In this document: positions 1 to 36,987 of the stretch, piece after piece | Numbering within the stretch: position 1 is the stretch's first letter | Layout: each line of letters opens with the position of its first letter | From: a virus | Strand: one strand, 5' to 3' | DNA: 36,987 bases | IMG/VR virus record: IMGVR_UViG_3300008261_000641 | Span: 1 to 36,987 of that record | The notes under the pieces: model-generated | The model's database searches: none | The model's input: the letters and a program-made list of their open reading frames with translations, nothing else | What the model was told of the DNA's origin: nothing | Made by a program: the position numbers and the translations under genes

Positions 1-447
1 CCCCACGCCACAGCAGGAATCTGTGGACAGAACTCTAAAACCGAATAGACCGCCAGCAGCGATATATCCAGTCATTGTTCCACTTCCACTCTGCGCATTT
101 CCCTCAACGAGGTTGTACCACTCGCCGTTCCAGAGCACCTGCGGCTTGTCAAAAAACGCGCCGTCGGTGGTGAAATAAGACCAGTCAAATGTGACTGTCT
201 CACCATCGGATGAGATGGTGGTGATTTGCGTTGAGGTATTCTGCCAAGGCTGCCCTGGCAACGGCATTTCCGAGCCGTTGATTACAATGGAGCCATCGCC
301 CAGCGTGATCGTGCCATTGGCATCGATCTGCTGATCCCAAGCATCCGCATCGTTCAGCCCCTTGACTGGCGTAGCGGAGTATAGTGCCGCAATGAATGCG
401 GCGGTGAAGATAATCGTGGTTACTATAGTAACTCTGAGTCGGTTCAT
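1..447 (-). CDS. Partial secreted or membrane-anchored phage protein, C-terminus outside window
   Basis: The frame is open from an ATG at 447 to the window edge (149 codons). The start has a good Shine-Dalgarno (GAGGAGGTGCGT before ATG). The N-terminus MNRLRVTIVTTIIFTAAFI is a basic tip followed by a hydrophobic segment, as in a signal peptide or anchor. The remainder is rich in Gly, Thr, Asp and aromatics, with TVTFDWSYFTTDG and FFDKPQVLWNGEWYNL, which looks like beta-sandwich carbohydrate-binding or bacterial anchor-domain sequence. It lies just downstream of a holin-like gene, so a cell-surface or lysis-associated role is possible, but I do not recognise the family. The upstream gene ends 22 bases before this start. 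Confidence 0.65.
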   Translation of the reverse strand, partial: MNRLRVTIVTTIIFTAAFIAALYSATPVKGLNDADAWDQQIDANGTITLGDGSIVINGSEMPLPGQPWQNTSTQITTISSDGETVTFDWSYFTTDGAFFDKPQVLWNGEWYNLVEGNAQSGSGTMTGYIAAGGLFGFRVLSTDSCCGVG

Positions 448-468
448 ACGCACCTCCTCAGGGTATGT

Positions 469-654
469 TTACTTTCCTGTGTTAGACATCCACGCTAGGA
501 TACCGCCAAGTCCGCTCACGCCAAGAAGGGCAATGACGAACTTTGCAAGTCGGTACGCACCGCGTGTTTCAGCCATCTCTAATTTAATTTCGTTAAGGTC
601 GTTCTCGATGCGCTCGAGACGCTCGAGGATCTGCTTCGTATCAGATGGAGCCAT
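469..654 (-). CDS. Small coiled-coil plus transmembrane protein, holin-like (XhlA type)
   Basis: This 61-residue protein has an N-terminal charged coiled coil (residues 5-30, heptad-like QILERLERIENDLNEIKLEM) followed by one membrane segment (about residues 37-55, FVIALLGVSGLGGILAWM). That layout, amphipathic coil then a single C-terminal membrane helix, is typical of the XhlA/hemolysin-type accessory holins of phages. Its position at the downstream end of the late genes fits lysis. It overlaps the end of the upstream Cys-rich gene by 14 bases, so it is probably translationally coupled. No endolysin is visible in the window. It could instead be a small structural membrane protein. Confidence 0.55.
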   Translation of the reverse strand: MAPSDTKQILERLERIENDLNEIKLEMAETRGAYRLAKFVIALLGVSGLGGILAWMSNTGK

Positions 655-868
655 CTTTCTTGTCCTTTACCTTTCCCCACTTTCCCACAGGGCATTCCGA
701 ATGTGGGAGGGAGCCTTTAAGCCGCATGAAGCAGCCGCATTTCTTACACTGCTTCGACAGTTTGATAAAGAACTCACAGTCCTTGCAGATTGCGAGGCGT
801 TGCTCTAGCACCTCGTCAGATACTCGACCAATGTTTGGGTTGAGCAAATCCCATGGCTTAGAGGACAT
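641..868 (-). CDS. Cys-rich zinc-ribbon-like small phage protein
   Basis: This 75-residue protein contains ICKDCEFF, QCKKCGCFMRLKG and HSECPVGKW. The paired CxxC motifs plus further Cys and His form a probable zinc-binding ribbon. From memory, very similar small proteins (start MxKPWDLLNP, ending SECPVGKW) are frequent in phages of marine and freshwater bacteria, with no known function. The start is supported by a strong AAGGAGG six bases upstream of ATG. It follows the thioredoxin gene with a one-base gap, so the two are almost certainly co-transcribed and might both concern redox or metal chemistry, which is inference. Confidence 0.8.
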   Translation of the reverse strand: MSSKPWDLLNPNIGRVSDEVLEQRLAICKDCEFFIKLSKQCKKCGCFMRLKGSLPHSECPVGKWGKVKDKKDGSI

Positions 869-869
869 G

Positions 870-1532
870 TTAGTCCTCCTTGTGCTTACCGCACTTGCAC
901 TTGCTGCCAGACTCTGGCTTAGTCCCTACTGCTGCCATGATGTCGTCAGAGAGCGGAGCAAACCGCGACTCAATAGCATCTAGGCGCGCAAGGATGGAGC
1001 GCAGTTTGTTGTCGATCTTGGTCAGCGCTTCGTCCATACCAGCGGCGATCTCTGCAACTTGCTGGGTGGAGTCACCACAGCCAGAAGCCGTTTCTGCCTC
1101 TTCGTATTCCTCTACGCCAACGCTAGTGTCTGGATCAGACTTGATTGCTTCCAGTTCCTCTGGCGAGCGAGCGAGACCAGCCTCAAGACCGTACTGCTTG
1201 CTGAGACCCAGTTCCTTCTCAAGTTGCATCCGCTTCGCTGGTTCCCAGCCGACTGCGGAGCCGACTAGTTTCTTTCCAAAGACGAACTTGTATTGCGGGA
1301 AGTTCTGCACATTCGCAGCCAATGCAACATCCTGTTGAGCGTCAACGTCTACGACGATCACCTCTACGCCGAGGTTGCGATACTTATCCTGCAGTACTTC
1401 TAGGTACGGCTTTGCCCTTACGCAGAAGGGGCAGGATTCGGAACTAAAGAAATATACTACAGGCTTATCGGAATTCTGATCGATAAGTTCTTGCCATGCG
1501 TCATTCGGCTGGCTATTTTTTACCTTTGGCAT
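870..1532 (-). CDS. Thioredoxin-like protein with C-terminal coiled-coil extension
   Basis: The first ~110 residues are a thioredoxin fold: VVYFFSSESCPFC with the redox motif C34-P-F-C37, the strand VIVVDVDAQQD, and a cis-Pro loop NFPQYKFVFG. CPFC rather than CGPC is closer to glutaredoxin- or DsbA-like active sites. Residues ~110-220 are an acidic linker with a Cys pair, a helical segment (MDEALTKIDNKLRSILARL) and a Cys-containing tail (SKCKCGKHKED). I chose ATG at 1532 because AAAGG lies six bases upstream. A TTG at 1553 would overlap the previous gene and has no ribosome site. The role could be disulfide handling for Cys-rich virion proteins, such as the neighbouring 24-Cys fibre, or host redox modulation; neither is shown. 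The product is 220 residues. Confidence 0.85.
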   Translation of the reverse strand: MPKVKNSQPNDAWQELIDQNSDKPVVYFFSSESCPFCVRAKPYLEVLQDKYRNLGVEVIVVDVDAQQDVALAANVQNFPQYKFVFGKKLVGSAVGWEPAKRMQLEKELGLSKQYGLEAGLARSPEELEAIKSDPDTSVGVEEYEEAETASGCGDSTQQVAEIAAGMDEALTKIDNKLRSILARLDAIESRFAPLSDDIMAAVGTKPESGSKCKCGKHKED

Positions 1533-1545
1533 ATTATACCTTTCA

Positions 1546-1785
1546 TTATCCAATCATGATGCCAACGCTGTCCCCAGCAGAAGGCTCGTAGGTTACGCTG
1601 AAGTTATCAAAAGATGTTCCAGATCCAGGGCTGGCAGAGCCGAGACCCCCAAGGACAATCCCATGACCAACAGTAGTTAGATGATCTGTAAACGCTGAAG
1701 TGAGCACGCCAGTATCCGATACCGCCGTGGTCATTGCCGTGCTGGTATACCCAAGAACGCGATACGTGTTCCCAGAAGTGATCAC
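1546..1785 (-). CDS. C-terminal half of a lectin-like fibre domain, -1 frame relative to upstream gene
   Basis: This 79-residue frame starts with GTG inside the stop of the upstream gene (GTGA overlap). Its content, SGNTYRVLGYTSTAM...GIVLGG...SFDNFSVTYEPS, reads as the second half of a concanavalin/LamG-like beta sandwich. The ending FDNFSV is the usual last strand of such domains in phage fibres. The first half (DTFTRANTSTGTLG...GIAFWVENDTNFWMAW) is in the gene at 1782-2660. There is no Shine-Dalgarno of its own beyond coupling at the overlap. It is probably made by termination-reinitiation or by a frameshift as one polypeptide with its neighbour, or it is separated by an indel. Confidence 0.5.
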   Translation of the reverse strand: MITSGNTYRVLGYTSTAMTTAVSDTGVLTSAFTDHLTTVGHGIVLGGLGSASPGSGTSFDNFSVTYEPSAGDSVGIMIG

Positions 1786-2660
1786 CGGTCAACCCTTAGG
1801 TAGTACTCGTAGTCGTAGTTATTGTTCGTTGTGTAACCGCAGTTAATGCAGGCTGCGCTGTTGATCGTTGAGCCACCACCGCCAGAGCAGGTTGCTGCTG
1901 CGTTTTTATCCTCAGTCCATCCGCTGCATGTTACTGCGCAGTTTCGGTTTGTTCGGCTATTGTATCCACATGTGCTTGTACCGCACACTGGGCTGGTGTA
2001 GGTGCAAAGCGCAACGCCACAGGTTCGCTCTAGCGAAGATCCGCTGCATGAACTGACGCAGGAGGTCGACACGTTTGTGATCGTTCCGCATGTATTTGCC
2101 GTCGCGCAGTTTCTTGTTCGGTTTGTTCGGTTAACACAAGATCCACCACATGCAGAAACATAGGTAGTTGTCGTTGTTCCATTGCCGACATCGTTGCAGT
2201 TCCTGTTCCCTGTTGAGCAAGAGCCAGTTGTGCATGATGCGCAAGAAAGAGAAACGTTATTTCCAGTTCCAGTTGATGAGTTCTTTACCCCTCCGCTGTA
2301 TGTTCCGTTTCCAGTGCATCCTCCGCATGAGCATGATGTGCAACTATTGCAGGTGACCGTAGAACTGGCAAGGTACCTGTTAGATCGTAGCCATGCCATC
2401 CAGAAGTTTGTATCGTTCTCTACCCAGAAAGCAATCCCAGGTCCATTACCATTCAGAGTGTGCATCGAAATCTCAGCGTCCGCGACGTTCGTCATGACGT
2501 ATGCTGGAGAGTTCGTTGTTCCGTTGACCTCTGCAGTGTTGCTAATAACTGCCCAACTGCTTGGGTTCTGCCAAGCCAAAACCAATCCAGTTTCGGTAGA
2601 CCCAAGGGTCCCAGTCGAGGTATTAGCCCGCGTAAACGTATCCGAAACTGTAATTGGCAT
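1782..2660 (-). CDS. Fibre protein: split lectin-like domain with a 24-Cys repeat insertion
   Basis: This is a 292-residue protein. Residues ~5-92 are the first half of a concanavalin-like sandwich (SDTFTRANTSTGTLG, then GIAFWVENDTNFWMAWL). Residues ~93-270 are a low-complexity insertion rich in Cys (about 24), Asn, Ser and Thr. Its repeated blocks such as CGGSCVNRTNRTRNC and YNSRTNRNC resemble the CxxC-G...RxRxC pattern of thrombospondin type-1 repeats. The end (YEYYLRVDR) returns to the sandwich sequence, which continues in the -1 frame in the next gene. The start ATG overlaps the stop of the upstream fibre (TAATG). It probably sits at the distal tail and binds surface glycans; the Cys block may be disulfide- or metal-stabilised. 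Confidence 0.7.
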   Translation of the reverse strand: MPITVSDTFTRANTSTGTLGSTETGLVLAWQNPSSWAVISNTAEVNGTTNSPAYVMTNVADAEISMHTLNGNGPGIAFWVENDTNFWMAWLRSNRYLASSTVTCNSCTSCSCGGCTGNGTYSGGVKNSSTGTGNNVSLSCASCTTGSCSTGNRNCNDVGNGTTTTTYVSACGGSCVNRTNRTRNCATANTCGTITNVSTSCVSSCSGSSLERTCGVALCTYTSPVCGTSTCGYNSRTNRNCAVTCSGWTEDKNAAATCSGGGGSTINSAACINCGYTTNNNYDYEYYLRVDR

Positions 2661-4042
2661 TAGTAGGTAGCCTCCACTGTAACAGAGAGATCAGCGCCAG
2701 ATGTTCCAGCACTGACAATTTCAACTTGCAGGATGTCGCCAACGGCAAGCGAGGTCACCGTTGACAGTGCAGTAGTAACGACCGAGTTTCCGACGGTTCC
2801 GCTTGTGTTTCCGTTTGTTGAACCGTTCTTAACGAGTCGATATGTCACGCCAGACCCACCACCAGCGTACGCACGAGCATTTACAAGGGTGCAGGCAATT
2901 GGCGAGATAAACCTAGGCTGCTTGACTCCAGCGGTAAGTGTTCCAGCAATGTGGAACGAGATAGGCATTTCTAGAGCGTCGATCTTAGCCTTGTCTGCTG
3001 CGCTCATAGAGCCAGCGGCTGACGTAGTTGCAGCAGAGATAGTCAAAACGTTGGCTGTCAGATCTAGCGGTGCGCTAGCGGTAATTGAACTAGACCCAGT
3101 AAACTGTGTATAGGTCACATTATCTGTGCCGATCTTGATAGCGCCCACTGGGTTTGTTGACGTTCCAGCGGCTGTCATAACAAAGCCGTCGTTGGCATTT
3201 GCCGTACCATTGAGCACAAACACGGAGTCTCCAGCGTTCAACTCACCAGCAGGACTGTTGTTTGCGTCGTCCGTTCGTGTCAAACCCCACGGCGTGCTGC
3301 CATCTCCAACGGTTGTAACTTTGTAGATACCGTTATGGATCTGGTTTGTCTGGTCCTTGACCAGAATTCGGTCATTCAGCGCTGCTGAATATCCGTCGAT
3401 GCTAATTGCGCCGTTAGAAGACGCTGTAAGTATCGCGCCAATTCCCAGACCGCCACTTGCGTCTGAGGTTCCATTCGTATAGGTAGCAGATAGATTCCCA
3501 GTTGTCGCAGCCTTGACAGCCTCGTGCGCATGAATTCCAGCAGAAATGTCATCGGCATACTGCTTGGTGACAGCATGCATGGCTGAGGTAGGGTTAGCGC
3601 CGAGAGTGATTTGATTGATAGCCGTATCGCCGCTCGAGTTGCGGAGCACAATCGTGCTCGCGGTTGCCGATGCTGTTGCCGTCGTCTGGTTGTTGAGAAC
3701 GGTTAGTGTGTTGCTGTTTCCGTCGATGGTTTTATTGGTAAGCGTCTGAGTCTCAGAGAGACCAGCCACGGTTGTTACGCCGTGGGTAGACGTATCCCCT
3801 TCATGGGTTGTGAGAGCGCCAGCGGCGGTAGCCTCAGCAGCAGACTGGGCGTTGTTTGCCTTTGTCGTGACCTCACTAGGAGTATCAAAAGTATATGGCA
3901 ATGCTGACCAAGTGCTCGAGCCGTTCCCGATCTTAATTTTGAGGTTGGTCTGATCTAGCCCGATCTCGCCGTCGGCAAGGATTGGGTTAACGGACGACCA
4001 GTTAGTCGCCGTATCTCGTCGCAACTTGATAATGTTTGCCAT
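2660..4042 (-). CDS. Tail fibre with Mtd-like N-terminal domain
   Basis: This 460-residue protein opens with IIKLRRDTATNW...ILADGEIGLDQTNLKIKIGNGSSTW, the characteristic phage fibre N-terminal module found in major tropism determinants and many fibres. It then has Ala/Thr/Ser/Gly-rich repetitive shaft sequence including TQTLTNKTIDGNSN, a recurring fibre repeat also present in two neighbouring fibre genes. The C-terminal ~100 residues (ISFHIAGTLTAGVKQPRF...ILQVEIVSAGTSGADLSVTVEATY) form a compact beta-rich head that is the likely receptor-binding or trimerisation domain. AAGGAG lies 11 bases before ATG. It belongs to the fibre cluster at 1.5-13.5 kb. Confidence 0.85.
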   Translation of the reverse strand: MANIIKLRRDTATNWSSVNPILADGEIGLDQTNLKIKIGNGSSTWSALPYTFDTPSEVTTKANNAQSAAEATAAGALTTHEGDTSTHGVTTVAGLSETQTLTNKTIDGNSNTLTVLNNQTTATASATASTIVLRNSSGDTAINQITLGANPTSAMHAVTKQYADDISAGIHAHEAVKAATTGNLSATYTNGTSDASGGLGIGAILTASSNGAISIDGYSAALNDRILVKDQTNQIHNGIYKVTTVGDGSTPWGLTRTDDANNSPAGELNAGDSVFVLNGTANANDGFVMTAAGTSTNPVGAIKIGTDNVTYTQFTGSSSITASAPLDLTANVLTISAATTSAAGSMSAADKAKIDALEMPISFHIAGTLTAGVKQPRFISPIACTLVNARAYAGGGSGVTYRLVKNGSTNGNTSGTVGNSVVTTALSTVTSLAVGDILQVEIVSAGTSGADLSVTVEATY

Positions 4043-4044
4043 AG

Positions 4045-4770
4045 TTATTTGAACTCCTTACGAGACCAGAAGAGTGTTTTGTAGGCGTTAAAGATCTTCG
4101 TGCTTAGTTTGTTAAAGACCTTATTGCCTTTCTCAATTTCCTCATTCCCGCCAATGCTCATCTCCCACGCATCTCGCTTAAATGGGATTACTTGCACCAT
4201 TGGCGTTCCTGCTGGGATCAACCCCGTAAAGTTGGGGTCTTCTAGGACAAACGGGAAATTAACCTCGTTTGTATACGTATCTGTATCTACAACTCCAGGC
4301 ATGCAGGTAAAGATGCCATTAGGGTTGTGCATCGGAGAGATGATAAGAACTGAATATCCATTTGGCGTTTCAATCATCCATGGATTCATCAGTTTTGGAA
4401 CGGTTTTATCTTTCTTGACCATCGGGTGGTGGACCGCCTGCCCGTTGTCATGACCGCTAACCTTAAAACTATTATGACGACCAACAAACTCCTGCTCGCC
4501 AGAATCTTCATTCATGCGAACCCAGATGTCTGCTGGAGTTACAAGGATATATCCAGCGGTAATTGCATCAAGTACTGGCACGCAACGCTTAATGGTTGCG
4601 TTAGGCTCCCCATGATGGGTGACAGCCTTTTCGTAGCCAGCATCTTTGCCCCTGCCATAGCCTCCATAGGCTTCCATTTTTACGTACCACTCAGGAAGGT
4701 TCTTATCGGATGGGCGCGGGTAAAACTCCTCATCCACCTCATACCTGGTCGTAAATTTAATGTTCTTCAT
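4045..4770 (-). CDS. Conserved phage protein of unknown function inside fibre cluster
   Basis: This 241-residue soluble protein is not fibre-like. It has motifs such as RPSDKNLPEWYVKM, TIKRCVPVLDAITAGYILVTPADIWV, NPWMIETPNGYSVLIISPMH, GVVDTDTYTNEVNFPFV and GTPMVQVIPFKRDAWEM. From memory these match a widespread uncharacterised family in tailed phages of aquatic bacteria (I believe DUF6065-type), often located among tail genes. The composition suggests a beta-rich, possibly cupin-like enzyme or a small-molecule binding fold, but no catalytic residues can be named with confidence. It starts with ATG after GGAG and its start overlaps the stop of the upstream fibre (TAATG), so it is translated with the fibres. 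Confidence 0.75.
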   Translation of the reverse strand: MKNIKFTTRYEVDEEFYPRPSDKNLPEWYVKMEAYGGYGRGKDAGYEKAVTHHGEPNATIKRCVPVLDAITAGYILVTPADIWVRMNEDSGEQEFVGRHNSFKVSGHDNGQAVHHPMVKKDKTVPKLMNPWMIETPNGYSVLIISPMHNPNGIFTCMPGVVDTDTYTNEVNFPFVLEDPNFTGLIPAGTPMVQVIPFKRDAWEMSIGGNEEIEKGNKVFNKLSTKIFNAYKTLFWSRKEFK

Positions 4771-6026
4771 TATGCTCCGCCTCCGTCTAGCGTAATATCG
4801 CCTAAAGTTGTCCAGGAAACGTTGGTTCCATCCGTCTTAAGGAATTCACCATTGTTGCCCGTCTGAACTGGGAGAAGGTTATTGATTGCCGATGACGCAG
4901 ATGTAGCGCCAGTTCCTCCGTGCTCGATTGCGATCGTAGATGCTTGCCATGTGCCAGTCGCCAGCGTTCCAACTGTCGTTAGAGACGATGACGTGACACC
5001 AGTGCCAAGCGCACTAGACGAAAGGACATCCGTTCCATTGATCTTGTAGGTAGATCCAGTAGGGATGTTCAGTGCTGAACTAGTTACGGCAAGCGCTTCA
5101 GCAGCGTTTACTGAGCCATTCGGCGCTACTTCGATCACGGCTTTTACGCCATGATTTGCATCGGTAAAGTTCTGATTGGCGTAGAAAACTAGCCTTCCAT
5201 CAGATGCTGAACTGAAACCAGTTTCTCCGTAGCCTCGTACCGTAAACTCGCCGAGGTTATCGCCGCTCTGAACCGCCGTCGGAGATGCGGCAGAACCGCG
5301 TGTCTTTCGGTTAGTATACGACGAGTGGACTCCGTTTCCATGCGTGTCGATTAGAATTCTTGTATTGAATCCATCCTCATTGACCGCATGCAGAACAGTG
5401 CCAAGAGCGCCGCTGGCGCTGATCGGAGTGCTGACGTTATTGTCAATGATAATCGAGCCGCCAACTTTTGGATCAGTAAGCGTCTTGTTTGTGACAGTCT
5501 GCGTGCCAGTCAGAGTAACCACCTGATCGTCGGCGACCCAGAGGCTGCCGTTCCACTTCAGGTATGTGCCAGAGGCGGCACCGTTGACCTGCACATCGTG
5601 CAACTCTTCAAGTTCGAAGCCGTTCTTGATCAGTACGAATACTTGACCAGCGCCAACAGATCCACCCTTGACGACGAAACCTACGGTCACGTTGTGCGTC
5701 GGAGCATATGGCTTTGTGGCTGTATACCCGCCAGCAGTTGTGCCAGATAGATATAGGTAGTCTCCGTCGGCGTAGGCTTGAGTATTGACGTTATTCAGAA
5801 TCCCGAACGTCGTCACATACCCGTCTGCGTTATTATTGATGTCGTTCTCAACCCAGCCAATTGTCTCGGCTGAGGTTCCGTCACCAGTAGCGATTGCTTT
5901 GGCAATCGTCGGCTTTTCCCCGTTTACCCCATTGAGATAAACGATTGACCCTTTGCCCGAACAGACTCGGCAATACCAGTCCCGCCACCTCCGCCCCCAC
6001 CGCCAGTGGCGGCGAGGTCGGTCCAT
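4770..6026 (-). CDS. Tail fibre, main C-terminal part (frame entered by -1 shift near 5948)
   Basis: From about 5947 downward this frame encodes SIVYLNGVNGEKPTIAKAIATG...NNADGYVTTFGILNNV...YLYLSGTTAGGYTATKPYAPTHNVTVGFVVKGG, a well-known fibre module. It continues with TQTVTNKTLTDPKVGG shaft repeats and a C-terminal region ending in SSAINNLLPVQTGNNGEFLKTDGTNVSWTTLG. The first 26 codons of the open frame (WRWGRRWRDWYCR type) are an out-of-frame translation of the Gly-rich linker of the gene at 5924-6148, so translation should not start here. It should enter from the upstream frame at the AAAGGGT heptamer (5948-5954), giving a protein of about 459 residues spanning 4770-6148. It is an adhesion fibre. 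Confidence 0.8.
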   Translation of the reverse strand: MDRPRRHWRWGRRWRDWYCRVCSGKGSIVYLNGVNGEKPTIAKAIATGDGTSAETIGWVENDINNNADGYVTTFGILNNVNTQAYADGDYLYLSGTTAGGYTATKPYAPTHNVTVGFVVKGGSVGAGQVFVLIKNGFELEELHDVQVNGAASGTYLKWNGSLWVADDQVVTLTGTQTVTNKTLTDPKVGGSIIIDNNVSTPISASGALGTVLHAVNEDGFNTRILIDTHGNGVHSSYTNRKTRGSAASPTAVQSGDNLGEFTVRGYGETGFSSASDGRLVFYANQNFTDANHGVKAVIEVAPNGSVNAAEALAVTSSALNIPTGSTYKINGTDVLSSSALGTGVTSSSLTTVGTLATGTWQASTIAIEHGGTGATSASSAINNLLPVQTGNNGEFLKTDGTNVSWTTLGDITLDGGGA

Positions 6027-6148
6027 GTTCCACCGATATACCCGTAAAGGATATTTGAGGTCGTATTGTAGTAAACGTCCCCGTTCTGCGCAGACCCTGG
6101 GGTCGACGAGTACTTAGGGACGTTTAGTGATGCTGTAAACTTGGGCAT
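5924..6148 (-). CDS. Tail fibre N-terminal module, zero frame of a frameshifted gene
   Basis: This 74-residue frame has an excellent start (AAAGGAGG, five-base spacer, ATG). It carries a fibre-type module VPKYSSTPGSAQNGDVYYNTTSNILYGYIGGTWTDL, followed by an eight-Gly linker and TGIAESVRAKG. The last seven residues before TAA (QSFISMG) do not fit the family, whereas the -1 frame continues with the expected SIVYLNGVNG sequence. The short form (74 residues) and the shifted form (about 459 residues) would share their N-terminus. Either this is programmed -1 frameshifting or a one-base error exists in the A3G3 run. Confidence 0.75.
   Translation of the reverse strand: MPKFTASLNVPKYSSTPGSAQNGDVYYNTTSNILYGYIGGTWTDLAATGGGGGGGGTGIAESVRAKGQSFISMG
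5948..5954 (-). other. Candidate -1 frameshift heptamer A AAG GGT in fibre gene
   Basis: In the zero frame of the 74-residue fibre ORF the codons GCA AAG GGT contain the canonical X XXY YYZ pattern (A AAG GGT). Re-pairing to AAA GGG leads directly into the long fibre frame without a stop. A perfect 7-bp stem with a four-base loop (CGATTGC / GCAATCG) lies at 5891-5908, about 39 bases downstream, which is further than usual for a stimulator. The zero-frame TAA lies about 18 bases after the heptamer. Confidence 0.5.
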
Positions 6149-6166
6149 CTTAACCTCCTTTGGTTA

Positions 6167-7324
6167 TCAGCCGATTACTACAACGCGGTAGTCGCCAGCG
6201 ACACTGCACATTACAGTGATCGCGCTGGTCGTAGTGGTCACGACATCTGCGATGACCATTGCATCGGACGAATCGTAGACGTTAACGATAACGTCCTTCG
6301 TGCCGAGCGAGTGAGTAATAGTCTTGTTCTCGCCAGCCGTCCACGTTGCAGTAGTGGCGTAGCGGGTCATGAATCCGAGGTTGGTCTTGGCACCAGCAGC
6401 GTTGCTTGCGCCCGTACCACCGTCCGCGACGGCAATGTCCGTGCCATTCCACACGCCCGTGGTGATCGTCCCAACGGAGGTGAGGCTCGAAGCGGTTACG
6501 CCGCTGCCGAGGGTGCTTGCGCTAAGGACGCTAGTCCCAGCAATCTCGTAAACCTTGCCAGTGGCAAGATCAAGATTCTCGGATGAGGTCCATGCGTCGG
6601 TTGCGTCGACCCAGTTGATGGTCTTGTCAGTCGTACCCTTAAGCGTGATACCACCGCCATCAGCGCCAGCATCCGTTGGGGTGCCAGTAGCGCCGAGTTC
6701 GAGGTTCTTGTCGTCAACCGTTACGGTCGTCGAGTTTACCGTCGTGGTGGTTCCGTTGACCGTGAGGTCACCAGAAAGCGTCAGGCTCGTACCAGTTGCT
6801 GCGCCGATGTTCGGCGTAACAAGGGTAGGAGTATTTGCGAATACCAGTGCGCCAGTACCAGTCTCATCAGAAATGACACCAGCAAGTTCGGCGGAAGTCG
6901 TTGCGGCAAAGTCGCTCAGTTTGTTGGCAGTGCTTGCCTTACCAGCGGCAAGGTCGTAAGCAGCCTTAACAGCGGTCGGCGTAGCAGCAAGTACGCTGCT
7001 CGTCGTGCTGGTCGAGTCGCTAAGTTGCACAGCACCCTTAACGCTCGTCGTGGCATCAGCAATGCTGATTGTCGGCGTGTTGCCACCAGTCGAAGCAATT
7101 GGGGCAGTAGCGCCAACGCTAGTAACAGTTCCAGTTGCGGTTGAAAGGGCAACCCATGCGCTGCCGTTGTAATACTTCAGGTAGTCTACCGTCGTATCGT
7201 AAACGATCTGACCTTCGACTGGTGCGCCGATCGCATTGATCTGGGTGGTCGTAAGGTTCTGAACTCGAGCGTTCTGAAGTTCGTTCTGGCTTAGGTTGAT
7301 ATTAGCGAGAAATCGCGTAGCCAT
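6167..7324 (-). CDS. Tail fibre protein
   Basis: This 385-residue protein has an N-terminal module ATRFLANINLSQNELQNARVQNL...APVEGQIVYDTTVDYLKYYNGSAWVAL, found at the start of many phage fibres. It continues with a long Ala/Thr/Gly/Ser shaft including LTPNIGAATGTSLTLSGDLTVNG-type repeats and DKNLELGATGTPTDAGADGGGITLKG. The C-terminal ~75 residues (ENKTITHSLGTKDVIVNVYDSSDAMVIADVV...GDYRVVVIG) form a small beta domain that also occurs in related form in the collagen-like neighbour (NIAHNLGSYPSVTVIDSAG). AAGGAG lies five bases before ATG. It probably contributes to host recognition. No catalytic residues are visible. Confidence 0.85.
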   Translation of the reverse strand: MATRFLANINLSQNELQNARVQNLTTTQINAIGAPVEGQIVYDTTVDYLKYYNGSAWVALSTATGTVTSVGATAPIASTGGNTPTISIADATTSVKGAVQLSDSTSTTSSVLAATPTAVKAAYDLAAGKASTANKLSDFAATTSAELAGVISDETGTGALVFANTPTLVTPNIGAATGTSLTLSGDLTVNGTTTTVNSTTVTVDDKNLELGATGTPTDAGADGGGITLKGTTDKTINWVDATDAWTSSENLDLATGKVYEIAGTSVLSASTLGSGVTASSLTSVGTITTGVWNGTDIAVADGGTGASNAAGAKTNLGFMTRYATTATWTAGENKTITHSLGTKDVIVNVYDSSDAMVIADVVTTTTSAITVMCSVAGDYRVVVIG

Positions 7325-7333
7325 GTCTTCTCC

Positions 7334-7702
7334 TTAATTCAAAAATGCCTGCCCTGAGAACGACCCAGAGAAGGTGATTGTTATCGCGTTGGCTGAGACG
7401 TAAAGAACGTCACCAACAACGGTAGTTCCTGCGCTATCGATAACCGTCACCGACGGGTACGAGCCTAGGTTGTGTGCAATGTTCCAGACCGCAGATGGAA
7501 CATTCTGATTGTGAACGTAGGTATTTCTGTCGATACCATTTGCCCCAGCAGGTCCCTGTGGTCCCTGCGGTCCTTGTGCGCCCTGAACGCCCAGTTCAGC
7601 CAAGACGACGCTGAATGCATTCTCTTGCACCGTCACGTCGACGTTCTCTTGGTCAATAACTACGACTGTTGCTGGCTCTTCGATGTTTACCTGAGTACTC
7701 AT
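7334..7702 (-). CDS. Collagen-like short fibre protein
   Basis: This 122-residue protein has three parts. Residues 1-38 form a beta-rich N-terminal segment rich in Val, Glu and Asp. A short collagen-type triplet run follows (GAQGPQGPQGPAGANG). The C-terminal head (YVHNQNVPSAVWNIAHNLGSYPSVTVIDSAG...ITITFSGSFSGQAFLN) is a common phage fibre tip or trimerisation domain. GXY runs in phages form trimeric stalks, so this is likely a small trimeric spike attached near the baseplate. Start and stop overlap the upstream gene as ATGA (7699-7702), indicating translational coupling with the 117-residue protein. Confidence 0.85.
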   Translation of the reverse strand: MSTQVNIEEPATVVVIDQENVDVTVQENAFSVVLAELGVQGAQGPQGPQGPAGANGIDRNTYVHNQNVPSAVWNIAHNLGSYPSVTVIDSAGTTVVGDVLYVSANAITITFSGSFSGQAFLN

Positions 7703-8052
7703 CGCGTTACCTGCCTAATGATCTCCACCCCGCCACGAAGAAGCCGCGTCACTTCTCCACTGGCAGATTCGAGTTCAAGGTCGTACACGCCTTTCTTGAT
7801 CTCTGGAAGAGTCGTGGTCACTTCGTCCTGCGCGACGATAGTGATCGTCCCAGCGGCTCCTCCTAGGGTGATTCTGCCATTCGCAGTAGTGAGTTCCAGG
7901 ATCACATCCGCGTCGTCAATGCGCTCGCGAACCTGCATCCTTGCCGAGAACCCAGTGAGGTTAATGGCAGTTCCGCTGGAATTCTTCCACGTGATGACGC
8001 GGCGGAATGTTGCTCCCTGTTCGATAATTAGGTTGTGAATTCCTGCAGACAT
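7699..8052 (-). CDS. Small beta-sandwich tail/baseplate accessory protein
   Basis: This 117-residue protein begins IHNLIIEQGATFRRVITWKNSSGTAINLTGFSARMQVRE. From memory that signature marks a common small phage protein lying beside fibre genes (BppU-like N-terminal fold: IEQGATF...W...G.PIDLTG..A..QVR). Later segments ITLGGAAGTITIVAQDEVTTTLPEIKKGVYDLELESASGEVTRLLRGGVEI complete a beta sandwich. It probably adapts fibres to the tail. AAGGAG lies six bases before ATG. Its stop overlaps the collagen-like gene's start. Confidence 0.75.
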   Translation of the reverse strand: MSAGIHNLIIEQGATFRRVITWKNSSGTAINLTGFSARMQVRERIDDADVILELTTANGRITLGGAAGTITIVAQDEVTTTLPEIKKGVYDLELESASGEVTRLLRGGVEIIRQVTR

Positions 8053-8061
8053 ACCGTCTCC

Positions 8062-9423
8062 TTATTTTGCTTCAAGCGCTGCCAGTCGCGCTTCTAGTTC
8101 ATCAATGCGGCTCCGCATCTTGCGCATTGCAGAATGCAATGGGACTACCAGCCTGCTGTATTGAACAGTCTCTGGAGATCCGTCTTCGTTATAGACTACG
8201 TAGTCCCTGCCGTCTACGTTCTCAGCCATTTCCTCAGCGAGAAAACCGTATTGGCGAGGAGATTCTTCCCCGATTTCTTCGTAGCCAGTTTTATCGTGGT
8301 AAGTTACTGGGACAACATCCAAGATATTGTCTTGGTCGTCCATGTATACAATGTTAGTCTTGTATCTCTCAGAGGAACTATCTCGGAAAACACGCCAGGT
8401 CGCAAGACCGCCACCAGTCGAGAAGAAGATACGAACGTCTTGAGAGTTAGTAATATTTGATGTCCCAGCAAGGCTTGTAGCAGAAACCGTGGAGTTAAGA
8501 TCGATCGTGCCGCTGAGTTCCGCCCCTCCGCTCCCAGTAATCAAACCAGTAAATGTTGGACTGCTATCTACTGCAACAGTAGGAGACCATCCTTCGCCAG
8601 CAGTACCGCTAACGACAATATTTCCTCCAGCAGTTACCCCAGCAACGTAGTTTCCAGTGGTGTCTGTGCCTAGGGCGATCCCAGAAACCGTTGTTCCAGT
8701 ATGGGAATGGCTGTCATTATCTACCGCAACAGTAAGCGTGTTGGCTCCGCCGATTGTAATGGAACCAGCAGTAACCGTAACATCTCCATCGAGATCCAGC
8801 GTTGTGCCAGTCAGTGCGCTAGCCAGAACGACAGCCCCAGTGCCAGAAACAGCGCTAACTTGTGTTCCGTTGATCCTTAGTACGTTTCCAGCGCCAGCGG
8901 TATCAAATGTCTTATTAGTCAGAGTATCTGTTGTAGCCCTACCGATTAACGTATGTGTGCCTGTTGGTAGAGTAAGCGTTCCCGTATTTGAAATCGTTGA
9001 GATGATCGGCGCAGTGAGCGTCTTGTTGGTCAGCGTCTGAGTACCAGTCTCAGTAACTACGCCGCCGCCAACAACCGTGCCAACTAGGTCAATCTCATTG
9101 TTCGCCCAGTCAAGGGTGATCGAAGGGTATGCTCCAGTCCCGACAGGGCGAACGACCGATTCAATCCACCGCTCGTCGCCGTCAATGCAGACCATCACCA
9201 GATCGTTGGCTGATGGAAACTGTAAGCCACGCACTCGAATAGCAGCAGATGCATCGGTAGATCCGCCGATGTATACAGAGGCGGTGTGATTCGTCGTGTC
9301 GACTGAGATCACCTTAGCCTGATATCGGTTGATTGCAGAAGCATTGCCGACGTTCTGACCCACGAGGGTTTCCATGGAATCGACAAGTTCTTTAGCAAAT
9401 GTCTTATCGCCTAGTTCTGACAT
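8062..9423 (-). CDS. Tail fibre with C-terminal S74 intramolecular chaperone
   Basis: This 453-residue protein has an N-terminal domain (residues ~1-110, INRYQAKVISVDTTNHTASVYIGG...FPSANDLVMVCIDGDERWIESVV) that looks like an OB-like baseplate-binding module. TQTLTNKTLTAPIIS and TDTLTNKTFDT shaft repeats follow. The C-terminal ~110 residues are a Peptidase S74 chaperone: SSSERYKTNIVYMD, then VPVTYHDKTGYEEIGEESPRQYGFLAEEM, DYVVYNEDGSPETVQYSRLVVPL and a terminal coiled coil ending LEARLAALEAK. The Ser/Lys pair of S74 (S-x-R-Y-K) is present. Family knowledge says this domain trimerises the fibre and then cuts itself off. The start overlaps the upstream stop (TAATG). Confidence 0.9.
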   Translation of the reverse strand: MSELGDKTFAKELVDSMETLVGQNVGNASAINRYQAKVISVDTTNHTASVYIGGSTDASAAIRVRGLQFPSANDLVMVCIDGDERWIESVVRPVGTGAYPSITLDWANNEIDLVGTVVGGGVVTETGTQTLTNKTLTAPIISTISNTGTLTLPTGTHTLIGRATTDTLTNKTFDTAGAGNVLRINGTQVSAVSGTGAVVLASALTGTTLDLDGDVTVTAGSITIGGANTLTVAVDNDSHSHTGTTVSGIALGTDTTGNYVAGVTAGGNIVVSGTAGEGWSPTVAVDSSPTFTGLITGSGGAELSGTIDLNSTVSATSLAGTSNITNSQDVRIFFSTGGGLATWRVFRDSSSERYKTNIVYMDDQDNILDVVPVTYHDKTGYEEIGEESPRQYGFLAEEMAENVDGRDYVVYNEDGSPETVQYSRLVVPLHSAMRKMRSRIDELEARLAALEAK

Positions 9424-10628
9424 TAGTAGATACTCCTTGACTTCCTTACAACAAGTTCTTGCCTGCTGCCTTGCATAGGCACGTCAAAGGCACGAAGCAT
9501 GTACGAGTCATTCACTCCGCTGTTTGATTCAATGATTGAAATAACATCAAACTCATCGAAGAGCGGGTTAACAATTGCTGGCAAACGAATCTCCTCTTCT
9601 ACAAGGACATTCTTAACCAGTTCGGCTTTGGCTCGCTCAAGGCATCGCGATAGGCTTGCAGTAACCATTCTGATAATCAGAACTCGGTCACCGATGCTTT
9701 CGACAGATGTGGCGCTGTTAGAGTTTGTGTAGTACTTCGACGAGGTAGTTGTTCCACTCGCGTCAAACGCCTCAGCCCTAACAATGCTGCGACCCTCTGG
9801 GTCTTCACCGATCACAACGATATGGTTCTTAATCGTATCGCCGCTTTGCGACTTGACGATTCCAAGCATGATTGCGCTCTGCCCAGCAGAGAACTCAAAG
9901 TTTGCTGCGCCGCCAGCGCCGTTATAGGGGTAGGCAGCCTTATCCTTTGCAACCAAAAACCCGTTGCGATCGAAGTAAAGGTCGATTGACCACTTGTCGG
10001 CGAACTCTAGAAGTTTGTCGCCTCGGTTATCGCCCATCTCTACGGCGGTGATAACAGAGGTTGTATTATTGGTCTTCGAATCCAGCGCACTTAGGTTAAG
10101 CCTTGTGCTGCTGATTCCAGCGCCAGTTGCAAAGTCGGTAACAATTGTTTTAATCAGCGTTCCACTTGCCCAGTTTTGTGGGGCAGAGAAGTCTGAGAAG
10201 GTGAACTTCTTCCAAAGGTCGATGCCGTCAACGTTGATAACAGCAGCGCCGCGCTCTGCAACTACTTCAACTCGGTCAATCATAAAGATGCCAAGCGGGA
10301 CATAGACAAATGCAGATCCGACCTTTACGCCGTACTCTACCTTTAGCAACTTGTCCCAGTAGAAGAGAGCGTTCTTACCGTAAGAAGTGTAGTTTGATCC
10401 TTTTGGGGTGTACTCACCATTTCGGTCAATGACGCGCACCTGGCATGTTCGCCGAGTTGAACGGTCAGCATCGACGTAGACAGTCCCTTCGACGGTCGCA
10501 CCAGTAATCTCCTCAAGCGGGAGAAGGGTGGTACCGTCTAGGGCTGTCACACGCATCTTTACTTCTCGAATAGGTGCAAGTAGCGCGGCATTAAATGCCG
10601 ATGAATCAAATCCAGATGCGCTATACAT
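9423..10628 (-). CDS. Baseplate / tail-hub-like minor tail protein
   Basis: This 401-residue protein begins IREVKMRVTALDGTTLLPLEEITGATVEGTVYVDADRSTRRTCQVRVIDRNGEYTP, the pattern of siphophage minor tail proteins with a hub-type fold (DUF5047-like, related in fold to gp27-type hubs). The middle part (WASGTLIKTIVTDFATGAGI...RGDKLLEFADKWSIDLYFDRNGFLVAKD) and the C-terminal part (ARAELVKNVLVEEEIRLPAIVNPLFDEFDVISI) fit a multi-domain hub. It lies between the distal-tail-like gene and the fibres, where hubs normally sit. GAGG lies before ATG, which overlaps the context of the upstream TAG stop. Confidence 0.75.
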   Translation of the reverse strand: MYSASGFDSSAFNAALLAPIREVKMRVTALDGTTLLPLEEITGATVEGTVYVDADRSTRRTCQVRVIDRNGEYTPKGSNYTSYGKNALFYWDKLLKVEYGVKVGSAFVYVPLGIFMIDRVEVVAERGAAVINVDGIDLWKKFTFSDFSAPQNWASGTLIKTIVTDFATGAGISSTRLNLSALDSKTNNTTSVITAVEMGDNRGDKLLEFADKWSIDLYFDRNGFLVAKDKAAYPYNGAGGAANFEFSAGQSAIMLGIVKSQSGDTIKNHIVVIGEDPEGRSIVRAEAFDASGTTTSSKYYTNSNSATSVESIGDRVLIIRMVTASLSRCLERAKAELVKNVLVEEEIRLPAIVNPLFDEFDVISIIESNSGVNDSYMLRAFDVPMQGSRQELVVRKSRSIY

Positions 10629-10629
10629 G

Positions 10630-13002
10630 CTAGTCTACCTCGATATAGTTAATGGTTGCTACCAAATGTCCGACAGGCTGGTACGAGAATTCTGGTGCGC
10701 CAAGGTAAACCTTGAGCACTGCTCCGTATGGGTCCTTAAGCCAGACTGGTGAATTAAATCCAAGGATCGTGTTTAGTTTAGCCAACTTTGCAGAGACCTC
10801 ATCTGAAGGGATGAATGCCTCAAACGATCCTTCTGAACCGTATCGGGCAGTTCGGACGACGACCTTGCGGTCTCGACCGAACGGCTCGAAGATTTCTTCT
10901 TGGAATGGGTTAGATCGATTTTCACTTTGAGCGTACAGTTCCACTGACAACGAGTAGTTGTCTGGCGGAACAATAAACCAGTTGTCTTCGTTTGAGGACG
11001 ATGTAACGACGATTGCCGTCAATGGGTTAGACCCAAGGATTGAGCCTCCGCCGTTATCTGAGTACTGCAAAACGCGATAATCGTATCGCTTGCTGACTCC
11101 AGACGAGTAATCGACGTAAGAAGTTGACGAGATCGATGCAACTTCTCCTAGGCTTGTCCACTCAAGGCTGCCGTAATCTCTTCGGAAGATTTCGTACTTA
11201 AGGAACAGGGCGTTAACCACTGCGTCCCAGCGCACGATAACCGATCCGTTTTCTGATGTCGCAGAAACTCCATCGACATCTGCAGGGGCAGTCCACGTAG
11301 CATTGTACGTGCTACTAGATACCGTCGGAGAGTCAACAAGTTCTGTATCTCGAGCGGTTACTTCAAACTTCAAACTCTGATCTTGCGTCAAATACCCTGT
11401 TGGGATTTGACCAGTTGGTGTCGACCCACTCGTTGCAGAAGAGACAACAAAGCCACTGTCGTACAAAACTGTACCAGCAGTTGCGTCCTTTGCAACGATC
11501 CTTCGTTGTGTTTGAGCCTTGCTTGCCGATCCAGTATATGCATACTGTACCGTTGGGTTAGGCTTGTTTACTGCGCCGCTCGTAAGGTCAGCCGCAATAG
11601 GCTGGACGGAAGCAACAGTTGGAGGATTTGTTGGTTTGAATACGCGATAAGAACTGTAGTCACCAGTATCATTTGCACCAGCGCCAGCGTTGTCCTTATA
11701 GCGTGCTCGGTATCGGTATTGAACATCTAGTGTTAGCGTTGACCCGCCAGCACCAGCCGTTACCGTTGAGTTTGCTTTGTTTAGACCGTTGGAAGTCACG
11801 CTAAGACCAGATGTCTTGGACAACGTGTACATTACCACCGAGTCTGAGACCCTGCTGACTTCCACTTCTAGGGATGTCGGCGAATCTGGAAGACCATACC
11901 CAAGATCTGGGTCTGAGAACTGGATATCAAACGTTGGGTCAAGCGATCCTACCGCAGCACCATCTGATGGTGAGAGCGGATTTGCGACAGGCTTGGAGTT
12001 CACATGGAACATCGCCTGAGCAGATTCTGCAAGCGGTTGACCATTGACTGTGGCTTGCACTGTCCAGAAATATCGGTTATCAAACTGTAGTGCCGTTGAA
12101 GCATAAACGTACGAGATGCTTGTCGCTGGCGTTGGACTTACTGGTCCAATCGTTGCGTACAGCGTTCCGCTTGTGTCGTATACCCTGATTGTGTACACGC
12201 TAATGTTTGACAGAGCCGTAAAGGTCAATGTTGGGGTTAGTGTCTTTACCCAGCCCGTGTTCGTGTCGTCGTTCGGAGTTGCGAGAGTTACTCCGCCAGC
12301 GAATGTCGAGAACGATGCTGAAGAAGAGACTGACGAAGAAAAGCCATAGGTATCCTTGGTTGTCGCCGTCCAGTAGTAGTTTGTTGCAGCAGTCAGTGTG
12401 ATACCGCAGGCTACGGCAAATGCACCGTTTGCTGCTAGCGTCACATCTGTGCTATCCCAAACAAGAGTTCCGTCTGTCGTGTAAACCTTTACGCGAACAG
12501 ATGCCACCCTATCCCCAGTATCCGTATCGCTTGACGTTCCAGTGAACGTTGGCGTTAAGGTACTCACGACAGAGCCGCCGCTAGGACTCAATCCACTTGG
12601 CTTTGATGGTCCAAGGTTGATATTGAACGTGTTAGTAGTGGTCGAGTAAGGACTCCACGCCCCTGCGCTATCCTGGGTCTTAACACGCCAGTAATAAGTC
12701 GAAAGCGGAGTCAGACCGTTTGCTCCTGCGTAGTAGTCGGCAATTGTTGAGGAATTACCGCCAACTCCAGATACCGTTTCCGTGAACGAAATCGTCGAGA
12801 AGTCGCTCGCTGCAGAAACATCGATCTGGTAGCCAGTGATGTAGTCGTTCAGGTCAGCGTCGTTCTGCGTAAAGTTAAAGGTTACGCCGCCGTCCTGCCG
12901 AGCATTCCCCGTCGGAGAATTCACGGTCGGCGCAGTAGGAGCGGTGTTTGTAGTGTAGGTAATATTCAGCGTTGGTCGCGAAGCGGCTATCGCTGGTTTC
13001 AT
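10630..13002 (-). CDS. Distal tail/baseplate protein with fibronectin-III/Ig-like repeats (main part)
   Basis: The real coding part begins near 12,979, preceded in another frame by the 12,875-13,516 ORF. It starts RPTLNITYTTNTAPTAPTVNSPTG, then carries several Fn3/Ig-like modules (ITGYQIDVSAASDF...LSTYYWRVKTQDSAGAWSPYS; GPSKPSGLSPSGGSVVSTLTPTFTGTS; further YFWTVQATVNGQ and YDYRVLQYSDNGG). The C-terminal ~130 residues (FEPFGRDRKVVVRTARYGSEGSFEAFIPS...NSPVWLKDPYGAVLKVYLGAPEF) resemble a distal-tail domain. There is no ribosome site at the nominal ATG at 13,002. Joined with the upstream ORF it would be about 960 residues. Its position directly after the tape measure fits a Dit-like baseplate protein with carbohydrate-binding decorations. 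Confidence 0.75.
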   Translation of the reverse strand: MKPAIAASRPTLNITYTTNTAPTAPTVNSPTGNARQDGGVTFNFTQNDADLNDYITGYQIDVSAASDFSTISFTETVSGVGGNSSTIADYYAGANGLTPLSTYYWRVKTQDSAGAWSPYSTTTNTFNINLGPSKPSGLSPSGGSVVSTLTPTFTGTSSDTDTGDRVASVRVKVYTTDGTLVWDSTDVTLAANGAFAVACGITLTAATNYYWTATTKDTYGFSSSVSSSASFSTFAGGVTLATPNDDTNTGWVKTLTPTLTFTALSNISVYTIRVYDTSGTLYATIGPVSPTPATSISYVYASTALQFDNRYFWTVQATVNGQPLAESAQAMFHVNSKPVANPLSPSDGAAVGSLDPTFDIQFSDPDLGYGLPDSPTSLEVEVSRVSDSVVMYTLSKTSGLSVTSNGLNKANSTVTAGAGGSTLTLDVQYRYRARYKDNAGAGANDTGDYSSYRVFKPTNPPTVASVQPIAADLTSGAVNKPNPTVQYAYTGSASKAQTQRRIVAKDATAGTVLYDSGFVVSSATSGSTPTGQIPTGYLTQDQSLKFEVTARDTELVDSPTVSSSTYNATWTAPADVDGVSATSENGSVIVRWDAVVNALFLKYEIFRRDYGSLEWTSLGEVASISSTSYVDYSSGVSKRYDYRVLQYSDNGGGSILGSNPLTAIVVTSSSNEDNWFIVPPDNYSLSVELYAQSENRSNPFQEEIFEPFGRDRKVVVRTARYGSEGSFEAFIPSDEVSAKLAKLNTILGFNSPVWLKDPYGAVLKVYLGAPEFSYQPVGHLVATINYIEVD

Positions 13003-13516
13003 TGCTTACGTAAAGAATGAAGCCATTATTGGTAGCCCCGCCGAACCAAGACCTTACCTGATTGGTAACGTCCACCGTCACAGTGGTAGGTCGAGTCCCG
13101 CTTACTGATACCGAGGTCTGGTCGCTAGTGTCGTAGTCGGTCCCAGCGGTATCGTGCTTATTGTAGTTGTTATAAGTATTATTGACGTACTGAGTCCAGT
13201 TGTTTTCCGCGCCAGCGTCCTCAGTCCAAGGGACAAGGCTGCGTGCAACATTAAGAGTCTTTGTGCTCGTACCCCAACTGTTATGTGCAGGGCTTGTAGT
13301 AGTAGTGAGCACGAGCGAAGCGCTTGTAATGCTGGCAATACCAGTGAACGAGATAGGGAAGTAAATCAGTGATCGGAAGCGATATGCTCCGTCACCTGCG
13401 TTTCCAACAGGATGGTGCTGGTCAAAACCGTTCCAGTCGGAAGCGAGAATTGTCCCTGATGCTCCACCTGCAAGTGTGCTCGCGTCTTTCGTGCTCTTAA
13501 GTGAAATGGTTGCCAT
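12875..13516 (-). CDS. N-terminal DNRLRE/CBM96-like domain of the same baseplate protein
   Basis: GAGAGG precedes an ATG at 13,516. Residues ~1-180 (LKSTKDASTL, YRFRSLIYFPISFTGIASITSASLVLTTT, TLNVARSLVPWTEDAGAENNWTQY, VTVDVTNQVRSWFGGATNNGFILYVSNETSDSRF) match the DNRLRE/CBM96-type carbohydrate-binding sandwich found in surface proteins. This family normally ends with a strand like RPxLxVxY. Here that strand (RPTLNITY) is in the +1 frame, in the downstream ORF starting at 13,002. The last ~30 codons here (EYYLHYKHRSYCADREF to the stop at 12,875) are therefore out of frame and not meaningful. It is one gene with the downstream ORF, interrupted by a +1 shift at about 12,979. Confidence 0.7.
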   Translation of the reverse strand: MATISLKSTKDASTLAGGASGTILASDWNGFDQHHPVGNAGDGAYRFRSLIYFPISFTGIASITSASLVLTTTTSPAHNSWGTSTKTLNVARSLVPWTEDAGAENNWTQYVNNTYNNYNKHDTAGTDYDTSDQTSVSVSGTRPTTVTVDVTNQVRSWFGGATNNGFILYVSNETSDSRFATNAEYYLHYKHRSYCADREFSDGECSAGRRRNL

Positions 13517-13538
13517 ATTGACCTCTCGGACTGTAGAA

Positions 13539-13568
13539 GGGGGGCGGGGCGGGATTTCCCCGCCCCCC
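13539..13568 (-). terminator. GC-rich hairpin after tape measure gene
   Basis: A perfect 11-bp stem (GGGGGGCGGGG at 13,539-13,549 and CCCCGCCCCCC at 13,558-13,568) lies directly after the tape measure stop codon (13,574). No U-tract follows on the minus strand (TTCTACAGTCC), so this could be an attenuating or RNA-stabilising hairpin rather than a full intrinsic terminator. Confidence 0.55.
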
Positions 13569-13573
13569 CACTA

Positions 13574-16500
13574 TTACTGGGTCTTGATGCTTTGGCGAAG
13601 GTTCGTAATGAACTGATCGCCGCTGAGAAGCGCTGCAACCTCCGAGGCTGTAGCGTTCTTGAGAGCGCCAGTTGGATCGCTGATCACATGTGTGATCTCC
13701 AACTTTTGCCCAGCGCCAGTCGTGCTGGAGTTGCCAGCCGTACCGAGGATCGACGTGAGCCGATCCGTCTGCGCCTGAAGTGCTCCCTCGCGGGACTGCA
13801 TTCCAGCAATCAACTGGTCAACGAAGTTAGCGCCAGTGCTGGCGACTCCTGCGTTGAACGCGACGATACCGTCAATGATTGTCTGGATCGAGTCTTGGAG
13901 CGCATTGCTCAATCGTGTCGGGTCATCCGACGCGGTTGCGGCAATGCCGAAGAATGTGTTGATAGCCTCAGCAACCCTGCTCGCTGCATCTGCTGCCGAA
14001 GCGATCTTTTCGATCTCTGCGGCGCTATACATGCCAGCAATTGCGTTCATTCTTGTCAGGCTCTGCTCGATCCATCCGAAGACCTGATCGACATCGATGA
14101 CCGTATTGAACTCGTCAAGACCAGTGACCGTTCGATAGAACGCTTCGTAGGTCTTGGTTACTGCGTCAGCAACTGCGCTGACCACATCGCTAAATGTCTT
14201 TGTAGATTCCAGTTTCTTGATGTCATACGCAAGTCGGTCGCTTAGGCTGACCATCTTGCTAATTGCCATCTGCATCGTTGAGATAATATCGTCAACGATT
14301 GATTCTAGCGGTGCCACAAAGGTGTTAATATCTTTGAACGTATTGACGGTAGCGCCAATAGCATCCATAATCGCCTGTGCAGGTTCAGCAAACTTTGCAG
14401 CCGCCTCAGCCTTGACCAGAGATCCAAATGCCGCCGATCGAGCAACGAACGTCTTAACGATCGATGCCATATTGTCGATTACCCGACCAATCAGCGTTGC
14501 GCTTGGCATGGTGATCTCTTCTGCGAGATCCTTGAACACGCCAGCCGCAGACCCTACTGCGCTTACGATTGCTTCTGCGGCATCGGCAATTTTTGACTTA
14601 GCCTCTAGGACTTTGATCGTACCGATTCCAGCAGTCCCAGCAACGAACGCCTTGACTACCATCTTAATGTTGGTAATCAGTTTGTCGATGTATGCTTTTG
14701 GCTGGAACGTTCCAACCTGTTCCTGAAGATCCTTGAATGCGCTTACTGCAGATCCGACCGCTTGCGCAATGTCAGACGCTGCGCTCGAGATAGCAGCCGA
14801 GTTTGCAAGTTTCGTGGCATCAAAGCCAGTCATCTTTGCAACGAATGTGCTTACTACCTTGTGAAGAGCAACGATAACTGCTGTAATCTTTGCTGCTCCT
14901 GGTACCTTGACGCTAGCCAAGCCCTTGAACGCATCGACTGCATCGGCTACCGCGCCGATAACTTTTTGTGCATTCTCGCTGAAGTCAGCAGCATCCTGCT
15001 GGGTCTGCGTAGACAGACCAGCAACAGCCTCTGCGACCAGTTCGATAGCCCTCTTAACCGCTGCGGCAACCTTACCCATGGACTTGTTTACAAGTGCCAT
15101 CATGTTAGTATTGCCGATCTCGGCAAGCGCTTTCTTTAAATCAGCGCCCTGCCGAGCAACGTCAAGAGCCTTCTCGAGCGCTGTTCTTGTATCCTCAGCG
15201 ACAGTATCAATGCCTTCAGCAGTGCTGCCATCCTTGTTTCCAGGGAGGTCAGCCCACCACGAGTCTCGCATAGAAAGAACTTCTGCGCGAGTCCTACCAA
15301 GGGCATTAGTGAGACCGATTTCCTTTTCTAGTACTGCGTTACGAGCCTTGAGTTTTGCAATCTCTGCATCAATTCTTGCTCGCTCAGCAAGGCTTGCTCC
15401 AGCCTTTGAAGCCTCTAGTTCAGCAATCTTGTTTATGTTATTGCCGAGTTCGATGCGCATGTCGTTTACGCCGTTAGCAACCTCGTTAGCAAACGTGCTG
15501 AGGTTGTCTGCAGCGCCACCGATTGCATCAGCAAGCCCATTAACAAATCCTGTGACTGCGCCAATGCCAGCGCCAGCGATGTCAACAATGGTGCCAACAA
15601 TCGGTAGGTCACCAAGACCCTGAATGAGTCGAGCCGTCAATGCACCGAGTGCTTCGCCGACTGCGCGGATAATATCGAATACTGCAACAATCAGATTGAA
15701 CAGACTCAGAATCCATTCAATAAGCATTGCGAATGGGTTGAATGACTTCGTTGCGTCTTCTCCAGCCTTCTTAGACTGGGTAGTGAATACCTTGAAGAAA
15801 CCAGAAACGAAACCAATCATAAACTCAATGATGACTGCGATCGGGCTGAAGATTCCTTTGATGGCAGATCCAGCCTTGAGAGCACCAGTCTTGAGGAAGC
15901 CAAAGAGTTTTGAAACCATTGACATAAGGGTTTTTACGCCCTTAGAGTTAAAGAGCGCCGTCGCAGCGCCCTTAAGAATACCTACACCAGCACCACCAGC
16001 AGCGACAGCGCCCTTACCAGCAGCGGTTACTGCAGCACCGCCAGACTTGGCAATGGATACAGCGCGCTGAGCAATAGGCTTGATAGCCTCTGCAACGAAC
16101 CTAACCTGCTGCCTTGCAGCAGCGGCAAAGTTCTTGATGCCGACCTTCATTGAATCGAAGGCGGTTGAGATTGTTCGGCGAGCACCACCACTCTTAAAGT
16201 AGTTAACACTTGCCTGAACCCTACCGAGACCATTCTGCAACCCAGTCTTGATCGACTCCAGCATAGCGCCAAAGTTGAACTTCTGAAGGTTGCCGACGGT
16301 GGCATCGTAGAAGTTGAGAATAAACTGATTGAGTTTTGGTCCGACCTTGCCGATAGTCTGCGCGGCGACTCGCCTTGCAGTGGCTACCCTGTCTCCGAAG
16401 GAGATGAGCAAACGCTCTCCTCCCTCAAGACCTGCCATCATTGCATCTCCGCCGACGCGGATGTATGCTTCCCATGCACGATTTAGTGCTGGTCGGATAG

Positions 16501-18622
16501 AAGGAATAGTCTTAACAAGGAAACGCTCACCAGCCTCAAGCGACCTGATCATGAGATTTCCGCCCTTGAGGACGAACGCTTCCCATGCCTTTGTCATCTG
16601 AGCCATCGCAGCCCTTGGAATTGCCTGAGATGGTGTCATCGTTCCCTGAGCGCTGATTGCACCGTAGAATTTCTGCACCTTAGGGCGCTGCTCTACGAAG
16701 TCAATACCACGCTGGACAATCGAAGGCTGCTTTGCTCGTGCAGTGCTGATTCGTCGCTGGAGATAATCCATCGCTCGACCAGGCATACCGCCGATCTGAA
16801 TTGCCCTAGCACGGGCAGCCATCCCAGCACCACGAATTCCTTCCGCTGCACTTGAGATGATTGGGGTAGCAGCGGCTGAGATTGCGCTACGTGCTGGTGC
16901 AGTGACGCGAGCCACCGTTGCGCCAACACGCTTTCCTACCATGACAAGCGGGTTTACGACCGCTCGCGTAATAGTCTGCCCAAGAGCAGCAAAGCCCCTT
17001 TGCAGCGCTGCGAAAAAGACAGACCACTGGTTAAGTTTGAGAATGTTCTTAATTGGAGCAATAAAGTTATTTTTAATCGCTGGACCGACAGCAGTTTCTT
17101 TTGCAAGGAACTGAAGTTCTCGGTAGCCTACGCCAAGCAAGGCGATTGTGCCAGAAAGAACAAGCATTGTCCCGACAAGCGCGAGAAGCGCGCCGCCAAA
17201 CAGAGTGACTGTACCAATGAGACCAGCAATACCCTTATTGTTAAGGATCATTCCTTCAAGGCTCTTTGAGAACCCTTCAGAAGCGTCAGCAGCGGCTTCA
17301 AGTGCTGGGGACATTGCGTTACCAAGAGCCATACGGATCGCTTCAAAGGACGCAGTAATTCTTGTCTGCGATGCTTTTGCAGAGTTGCCGATGGTCTCAA
17401 GGTCGTTATTGAAGTCTTTAGTCGCGTTTGCGAGGACTTCGGTGTACTTGCTTGTCTCGAAGAGGCTCTTGCCGTATTGCTCATATGAAGCAATACCCTG
17501 CTGGATCGTCGTGACCAACGGAGCCATTTCGTTCTGAGTCGTCATGATGGCAAGGATCTCAGCACGTCGTGCTGGTGTCACTTTCATCAATGCTTGAGTA
17601 AGTGTATCAATGTACTCGCGGTATCCGATGAAGGAGCCGCCGCGCTTCATAACGGTGTCAAAGGTCTTCCCTACTCCCATTGTGGAAGTAAAGAGACCGT
17701 CAAGTGCCTTTCTAGCCTCGTTGCTAGGATCGACCATCTTGGTAAGCGTCTGTCGGAGTGCTCGACCAGCCATACCGCCCTTGATCTGTTCATCCGAGAA
17801 CTCGGAGAGAATGATCAATGCGTCATCGAAAGATGCGCCCATCTGCTTTGCGATAGGACCGACCATCTTGAAGGCTTCGAAGTAGTTCGTCATTTCAGCC
17901 GCAGACTTCTGCGTCACTGAATAGAGTTTTTCCATGATATTAGGAATGTCGGTCATGCTCATGCCGAATTCCTGGACGATACCGTTTACGCCCTTAATCG
18001 CGGTTTCTAGGTTCGTCGATGTAATACCAGCAGCCTGAAGAATAGGCGTGAACTGGCGCATGACTTCGTTAAGATCTTCCTGATTCTTAACCGTCACACC
18101 TGTGGTAGATGCGTAGAAGTATAGACCTTCGGTAATGGTCGTAGCGTCGAACATACCGAACGATCGTGCAAGATCGTTAGATGCCTTGATGACCATATCG
18201 ACAGACTGCGCCGTTTGCCCAGCGCTGCCAGTCGCCATGTCGAATGACGCTACGGCACGTCTAGCCTGATAATCGATTTTAGCGAATGCGTCGATCCAGC
18301 CCTTAACCGCGTCCATCGCGGCGCGACCGAGCGCCTGAGCCTGATAGCCAGCAACCGAAAGAGCGTACGCCTGCCTGCGTGACTGATCGATTGCTCGCTG
18401 TGTATCTCGGTATTGCTGCTGATTGTTCTTAGCAATACGCTTCTGGGCAGCGTCCTTCTTGTGGAATGCTGCAAGTTCCGCGTTCATTGCTGATGTTTGA
18501 GAGCCAGCGCCTGCTGCGCCGCCAGTAAGAGCCTTCTTCATCTTAGAAGAACCAGCAATAATCTGGTTAAAGCCCCGATTATTACTGGTACTGTCAATAT
18601 GAATATTTGCGTCTCGTGCCAT
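13574..18622 (-). CDS. Tail tape measure protein
   Basis: This 1682-residue protein sets tail length and is ejected ahead of DNA. An N-terminal TP901-type tape measure core occupies residues ~90-380 (FDMATGSAGQTAQSVDMVIKASNDLARSFG, ASTTGVTVKNQEDLNEVMRQ, LIILSEFSDEQIKGGMAGRAL). Hydrophobic segments follow at ~465-500 (LFGGALLALVGTMLVL) and in two later clusters (FSPIAVIIEFMIGFVSGFF; MLIEWILSLFNLIVAVFDII). A coiled coil is seen at LEASKAGASLAERARIDAEIAKL. The C-terminal third holds several degenerate ~75-residue repeats built on AVGSAxxxFKDL and NMxxIVKTFVA. At the usual ~0.15 nm per residue the tail would be about 250 nm. The start has GAGG seven bases upstream of ATG. A hairpin with a U-tract lies just upstream. 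Confidence 0.95.
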   Translation of the reverse strand: MARDANIHIDSTSNNRGFNQIIAGSSKMKKALTGGAAGAGSQTSAMNAELAAFHKKDAAQKRIAKNNQQQYRDTQRAIDQSRRQAYALSVAGYQAQALGRAAMDAVKGWIDAFAKIDYQARRAVASFDMATGSAGQTAQSVDMVIKASNDLARSFGMFDATTITEGLYFYASTTGVTVKNQEDLNEVMRQFTPILQAAGITSTNLETAIKGVNGIVQEFGMSMTDIPNIMEKLYSVTQKSAAEMTNYFEAFKMVGPIAKQMGASFDDALIILSEFSDEQIKGGMAGRALRQTLTKMVDPSNEARKALDGLFTSTMGVGKTFDTVMKRGGSFIGYREYIDTLTQALMKVTPARRAEILAIMTTQNEMAPLVTTIQQGIASYEQYGKSLFETSKYTEVLANATKDFNNDLETIGNSAKASQTRITASFEAIRMALGNAMSPALEAAADASEGFSKSLEGMILNNKGIAGLIGTVTLFGGALLALVGTMLVLSGTIALLGVGYRELQFLAKETAVGPAIKNNFIAPIKNILKLNQWSVFFAALQRGFAALGQTITRAVVNPLVMVGKRVGATVARVTAPARSAISAAATPIISSAAEGIRGAGMAARARAIQIGGMPGRAMDYLQRRISTARAKQPSIVQRGIDFVEQRPKVQKFYGAISAQGTMTPSQAIPRAAMAQMTKAWEAFVLKGGNLMIRSLEAGERFLVKTIPSIRPALNRAWEAYIRVGGDAMMAGLEGGERLLISFGDRVATARRVAAQTIGKVGPKLNQFILNFYDATVGNLQKFNFGAMLESIKTGLQNGLGRVQASVNYFKSGGARRTISTAFDSMKVGIKNFAAAARQQVRFVAEAIKPIAQRAVSIAKSGGAAVTAAGKGAVAAGGAGVGILKGAATALFNSKGVKTLMSMVSKLFGFLKTGALKAGSAIKGIFSPIAVIIEFMIGFVSGFFKVFTTQSKKAGEDATKSFNPFAMLIEWILSLFNLIVAVFDIIRAVGEALGALTARLIQGLGDLPIVGTIVDIAGAGIGAVTGFVNGLADAIGGAADNLSTFANEVANGVNDMRIELGNNINKIAELEASKAGASLAERARIDAEIAKLKARNAVLEKEIGLTNALGRTRAEVLSMRDSWWADLPGNKDGSTAEGIDTVAEDTRTALEKALDVARQGADLKKALAEIGNTNMMALVNKSMGKVAAAVKRAIELVAEAVAGLSTQTQQDAADFSENAQKVIGAVADAVDAFKGLASVKVPGAAKITAVIVALHKVVSTFVAKMTGFDATKLANSAAISSAASDIAQAVGSAVSAFKDLQEQVGTFQPKAYIDKLITNIKMVVKAFVAGTAGIGTIKVLEAKSKIADAAEAIVSAVGSAAGVFKDLAEEITMPSATLIGRVIDNMASIVKTFVARSAAFGSLVKAEAAAKFAEPAQAIMDAIGATVNTFKDINTFVAPLESIVDDIISTMQMAISKMVSLSDRLAYDIKKLESTKTFSDVVSAVADAVTKTYEAFYRTVTGLDEFNTVIDVDQVFGWIEQSLTRMNAIAGMYSAAEIEKIASAADAASRVAEAINTFFGIAATASDDPTRLSNALQDSIQTIIDGIVAFNAGVASTGANFVDQLIAGMQSREGALQAQTDRLTSILGTAGNSSTTGAGQKLEITHVISDPTGALKNATASEVAALLSGDQFITNLRQSIKTQ

Positions 18623-18631
18623 TGCAATACC

Positions 18632-18674
18632 TCAAATAAAAAGAGATGCCCACCCCGTGTCAGACGGGGTGGGC
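18632..18674 (-). terminator. Intrinsic terminator between tail chaperone and tape measure genes
   Basis: A perfect 11-bp stem (GCCCACCCCGT / ACGGGGTGGGC on the minus strand) spans 18,648-18,674 with a five-base loop. It is followed after four bases by CTCTTTTTATTT. It sits between the chaperone stop (18,686) and the tape measure start (18,622). It would reduce transcription into the tape measure and fibre genes, setting a high-to-low expression step after the abundant tail tube protein. Confidence 0.75.
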
Positions 18675-18685
18675 GCGTCTGCGGG

Positions 18686-18940
18686 CTATTTAGTCAGTTG
18701 CTTCATTGCCACCGTGCGTTCTGCCAGCATGAACTGGAAGAAGGAATCTACGATGAATGAGGGCTGATCCAACAGTCCGCCAGAGTATGGCAAGCAGATG
18801 TAACCAGTTGGTACATTAACCATCCTGATTTCAGTCTGCTTGCCTCCCTGCTTTGGTACTTCGTGGATGACCAGTTGTCGCGTTCGACATTGGTCGTAGA
18901 GGGCGTAAGCCTCGCCAAGCCTAGGATATTGCTCGATCAC
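18686..18940 (-). CDS. Tail assembly chaperone, frameshifted (gpT-like) part
   Basis: This 84-residue frame overlaps the upstream chaperone by GTGA and lies in its -1 frame, between the tail tube and tape measure genes. That is the exact position and arrangement of lambda gpG/gpT. The -1 frame is open from the A AAG GGG heptamer at 18,967-18,973 through this ORF (peptide AAEGYARSG joins the two). The likely real product is therefore a fusion of about 218 residues made by occasional frameshifting, not an independent protein. It contains YPRLGEAYALYDQCRTRQL and a hydrophobic-aromatic C-terminus (PSFIVDSFFQFML). It binds and holds the tape measure during tail assembly (family knowledge). Confidence 0.75.
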   Translation of the reverse strand: MIEQYPRLGEAYALYDQCRTRQLVIHEVPKQGGKQTEIRMVNVPTGYICLPYSGGLLDQPSFIVDSFFQFMLAERTVAMKQLTK

Positions 18941-19341
18941 TCCTGAACGAGCGTAACCTTCGGCTGCCCCTTTAGCGAGGTCAAAGGCTTTCCCTCTTCC
19001 GCCTTATTCAACGACTGAGCGTTGAAGTGCTCGAACAGTGTGTTATCAACCCACTGTGCAGCCTCGGCGGAAAGGGCGTAATACGTCTCAAGGGATGGAG
19101 CGTCATCGACGGACCAGCCAACGAGAATATTCTTGAACAGCGTCTCCACGATGCCCTCGACGGTCGAGATCATCTGTGCAGCCTCAGCGCTCTCAAAGCC
19201 AGCCGAAGGCATCACCTTGAGAATTGCGTTGACCTCTCGCTTGGAAAGGTTCTGTCGGAGATCGAGCCAGTCACCTGACTCGTGTGTGTATCGCTTAACC
19301 TCATTGAGGTCAACGGGACGAAGGAAAGCCATGGGAGTCAT
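18937..19341 (-). CDS. Tail assembly chaperone (gpG-like)
   Basis: This 134-residue acidic, helical protein (AFLRPVDLNEVKRYTHESGDWLDLRQNLSKREVNAILK... LETYYALSAEAAQWVDNTLFEHF) lies directly after the tail tube gene and before the tape measure. Size, location, acidity and the overlapping -1 frame with a slippery heptamer near the end mark it as a gpG-type tail chaperone. Two starts are possible, ATG at 19,341 (close to GAGAGGGG) and ATG at 19,332; the N-terminal difference is three residues. Its zero-frame C-terminus after the slip site is only QPKVTLVQE. Confidence 0.8.
   Translation of the reverse strand: MTPMAFLRPVDLNEVKRYTHESGDWLDLRQNLSKREVNAILKVMPSAGFESAEAAQMISTVEGIVETLFKNILVGWSVDDAPSLETYYALSAEAAQWVDNTLFEHFNAQSLNKAEEGKPLTSLKGQPKVTLVQE
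18967..18973 (-). other. Programmed -1 frameshift heptamer A AAG GGG in tail chaperone gene
   Basis: The zero-frame codons CTA AAG GGG contain A AAG GGG, a canonical X XXY YYZ slip site nine codons before the zero-frame stop. After a -1 shift the reading (AAA GGG GCA GCC GAA GGT ...) passes without a stop into the 84-residue frame. Tail chaperone frameshifting at this point is conserved across long-tailed phages. Confidence 0.8.
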
Positions 19342-19370
19342 ACCCCTCTCTTATATACTATTGATTAATA

Positions 19371-20369
19371 TCAGGCAATGCCAGCGGCAGCGCCAGTCTT
19401 CGTGTTCACGAGCGTGACAGTGGCGATGTCGCCGCTGACAGGCTTGAGCACGGTGCATTCAACATCCTGCGAGATGAAGTCGCCAGCCGAAAGCGGAACG
19501 CCTACGGTGCGGTACTTGACTCGTGGGAGATTGACCACAAGGCTGTGGTAGGTGGTTCCGCCGATGAGAGGACCACGGAACGTCAACTCAACAGCGAACT
19601 CGCTGTCGTTGAGAAGTCGGTCGTACTCAGTCCCATCCTGGAAGTCCATGCTCATTGAGAGCGTGATCTCTCGAGCGCCCATCGCCACGCGGCTGTAGCC
19701 ACGGGTCTGGCGAAGCGTACCAATGTGCTCCACATTGTTGTTGACCGAAAGCGTTACGTCCTTGACGATGGCGCTATCCGAGCCGCCGATCGAAACCTTG
19801 GCTCCATTGAAGTGGAACGGGTTGACCGAGACCGCTGCGTAAGCAGGGGTCAGCGGGGTCGCTGGGGAGATGCGCTGACGGTTAGTACCGTCAAGACCGA
19901 TAGAAGCGGTCACGATCTCGCCGTATGAAGCGCGCAGTTCGAGCGTGTTCACGCGAACACCTGAGTACTGCATCTGGAGTGCGCCAGTCGATCCGCCGTC
20001 AGTACCAGCAGCGTACGTTTCAAACGTAAGCGTTGGCGAGGCGTTTCCTGGCGTGAAGACGTGGCTGTACGAACCGCTTGCACCAGAGGTGCTTGCGCTC
20101 GAGGCAGCAAAAGCCGACTTCAAGAGGAGTTCAACGTCCTCTGAGACCAGTGGCATTTCGAGCGAGCCGTTCACAACGAACGGTGCAGGAAGCGCGAGCG
20201 TCATGTCGCGCGAGCCACGAATGGTCATTGGTGAGAGATAGTCGTTAGTGTCGTCGAATGATACGCTGGTAGCGGCAAGGAACTTATCTGGGGTAACGAA
20301 CGTACCCTCAGTGGTCTCCTTACCGAACACGACGTAACCAAGTGCGCCGACTCCGATGTTATTAGCCAT
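19371..20369 (-). CDS. Major tail (tube) protein
   Basis: This 332-residue protein has the tail-tube pattern GYVVFGKETTEGTFVTPDKFLAATSVSFDDTNDYLSPMTIRGSRDM. It continues with VVNGSLEMPLVSEDVELLLKSAF, TLTFETYAAGTDG, SGVRVNTLELRASYGEIVTASIGLDG and VSIGGSDSAIVKDVTLSVNNNVEHI. This is the phage tail tube (Phage_tube_2-like) fold that polymerises as hexamer rings around the tape measure. It lies between the terminator-like connector gene and the chaperones. It probably has high expression, because the only hairpin with a U-tract in the late module follows the chaperones just downstream. GGAG precedes ATG. Confidence 0.9.
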   Translation of the reverse strand: MANNIGVGALGYVVFGKETTEGTFVTPDKFLAATSVSFDDTNDYLSPMTIRGSRDMTLALPAPFVVNGSLEMPLVSEDVELLLKSAFAASSASTSGASGSYSHVFTPGNASPTLTFETYAAGTDGGSTGALQMQYSGVRVNTLELRASYGEIVTASIGLDGTNRQRISPATPLTPAYAAVSVNPFHFNGAKVSIGGSDSAIVKDVTLSVNNNVEHIGTLRQTRGYSRVAMGAREITLSMSMDFQDGTEYDRLLNDSEFAVELTFRGPLIGGTTYHSLVVNLPRVKYRTVGVPLSAGDFISQDVECTVLKPVSGDIATVTLVNTKTGAAAGIA

Positions 20370-20389
20370 GGCTATTTATTCTCCATATC

Positions 20390-20860
20390 TTATCGGGCAA
20401 AGCCCTTTGAAATCATCAGGCTTACCCTGCCTGTCTTGACGATCGCGTTTCCGCGTGGCTCGACATCATATGTCGTATCGAGCACTACCGTGTCGATAAC
20501 GAGACCGTCGAGTTGCCGCTTGTCTTGCTGCCTAAACCACCGCGCGATGAGTTCTGCAGCCTGAACCAAGATCCTGTCACCAATCGCCTCCGAAGAGTCG
20601 AGTTCAAAAAACTGGCGTGCATCGATCATGAGCAGAATGTCCACATTTAAGGACCTGCGATCGTACCCAGTTGTCTCTGCGTCTGGTGACTCAGACTTTG
20701 GTTCCACAATAATTGCTGGCATCAGGCTCTGTGGGATGACTCCAGGGTCACCGAAGTACACATCCTTTACCTCCAGAACATCAGAGATGCCATTAGATGT
20801 TCGAGGAAGAGCGATCATCGCCTTAATTTCTGCGATGAGTCGATCAATTACTTGTTCCAT
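20390..20860 (-). CDS. Tail terminator / head-tail joining protein
   Basis: This 156-residue protein starts at ATG 20,860, eight residues inside the longest open frame, because AGGAGG lies four bases before it and an upstream TTG has none. The sequence (VIDRLIAEIKAMIAL, PQSLMPAIIVEPKSESPDAETTGYDRRSLNVDILLMIDAR, DGLVIDTVVLDTTYDVEPRGNAIVKTGRVSLMI) has the alternating alpha/beta pattern of siphophage tail terminators (gpU-like) that cap the tube. It overlaps the upstream virion morphogenesis gene, whose TAG stop lies just upstream of this gene's ribosome site, and is followed by the tail tube gene. The assignment rests on gene order as much as sequence. Confidence 0.7.
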   Translation of the reverse strand: MEQVIDRLIAEIKAMIALPRTSNGISDVLEVKDVYFGDPGVIPQSLMPAIIVEPKSESPDAETTGYDRRSLNVDILLMIDARQFFELDSSEAIGDRILVQAAELIARWFRQQDKRQLDGLVIDTVVLDTTYDVEPRGNAIVKTGRVSLMISKGFAR

Positions 20861-20868
20861 GTTCCCTC

Positions 20869-21759
20869 CTAGGCGCGATGCCAAGCCTTACCGCTGCGGA
20901 GGAATCTCTCCTCAACAGTTTCAATGTTATCTTGGTTCAGCACGATGCTATTGAGAACTGATTTCTTAATAGCACTTCCGATGAACTTGTAACCTTGACT
21001 CGACTTATTCTTGATATCGCCAATCGGATAGAACTTTCGCGGAGGGACTGGGCGAGCGCCCTGACCCCATACCGACGAAATGTAACCATATTGGTGTAGC
21101 GCCTTCCACGAACCCGCACCAGGCGAAAGGTCCATTCGGAAAGAAGCCATTCTTGTTTCTTTGTTGCCGCTGATTGCCATAAGAACTTTTAGTTTGATCT
21201 TGTCGGCAGCAGCCTCAGTCTTAAAACTCGAGTTGCTTTCGTGGCGAATTCCTTCTCCGCCCCTGCTCTTTTCTCCAGTGACCACGCTTTTCAGCGCGCC
21301 AGTGTTTCGAAGAATGTGGTCGTAACCACGAGTAGGCAAATAGGCTCCACCAGCAGCAACTTTGCTTTCACCGTCCGTTCTGGACCTTCGACCCTTTAGG
21401 GTTTGCAGGCTTTTAGATGGACGGATCTGATTTGCGGTAGCAGCAGTAAGGCGTTGCCATTTCTGACCGCCATATGCGCCTTCTGTCTTGAACTGCTGCT
21501 TGGCAAACTCGTACATGCCCTTCTCGACGTTCTTAAAGATTGAGGCATATCGGCGAGAATATCCAGCAGTTCTCCTACGCTGGTTAATCATGTTGTCAGC
21601 AATAACCGTCAGCGTTTCGACTTTGATGTCTAGCGTTACAGACGGCAGTCTCCTGTCGGCAAGAGAAGCCATAGGGATCATTCGCCCACGAGGAGTAATC
21701 GCGTAAACAACTTTTGACCTAGCAAAGATTCGCTTTGTCGTTTGAGGTGAGCGCATCAT
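20869..21759 (-). CDS. Virion morphogenesis / tail completion protein (Mu gpG or P2 gpS-like)
   Basis: This is a 296-residue basic protein. The central part QFKTEGAYGGQKWQRLTAATANQI, then GYDHILRNTGALKSVV, then ALHQYGYISSVWGQGARPVPPRKFYPIGD is the hallmark of the phage virion morphogenesis (tail completion) family: a YG...W..L....., an I LRxTGxLxxS element, HQxG and P.R.F. The N-terminal ~90 residues (RRLPSVTLDIKVETLTVIADNMI) are an additional helical region. It lies between the head-tail connector and the terminator, as expected for the neck. It ends with TAG. Confidence 0.8.
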   Translation of the reverse strand: MMRSPQTTKRIFARSKVVYAITPRGRMIPMASLADRRLPSVTLDIKVETLTVIADNMINQRRRTAGYSRRYASIFKNVEKGMYEFAKQQFKTEGAYGGQKWQRLTAATANQIRPSKSLQTLKGRRSRTDGESKVAAGGAYLPTRGYDHILRNTGALKSVVTGEKSRGGEGIRHESNSSFKTEAAADKIKLKVLMAISGNKETRMASFRMDLSPGAGSWKALHQYGYISSVWGQGARPVPPRKFYPIGDIKNKSSQGYKFIGSAIKKSVLNSIVLNQDNIETVEERFLRSGKAWHRA

Positions 21760-21761
21760 GG

Positions 21762-22328
21762 CTACACCCCGATTCGGCGACGGCGGTAAATCCCTAGTAG
21801 GTCAGCGATCTGCTGTGTGCTAAGTGGAATAATTTCTGGAACCGTATCCTGAGCGCCTCCATAGTCAGGCTTCAGCAACTCGCTCATGAATAGCGCCGTC
21901 GCATGCTTGATGGCTGGTGGAAGCGATGCGTACCCTGCGGTGTACACAATGGTGTACTTCGATGCAGACGAGAAGTTGGTGATCTCGCTGTTAGGACCAA
22001 GGATAATCTTGCCGTACTTGTCATGATCGGTCGTGCGCGTAAGTGACGAGCCAGTTACCGTTGTAACCACTGGGGTCTCGGCAACGGTCGTCTCAGTTAG
22101 CGACGTGATCGAGATGATTGGATACTGATTTGTTAGGTAGGTTGCGGTGTTGTCGCCCAGGAACGTTTCGGTGTAGGTGGTCTGCTCAAAGATTCGCTCG
22201 CAGTAGGATTCTACCTGCTCCGTGGCGATCTCGATAAGCGAGTCCAACTGGTCCGAAGAGTACTGGCGAAGTGCCACGCCCAGCGGCTTATTCTTAAACT
22301 CATCCGCTGTGATGTACTTTCGAGCCAT
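21762..22328 (-). CDS. Head-tail connector protein (gp6/adaptor-like)
   Basis: This 188-residue protein opens with YITADEFKNKPLGVALRQYSSDQLDSLIEIATEQVESYCERIF, the helical bundle seen in HK97 gp6/SPP1 gp15-type adaptors. A beta-rich middle follows (TETFLGDNTATYLTNQYPIISITSLTET), then KYTIVYTAGYASLPPAIKHATALFMSELL, a phrase typical of this family (YxxGYxxxPxxIKxAxxxLxxE). Adaptors form a dodecamer or similar ring under the portal. GAGG lies six bases before ATG. It ends with TAG just before the next start. Confidence 0.85.
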   Translation of the reverse strand: MARKYITADEFKNKPLGVALRQYSSDQLDSLIEIATEQVESYCERIFEQTTYTETFLGDNTATYLTNQYPIISITSLTETTVAETPVVTTVTGSSLTRTTDHDKYGKIILGPNSEITNFSSASKYTIVYTAGYASLPPAIKHATALFMSELLKPDYGGAQDTVPEIIPLSTQQIADLLGIYRRRRIGV

Positions 22329-22346
22329 TCGTTACCTCATTTCTTC

Positions 22347-22472
22347 CTACGAAGACGTGTGAATGCAGCGCTTGAAGATGGCTCGGCGTTTACCGCCAAG
22401 GTCTAGCGACTTATTGCGCTGAAGAACCGCTTTCTTGAGCAGGCTCTTGTTCCGAGCGAAGGGTCGAGCCAT
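22347..22472 (-). CDS. 41-residue basic protein overlapping the glycosyltransferase 3-prime end
   Basis: An ATG at 22,472 follows a strong AAGGGAGG with a six-base spacer inside the glycosyltransferase gene. The frame reads MARPFARNKSLLKKAVLQRN to TAG at 22,347, overlapping the upstream gene by 62 bases in a different frame. The peptide contains a duplicated RNKSL and is highly basic (at least 13 Arg/Lys/His), suggesting nucleic-acid or capsid-interior binding. The ribosome site, and the fact that it fills the otherwise empty gap before the connector gene, argue for a real gene. I do not recognise a family. Confidence 0.6.
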   Translation of the reverse strand: MARPFARNKSLLKKAVLQRNKSLDLGGKRRAIFKRCIHTSS

Positions 22473-23616
22473 TGAAAGCCTCCCTTAGATATTCTTGATA
22501 GTTGTCCCAAGTAAGTTCTTTTGCACGCTCAATGCCCTTCTTGGACATGATGGCGCGGCGCTCTGCGCTCTTTCGAAGTCGGCTAATCTCGTCAGCAATG
22601 ACGGATGGCTTGATGTTGGCGTATCTGCTATGGCTTTTGTTAATCACCCAGTCATTGACCTGCAATCTAACACCAGCATTGCCGATTACCTCAGCCCCTG
22701 CGCCGTAGTTCGTATGCATCACGGGAAGACCGCACGCCATTGCCTCAGCCAAAGGAAGACCAAAGCCTTCCACCTGTGAGGGCAGGACAAATACGTCTGC
22801 CATGTTATAGAGATCAACAAGACCAGGCTTGTTGACTCCGCGCAGTTCAATCGCGTCGTTGTGACGCTTATGATCTGGCGGGAAGAATACTCGGTCGGAG
22901 ATCCCCATCTCTACCGCAAGTTGCGGGAGATTGTGTCCGCCGAGGTAGTAGTTGTTAAACGGAACTGTATGTGCATACAGGATAACGTCTTTGTACTTGC
23001 TCGAGATAATACTGATCGCCTCGAACAAACGTCCCCATTGCTTTCGCTCGACGTTCTGTGCTACGCACATGACGACGAACTTATCGTTCCAGCCTACGGC
23101 ATAGCGCTTGGCATCTCGCTCATCCGCACTCATTGGTGCGAAGTCGCTCGAAACCCCATGGTACGCCATCTTCGCATTCAGACCCGCTGCCTTTAGGATC
23201 TCCACGCCGTAGTTTGAGCACGTGATTAGATTGAGCCTTGGTGTCTGACTTAGAACGTCGACCCACTGCTGATTCAGCGGAGCGCCCTCGACGGGCATGT
23301 ACGCCGTGATCGGAAGTTGGTACAGATTCTTTTTGAGAAGCCATGCTGTCACCGTTGCTGGATCGCCAATGATGTGGACTGCCTCAGGAGCATGCTCCTC
23401 AACGACCTCATCTACTAGCGTCCATCCAATCGAGTCAATAGCCTGATTCTTGATCGGGAAGAACTTACCACCAGGGATTTCCCTTTGGGCTGTGTCCTGT
23501 CCGCCGATGACGAGCAACTCATGACCCGCATCGAGCAATTCTTTGTAGGCAACGGAATTGACGATACCGAAGCCAGTTTTAATAAACGGGGAATCACCAA
23601 GCATCAGGATTTTCAT
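22411..23616 (-). CDS. GT4-type (GT-B fold) glycosyltransferase in the head-gene cluster
   Basis: This 401-residue protein starts at ATG 23,616, chosen because GAGG lies six bases upstream; an ATG nine codons earlier overlaps the previous gene. The N-terminal Rossmann-like part (MKILMLGDSPFIKTGFGIV, then PITAYMPVEG, SNYGVEILKAAGL) is joined to a C-terminal nucleotide-sugar-binding domain (FVVMCVAQNVERKQW, LVDLYNMADVFVLPSQVEGFGLPLAEAMACGLPVM). The EX7E retaining signature is E283...E291. No membrane segment is seen. Genes of this type between capsid and connector genes may glycosylate virion proteins or host surface sugars; the substrate is unknown. Confidence 0.9.
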   Translation of the reverse strand: MKILMLGDSPFIKTGFGIVNSVAYKELLDAGHELLVIGGQDTAQREIPGGKFFPIKNQAIDSIGWTLVDEVVEEHAPEAVHIIGDPATVTAWLLKKNLYQLPITAYMPVEGAPLNQQWVDVLSQTPRLNLITCSNYGVEILKAAGLNAKMAYHGVSSDFAPMSADERDAKRYAVGWNDKFVVMCVAQNVERKQWGRLFEAISIISSKYKDVILYAHTVPFNNYYLGGHNLPQLAVEMGISDRVFFPPDHKRHNDAIELRGVNKPGLVDLYNMADVFVLPSQVEGFGLPLAEAMACGLPVMHTNYGAGAEVIGNAGVRLQVNDWVINKSHSRYANIKPSVIADEISRLRKSAERRAIMSKKGIERAKELTWDNYQEYLREAFNGSTLRSEQEPAQESGSSAQ

Positions 23617-23617
23617 G

Positions 23618-23833
23618 TCAGTCCTCGACGATCTCGTAGCCATTCATGCGCATGCGGTTGACCCAGTGCGGCTTATCCGCAGGGATCACTGCTACGCTAT
23701 TCACAACTTCAACTTCACCGTCGTAGAAATACTCGGTGCAGTTGATATCAGACGAAACTTCATGCTTCATCTTGACATCTTTTGGCTCGCCATCGAGTCG
23801 AGAGATCGAAGGTTCTACTCGCTTAGGCATCAT
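23618..23833 (-). CDS. Small protein downstream of major capsid gene, function unknown
   Basis: This 71-residue protein has AAAGGAGG just before two adjacent ATG codons (23,833 and 23,830). The sequence PSISRLDGEPKDVKMKHEVSSDINCTEYFYDGEVEVVNSVAVIPADKPHWVNRMRMNGYEIVED is mixed alpha/beta with a C-terminal acidic end. Small proteins at this site are common in phages and include capsid decoration or stabilising proteins, but there is no recognisable family here. It follows hairpins after the capsid gene and its TGA overlaps the context of the glycosyltransferase start. Confidence 0.65.
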   Translation of the reverse strand: MMPKRVEPSISRLDGEPKDVKMKHEVSSDINCTEYFYDGEVEVVNSVAVIPADKPHWVNRMRMNGYEIVED

Positions 23834-23854
23834 GTGCCTCCTTTCAGTATTGGT

Positions 23855-23892
23855 GGCGGGGAGTCGACCCTCACTGGAGCCGACCCCCCGCC
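23855..23892 (-). terminator. GC-rich hairpin after major capsid gene
   Basis: On the minus strand GGCGGGGGGTCG (23,892-23,881) pairs with CGACTCCCCGCC (23,866-23,855), a 12-bp stem with one G-U wobble and a 14-base loop that can fold further. No U-tract follows. It may attenuate transcription or protect the abundant capsid mRNA 3-prime end. Confidence 0.5.
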
Positions 23893-23904
23893 GCTAACAT
23901 TACA

Positions 23905-23920
23905 CTAGTCAGAGGACTAG
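23905..23920 (-). repeat. Small perfect inverted repeat between capsid stop and large hairpin
   Basis: CTAGTC-CTCT-GACTAG on the minus strand forms a 6-bp stem with a tetraloop eight bases after the capsid stop codon. Together with the following GC hairpin it makes a double stem-loop 3-prime of the most expressed head gene. Confidence 0.5.
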
Positions 23921-23927
23921 AGCAAAA

Positions 23928-24800
23928 TTAGATCGTGAAGCCCTTAAGCAGCACTGGGCGACCCTCGAGCGCAAACCCGAAGTAACCCTTGATGAAGAAG
24001 TCCTCAGAGTCCTTCGTCTTAGCAAGTTGCTCAAACGTAAAGTCCTGATTGACGATCAACTTCATGTCCTCGCGGCGACCCACGAGAATCCAGTCCTGGG
24101 TAAGGTGGTCATCCGTAACGATCGGAAGTCCGTCGTACGAAAGGACGCGGAAGCCAGCGCCGACCTCAACTCGGTCAACGAAGCGCTGCTGCGCCTGAAG
24201 AAGCGAGTTGATCTTGCGTCGAACTGCCATCGTCGTAATGATGACGTTGCCTTCGCCCTTGGTGTCGTCGAGAGCCTTGTCAATCATGGCAAGGGTCAAC
24301 GCGCCCGACGCAGTGGTCGTACCACCCTCGTCGCCTGGGGCTGAAGTGTTCACCTGGGCAAGTGCGCCGACCAACTCGTTGTTCGAGTCGCCCGTGCCAT
24401 CACCGTGGATGATTGCGGAAGTCAGTCGCTCAGCGATCACGCCCGAATGGACGCGGATCTCTTCCTGAAGCGCATTGACCACGCCGCCCGAGGCGGCAAT
24501 AAGAGGACCAGTGACCTCGCCACGGGTGTAGAGGAACTTTACGTTCTTCGCAACCTTAGCGTAGGTCGAATCCGTTGCGCTTGGAAGCGAGCCACCATCG
24601 GCACTGAATGTAGCCGTTGGAAGCGCGGTGCGCTTGCGGATGTAGTAGGTCTGGGTAGGCCACTGAACGCGGTTAACCAAACCAAGAAGTGGGGTAGCCT
24701 TAGCAACGTAGTCTCGAATAACTGGATCAACAACCTCAGGAATGAGGTATCCACCAGTAGACGAAGACAACGAACTAAGTGCTCGCTCGATGTCAGCCAT
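23928..24800 (-). CDS. Major capsid protein (HK97 fold)
   Basis: This 290-residue protein reads TGGYLIPEVVDPVIRDYVAKATPLLGLVNRVQWPTQTYYIRKRT (N-arm and E-loop region), then LYTRGEVTGPLIAASGGVVNALQEEIRVHSGVIAERLTSAIIHGDGT, typical HK97-fold P-domain helix and IIxGDG motif. The A-domain elements NVIITTMAVRRKINSLLQAQQRF...FRVLSYDGLPIVTDDHLTQDWILV follow. There is no N-terminal delta domain in this gene; scaffold function lies in the C-terminal part of the upstream protease gene. AAGGAG lies eight bases before ATG. The placement after protease-scaffold and before connectors is canonical. Confidence 0.95.
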   Translation of the reverse strand: MADIERALSSLSSSTGGYLIPEVVDPVIRDYVAKATPLLGLVNRVQWPTQTYYIRKRTALPTATFSADGGSLPSATDSTYAKVAKNVKFLYTRGEVTGPLIAASGGVVNALQEEIRVHSGVIAERLTSAIIHGDGTGDSNNELVGALAQVNTSAPGDEGGTTTASGALTLAMIDKALDDTKGEGNVIITTMAVRRKINSLLQAQQRFVDRVEVGAGFRVLSYDGLPIVTDDHLTQDWILVGRREDMKLIVNQDFTFEQLAKTKDSEDFFIKGYFGFALEGRPVLLKGFTI

Positions 24801-24825
24801 CGTTAGATCTCCTTAGTATAATTGT

Positions 24826-25452
24826 TTACTTGTTATAAAGGTTCTTGAGAGCATAGCGAAGTCGGTCTTCGGGAGCCATGCTGCCCAGATCGATCTCATC
24901 GCTCTCGAACTTACCACGGACCAAAGCCGCAGGGACCTTACCAGCAGGCATCTCTTCGAGAGCCTTGATATAGTCAGCCTGCTTCTCAACGGTCTCGCGA
25001 AGGACTGCCGTGCTCTCGTCAACCTTGGAGGTGACAAAGGCGGTAATCGCATCAGCAAGGTCGCGCTTAATCACGACCCCGTTGAAGTCCACATTTTCAT
25101 CAGGGGCTGTAGCCTCAACAGGCGTAGCCTCCACGGTCTCTGCAACCGTCTCTTCATCTTCCGTGATGCCGAGCGCAGCAACCTGCTCATGAAGCGCCTT
25201 AAGTGCAGCCATGAACGCCTTAGCGTCCTTCTTGGCGATGCGTGCGCGCTCTACTTCCGCTTCTACTGGGGCATCCGCAACGGGAGCCTCTTCGACCTGA
25301 GCATTCTCCACAACGGGAGCATCCTCAACAGCGGCAGTCTCTACAGGAGCCTGCTCTTCCACAACGTCAGCGACGACGGGAGCCGCAGACTCGGCGGCGA
25401 CGTTCTCTACCTGCTCAGCAGGTGCGTCAGCCTTGACGAGTTCCTCTGCCAT
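24826..25452 (-). CDS. Candidate nested scaffolding protein, internal in-frame start
   Basis: An in-frame ATG at 25,452 (MAEELVKADAPAEQ) follows GGAGAGGTT, a good ribosome site, exactly at the border between the protease domain and the Ala/Val/Glu-rich scaffold segment. Translation here would give a 208-residue scaffold alone, as lambda Nu3 is made from inside gene C. The peptide is acidic, Ala/Val/Glu/Pro-rich (VENVAAESAAPVVADVVEEQ), with a helical C-terminal half. Proposed from layout and ribosome site only. Confidence 0.45.
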   Translation of the reverse strand: MAEELVKADAPAEQVENVAAESAAPVVADVVEEQAPVETAAVEDAPVVENAQVEEAPVADAPVEAEVERARIAKKDAKAFMAALKALHEQVAALGITEDEETVAETVEATPVEATAPDENVDFNGVVIKRDLADAITAFVTSKVDESTAVLRETVEKQADYIKALEEMPAGKVPAALVRGKFESDEIDLGSMAPEDRLRYALKNLYNK

Positions 25453-25989
25453 AACCTCTCCATTCTCCGCGCCTTCAATTGAGCGCGCGAGTACTGTTCC
25501 AAACGACGGGACCCAGGAAGGGCGTGTCGTGTTGCTAATCTCCTTGAGAGCGATGCGCAGGAAACGAATTACCTGCTCACCAGTTGTCTCATCACGGAGC
25601 ATCTTATATTGAACGCCATCACCTGCGATCGACATCCCGTATTGCTTCCCGCGCTTGATCCTGCCATGCAGGTAGCGGGCTGCTGGGTTGTCCTCGTCCA
25701 GGCGAACGGCGACGTTCAACCGATAGTCATTATCGACAGAGCCAGAAATGACTGTGCCGAGTTCGCGAAGAACCCCATCCTTCTGATGGTGGTCGAGGTA
25801 CGGGATTGGATCGCCCGCCGAAGCGCGCTCCTCAATCTGCTTCGCAAAGTCCTCGATTGCTGTGGTGTCCATCTCAGTGCCATGCGAATCTCGCTCTGGA
25901 CCAGATGCCTGACCGTAGATAAATAGACCATCGCTGGTCTCTTCTGCTCGGTCAACTGGGATTGTAATCTTCCAGTTATTAGTTGACAT
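24826..25989 (-). CDS. Candidate internal start for protease-scaffold without N-terminal domains
   Basis: An in-frame ATG at 25,989 (MSTNNWKITIPVDRAEETSDG) lies six bases after GAGGAG, just before the protease domain. It would give a 387-residue protease-scaffold lacking the helical and Tudor-like N-terminal domains. Many phages encode the protease as a separate gene starting at exactly this kind of sequence, so this may be the main product, with the longer form a minor isoform or a fusion of two ancestral genes. Confidence 0.4.
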   Translation of the reverse strand: MSTNNWKITIPVDRAEETSDGLFIYGQASGPERDSHGTEMDTTAIEDFAKQIEERASAGDPIPYLDHHQKDGVLRELGTVISGSVDNDYRLNVAVRLDEDNPAARYLHGRIKRGKQYGMSIAGDGVQYKMLRDETTGEQVIRFLRIALKEISNTTRPSWVPSFGTVLARSIEGAENGEVMAEELVKADAPAEQVENVAAESAAPVVADVVEEQAPVETAAVEDAPVVENAQVEEAPVADAPVEAEVERARIAKKDAKAFMAALKALHEQVAALGITEDEETVAETVEATPVEATAPDENVDFNGVVIKRDLADAITAFVTSKVDESTAVLRETVEKQADYIKALEEMPAGKVPAALVRGKFESDEIDLGSMAPEDRLRYALKNLYNK

Positions 25990-26619
25990 TAAAGACTCCT
26001 CAGAACGCTGGCTTGTAGACTTGAGGAAATCGATCTTTACAAGATCGGAAACACGTTGACCAAGAAGGTTTGGTGTCTCTTCCCAATTCAAGCCATTGTT
26101 TACGTAGGTCTGTACTAGCGCCGCTGGGCTTTCTGGACTGGATTCAATACTGTAAGGTGAATCTGCGAAGCCAAGTCTTCCTTGGGTCATCACATACATT
26201 ACCCTTCCGTATGAAACACGTCCTTCGTAGTTCCACATTACGAAGTCGCCTTCTGCAAGTTCTTGCGGAGCGGCTCGTTCTGCGTCATCGCTTTTAACGA
26301 TGCTATTTGCCCACGACTTGCCAGCGTCTCCGCCCCAAGCGTCCCAAGCAACTCTGCCTGGTGAGGGATAGCCCTCTTCGCCTGCGCTGAATCCAGTGGC
26401 TTTCTTATCTACTTCATGTCGAGCGAAGAACGACTTCATGCGCTTTAAAGTGTCGACGGAGACGCTCGCACCGCGAGCCAAATCCGATGCGCGCTTCCGA
26501 CCTACGTCGGTGAAGTTTGCACCAGCCTTACCATCTTCGATCCACTTCAATGCTCGCCGTGCGGCTGCTCGAACGCCCTCTGGAGGACTGTATGATTCTG
26601 CTCGTTCTAGTTCTTCCAT
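24826..26619 (-). CDS. Prohead protease fused to scaffolding region, with N-terminal accessory domains
   Basis: This protein is about 597 residues from ATG 26,619 (GGAGG four bases upstream; a TTG one codon earlier is possible). Order: residues ~8-108 form a helical phage domain (YSPPEGVRAAARRALKW ... RMKSFFARHEVDKK ... AWDAWGGDAGKSWA). Residues ~120-200 form a Tudor-like HVA1-type domain (EGDFVMWNYEGRVSYGRVM ... SSPESPAALVQTYV). Residues ~215-395 form an HK97-family serine protease (IYGQASGPERDSHGTEMD, PYLDHHQKDG with the candidate His, RGKQYGMSIAG with the candidate Ser). A low-complexity Ala/Val/Glu/Pro stretch follows, then a helical scaffold to residue 597. It would cut scaffold and capsid arms during maturation. 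Confidence 0.9.
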   Translation of the reverse strand: MEELERAESYSPPEGVRAAARRALKWIEDGKAGANFTDVGRKRASDLARGASVSVDTLKRMKSFFARHEVDKKATGFSAGEEGYPSPGRVAWDAWGGDAGKSWANSIVKSDDAERAAPQELAEGDFVMWNYEGRVSYGRVMYVMTQGRLGFADSPYSIESSPESPAALVQTYVNNGLNWEETPNLLGQRVSDLVKIDFLKSTSQRSEESLMSTNNWKITIPVDRAEETSDGLFIYGQASGPERDSHGTEMDTTAIEDFAKQIEERASAGDPIPYLDHHQKDGVLRELGTVISGSVDNDYRLNVAVRLDEDNPAARYLHGRIKRGKQYGMSIAGDGVQYKMLRDETTGEQVIRFLRIALKEISNTTRPSWVPSFGTVLARSIEGAENGEVMAEELVKADAPAEQVENVAAESAAPVVADVVEEQAPVETAAVEDAPVVENAQVEEAPVADAPVEAEVERARIAKKDAKAFMAALKALHEQVAALGITEDEETVAETVEATPVEATAPDENVDFNGVVIKRDLADAITAFVTSKVDESTAVLRETVEKQADYIKALEEMPAGKVPAALVRGKFESDEIDLGSMAPEDRLRYALKNLYNK

Positions 26620-26627
26620 CAATCCTC

Positions 26628-27869
26628 CTACTCCTGCGGATTCGCAGGTGCGCCAGTCTTGGAGGCGAGGATTGCTTGCGCGGCGCTCTCGACTTCCTGC
26701 ACAGGCATTAGCCCGAGCGGAGTCGACAGCGAAGCAACGTCGCCACCTTCGATTGGGGGAAGACCAAGTTTGTTGCGTACATAGTTAATGGTGTAGATAC
26801 CGTGAGAGAGACCTTTGATGTACATATCCATCTGGGCTGACTCATCTCGGTAATCGACCTCTGCATGCTGGAACAGCGTGTCCTTGATATTGAAGATCAC
26901 AAAAAGCAATTGCTCGTTGATTACTTCTTCAATCACTGACTGGAGAGGCTTGATCGTTTCAGATCGGAACGTCTTGTCGTTCTCGGCTGACTGCGATCGG
27001 TTGGCACTCTCTGACGTTCCGCCCAACTTTGTGTAAGGCAGATCGAAGACCGCAAGGATCTCCATCGTCAACTGCTTTCGTCCCTCGATGAACTGCATCT
27101 CTGCAGGAGAGGAGACCGACTTGGAAACGTCTACGTCACCTTCAAGCAGCAGCGGCTTGTGCGCGTTGGCTGCTGAAGTGTATTCCTTCTTGAGGAACTC
27201 ACGGTTGCGCTCAACCTCCTCACGGGAGGCATTACGCATATTGAAGACGATACCAGTCTGCGCAGAGTTTGCGAAGAATGCTTCGTTGTAGGTTTGCGCG
27301 AACAGGTCCTGAGCGACCGTCGAGGTCAGCGACTCAAGCGGGCTAAGCCCGTAGAGATCGTTGTCTGGGTCAGCAAATCGGAAATGAACAAACTCACTTG
27401 GCTCGTACTGGATCTCTGTACCATTCTTGGCATCTCGAACGATGTACGAGGTAACCTCACGGGTGAGGTTATTGATGACAATGTTCACCTGCGATGGGGC
27501 GACGCGGATCATCTGGAACGGAACCCCGTTGCGAGCAGGGGTCAGATACCAGTAGGCATCTCCATAAATCAGGAGGTCGCGGTAGGTTTCGCGGAGGAGC
27601 GCAACGGAGTTAGACCGCTGCATGATCTCGGCGATTTTGGCGGCAGCAGCCTCATTCAGCGCCTGCGCTCGATCGCGTGGGATGAACTGGAAGCCAGAGG
27701 CAACGGCAGTTCGAGCGATCTTATCGATGACAGAGCGAACGATAGGGTGCTGCTTGTACATCCGCGTGTAGGTCGCCCACGACTTGGCGGGCGTTTCACG
27801 CTTCTGGTCATTAGCAATAGAAATAATGTTGGTCGCACGTTCGACCTTGATAGCCTTACTCTTCGCCAT
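26628..27869 (-). CDS. Portal protein
   Basis: This 413-residue protein starts at ATG 27,869, with AAGGAGG six bases upstream; an earlier in-frame start lacks a site. Portal family features: HPIVRSVIDKIARTAVASGFQF, then LLRETYRDLLIYGDAYWYLTPARNGVPFQMIRVAPSQVNIV, YIVRDAKNGTEIQYEPSEFVHFRFADPDNDLYGLSPLESL, FAQTYNEAFFANSAQTGIVFNM and ILAVFDLPYTKLGGTSESANRSQSAENDKTFRSETIKPL. This is the HK97/SPP1-type portal that forms the 12-mer DNA gate. It overlaps the upstream zinc-ribbon gene by 14 bases and is followed by the protease gene after a TAG stop. Confidence 0.93.
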   Translation of the reverse strand: MAKSKAIKVERATNIISIANDQKRETPAKSWATYTRMYKQHPIVRSVIDKIARTAVASGFQFIPRDRAQALNEAAAAKIAEIMQRSNSVALLRETYRDLLIYGDAYWYLTPARNGVPFQMIRVAPSQVNIVINNLTREVTSYIVRDAKNGTEIQYEPSEFVHFRFADPDNDLYGLSPLESLTSTVAQDLFAQTYNEAFFANSAQTGIVFNMRNASREEVERNREFLKKEYTSAANAHKPLLLEGDVDVSKSVSSPAEMQFIEGRKQLTMEILAVFDLPYTKLGGTSESANRSQSAENDKTFRSETIKPLQSVIEEVINEQLLFVIFNIKDTLFQHAEVDYRDESAQMDMYIKGLSHGIYTINYVRNKLGLPPIEGGDVASLSTPLGLMPVQEVESAAQAILASKTGAPANPQE

Positions 27870-28071
27870 TCTCAGCCTCCTTGGACTTGCGCGAGATGAA
27901 CACGGCATCGCCGCTCTTCCACGTCACAGTCATCGCACACTTACGGCACGGACCACTGACGCGACCGTCGATCTCACGGAATAGGTCTTTAAACTTAATG
28001 CGCAGAACTTTATCGTCGCCTTCAATCCCGAAAAGCGACCCGCAGTGCTGGCACTTCACAGGATTTGGCAT
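27856..28071 (-). CDS. Zinc-ribbon protein between terminase and portal
   Basis: The true start is ATG 28,071 (MPNPVKCQHCGSLFGIEGDD), with GGAAGGG six bases upstream. The 71-residue protein has C7xxC10 and C42xxC45 separated by a basic strand-helix element (VLRIKFKDLFREIDGRVSG). This is a single zinc ribbon of the kind often encoded beside terminase and portal in actinobacteriophages, faintly like the Mu Com translational regulator. It may bind DNA or RNA or assist packaging. The C-terminus is charged and overlaps the portal start by 14 bases. Confidence 0.75.
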   Translation of the reverse strand: MPNPVKCQHCGSLFGIEGDDKVLRIKFKDLFREIDGRVSGPCRKCAMTVTWKSGDAVFISRKSKEAENGEE

Positions 28072-28215
28072 AGATAGCCCTTCCATTAAGGTGCGTTGTG
28101 TGAGCGGGGGGAGGGGCAGCCTCAACCGTCGCCAGACAGGGACCCTCTGGGTATGTCTCCCGCCCACGTAAGGTTCCGCTGCCTACAAAGCGGGCAGACG
28201 GAAGTTGACGTGGGT

Positions 28216-28407
28216 TCACCAAGCAAAGTTAATCGCTGGTGATTTTCGCCCGACTCCGTAGAGTGCGAGCATCGCGGACCAGTAATAGTCGTCGTGCTCG
28301 TTGTCGCGCGCTCGGAACAAGTAGTTCCCAGCCTCTGACTTACGACGCTCGATGGAGTGGATCTCATGGAGCAGGTCGCGATGCCGAGGCATACGGATCT
28401 TGCCAGT
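28216..28407 (-). other. In-frame continuation of terminase large subunit beyond TAG
   Basis: After TAG at 28,408-28,410 the same frame stays open for 63 codons: TGKIRMPRHRDLLHEIHSIE, then NYLFRARDNEHDDYYWSAML and ALYGVGRKSPAINFAW to TGA at 28,216. This is typical terminase C-terminal sequence, including the acidic DNEHDD..YWSAMLAL segment that supplies the third carboxylate of the RNase H-like nuclease. There is no ribosome site for separate translation. It must belong to the terminase, reached by read-through, or be separated by an amber mutation or a sequence error. Confidence 0.75.
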
Positions 28408-29637
28408 CTAGAGATCACTCTTGAAAGACGTTGCCCAGTTTTCTTTGAGCGCTTGCGTGAAGACCACAGACTCGACGATTCCCCCATGGGAAGCGACGAG
28501 CCGCTCGGCGATCACCGCGCCAACGCCAGTAGCGTCGACCGTGACTCGCAAGGGCTTCAGGTCAGCAATCAATTTCTCGAAAAACTGGACCTGCTTCTCG
28601 TAGTCGTCCTGTGTCTCGAAGGTCTTCACGATCGTCTTTACGCCAGTCTCCTCATCGAGGTGAGCGACGGTGACAACGGTCTTGTCTACCTTCTTGGCAA
28701 GGTCGATGCCGATACAGTACTTGAGCGACGGGTCGTACGGCTTGCCCAGGAGTTCGTCATCGACGTTTTGGACGATGAGACCCCACGGGTAGAAGTTGAC
28801 CGACTCGTCGGCGAACGAGCACTCATACTCCTGTCGGAAGGAGTCGATGCCCATGTTGTTAAAGATTGACTTGATCGAATCAGTTCCCCAACGGTTGACC
28901 CGTTCAGGTGTGTCGTAATCGGCTGCTAGCGCCGTGCTCTCTGCGGGGTCGATCGACATGATCGAGCACTCCCACCATGGGACGACGTGAACTGAGTACT
29001 CGGGGTATCGAGCACGGTCGTTAGCGATCTCAAAAAACAAGCCGCTCTGTCCGAGGGGCGTTGATACGATCGTGAGCCGTGAGTCGCCGCGAGTTGTCGC
29101 AGGAATCGCTGCATCGTAGAGTTTCCGAGCGTCACGAATGAACGCGAACTCATCGAAATAGACATCCTTCTCACCACCGCGCACGGCTGAAGACGCAGGC
29201 TGCGAAATCAGGTATGAGGTGTCTGGGTGGTTATGGAGGCTAAATTCGAACTCCGCCGACGTGTAAATCGGCGCTCGGAATCCCGATAGTTCAGGGATAG
29301 AGAAGTAGAATTGCTTGGCATAGTTAACTTTGTCTGATGCCTCTTTCTGGTTGATCGAGACGTAGTTAACCTTCTTGGAGCGGTTTGTGAGGATGCGGTG
29401 AAGCCCCTCGCCAGAGATGATGTAGGAGAAGCCGATCTGTCGCGACTTGGCGACGATACGGAACTTACTCTTGTCGTTCAGGAACCGAATCTGATACGGC
29501 TCCAGTTTCGTCGGCATCCCCTTGGTCTCCGTCAGGAGTTCTAGGAAGAGCGACGGAGACTCCTTCAATAGGGCTGCCAACTGCTCCCGAGAGGGTTGCG
29601 AGCCGTGCAGGGTCAATTCCTCTGGATTCAAATACAT
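28408..29637 (-). CDS. Terminase large subunit (ATPase and most of nuclease), interrupted by TAG
   Basis: The 409 residues before TAG include an adenine-motif region LEPYQIRFL, a deviant Walker A AKSRQIGFS (63-71, like Mu gp28-type terminases), Walker B DVYFDEF (158-164), the coupling motif IVSTPLG and the first two nuclease Asp segments CIGIDLAKKVD (D312) and VTVDATGVG (D368). The third nuclease segment lies after the TAG (28,216-28,407), so the full protein would be 473 residues. The start at 29,637 has no Shine-Dalgarno; MPTKLEPYQ (29,517), with GGAG upstream, is an alternative. It overlaps the small-subunit-like gene by 173 bases. It packages DNA into proheads with the portal. Confidence 0.9.
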   Translation of the reverse strand: MYLNPEELTLHGSQPSREQLAALLKESPSLFLELLTETKGMPTKLEPYQIRFLNDKSKFRIVAKSRQIGFSYIISGEGLHRILTNRSKKVNYVSINQKEASDKVNYAKQFYFSIPELSGFRAPIYTSAEFEFSLHNHPDTSYLISQPASSAVRGGEKDVYFDEFAFIRDARKLYDAAIPATTRGDSRLTIVSTPLGQSGLFFEIANDRARYPEYSVHVVPWWECSIMSIDPAESTALAADYDTPERVNRWGTDSIKSIFNNMGIDSFRQEYECSFADESVNFYPWGLIVQNVDDELLGKPYDPSLKYCIGIDLAKKVDKTVVTVAHLDEETGVKTIVKTFETQDDYEKQVQFFEKLIADLKPLRVTVDATGVGAVIAERLVASHGGIVESVVFTQALKENWATSFKSDL

Positions 29638-30034
29638 TTTGTATAAACGTCACGGCGTTCGGCACATCGTCGCCCTTCTCGTGCTTTTCCATCTGGAAAC
29701 GGAGCGCGAGGAGTTCTTTGATCGTGCTGGAGCGCTGTGTCGCCTCCCGTGTTAGTTGCCCACCGCTGATCTCGTCCGCGAGTTGAGGGAGCAAGGCTTT
29801 GAGTTGGAGCGACAAGAAGATGTCAATGTCCTTCTCAAGCACGGGCTTTTCTTGACCACCGAGGACTCCTGACAGGTAGTTCCAGTCCTCACGGGAAAGG
29901 AACGGAGCCAGTTTCTCTTTGAGCGCCGTGACGGAGACCGTTTCGGTCTTCGGCTTGGTCCGCGCCCCTTTGGGTCGTCCTCGGTTCGCCGCGCCTACCG
30001 AGGCAGTCGCGGCACGCTTGGGTGTATCGGACAT
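29465..30034 (-). CDS. Probable terminase small subunit-like protein
   Basis: This is the first gene of the late module, directly before the large terminase. The 189-residue protein has a basic Gly/Arg/Lys N-terminus (RGRPKGARTKPKTET) of the kind seen in phage terminase small subunits, and a helical centre (VTALKEKLAPFLSREDWNYLSGVLGG ... DIDIFLSLQLKALLPQLADEI ... STIKELLALRFQMEKHEK). The C-terminal ~57 residues are Asp/Glu/Pro-rich and overlap the large-subunit gene in another frame. No classical helix-turn-helix is clear, so the call rests mostly on position and composition. The ribosome site is weak (GAG eight bases before ATG). Confidence 0.6.
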   Translation of the reverse strand: MSDTPKRAATASVGAANRGRPKGARTKPKTETVSVTALKEKLAPFLSREDWNYLSGVLGGQEKPVLEKDIDIFLSLQLKALLPQLADEISGGQLTREATQRSSTIKELLALRFQMEKHEKGDDVPNAVTFIQNVFESRGIDPARLATLSGAVGSPIEGVSVALPRTPDGDQGDADETGAVSDSVPERQE

Positions 30035-30093
30035 CTGGGTGTCTCTACTTTCAAATCGAATTTTTTAAAATTTTGACCGCCCCATCAGTTGTA

Positions 30094-30106
30094 CCAGTCA
30101 GGCTGG
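30094..30106. promoter_or_regulatory. Operator-like inverted repeat CCAG-TCAGG-CTGG
   Basis: CCAGTCAGGCTGG is an interrupted palindrome, overlapping a second one (GGCTG-GT-CAGCC, 30,101-30,112). A related site CCAGTTTAGCCTGG occurs at 30,147-30,160 and CCAGTCAGACCAGG at 30,292-30,305. Repetition of CCAG half-sites in a divergent spacer suggests repressor binding. Confidence 0.35.
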
Positions 30107-30146
30107 TCAGCCAGTGGGTAGTCGTAATTTTTTTTCTAACCATCTT

Positions 30147-30160
30147 CCAGTTTAGCCTGG
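30147..30160. promoter_or_regulatory. Operator-like inverted repeat CCAG-N6-CTGG
   Basis: CCAGTTTAGCCTGG has palindromic CCAG/CTGG ends and is the second member of the set in the divergent spacer. Confidence 0.3.
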
Positions 30161-30506
30161 TAAGAATAGTCTTCCTACTCTATATGGGATTTAGGGTACT
30201 GATTCGTCCTGATATTAAACATAGAGTATGACTTTGACCAAGGAACACCCCTCTTTTTCTGCCCATGCCTGCCAGATTGTTACAGTTTCTGCCAGTCAGA
30301 CCAGGGTATGGGTAAAAAAGTTAGAAAAGTACATGTATTTCCTGTCGCTACCAGCCCGAGGCGAAGAAACTCTTTATGGAGCCATTTCTAGGGTGGGAAT
30401 AGGGTGGCATTATTCGCGGATTCTGGGCGTGCGTGCTGCGAATCTATGCGTAGCGGGAACGGGGCGGCACTAGTCGCCCCCCCCGCCTAGTGTTAGGGGG
30501 TACGCA

Positions 30507-31301
30507 ATGGGAACGGAACGCAACGCAACGGCTACGGGGTCGGTAGCACTCCGCACGGGCGACGATGTCGCCGCGTGGGATGCTATCCGCGCCGCGGTCG
30601 CCGCTAACGGGTCGGTTAGGTTCGCGGTTGCCGCGGTCGCCGATGCCGACGATATCGCGGCGGAGGGGTTCGCCGCGTGGGTGTCGGCGGGTCGCCCCGC
30701 GTGGTCGGCGTATGATGCCGCACTCGCCGCGGTTCGCGCACTCCGCCCGCATCGCGACACTATCGGCGACGATGCCGACGCGGTCGGGTATATGTCGGAG
30801 GATATCGGCGACGGGCTAACCCTCGCCGATGTCGCCGCGGATATCGCCGACGATAGCGGCGACTATGTCGCGACGGGTACGGCGCGCGGATTCGCCGACG
30901 GGTCGCGGTTCGCGATTGTGTACGCGGGCGGCTACGATGCCGACACCGCGACGCTAACCGATGCCGCGGGGCGGGTAGTCGCGACGGGATCGGATGCGAT
31001 CCTCGCCGCGCGTACCCTCGCCCTACGGGATGAGGTCGCCGCGTCGCACGGGGTCGCCGCGGCTAACCGCGGGGCGGCTAACCTCGCCGCGTGGGAGGGT
31101 CGCGATGAGGATGTTGCCGCGGCACTCCGCGACGCTGGCACGGGTCGCGGCTACGCGGCACGGGTCGCGGTCGCGATGGGTTGGATGTCGGAGGATAGCA
31201 CCCCCGCCGAACGACTCGCCGCGATGAATCGCGCACGGGTCGCGGTCGCGCGACTCCGCCGCCGCACTAACCCCGACGAGTCGCACTCATCGCGCGACTA
31301 G
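30507..31301 (+). CDS. Large Ala/Asp-rich right-arm protein of unknown function, extreme codon bias
   Basis: This 264-residue protein has a good start (AGGGGG seven bases before ATG). It is Ala-, Asp-, Val-, Gly- and Arg-rich and has no Lys, Gln or Cys. A repeated element G[YW]MSED appears near residues 94 and 225, each followed by a helical LA-rich segment. Codon use is almost limited to CpG-containing or C/G-ending codons: Leu is CTC/CTA, and CAG, AAG and CTT triplets are absent from the gene in any frame. It is preceded by the same leader hairpin type as downstream genes but has no copy of the 28-base element. It ends before a double terminator. The function is not recognisable; no membrane or enzyme motifs are seen. 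Confidence 0.75.
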   Translation: MGTERNATATGSVALRTGDDVAAWDAIRAAVAANGSVRFAVAAVADADDIAAEGFAAWVSAGRPAWSAYDAALAAVRALRPHRDTIGDDADAVGYMSEDIGDGLTLADVAADIADDSGDYVATGTARGFADGSRFAIVYAGGYDADTATLTDAAGRVVATGSDAILAARTLALRDEVAASHGVAAANRGAANLAAWEGRDEDVAAALRDAGTGRGYAARVAVAMGWMSEDSTPAERLAAMNRARVAVARLRRRTNPDESHSSRD

Positions 31302-31307
31302 CAGGGA

Positions 31308-31331
31308 GGGCGGGGGGTAGCACCCCCGCCC
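31308..31331 (+). terminator. First hairpin of tandem terminator
   Basis: GGGCGGGGG (31,308-31,316) pairs with CCCCCGCCC (31,323-31,331), a perfect 9-bp stem starting seven bases after the stop codon. It is followed at once by a second hairpin with a U-tract. Confidence 0.65.
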
Positions 31332-31334
31332 TAG

Positions 31335-31370
31335 CACCCCTCGCCCCTAGCGGGCGGGGGGTGTTTTTTT
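31335..31370 (+). terminator. Strong intrinsic terminator
   Basis: CACCCCTCGCCC (31,335-31,346) pairs with GGGCGGGGGGTG (31,352-31,363), with one wobble and a five-base loop, and is followed directly by seven T residues (31,364-31,370). It ends transcription of the 264-residue gene. Confidence 0.92.
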
Positions 31371-31534
31371 GTACCCGCTACACGCACGCCCTACCCGTAC
31401 ACCCCGCAACGCGCCACGCTACGCCCCGCAACGGGTCGCACCCCTACAATCCCGCACCCCGCCCGATATCGCCCCGCTACGGGTCGCGTACGCGGTCGCC
31501 CTACTCCCGCCGCCACAATCCGCGCGGGTCGTAG
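31371..31534. other. GC-rich spacer without a gene
   Basis: These 164 bases lie between the terminator and the first repeat element. The sequence is C/CpG-rich (blocks such as CCCGCAACG and GGGTCGC) without a supported ORF or clear structure. Frames that cross it read into the downstream repeat and have no ribosome site. Confidence 0.5.
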
Positions 31535-31590
31535 TGTGTAATGGTCGCGGTTGGGACATAGCCCGTAATGGTTGGTGTATAGAGTGGAGG
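31535..31590 (+). promoter_or_regulatory. Repeat elements B1 (31,535-31,557) and A1 (31,562-31,590)
   Basis: B1 is GTAATGGTNGCGGTTGGG-type and A1 is CCGTAATGGTTGGTGTATA followed by GAGTGGAGG. The GTAATG cores are 27 bases apart. A1 is followed by a hairpin GGGGCGGA-CAA-TCCGCCCC (31,589-31,607), then GATAGTGTAAGGGG and the start of the 62-residue membrane protein. Confidence 0.8.
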
Positions 31591-31631
31591 GGCGGACAAT
31601 CCGCCCCCCGATAGTGTAAGGGGTGAACGAT

Positions 31632-31820
31632 ATGGAAACGACGGATAAGGTGCTCATCATTGGCGGAGTCGTCGCAGGGGCGGTGCTCGGTCAGCACTTC
31701 GCGGATATTGTCGGCGGCATCGTCGGCGGGTTCGCAGGGCTAGGGGTGGTGTGCGTAGTCTACGCAATCGCGGACGAAGTGAATATGCGACTCCGCGAAC
31801 ACTACACACGCAAGGCGTAA
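31632..31820 (+). CDS. Small membrane protein, Gly-rich hydrophobic
   Basis: This 62-residue protein starts at ATG 31,632, with AAGGGG eight bases upstream; a GTG three codons earlier is too close to that site. VLIIGGVVAGAVLGQHFADIVGGIVGGFAGLGVVCVVYAIADEV forms two Gly-zipper-like hydrophobic segments, followed by a basic tail (MRLREHYTRKA). It could be a small holin, superinfection-exclusion or membrane-modifying protein. It belongs to an isolated cassette with A1 upstream and a hairpin downstream. Confidence 0.75.
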   Translation: METTDKVLIIGGVVAGAVLGQHFADIVGGIVGGFAGLGVVCVVYAIADEVNMRLREHYTRKA

Positions 31821-31828
31821 GGGTAGAC

Positions 31829-31865
31829 GGCACGGGTAGGGGGTAGCGTTCCCCCCTCCCGTGCC
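31829..31865 (+). terminator. Hairpin after small membrane protein gene
   Basis: GGCACGGGTAGGGGG pairs with CCCCCCTCCCGTGCC (one bulge), giving a 14-bp stem eight bases after the stop. There is no T-run. This is typical of the GC-rich gene-end hairpins of this arm. Confidence 0.6.
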
Positions 31866-31880
31866 GCTACGCATTGGATA

Positions 31881-31936
31881 TGTGTAATGGTAGCGGTTGG
31901 GACATAGCCCGTAATGATTCGTGTATATATTGGAGG
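31881..31936 (+). promoter_or_regulatory. Repeat elements B2 (31,881-31,903) and A2 (31,908-31,936)
   Basis: The GTAATG cores are at 31,884 and 31,911 (27 bases apart). A2 reads CCCGTAATGATTCGTGTATA then TATTGGAGG (one G-to-C change in the core). It is followed by a GGGG...ATCCATCCCC leader and CTAGTGTAGAGGTG before the next ATG. Confidence 0.8.
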
Positions 31937-31973
31937 GGTGGGGTATCCATCCCCCTAGTGTAGAGGTGCTACG

Positions 31974-32315
31974 ATGGGACTACTCGCAACGATCCGCCGC
32001 AACGGGGGGGCTACGCTCAATGCGGATACCCTAACCGACGCGGCACTATCCGACGGCTACGCGGTCGGCGTGGCAACGGGTACGGCACTCATCCTCCCCG
32101 ATGATGCCGATGATACGACCCTCGGGGTCGCACTCCGACTCATCGCGGGGGCGTATGATTGTTCGTTCGTCGGGGCGTGGGTCGCCGATGACGGGGTACA
32201 CCTAGACCCCGTGGAGGTCGCCCCTACCCTCGCCGATGCGATGGTGGCGGGTCGCCGCTACCAGCAGCGGGCGGTGTACGACCTAGCCCGCGGCGAAGAG
32301 GTCGCGGTCGCCTAG
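31974..32315 (+). CDS. Conserved actinophage-type hypothetical protein
   Basis: This 113-residue protein has GAGGTG five bases before ATG. It reads MGLLATIRRNGGATLNADT...SDGYAVGVATGTALIL, ending in CSFVGAWVADDGVHLDPVEVAPTLADAMVAGRRYQQRAVYDLARGEEV. The pattern GG.T......GY.VG....YVG.W...G..Y.DPVEV....A...GR.R.Q.A..DL..G.E is, from memory, a common small early protein of actinobacteriophages without known function. Codons are GC-rich as in the 264-residue gene. It is a single-gene cassette with A2 upstream. Confidence 0.8.
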   Translation: MGLLATIRRNGGATLNADTLTDAALSDGYAVGVATGTALILPDDADDTTLGVALRLIAGAYDCSFVGAWVADDGVHLDPVEVAPTLADAMVAGRRYQQRAVYDLARGEEVAVA

Positions 32316-32355
32316 CGGGGCGGGGCGGGGGCGGGATGCCCTCGCCCCATCCCCT

Positions 32356-32416
32356 ACCATTACACATATGGTTCCGTATTCCCGCGCGCTTTTTCATAGA
32401 CGATATGTGTAATGGT
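32356..32416. repeat. 14-bp inverted repeat around a 33-base loop (B-prime / B3)
   Basis: ACCATTACACATAT (32,356-32,369) is the exact reverse complement of ATATGTGTAATGGT (32,403-32,416), which is the start of element B3. The loop contains CCCGCGCGC and CTTTTTC. This may be a terminator-like stem for the preceding gene or a pair of oppositely oriented protein sites. Confidence 0.8.
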
Positions 32417-32461
32417 TCAGGTTGGGACGATATCCGTAATGGTTGGTGTATATATTGGAGG
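32406..32461 (+). promoter_or_regulatory. Repeat elements B3 (32,406-32,428) and A3 (32,433-32,461)
   Basis: The GTAATG cores are at 32,409 and 32,436 (27 bases apart). A3 ends TATATATTGGAGG and leads into GGGCGGAGAATCCATCCCC and GATAGTGCGAGGTG before the next start. Confidence 0.8.
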
Positions 32462-32497
32462 GGGCGGAGAATCCATCCCCGATAGTGCGAGGTGTAT

Positions 32498-32725
32498 ATG
32501 GTTCGGTTGATGGTTCAGGTGTTCGCGGAAACAACATACGAACGGGCGTTCTATCAGGTGGAGTTGGCGGCACGCACCGAGAAGGGTGTATTCCGCGAGG
32601 GTAAGAAACTCGCCGCCGCCCTAGCCGCAACATTGGAGGGGCGTACCATTACCAGCGGGGTGATGCTAACGGAAAACGCGCAACGGGCGGCGTACGGGTC
32701 GGTGATCCAAAGCAACTACCGATAG
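32498..32725 (+). CDS. Small right-arm protein, unknown
   Basis: This 75-residue protein starts at ATG 32,498, with GAGG five bases upstream; a GTG six bases earlier overlaps the ribosome site. The sequence VRLMVQVFAETTYERAFYQVELAARTEKGVFREGKKLAAALAATLEGRTITSGVMLTENAQRAAYGSVI suggests an alpha/beta fold with a helical middle. There is no recognisable domain. It is a cassette gene with A3 upstream and a GGGCGGG...CCCGCCC hairpin (about 32,737-32,760) downstream. Confidence 0.75.
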   Translation: MVRLMVQVFAETTYERAFYQVELAARTEKGVFREGKKLAAALAATLEGRTITSGVMLTENAQRAAYGSVIQSNYR

Positions 32726-32767
32726 GCGGTAGCGGGGGGCGGGGGGAAACTCCCGCCCTAACCGCGC

Positions 32768-32837
32768 GCATTACACATATCGGGTCTTCCATTACGGGCT
32801 TCGTGGTTGTCCGATCCCGCGGGAATATGTGTAATGC
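32768..32837. repeat. 13-bp inverted repeat of B element with an inverted A core in its loop
   Basis: GCATTACACATAT (32,768-32,780) is the exact reverse complement of ATATGTGTAATGC (32,825-32,837, part of B4). Inside the loop CCATTACGGGCT (about 32,790-32,801) is the reverse complement of the element-A start AGCCCGTAATGG. Both element types are therefore present in inverted form just upstream of the direct B4-A4 pair. Confidence 0.8.
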
Positions 32838-32883
32838 TGGCGGTTGGGACGAACTCCGTAATGGTTGGTGTATATAGTGGAGG
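32828..32883 (+). promoter_or_regulatory. Repeat elements B4 (32,828-32,850) and A4 (32,855-32,883)
   Basis: The GTAATG cores are at 32,831 and 32,858 (27 bases apart). The leader is GGGCAGGGAGAATCCCCGCC, then CCTAGTGTTGGAGGTGTTT before ATG 32,921. Confidence 0.82.
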
Positions 32884-32920
32884 GCAGGGAGAATCCCCGC
32901 CCCTAGTGTTGGAGGTGTTT

Positions 32921-33226
32921 ATGCCTAGCAGGGTCGCTAATAAATCGGCGGAGTTTCATATTCGCAACGGCATCCCGTTCGTAGGGTCTAACTTCTACGG
33001 GGTCAAGGGGTCAATGTTGTTCGGGTCGGATCGTTGGTATCTGGCAGGGGCAGCGTTGGAACGATGGTCAAAGGATCAAGACGCGGGGCGGATCGTGTAC
33101 TCGGTCTGGTCGTACGCAACCCCGATTGCGTGGCTGGTTGAGGGCGAGGGTTGGATCATCCCGCCCGTCAAGTACTCAATGAGCACGGGTCGGCATCAAG
33201 GGTATGTGCGCCGCGCGGTAGCGTAG
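32921..33226 (+). CDS. Conserved phage hypothetical protein (VWSYATPIAW family)
   Basis: This 101-residue protein starts at ATG 32,921, with GGAGG five bases upstream; frames extending further upstream only translate the repeat element. It contains GRIVYSVWSYATPIAWLVEGEGWIIPPVKYSMSTGRHQGYVRRA, which from memory matches a very common small phage protein (VY.VYSY.TPIA......W.VP...YS.TTSRHQ) of unknown function found in actinophages. It is followed by a stem GGGGAGGGGGC/GCCCTCTCCCC. Confidence 0.82.
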   Translation: MPSRVANKSAEFHIRNGIPFVGSNFYGVKGSMLFGSDRWYLAGAALERWSKDQDAGRIVYSVWSYATPIAWLVEGEGWIIPPVKYSMSTGRHQGYVRRAVA

Positions 33227-33233
33227 GCGGCAA

Positions 33234-33260
33234 GGGGAGGGGGCAGGTCGCCCTCTCCCC
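33234..33260 (+). terminator. GC-rich hairpin after 101-residue gene
   Basis: GGGGAGGGGGC (33,234-33,244) pairs with GCCCTCTCCCC (33,250-33,260), an 11-bp stem with one wobble, eight bases after the stop. TACTACC follows and there is no T-run. Confidence 0.6.
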
Positions 33261-33270
33261 TACTACCATA

Positions 33271-33350
33271 TGTGTAATGATTGCGGTTGGGCTAATATGT
33301 GTAATGGTAGCGGTTGCGCCGAAGTCCGTAATGCTTGGTGTATATAGTGG
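33271..33350 (+). promoter_or_regulatory. Repeat elements B5a, B5b and A5 in 27-bp register
   Basis: GTAATG cores occur at 33,274, 33,301 and 33,328, exactly 27 bases apart each. A5 has CTTGGTGTATA and ends AGTGGAAGA, so it lacks the GGAGG ribosome site and no gene follows it. Confidence 0.78.
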
Positions 33351-33378
33351 AAGACAAGCAACGATGCTCAATACGAAG

Positions 33379-33407
33379 TCCGTAATGGATGGTGTATAGA
33401 GTGGAGG
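33379..33407 (+). promoter_or_regulatory. Repeat element A6
   Basis: TCCGTAATGGATGGTGTATA then GAGTGGAGG. Its core is 54 bases (2 x 27) after A5. It is followed by a GAATCC leader but no clear gene. Confidence 0.75.
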
Positions 33408-33602
33408 GGCAGACCGAATCCTAGGATCGGTACGACTTCCAATGGTGAGGCTCTTGGACGAGCGAGCAGTTATGCCGCAGCCATAAATGCGGGTATAAGA
33501 GGGGCAAAGGGCGATGACCGCTAAACCAATGTATCGGAGGAGCGGTAGGGCGCGAGGAGGGCAACCCCCGACGGGGGGCAAACCCGAATCACCCGAACAA
33601 GA

Positions 33603-33628
33603 GGGGGCTACCCGACGGGGTAGTCCCC
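33603..33628 (+). terminator. Intrinsic-terminator-like hairpin
   Basis: GGGGGCTACCC (33,603-33,613) pairs with GGGTAGTCCCC (33,618-33,628), one wobble, four-base loop, followed by TTCTTGCTT. Confidence 0.65.
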
Positions 33629-33681
33629 TTCTTGCTTACCCTCTACCATTACACACATCCAAATCCATCCGATTCCCTATA

Positions 33682-33736
33682 TGTGTAATGCTACGGGTTG
33701 CGCCGAACTCCGTAATGATTGGTGTATATATTGAGG
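33682..33736 (+). promoter_or_regulatory. Repeat elements B7 (33,682-33,704) and A7 (33,709-33,736)
   Basis: The GTAATG cores are at 33,685 and 33,712 (27 bases apart). An inverted CATTACAC copy lies upstream at 33,647-33,654. A7 ends TATATATTGAGG. Confidence 0.78.
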
Positions 33737-33761
33737 GGCGACCCCAACAAGGGGCAGAGAG

Positions 33762-33827
33762 ATGGGTGAGGTGAAATCGGAAACTCACTCCCGCCGCAGG
33801 AGGGTGAAACTGCCGTCCCTCAGATAG
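33762..33827 (+). CDS. Possible 21-residue Arg/Lys-rich microprotein
   Basis: ATG 33,762 follows AGGGGCAGAGAG after element A7 and the frame (MGEVKSETHSRRRRVKLPSL plus one Arg) ends with a TAG that directly abuts element A8. Other certain genes of this arm end in the same way. The peptide is very basic (RRRR). Evidence is limited to layout, ribosome-like purines and the stop position. Confidence 0.4.
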   Translation: MGEVKSETHSRRRRVKLPSLR

Positions 33828-33857
33828 CCCGTAATGGGTGGTGTATATAGTGGGAGG
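33828..33857 (+). promoter_or_regulatory. Repeat element A8
   Basis: CCCGTAATGGGTGGTGTATA then TAGTGGGAGG. It supplies the Shine-Dalgarno seven bases before ATG 33,865. Confidence 0.82.
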
Positions 33858-33864
33858 TGTACCA

Positions 33865-34053
33865 ATGGCAGTAGGCGTGAACTTGACGGACTTGATCCGC
33901 TACGAGAACGGGGAGATGACCGAGGAGGAGGTTGTGAACTTCTTCCAAGACCTCTACGATTCTGGGGTGTGGCATCAACTACAAGGGCATTACCAGCGCA
34001 CGATGAACGATCTCGTTCAGGCGGGACTGGTGTCGGTGTTCGGGAGCAACTAA
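33865..34053 (+). CDS. Small conserved phage protein (NLTDLIRYE...LQGHYQRT family)
   Basis: This 62-residue protein starts at ATG 33,865, with GGGAGG seven bases upstream. GVNLTDLIRYENGEMTEEEVVNFFQDLYDSGVWHQLQGHYQRTMNDLVQAGLVSVFG is, from memory, the signature of a very common small phage protein (LTDLI.YE.GEL.EEE...LFQ.LVDTG..W.LQGHYGR.A..LI..G; I believe DUF7417-like). It has an all-helical prediction and unknown function. Two hairpins follow. Confidence 0.85.
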   Translation: MAVGVNLTDLIRYENGEMTEEEVVNFFQDLYDSGVWHQLQGHYQRTMNDLVQAGLVSVFGSN

Positions 34054-34084
34054 TACAAGGGGGGCGCACTACCCCCCGACCTCT

Positions 34085-34117
34085 GGGACGGCAGGGACGC
34101 ACCCCCCCTGCCGTCCC
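34085..34117 (+). terminator. Perfect 12-bp hairpin after 62-residue gene
   Basis: GGGACGGCAGGG (34,085-34,096) pairs with CCCTGCCGTCCC (34,106-34,117), nine-base loop, followed by TTCTACC. A smaller GGGGGG/CCCCCC stem precedes it. Confidence 0.65.
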
Positions 34118-34368
34118 TTCTACCATATCCATATGTGTAATGCTTGCGGTTGGGCTGGCAGGGCTGGCAAATGTGTAATGGTTGGGGTTGGGCTGGCAGA
34201 ACTGGGCAGGATTGTGGGGAAATGGTAAAGAAAACCTAACCAAACCATAATCATTACACACATAATCGCGCGACGGGAATAGCCTAGATTTAGTGTGTAA
34301 TGGAAAAGGTTCAGACAAAGAGCAAGTTCGTAATGGTCTGGGTTGATTCGTGCTCAGAAGGGTATATA
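34118..34368. promoter_or_regulatory. 251-base non-coding region with clustered B-type repeats
   Basis: There are GTAATG cores at 34,137, 34,175, 34,297 and 34,330, three with TGTG in front and GGTTGGG-type tails, plus a 10-bp inverted copy CATTACACAC (34,252-34,261) facing GTGTGTAATG (34,293-34,302). A relatively AT-rich stretch (TGGTAAAGAAAACCTAACCAAACC) lies between them. No supported ORF is present. It could be a replication origin with iterons or a complex control region for the following array. Confidence 0.5.
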
Positions 34369-34397
34369 TCCGTAATGATTGGTGTATAGAGTGGAGG
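34369..34397 (+). promoter_or_regulatory. Repeat element A9
   Basis: TCCGTAATGATTGGTGTATA then GAGTGGAGG, followed by GTGAGCATCCCCTAGTG, a shortened form of the leader. Confidence 0.82.
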
Positions 34398-34415
34398 GTG
34401 AGCATCCCCTAGTGG

Positions 34416-34481
34416 ATGAGTCTACCCCCCTATGTGATCGCCATATTTATGGGGTATTTCGGCGCGATTTATAGCCCGTAA
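34416..34481 (+). CDS. Possible 21-residue hydrophobic microprotein
   Basis: ATG 34,416 opens MSLPPYVIAIFMGYFGAIYS plus Pro, a single membrane-spanning peptide. Its TAA stop is formed by the first bases of element A10 (CCGTAA). There is no ribosome site at optimal distance (GGAGG of A9 is ~18 bases upstream), so support comes from the A9/A10 bracketing and the membrane-like sequence only. Confidence 0.35.
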   Translation: MSLPPYVIAIFMGYFGAIYSP

Positions 34482-34502
34482 TGATTGGTGTATAGGGTGA
34501 GG
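34475..34502 (+). promoter_or_regulatory. Repeat element A10
   Basis: CCCGTAATGATTGGTGTATA then GGGTGAGG. It is followed by only ~30 bases with GAATCC before A11, and no gene fits between. Confidence 0.8.
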
Positions 34503-34533
34503 GGTTCGGTGTGAATCCCGACCGACGAGGTAG

Positions 34534-34563
34534 TCGGTAATGGTGGGTGTATATAGTGGGAGG
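34534..34563 (+). promoter_or_regulatory. Repeat element A11
   Basis: TCGGTAATGGTGGGTGTATA then TAGTGGGAGG. It provides the ribosome site five bases before ATG 34,569. Confidence 0.8.
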
Positions 34564-34568
34564 TGTGT

Positions 34569-34940
34569 ATGGCGTACTACAAGGGCAATACGAGTCTACC
34601 AGAGCATTGGGGAGTGATCCGCACGACCCTTCACGATGGGACTGAGCGTGTGAGTAAGCGGTGGATGGCGTACGAGGGTGCGGATACCCTTGACGACTTC
34701 CGCCAAGCGTGGAAGCGCACCCGTGTGTGGAAGTGCGGGATTGCTCATCAGGATGCGTATCGGATTGAGCCGACCCCGTGCGCGGTGTGCGGCGTGCTCA
34801 TCACGCAGGACTGCGACCCGAACGACCGCCCCTTCGTGGAGTGGAAGCGCGGGTGGGCGGATCTACGGGTCAAGCATTACAAGTGCGCGTGGGGTCAGAC
34901 TCTCAACGCGGTGGTGAACCTGAGTCGGGAACTAGCATAG
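34569..34940 (+). CDS. 123-residue protein with a Cys pair, unknown
   Basis: It starts at ATG 34,569 after GGGAGGTGTGT. The sequence AYYKGNTSLPEHWGVIRTTLHDGTERVSKRWMAYEGADTLDDFRQAWKRTRVWKCGIAHQDAYRIEPTPCAVCGVLITQDCDP...WKRGWADLRVKHYKCAWG contains a CAVC and several further Cys/His that may bind zinc, with Trp-rich basic segments. The family is not recognised. Its TAG is followed immediately by element A12, the start of the compact part of the array. Confidence 0.75.
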   Translation: MAYYKGNTSLPEHWGVIRTTLHDGTERVSKRWMAYEGADTLDDFRQAWKRTRVWKCGIAHQDAYRIEPTPCAVCGVLITQDCDPNDRPFVEWKRGWADLRVKHYKCAWGQTLNAVVNLSRELA

Positions 34941-34969
34941 TCCGTAATGGTTGGTGTATAGAGTAGGAG
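34941..34969 (+). promoter_or_regulatory. Repeat element A12
   Basis: TCCGTAATGGTTGGTGTATA then GAGTAGGAG directly after a TAG stop. A CCCCCTAATGGGGG hairpin and a second GGAGG follow before ATG 35,000. Confidence 0.82.
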
Positions 34970-34999
34970 CACCCCCTAATGGGGGAGATGGAGGTGGGT

Positions 35000-35236
35000 A
35001 TGTCTGAGCAGGAGTTTATCAACATCACGCCTAGCAGCGACGGCTACGCAATGATGGCGGCGGTGTTCGCTGAGGATATTCTGGGCAATATCCGCAAGAG
35101 TGATCGGGAGCGTATGACCGCACTCTTGGGATCGGTTATCAACATTTCGGCGCACTTGGGCAACAAAGCGGCGCAGGACGACGCGGACGCGATCAAAGCG
35201 TACGAGTGGCTCGTGGAGCGGTTCCCCGCGAAGTAA
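35000..35236 (+). CDS. 78-residue helical protein, unknown
   Basis: ATG 35,000 is preferred (GGAGGTGGGT just upstream); ATG 34,979 would add seven residues and uses the GGAG of A12. The sequence MSEQEFINITPSSDGYAMMA continues with AVFAEDILGNIRKSDRERMTALLGSVINISAHLGNKAAQDDADAIKAYEWLVERF. It is a mostly helical, acidic-to-neutral protein without recognised motifs. Its TAA lies directly before A13. Confidence 0.75.
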   Translation: MSEQEFINITPSSDGYAMMAAVFAEDILGNIRKSDRERMTALLGSVINISAHLGNKAAQDDADAIKAYEWLVERFPAK

Positions 35237-35237
35237 G

Positions 35238-35267
35238 CCCGTAATGGTTGGTGTATAGGGTAGGAGG
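35238..35267 (+). promoter_or_regulatory. Repeat element A13
   Basis: CCCGTAATGGTTGGTGTATA then GGGTAGGAGG, six bases before ATG 35,274 and one base after the previous stop. Confidence 0.83.
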
Positions 35268-35273
35268 TGGGTT

Positions 35274-35495
35274 ATGAAGATCGGTAGCGCAGAGCGATAT
35301 GGCGAGCATTACAAGGTGGTTCGGATGTTCTTTGAGGATCGTCCGCGCGAGGTGGTCGCGAAGTATATGACCCTTGCGGAAGCGCAGGAGTGGTGTCGCG
35401 ACCCCGAAACGAGCAGCAGCACCGCGACGAGCGCGGAAGCGGTTGCCCGTACGGAGAAGTACGGCGCGTGGTTTGACGGCTACGAGGAAGCCTAA
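35274..35495 (+). CDS. Conserved actinophage small protein (WFDGYEE family)
   Basis: This 73-residue protein contains KVVRMFFEDRPREVVAKYMTLAEAQEWCRDPETSSSTATSAEAVARTEKYGAWFDGYEEA. The run from TLAEAQ..C.DPETSS.TAT to G.WFDGYEE is, from memory, one of the commonest small proteins of actinobacteriophages, of unknown function. This is one of the better host clues in the window. GGAGG lies six bases before ATG. Confidence 0.85.
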   Translation: MKIGSAERYGEHYKVVRMFFEDRPREVVAKYMTLAEAQEWCRDPETSSSTATSAEAVARTEKYGAWFDGYEEA

Positions 35496-35506
35496 CCGAA
35501 ATCATT

Positions 35507-35522
35507 ACGCGCTTCGGCGCGT
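35507..35522 (+). terminator. UUCG-tetraloop hairpin
   Basis: ACGCGC-TTCG-GCGCGT forms a 6-bp stem with an extra-stable UUCG loop nine bases after the end of the WFDGYEE gene. No T-run follows, and a B element begins eight bases later. Confidence 0.55.
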
Positions 35523-35529
35523 GTGGAAG

Positions 35530-35593
35530 TGTGTAATGCTAGTGGTTGGGGTCAAAAGCAAAGCCCGTAATGATTGGTGTATAGAGTGGGAGG
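35530..35593 (+). promoter_or_regulatory. Repeat elements B14 (35,530-35,553) and A14 (35,564-35,593)
   Basis: The B core is at 35,533 and the A core at 35,567, 34 bases apart instead of 27. A14 is CCCGTAATGATTGGTGTATA then GAGTGGGAGG, six bases before ATG 35,600. Confidence 0.8.
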
Positions 35594-35599
35594 TGAAGT

Positions 35600-35692
35600 A
35601 TGAAGGTTCGGTGTGATGAGTGTGGTCGGGTCTTTGACCTGAACAACAACGAGCAAGCGCAGGAGTGGTACTACGGACACGATTGCGAATAG
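35600..35692 (+). CDS. 30-residue zinc-finger-like microprotein
   Basis: ATG 35,600 follows GGGAGGTGAAGT. The frame MKVRCDECGRVFDLNNNEQA then QEWYYGHDCE ends in TAG, one base before element A15. C5xxC8 and H27xC29 could bind one zinc. The motif CDECG.VFDL...EAQEWYYGHDC is, from memory, frequent in actinobacteriophages. Despite its size the ribosome site, the repeat element on both sides and the conserved motif make it convincing. Confidence 0.8.
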   Translation: MKVRCDECGRVFDLNNNEQAQEWYYGHDCE

Positions 35693-35722
35693 TCCGTAAT
35701 GGTTGGTGTATATAGTAGGAGG
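35693..35722 (+). promoter_or_regulatory. Repeat element A15
   Basis: TCCGTAATGGTTGGTGTATA then TAGTAGGAGG directly after the TAG of the 30-residue gene and five bases before ATG 35,728. Confidence 0.83.
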
Positions 35723-35727
35723 TGTGT

Positions 35728-36144
35728 ATGAAGATTACAAGCGTGGTACTGGAACCGAACGACGCGGTGAATATCGTAGTCGGCGCGATTGAGGGCGGCA
35801 CGGGGTATTGGGCAGAGTGTACCGATTACAAGTGGAAGCGTTGGTATGTGAATCCCGACGCTAAGTTTGACGACCCCGACCACGACAAACTGCGGGATAT
35901 CCCCCGCGACGAGGTGCTCGTTCGCATCAAGGAGGACGAGGACAACGGCGAGCCGACGCGCGATGTGAACGACTGGTTTGAGATTACGACGGAGAACTTG
36001 GAGCGAGCGGTGTGCGCGGTGCTGAATAGCGAGTACGCCCATACCATCTCGTTTGACGCATACGGCGGCGAGATAGATGTGGACGCGACGGGCGCGGATA
36101 TCATCTTTCAGTACGCGATGTTCGGAGAACTTGTCTTCGCATAG
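35728..36144 (+). CDS. 138-residue conserved phage protein (AIEGGTGYWAE family)
   Basis: It starts at ATG 35,728 after AGGAGGTGTGT. The sequence MKITSVVLEPNDAVNIVVGAIEGGTGYWAECTDYKWKRWYV and later DVNDWFEITTENLERAVCAVLNSEYAHTISFDAYGGEIDVDATGADIIFQYAMFGELVF resemble a widespread phage hypothetical family with the core V...AIEGGIGYWA......W and a C-terminal A.....D...AD.I.Q.A.FGE..YG. It is acidic and has no known activity. TAG is followed directly by A16. Confidence 0.82.
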   Translation: MKITSVVLEPNDAVNIVVGAIEGGTGYWAECTDYKWKRWYVNPDAKFDDPDHDKLRDIPRDEVLVRIKEDEDNGEPTRDVNDWFEITTENLERAVCAVLNSEYAHTISFDAYGGEIDVDATGADIIFQYAMFGELVFA

Positions 36145-36174
36145 CCCGTAATGATTGGTGTATAGAGTAGGAGG
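36145..36174 (+). promoter_or_regulatory. Repeat element A16
   Basis: CCCGTAATGATTGGTGTATA then GAGTAGGAGG, six bases before ATG 36,181 and abutting the previous stop. Confidence 0.83.
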
Positions 36175-36180
36175 TGGAGT

Positions 36181-36477
36181 ATGGCAGGGTTTTATAAACA
36201 CAACTGCGACGAGTCTAAGTCGGCGAACTACCCGCGAGGTATCACAATCACGGCGAAGGTTCTAGCGAATCTGAAACCGATAGATGGAGATAGTCGGGTC
36301 TTCTGGGTAGAGGACACGCATAGCGATTTATTCTCAGACCAGACTACGGCAGAGTCGCTCTACTGCTTAGACTGCGATAGCGACTTCGCTAGGGTCGTGG
36401 TAGGGCTTGATCTGGTACAGGTGGAGTCTATGCTACAAGACGGCGAACTCGCAGAAGTGGAGTGGGTAGAAGAATAG
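36181..36477 (+). CDS. 98-residue acidic protein, unknown
   Basis: ATG 36,181 lies after GGAGGTGGAGT. The sequence AGFYKHNCDESKSANYPRGITITAKVLANLKPIDGDSRVFWVEDTHSDLFSDQTTAESLYCLDCDSDFARVVVGLDLVQVESMLQDGELAEVEWVEE has three Cys (one CLDC pair) and a strongly acidic C-terminus. The family is not recognised. DNA-mimic or protein-binding functions are possible given the charge, but unsupported. Confidence 0.75.
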   Translation: MAGFYKHNCDESKSANYPRGITITAKVLANLKPIDGDSRVFWVEDTHSDLFSDQTTAESLYCLDCDSDFARVVVGLDLVQVESMLQDGELAEVEWVEE

Positions 36478-36482
36478 GCAAG

Positions 36483-36512
36483 CCCGTAATGGTTGGTGTA
36501 TATAGTGGGAGG
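36483..36512 (+). promoter_or_regulatory. Repeat element A17
   Basis: CCCGTAATGGTTGGTGTATA then TAGTGGGAGG, five bases before ATG 36,518. This is the last copy in the window. Confidence 0.83.
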
Positions 36513-36517
36513 TGGAT

Positions 36518-36796
36518 ATGTACGAGATGATGACTTGCTCTGAGTGTGGGGAGATGGCGTACTACCCCGACGAGGTTGCCGTGGGCTTCTGGGTTCACGA
36601 TGGCGGTCTGGCGGTCAAGGACAATATCTTCGCAACGCTGAGCGTGGCAGATATTACCGACGCAACTGGTACGAGCGTACCAGAAGGCGCGAAGGTCTAT
36701 TGCTTGGAGTGTACGCCGTGCGAGTGCGGTGAGCACAAGAAGTTTGCGACGCACACGGCGGAGAATATCGTGGCATACGAGAGTGGCTCAAAGTGA
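36518..36796 (+). CDS. 92-residue two-zinc-knuckle protein, unknown
   Basis: It starts at ATG 36,518 after GGGAGGTGGAT. MYEMMTCSECGEMAYYPDEVAVGFWVHDGG...VYCLECTPCECGEHKKFATHTAE has an N-terminal CxxC, and a C-terminal CxxC-xx-C-x-C-xx-H set sufficient for one or two zinc sites. The family is not recognised. Its TGA overlaps the GTG start of the next gene (GTGA), the only coupled gene pair in the right arm. Confidence 0.75.
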   Translation: MYEMMTCSECGEMAYYPDEVAVGFWVHDGGLAVKDNIFATLSVADITDATGTSVPEGAKVYCLECTPCECGEHKKFATHTAENIVAYESGSK

Positions 36797-36927
36797 GCAC
36801 GAAGGTATGGTGCGACGACTGCGAGCGGTTTGAGGTTGTCTGCGCGTGTGTGGACAACCCTGAGCGAGATAATGCGTGCTACGAGTTGGAGCAGTCAGAG
36901 AACTGCGAGCACGGGCAGGAGGTTTAG
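36793..36927 (+). CDS. 44-residue Cys-rich small protein
   Basis: GTG 36,793 lies inside the stop of the upstream gene (GTGA coupling). The frame reads MSTKVWCDDCERFEVVCACV then DNPERDNACYELEQSENCEH and ends GQEV with TAG at 36,925. Six Cys (CxxC, CxC and two more) suggest zinc binding. It has no repeat element of its own, consistent with translational coupling to the previous zinc-knuckle gene. Confidence 0.65.
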   Translation: MSTKVWCDDCERFEVVCACVDNPERDNACYELEQSENCEHGQEV

Positions 36928-36928
36928 G

Positions 36929-36987
36929 ATGAGTCATATCAAGGAAACAAAGCGGTTTCTTGCCGAGGTGGACTTAAGCGCGGTCAA
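36929..36987 (+). CDS. Partial gene at right window edge
   Basis: ATG 36,929 follows GGAGG with a six-base spacer. The visible N-terminus is MSHIKETKRFLAEVDLSAV and the frame is open to the window end. It is too short to identify. Confidence 0.6.
   Translation, partial: MSHIKETKRFLAEVDLSAV

Follow-up and report, generated by a model that had tools for sequence, protein, structure and literature searches.

The window, by which we mean the whole 36,987-base stretch of an IMG/VR virus record that was analyzed here, carries the gene set of a tailed phage. At positions 1546 to 2660 of its minus strand lies a lectin-like gene that is read in two ORFs. The first (1782..2660, 292 aa, shortened relative to its kin) encodes the N-terminal half of a ConA/CBM-like sandwich, a cysteine-rich insertion, and a returning stalk strand; the second (1546..1785, 79 aa, with a GTG start) encodes the C-terminal half of the sandwich and is a separate ORF solely through a missing segment. 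In the first product, family alignments and an N-half HMM match (4.9e-10) place the N-terminal sandwich half and an outgoing stalk strand (..GIAFWVENDTNFWMAWLRSNRY..) at residues 1-103 (2352..2660), followed by the insertion, a proposed disulfide-paired knob, at residues 104-274 (1839..2351) and by the returning stalk strand (..NYDYEYYLRVDR) at residues 275-292 (1785..1838). All 24 cysteines of the first ORF fall within the 171 residues of the insertion, and the second ORF has none. A first-pass annotation of this DNA had described a beta-sandwich broken by a 24-cysteine insertion and completed in the next ORF, with a thioredoxin and a cysteine-rich gene downstream, and each of these elements was found. 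Since the same gene is a single unbroken ORF of 386-398 aa in L002, L003/L004, L007, and L031, the two ORFs of the window are halves that belong together.

The downstream neighbors, both on the minus strand, are a thioredoxin-domain protein with a CPFC motif and a conserved C-terminal tail (870..1553; PF00085, 3.4e-11) and a small CxxC-type protein (641..868; DUF6171/phrog_13558), which has similar counterparts downstream in L011/L012 and L017. Upstream of the lectin gene lie tail-fiber genes, the nearest of which (2660..4042, minus strand) has an N-terminal Mtd_N domain (PF18454, 1.5e-12; phrog_8745, 2.6e-23). Between the tail-fiber genes sits a phrog_7084 gene with a weak DUF6065 match (4045-4770), which does not look fiber-like by its matches and which keeps this place in L002 and L003. 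Two further features of the window were noticed: a putative glycosyltransferase gene, recognized by eye, inside the structural gene module (22411-23643), and a region (30001-36987) with a sharp rise in G+C content and GC skew, mixed gene orientation, and Ala-rich ORFs on the plus strand.

The thioredoxin gene adjoins the lectin gene in 13/13 records of the window clade that extend downstream. The two genes overlap or are separated by at most 16 nt in 10 of these records and by 636-640 nt in two, while in the window the distance from the stop codon of the first ORF is 231 nt. PF00085 was matched in 10/11 clade records, and the CxxC motif is present in all nine aligned thioredoxin members. Among 29 other records of the family, 23 had no PF00085 match and six had one that lay, by coordinates, far from the lectin gene. 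A family-wide role for the thioredoxin was rejected on this basis, the adjacency being a property of the window clade; within that clade, it is possible that the protein keeps the cysteines of its neighbor reduced or isomerizes their disulfides. The thioredoxin tail is nearly identical in the window, L002, and L003, where it ends in CKCGKHKED; the thioredoxin domain itself diverges much more, and distant relatives lack that end. The record G004, which contains L008, has its lectin gene at one end and its thioredoxin match at the other, an arrangement that would fit a circularly permuted genome.

We recovered three syntenic records with the neighboring thioredoxin as bait, and a profile of the lectin gene then found more. 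Profile scans of IMG/VR phage records gave 258 family matches in one case and 109 in another, 80 of the 258 and 80 of the 109 being listed. The first-pass annotation had called the cysteine-rich repeats rare in phages; applied to the architecture as a whole, this is wrong. Other collections returned little. Phage tblastn searches with the window ORF, its N-terminal half, L011, L002, L018, and L022 found no relative, and the sole match to L026 covered 43 residues in two Burkholderia phages. PHROGs had no match for the first ORF of the window and weak or N-terminal matches for its relatives; NCBIfam gave one match (E 0.1), and a PDB sequence search with L002 found nothing. The large terminase of the window has distant phage matches only. 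The A6 scan of genome contigs yielded 10 pattern matches, none of them a relative, and therefore identified no host. A literature search, which left out most subscription papers and is a weak negative for that reason, found no description of such a phage family or architecture.

Throughout the family, the sandwich consists of two recognizable halves, and the insertion lies between them at one fixed loop, after a strand of the type GIAFWVTDxNxWW. What occupies this site varies widely. In the window the insertion is rich in Cys, Asn, Ser, and Thr, in L024 and L025 it consists of Tyr-rich repeats with single cysteines, and in L018 and L026 it contains dense CC/CxC stretches. At the same loop of L103 (4142-5242 of that record) the insertion is very Tyr-rich and free of cysteine. 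Lengths across the family range from 56 to 485 residues, and L030 and L038 have no insertion. L030 also provides the sole match to PF13385 (Laminin_G_3), at an E value of 0.0022 that is below the curated cutoff. Because these two members are insertion-free and one of them weakly resembles Laminin_G_3, a known fold appears to have gained or expanded an insertion at one loop.

The domain of L018 (248 aa, 14 cysteines in the insertion) was modeled with 43 family sequences, and the predicted structure reached a pLDDT of 84.9 and a pTM of 0.79. The sandwich was predicted confidently, and strands 81-103 and 137-158 leave it as a beta-ribbon extended around the insertion, which sits at the ribbon tip with low confidence (pLDDT about 50). 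A model of L002 from an eight-sequence alignment was unusable (pLDDT 31.4). Among solved structures, the nearest folds to the L018 model were CBM66 (Z 17.1 over 153 residues, 2.7 A) and the C-terminal domain of the central fiber of mycobacteriophage Douge (Z 16.1), followed by the receptor-binding domain of TM4 gp23 (Z 13.7); numerous lectins and GH43 accessory domains were also among the neighbors. Viral neighbors among predicted structures include uncharacterized proteins of uncultured phages as well as minor tail proteins encoded by Arthrobacter and Gordonia phages. The N-half HMM match given above links the window to this fold, and a C-half HMM matched L002 at 2.2e-8. The lectin domain is accordingly modeled, on the homologue L018, as a ConA-like/CBM jelly-roll. 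The gene would thus encode a phage ConA-like tail domain, a kind already known, in which the unusual, rule-bound insertion is the new element.

The rule concerns the number of cysteines. All 107 distinct complete insertions, which hold between 0 and 64 cysteines, have an even count, one of them being without cysteine. Evenness extends to 55/55 clusters at 50% identity and to 29/29 clusters at 35% single linkage, for which the probability of an all-even outcome by chance is about 2 to the power -54 and 2 to the power -28, respectively, if the clusters are independent. Other residues do not behave in this way: among the same 107 insertions, counts are even in 56 for G, 43 for S, 49 for T, 43 for N, 56 for Y, and 58 for A, and across the other residues that average more than 3 per insertion, the even share is 40-55%. 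In 48 of the 107 insertions at most 20% of neighboring cysteines lie within four residues of each other, so evenness does not arise from paired motifs alone. This regularity across insertions is not visible from any single sequence.

The count was made in two steps. In the first set, all 72 distinct insertions, which formed 41 clusters at 50% identity, were even; the prediction and a fixed counting rule were then written down before further loci were fetched with another profile, and 35/35 new insertions, including 14 clusters found only in the held-out set, were even as well. The rule extends the insertion 12 residues into the C-terminal half, a boundary that was chosen after the first view of the data, since a few of the final cysteines lie where the C-half match begins, and that predates the held-out loci. 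Counted over the whole domain without this boundary, cysteines were even in 65/75 of the first set and 31/35 of the held-out set. Insertion-bearing exceptions have one extra cysteine inside the sandwich (L033/L034 are odd solely through one such residue), and two of the first ten exceptions are insertion-free.

The input to this count comprised 214 ORFs, repeat copies included, with an N-half match, of which 201 matched both halves. The 13 ORFs that lacked a C-half match and were left out are the window itself, present twice (window, L001); the insertion-free L030 and L038; the contig-truncated L098, L100, L117, L133, L138, L166, and L208; and L070 and L149, which have 12 cysteines and a disrupted C-terminal half. 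The 24 cysteines of the window are therefore additional to the 107 counts. Also left out were L042 (22 cysteines), which fell under the N-half threshold, and four members whose loop is under 20 residues (L088, L089, L091, and L096). In these four, the lectin loop has 7 residues, and a C-terminal tail carries cysteine-rich modules between long polyproline runs; the modules contain 2, 18, 12, 6, and 6 cysteines, each an even number.

Cysteine columns were next compared within the window clade (the window, L002, L003, L007, L008, and L010). Cysteine was invariant in 22 columns, and every variable column belonged to one of three patterns, each made up of exactly two columns. Cys112 (codon 2325..2327, minus strand) and Cys258 (codon 1887..1889, minus strand) are both kept in the window and jointly absent from L003, L007, L008, and L010. 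Conversely, Gly124 (codon 2289..2291, minus strand) and Trp248 (codon 1917..1919, minus strand) of the window are both cysteines in L002, L003, L007, L008, and L010. The third pair is found in L002 only. Across all clusters, the columns in a gain or loss pattern are even in number in 23/33 cases, and the remaining patterns come from weakly aligned clusters. Paired changes are the trace expected if entire disulfides were lost and gained, and they nominate Cys112 and Cys258, as well as the positions 124 and 248, as candidate partners. The 107/107 even counts and the paired loss suggest that the cysteines of the insertion are joined in disulfides.

The insertion can also diverge far faster than the scaffold that carries it. 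We compared 25 pairs of our own choosing. Sandwich and insertion identities were 99% and 54% for L113/L122 (18 cysteines each), 96% and 58% for L016/L101 (4 cysteines each), and 90% and 57% for L033/L140 (26 and 24 cysteines). Synonymous change was far higher in these insertions as well, with a dS for L113/L122 of 0.92 in the insertion and 0.05 in the sandwich, suggesting that selection alone does not explain the divergence and that segments were exchanged by recombination. Pairs L018/L071, L164/L165, and L156/L154 showed no faster insertion; since some pairs lack the contrast, exchange would be episodic.

We consider it probable that the gene encodes a tail receptor-binding domain of the ConA-like/CBM type that displays a fully disulfide-paired, exchangeable knob, with the disulfides, the location in the virion, and the binding of a receptor all being deduced parts of this reading. 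In such a protein, two long antiparallel strands would exit the sandwich as a ribbon and hold a fast-changing cysteine-rich segment at the tip. All cysteines of the knob would pair once the particle has left the cell, oxidation presumably following release, and pairing would make the knob a rigid surface in contact with the host. The knob could change by point substitution, by gain or loss of repeats, and by exchange of cassettes, under the constraint that cysteines move in pairs, and in the window clade the neighboring thioredoxin might assist it. A broader proposal, which we offer tentatively, is that phages have evolved an antibody-like display scaffold independently of antibodies, with a conserved sandwich, a ribbon stalk, and open-ended, fully disulfide-paired knobs whose cassettes pass between genomes and track changing host receptors.

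The insertion could instead be a structural or protective element, such as a protease-resistant spacer or a cross-link that locks an oligomer, and not a binder. A low-complexity Ser/Thr/Gly/Asn composition and the cysteine-free, Tyr-rich version in L103 would suit such an element; in several of the pairs above, however, the insertion sequence outpaces the scaffold, which is better explained by receptor-driven change, and we regard this alternative as unlikely. Phages assemble in the reducing cytoplasm, a circumstance that favors binding of a metal (zinc or iron-sulfur) by the cysteines in place of disulfides. CxxC spacings are indeed common in some insertions, and metal sites, too, use fixed numbers of cysteines, but 43 of the 107 insertions have a cysteine count that is not a multiple of four, the sparse spacing in 48 of the 107 is poorly suited to metal sites, His averages only 1.0 per insertion, and the window clade has lost its cysteines two at a time. 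Metal binding is therefore improbable in our judgment, and we retain the disulfide-paired knob as the preferred reading.

The two ORFs of the window overlap at GTGA (1782..1785, minus strand), and a TGA in the -1 frame stands six bases ahead of the GTG, both as the first-pass annotation had read them. DNA and protein alignments with L002 and L003 mark this junction as the point of a missing segment of about 85 nt (about 28 codons plus one base): the window is 85 nt short between YYLRVDR and VITSGNTYRV, where unsplit relatives have some 28 residues. Programmed frameshifting was rejected, given the intact relatives and the missing 85 nt, and the earlier preference for an indel over frameshifting was borne out. 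Coupled reinitiation, which had been put forward alongside the indel, would make the split a functional two-gene arrangement that yields a truncated product and a separate C-terminal one. Such an arrangement could draw on the overlap and on an AAGGG 7 nt upstream of the GTG, which may be a chance occurrence; against it, the window lacks about 28 sandwich residues of relatives that carry one unsplit gene, so that reinitiation is not needed and the arrangement is very unlikely. As read from the alignments, the split is a local loss of about 85 nt and not a mechanism or a feature of the gene. The loss could be either a natural deletion or an assembly error: the window copy may make no full product, or the record may be misassembled at this point. 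An exact 32-base scan for the sequence that follows the junction found it nowhere else, in a set from which near-identical records may be absent. Comparison of L017 with L018 revealed an in-frame 183-nt deletion in the lectin family, so losses of this kind, whether genuine or introduced by assembly, are also seen in other family members. In L017 the lectin gene has lost its end and continues as a fusion into the downstream DUF6171-type gene.

A hypervariable loop on a tail protein, next to a gene with an Mtd_N domain, could also be the target of a diversity-generating retroelement. Yet reverse transcriptase (PF00078) was matched in 0/40 records with the family, many of them fragmentary, and the variants differ in length and carry high synonymous change, which suggests recombination; we give a retroelement an extremely small chance. 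Thrombospondin type 1 repeats are defined by a Trp/Arg ladder and six conserved cysteines per ~60 residues. The resemblance to such repeats noted in the first-pass annotation, and with it their acquisition from a eukaryote, can be set aside with hardly any reservation, because the likeness is confined to one stretch of CGGSCVNRTNRTRNC-like spacing and to the alternation of Cys and Arg in the window clade, whereas an HMM search with four whole proteins and with four insertions matched no Pfam family at E<=10, a single Trp in the 171-residue insertion of the window makes no ladder, other insertions at the same site contain unrelated repeats, and the matches in the PDB, to alphavirus E1 with E values of 0.14 and above, did not rise over chance level.

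Variation among phage receptor-binding proteins is generally attributed to point changes, to the swapping of domains, or to mutagenesis by reverse transcriptase. If the knob reading is true, knobs of unrelated sequence with even cysteine numbers, placed on one loop of a carbohydrate-binding fold, would add a further route of diversification and supply a naturally occurring collection of disulfide-rich binders. The parity rule is a simple one that was confirmed in the held-out loci, and through it the disulfide hypothesis can be put to a direct test. A further puzzle is the folding of these proteins in a reducing cytoplasm, and here the thioredoxin gene next door in the window clade offers a concrete lead.

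Several known systems share parts of this design. The C-terminal domain of the Douge central fiber and the TM4 gp23 domain have in common with the window family the jelly-roll fold and the position among tail-fiber genes. A recombinant fragment of the Douge fiber that contains the matching domain is reported to bind both cells of M. smegmatis and glycans of the cell wall (PMC13033339). The window family, compared with these solved domains at the level of the fold, stands out by its large, even-cysteine insertion at one loop. CBM66 of Bacillus subtilis, the best solved fold, is 14% identical, and, with an aligned chain of just 161 residues, it carries no insertion comparable to those of the family. 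A parallel in design is the bovine ultralong CDR-H3, whose diversity is made somatically. By analogy, both present a variable, cysteine-rich knob on a beta-ribbon stalk that rises from a beta-sandwich. In the bovine case, the source describes a beta-ribbon stalk with a disulfide-rich knob in which the disulfides organize the binding surface (PMC8602281). The bovine scaffold is an immunoglobulin fold without homology to the phage domain, and the knob studied in that source has three disulfides, compared with up to 64 cysteines in the phage family.

Follow-up and report, generated by a model that had tools for sequence, protein, structure and literature searches.

An in-frame TAG private to one metagenomic phage contig interrupts its large terminase gene

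Results and discussion

The DNA analyzed here (the window) is the 36,987-base sequence of a virus record, and its large terminase (TerL) gene, on the minus strand at 28216..29637, is interrupted by an in-frame TAG at codon 410 (28408..28410). This TAG very probably reflects a private C-to-T change, very recent in origin, in an invariant glutamine codon (CAG), and not an evolved recoding signal. The TAG itself is present in the sequence, but it marks no recoded or evolved feature. The terminase gene is otherwise normal, and the TAG would represent either an error in a base or in the assembly, or a recent allele that is probably defective.

The window is probably a fragment of a genome, because related records run to 57 kb. 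The terminase lies in a late module on the minus strand that includes genes for the large terminase, portal, protease, major capsid, glycosyltransferase, head-tail adaptor, tail terminator, tape measure and tail proteins, with a 189-aa gene of no assigned family directly upstream of the terminase. The glycosyltransferase gene (Glycos_transf_1; 22411-23643, minus strand) lies within the cluster of head genes, flanked by the capsid gene and the head-tail adaptor gene, a position that is kept in the relatives.

The terminase and its interrupted nuclease domain

The terminase gene starts with an ATG at 29637 and encodes 409 aa as it stands, or 473 codons if read through. After the TAG the frame remains open for 63 codons (28219..28407) up to a TGA (28216..28218), which is the authentic terminase stop; in the relatives the corresponding codon is TAA, TAG or TGA. 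When read through, the protein has a match to Terminase_6N (4e-14), and its residues 309-459 show a weak match to Terminase_6C (3e-4) that falls just below the curated cut-off. Both the ATPase and the RNase H-like nuclease domains of a large terminase are thus present, the former with the ATPase-like motifs KSRQIG (residues 64-69) and VYFDEF (residues 159-164). Residues 296-458 match the nuclease of Thermus phage G20c (PDB 5m1f/5m1q), an alignment that spans the stop. In this alignment D312, D368 and H448-D449-D450 correspond to G20c D294, D347 and H427-D428-D429, the last of these through the segment DNEHDDYYW of the 63-codon tail, which aligns with the G20c nuclease residues H427/D428/D429 (PMC5389553). 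The original prediction, that the TAG splits the large terminase and is followed by 63 genuine terminase codons, is therefore upheld by sequence, profile and structure matches.

The window gene differs from the G20c terminase in that its frame is interrupted ahead of the last metal ligand. The three acidic metal-binding positions are intact within one frame in all relatives, whereas in the window D312 and D368 precede the stop and D450 follows it; the window terminase belongs to the large-terminase family, but its copy of the gene is either broken or misread. In a predicted model of the read-through protein, which is of low confidence overall (mean pLDDT 48.5) and better in the nuclease domain, a helix within that domain ends at residue 410. 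If the TAG is present in real DNA, the 409-residue product would keep the ATPase and two of the three catalytic carboxylates (D312 and D368) and would lack the third, D450, along with H448 and D449. Such a product should have no nuclease activity and be unable to cut DNA, because the RuvC-like site has its last metal ligand beyond the stop; the earlier expectation that the nuclease would lack its third acidic segment unless the TAG were read through agrees with this placement. A genome carrying a real TAG should then be defective unless complemented or suppressed.

Codon 410 and the tail in related terminases

Codon 410 was compared across 17 related terminases in viral contigs, which are 68-99% identical. 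All 17 have CAG or CAA at this codon and no internal stop, making Q410 an invariant alignment column, and the stop is therefore a private CAG-to-TAG transition. The conservation of a stop that would be expected of programmed read-through was seen in 0 of the 17. Searches with exact and degenerate DNA patterns returned no second contig carrying the TAG, and no relatives were found in bacterial genome contigs.

All 63 residues of the tail are identical in three relatives, and the tail differs from that of each of these nearest relatives by 16-20 synonymous changes and by no amino acid, indicating that it was under purifying selection until very recently. Seven changes private to the window follow the stop, all of them synonymous. 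As the tail has accumulated synonymous differences but no amino acid differences, the change at codon 410 is either very recent or not real. Against the same three relatives, 53 sites are private to the window, and the C-to-T change at codon 410 is the sole nonsense change among them. On a wider scale, 2,873 aligned conserved positions contain no drastic private change other than Q410*. The window has 19 private changes at conserved sites, compared to 20-21 in two relatives, and since this is no excess, base errors are not widespread in the contig as judged from its conserved genes. A contig-wide excess of base errors was accordingly rejected as an explanation.

A separate observation concerns the 83-kb record IMGVR_UViG_3300027608_000021 (G008; loci L011, L013 and L042-L046), which contains two differing copies of the terminase and its neighbouring late genes, at 19925-21346 and 75242-76663. 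This points to an assembly that is chimeric or was joined from two related phages.

Other frame-broken genes and the origin of the TAG

Three tail-region genes that are single frames in relatives are each split into two frames in the window, with apparent deletions of which none is a multiple of three. The first (1549-2660, minus strand) is a single frame of 386-398 aa in two relatives (G005 and G007); ~85 nt are apparently missing near 1,785, and the resulting frames in the window share a GTGA overlap. No closer relatives of this 1.8-kb junction were found. The second (4770-6148, minus strand), a tail gene, lacks 34 nt near 5,950 with respect to the type found in two contigs (G004 type), and the gap adjoins a glycine-coding G-rich run. 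The third (10630-13516, minus strand) corresponds to a frame of 990-1000 aa in relatives and lacks 38 nt near 13,000 with respect to its 990-codon counterpart at locus L050. These deletions are judged against only moderately similar relatives and lie in variable tail genes, where the frame splits may be partly natural.

We lean slightly toward an artefact or low-coverage variant over a real defective allele as the source of the TAG, because a lethal allele would not be expected as the consensus of an essential gene and because the three other frame-broken genes occur in the same contig. The lack of excess private changes at conserved sites weighs on the other side. Of the three options offered by the original prediction, an inactivating mutation and a base error both stand, amber suppression is improbable, and recoding finds no positive support.

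Alternative explanations

The alternative that survives best is a real amber allele tolerated by way of a natural UAG suppressor of the host (e.g., a Gln-inserting tRNA), so that full-length terminase is still made; we regard this as improbable. It would accord with the unchanged amino acid sequence of the tail in comparison to the near relatives, and with the glutamine codon being a single base from TAG, such that insertion of glutamine restores the wild type. Bacterial genes with in-frame stops and apparent read-through have also been described, including a TAG/CAG case (PMC7918605) that resembles the terminase in its CAG/TAG alternation at one alignment position and its conserved tail, but the window stop occurs in one contig only, leaving its persistence unsupported. 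The use of TAG in the window also argues against suppression, as 10 of the 35 catalogued genes end in TAG as a normal terminator; the five gene ends named previously (10,630; 18,686; 20,869; 21,762; 26,628) are all real TAG stops. A suppressor tRNA with a CTA anticodon had been suggested as something to look for, but no tRNA gene of any kind was found in the window, whose genome is probably incomplete, or in seven relatives, among which is a 57-kb record; suppression borne by the host would not be visible from a phage contig. Moreover, no relative shares the stop, and amber suppression cannot explain any of the three out-of-frame deletions. The stronger proposition, that the amber is real and that survival of the phage, including genome cutting and packaging, depends on UAG suppression by an uncultured host, is less probable again.

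A split terminase, in which translation ends at codon 410 and re-initiates at M415 to yield a separate nuclease tail working in trans, is very unlikely. The required ATG is present five codons beyond the TAG, but no convincing ribosome-binding site precedes it, none of the relatives has a split at this point, and the stop is predicted by the structural model to fall inside the nuclease domain.

Genome-wide reassignment of TAG to glutamine, of the kind found in some crAss-like and Lak phages, is excluded by the data, in line with the earlier judgment that it was unlikely: like TAG-reassigned phages (crAss-like, phAss-1 and Lak; PMC10607447, PMC8346664), the window does have a late gene with an in-frame TAG, at a glutamine position, but here the TAG is single, with no further in-frame TAG seen in conserved genes of the window where a code 15 type would have it recur, TAG is not avoided as a terminator (orthologous genes end in TAA or TGA in 14 comparisons with window TAG ends and in TAG in 13), no suppressor tRNA accompanies it, and coding density with TAG as sense (0.912) gains no more than with TGA as sense (0.911).

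With no stop in any relative, no phage suppressor tRNA and no other in-frame TAG, recoding as an evolved feature is unsupported by the sequences compared, and a private, very recent change of the CAG codon is the preferred explanation.

Implications

The TAG at codon 410 is of little importance in itself. Annotation of this contig will nevertheless give a truncated terminase that is absent from its relatives, and recoding should be invoked for a single in-frame stop in one metagenomic contig only after comparison with relatives.
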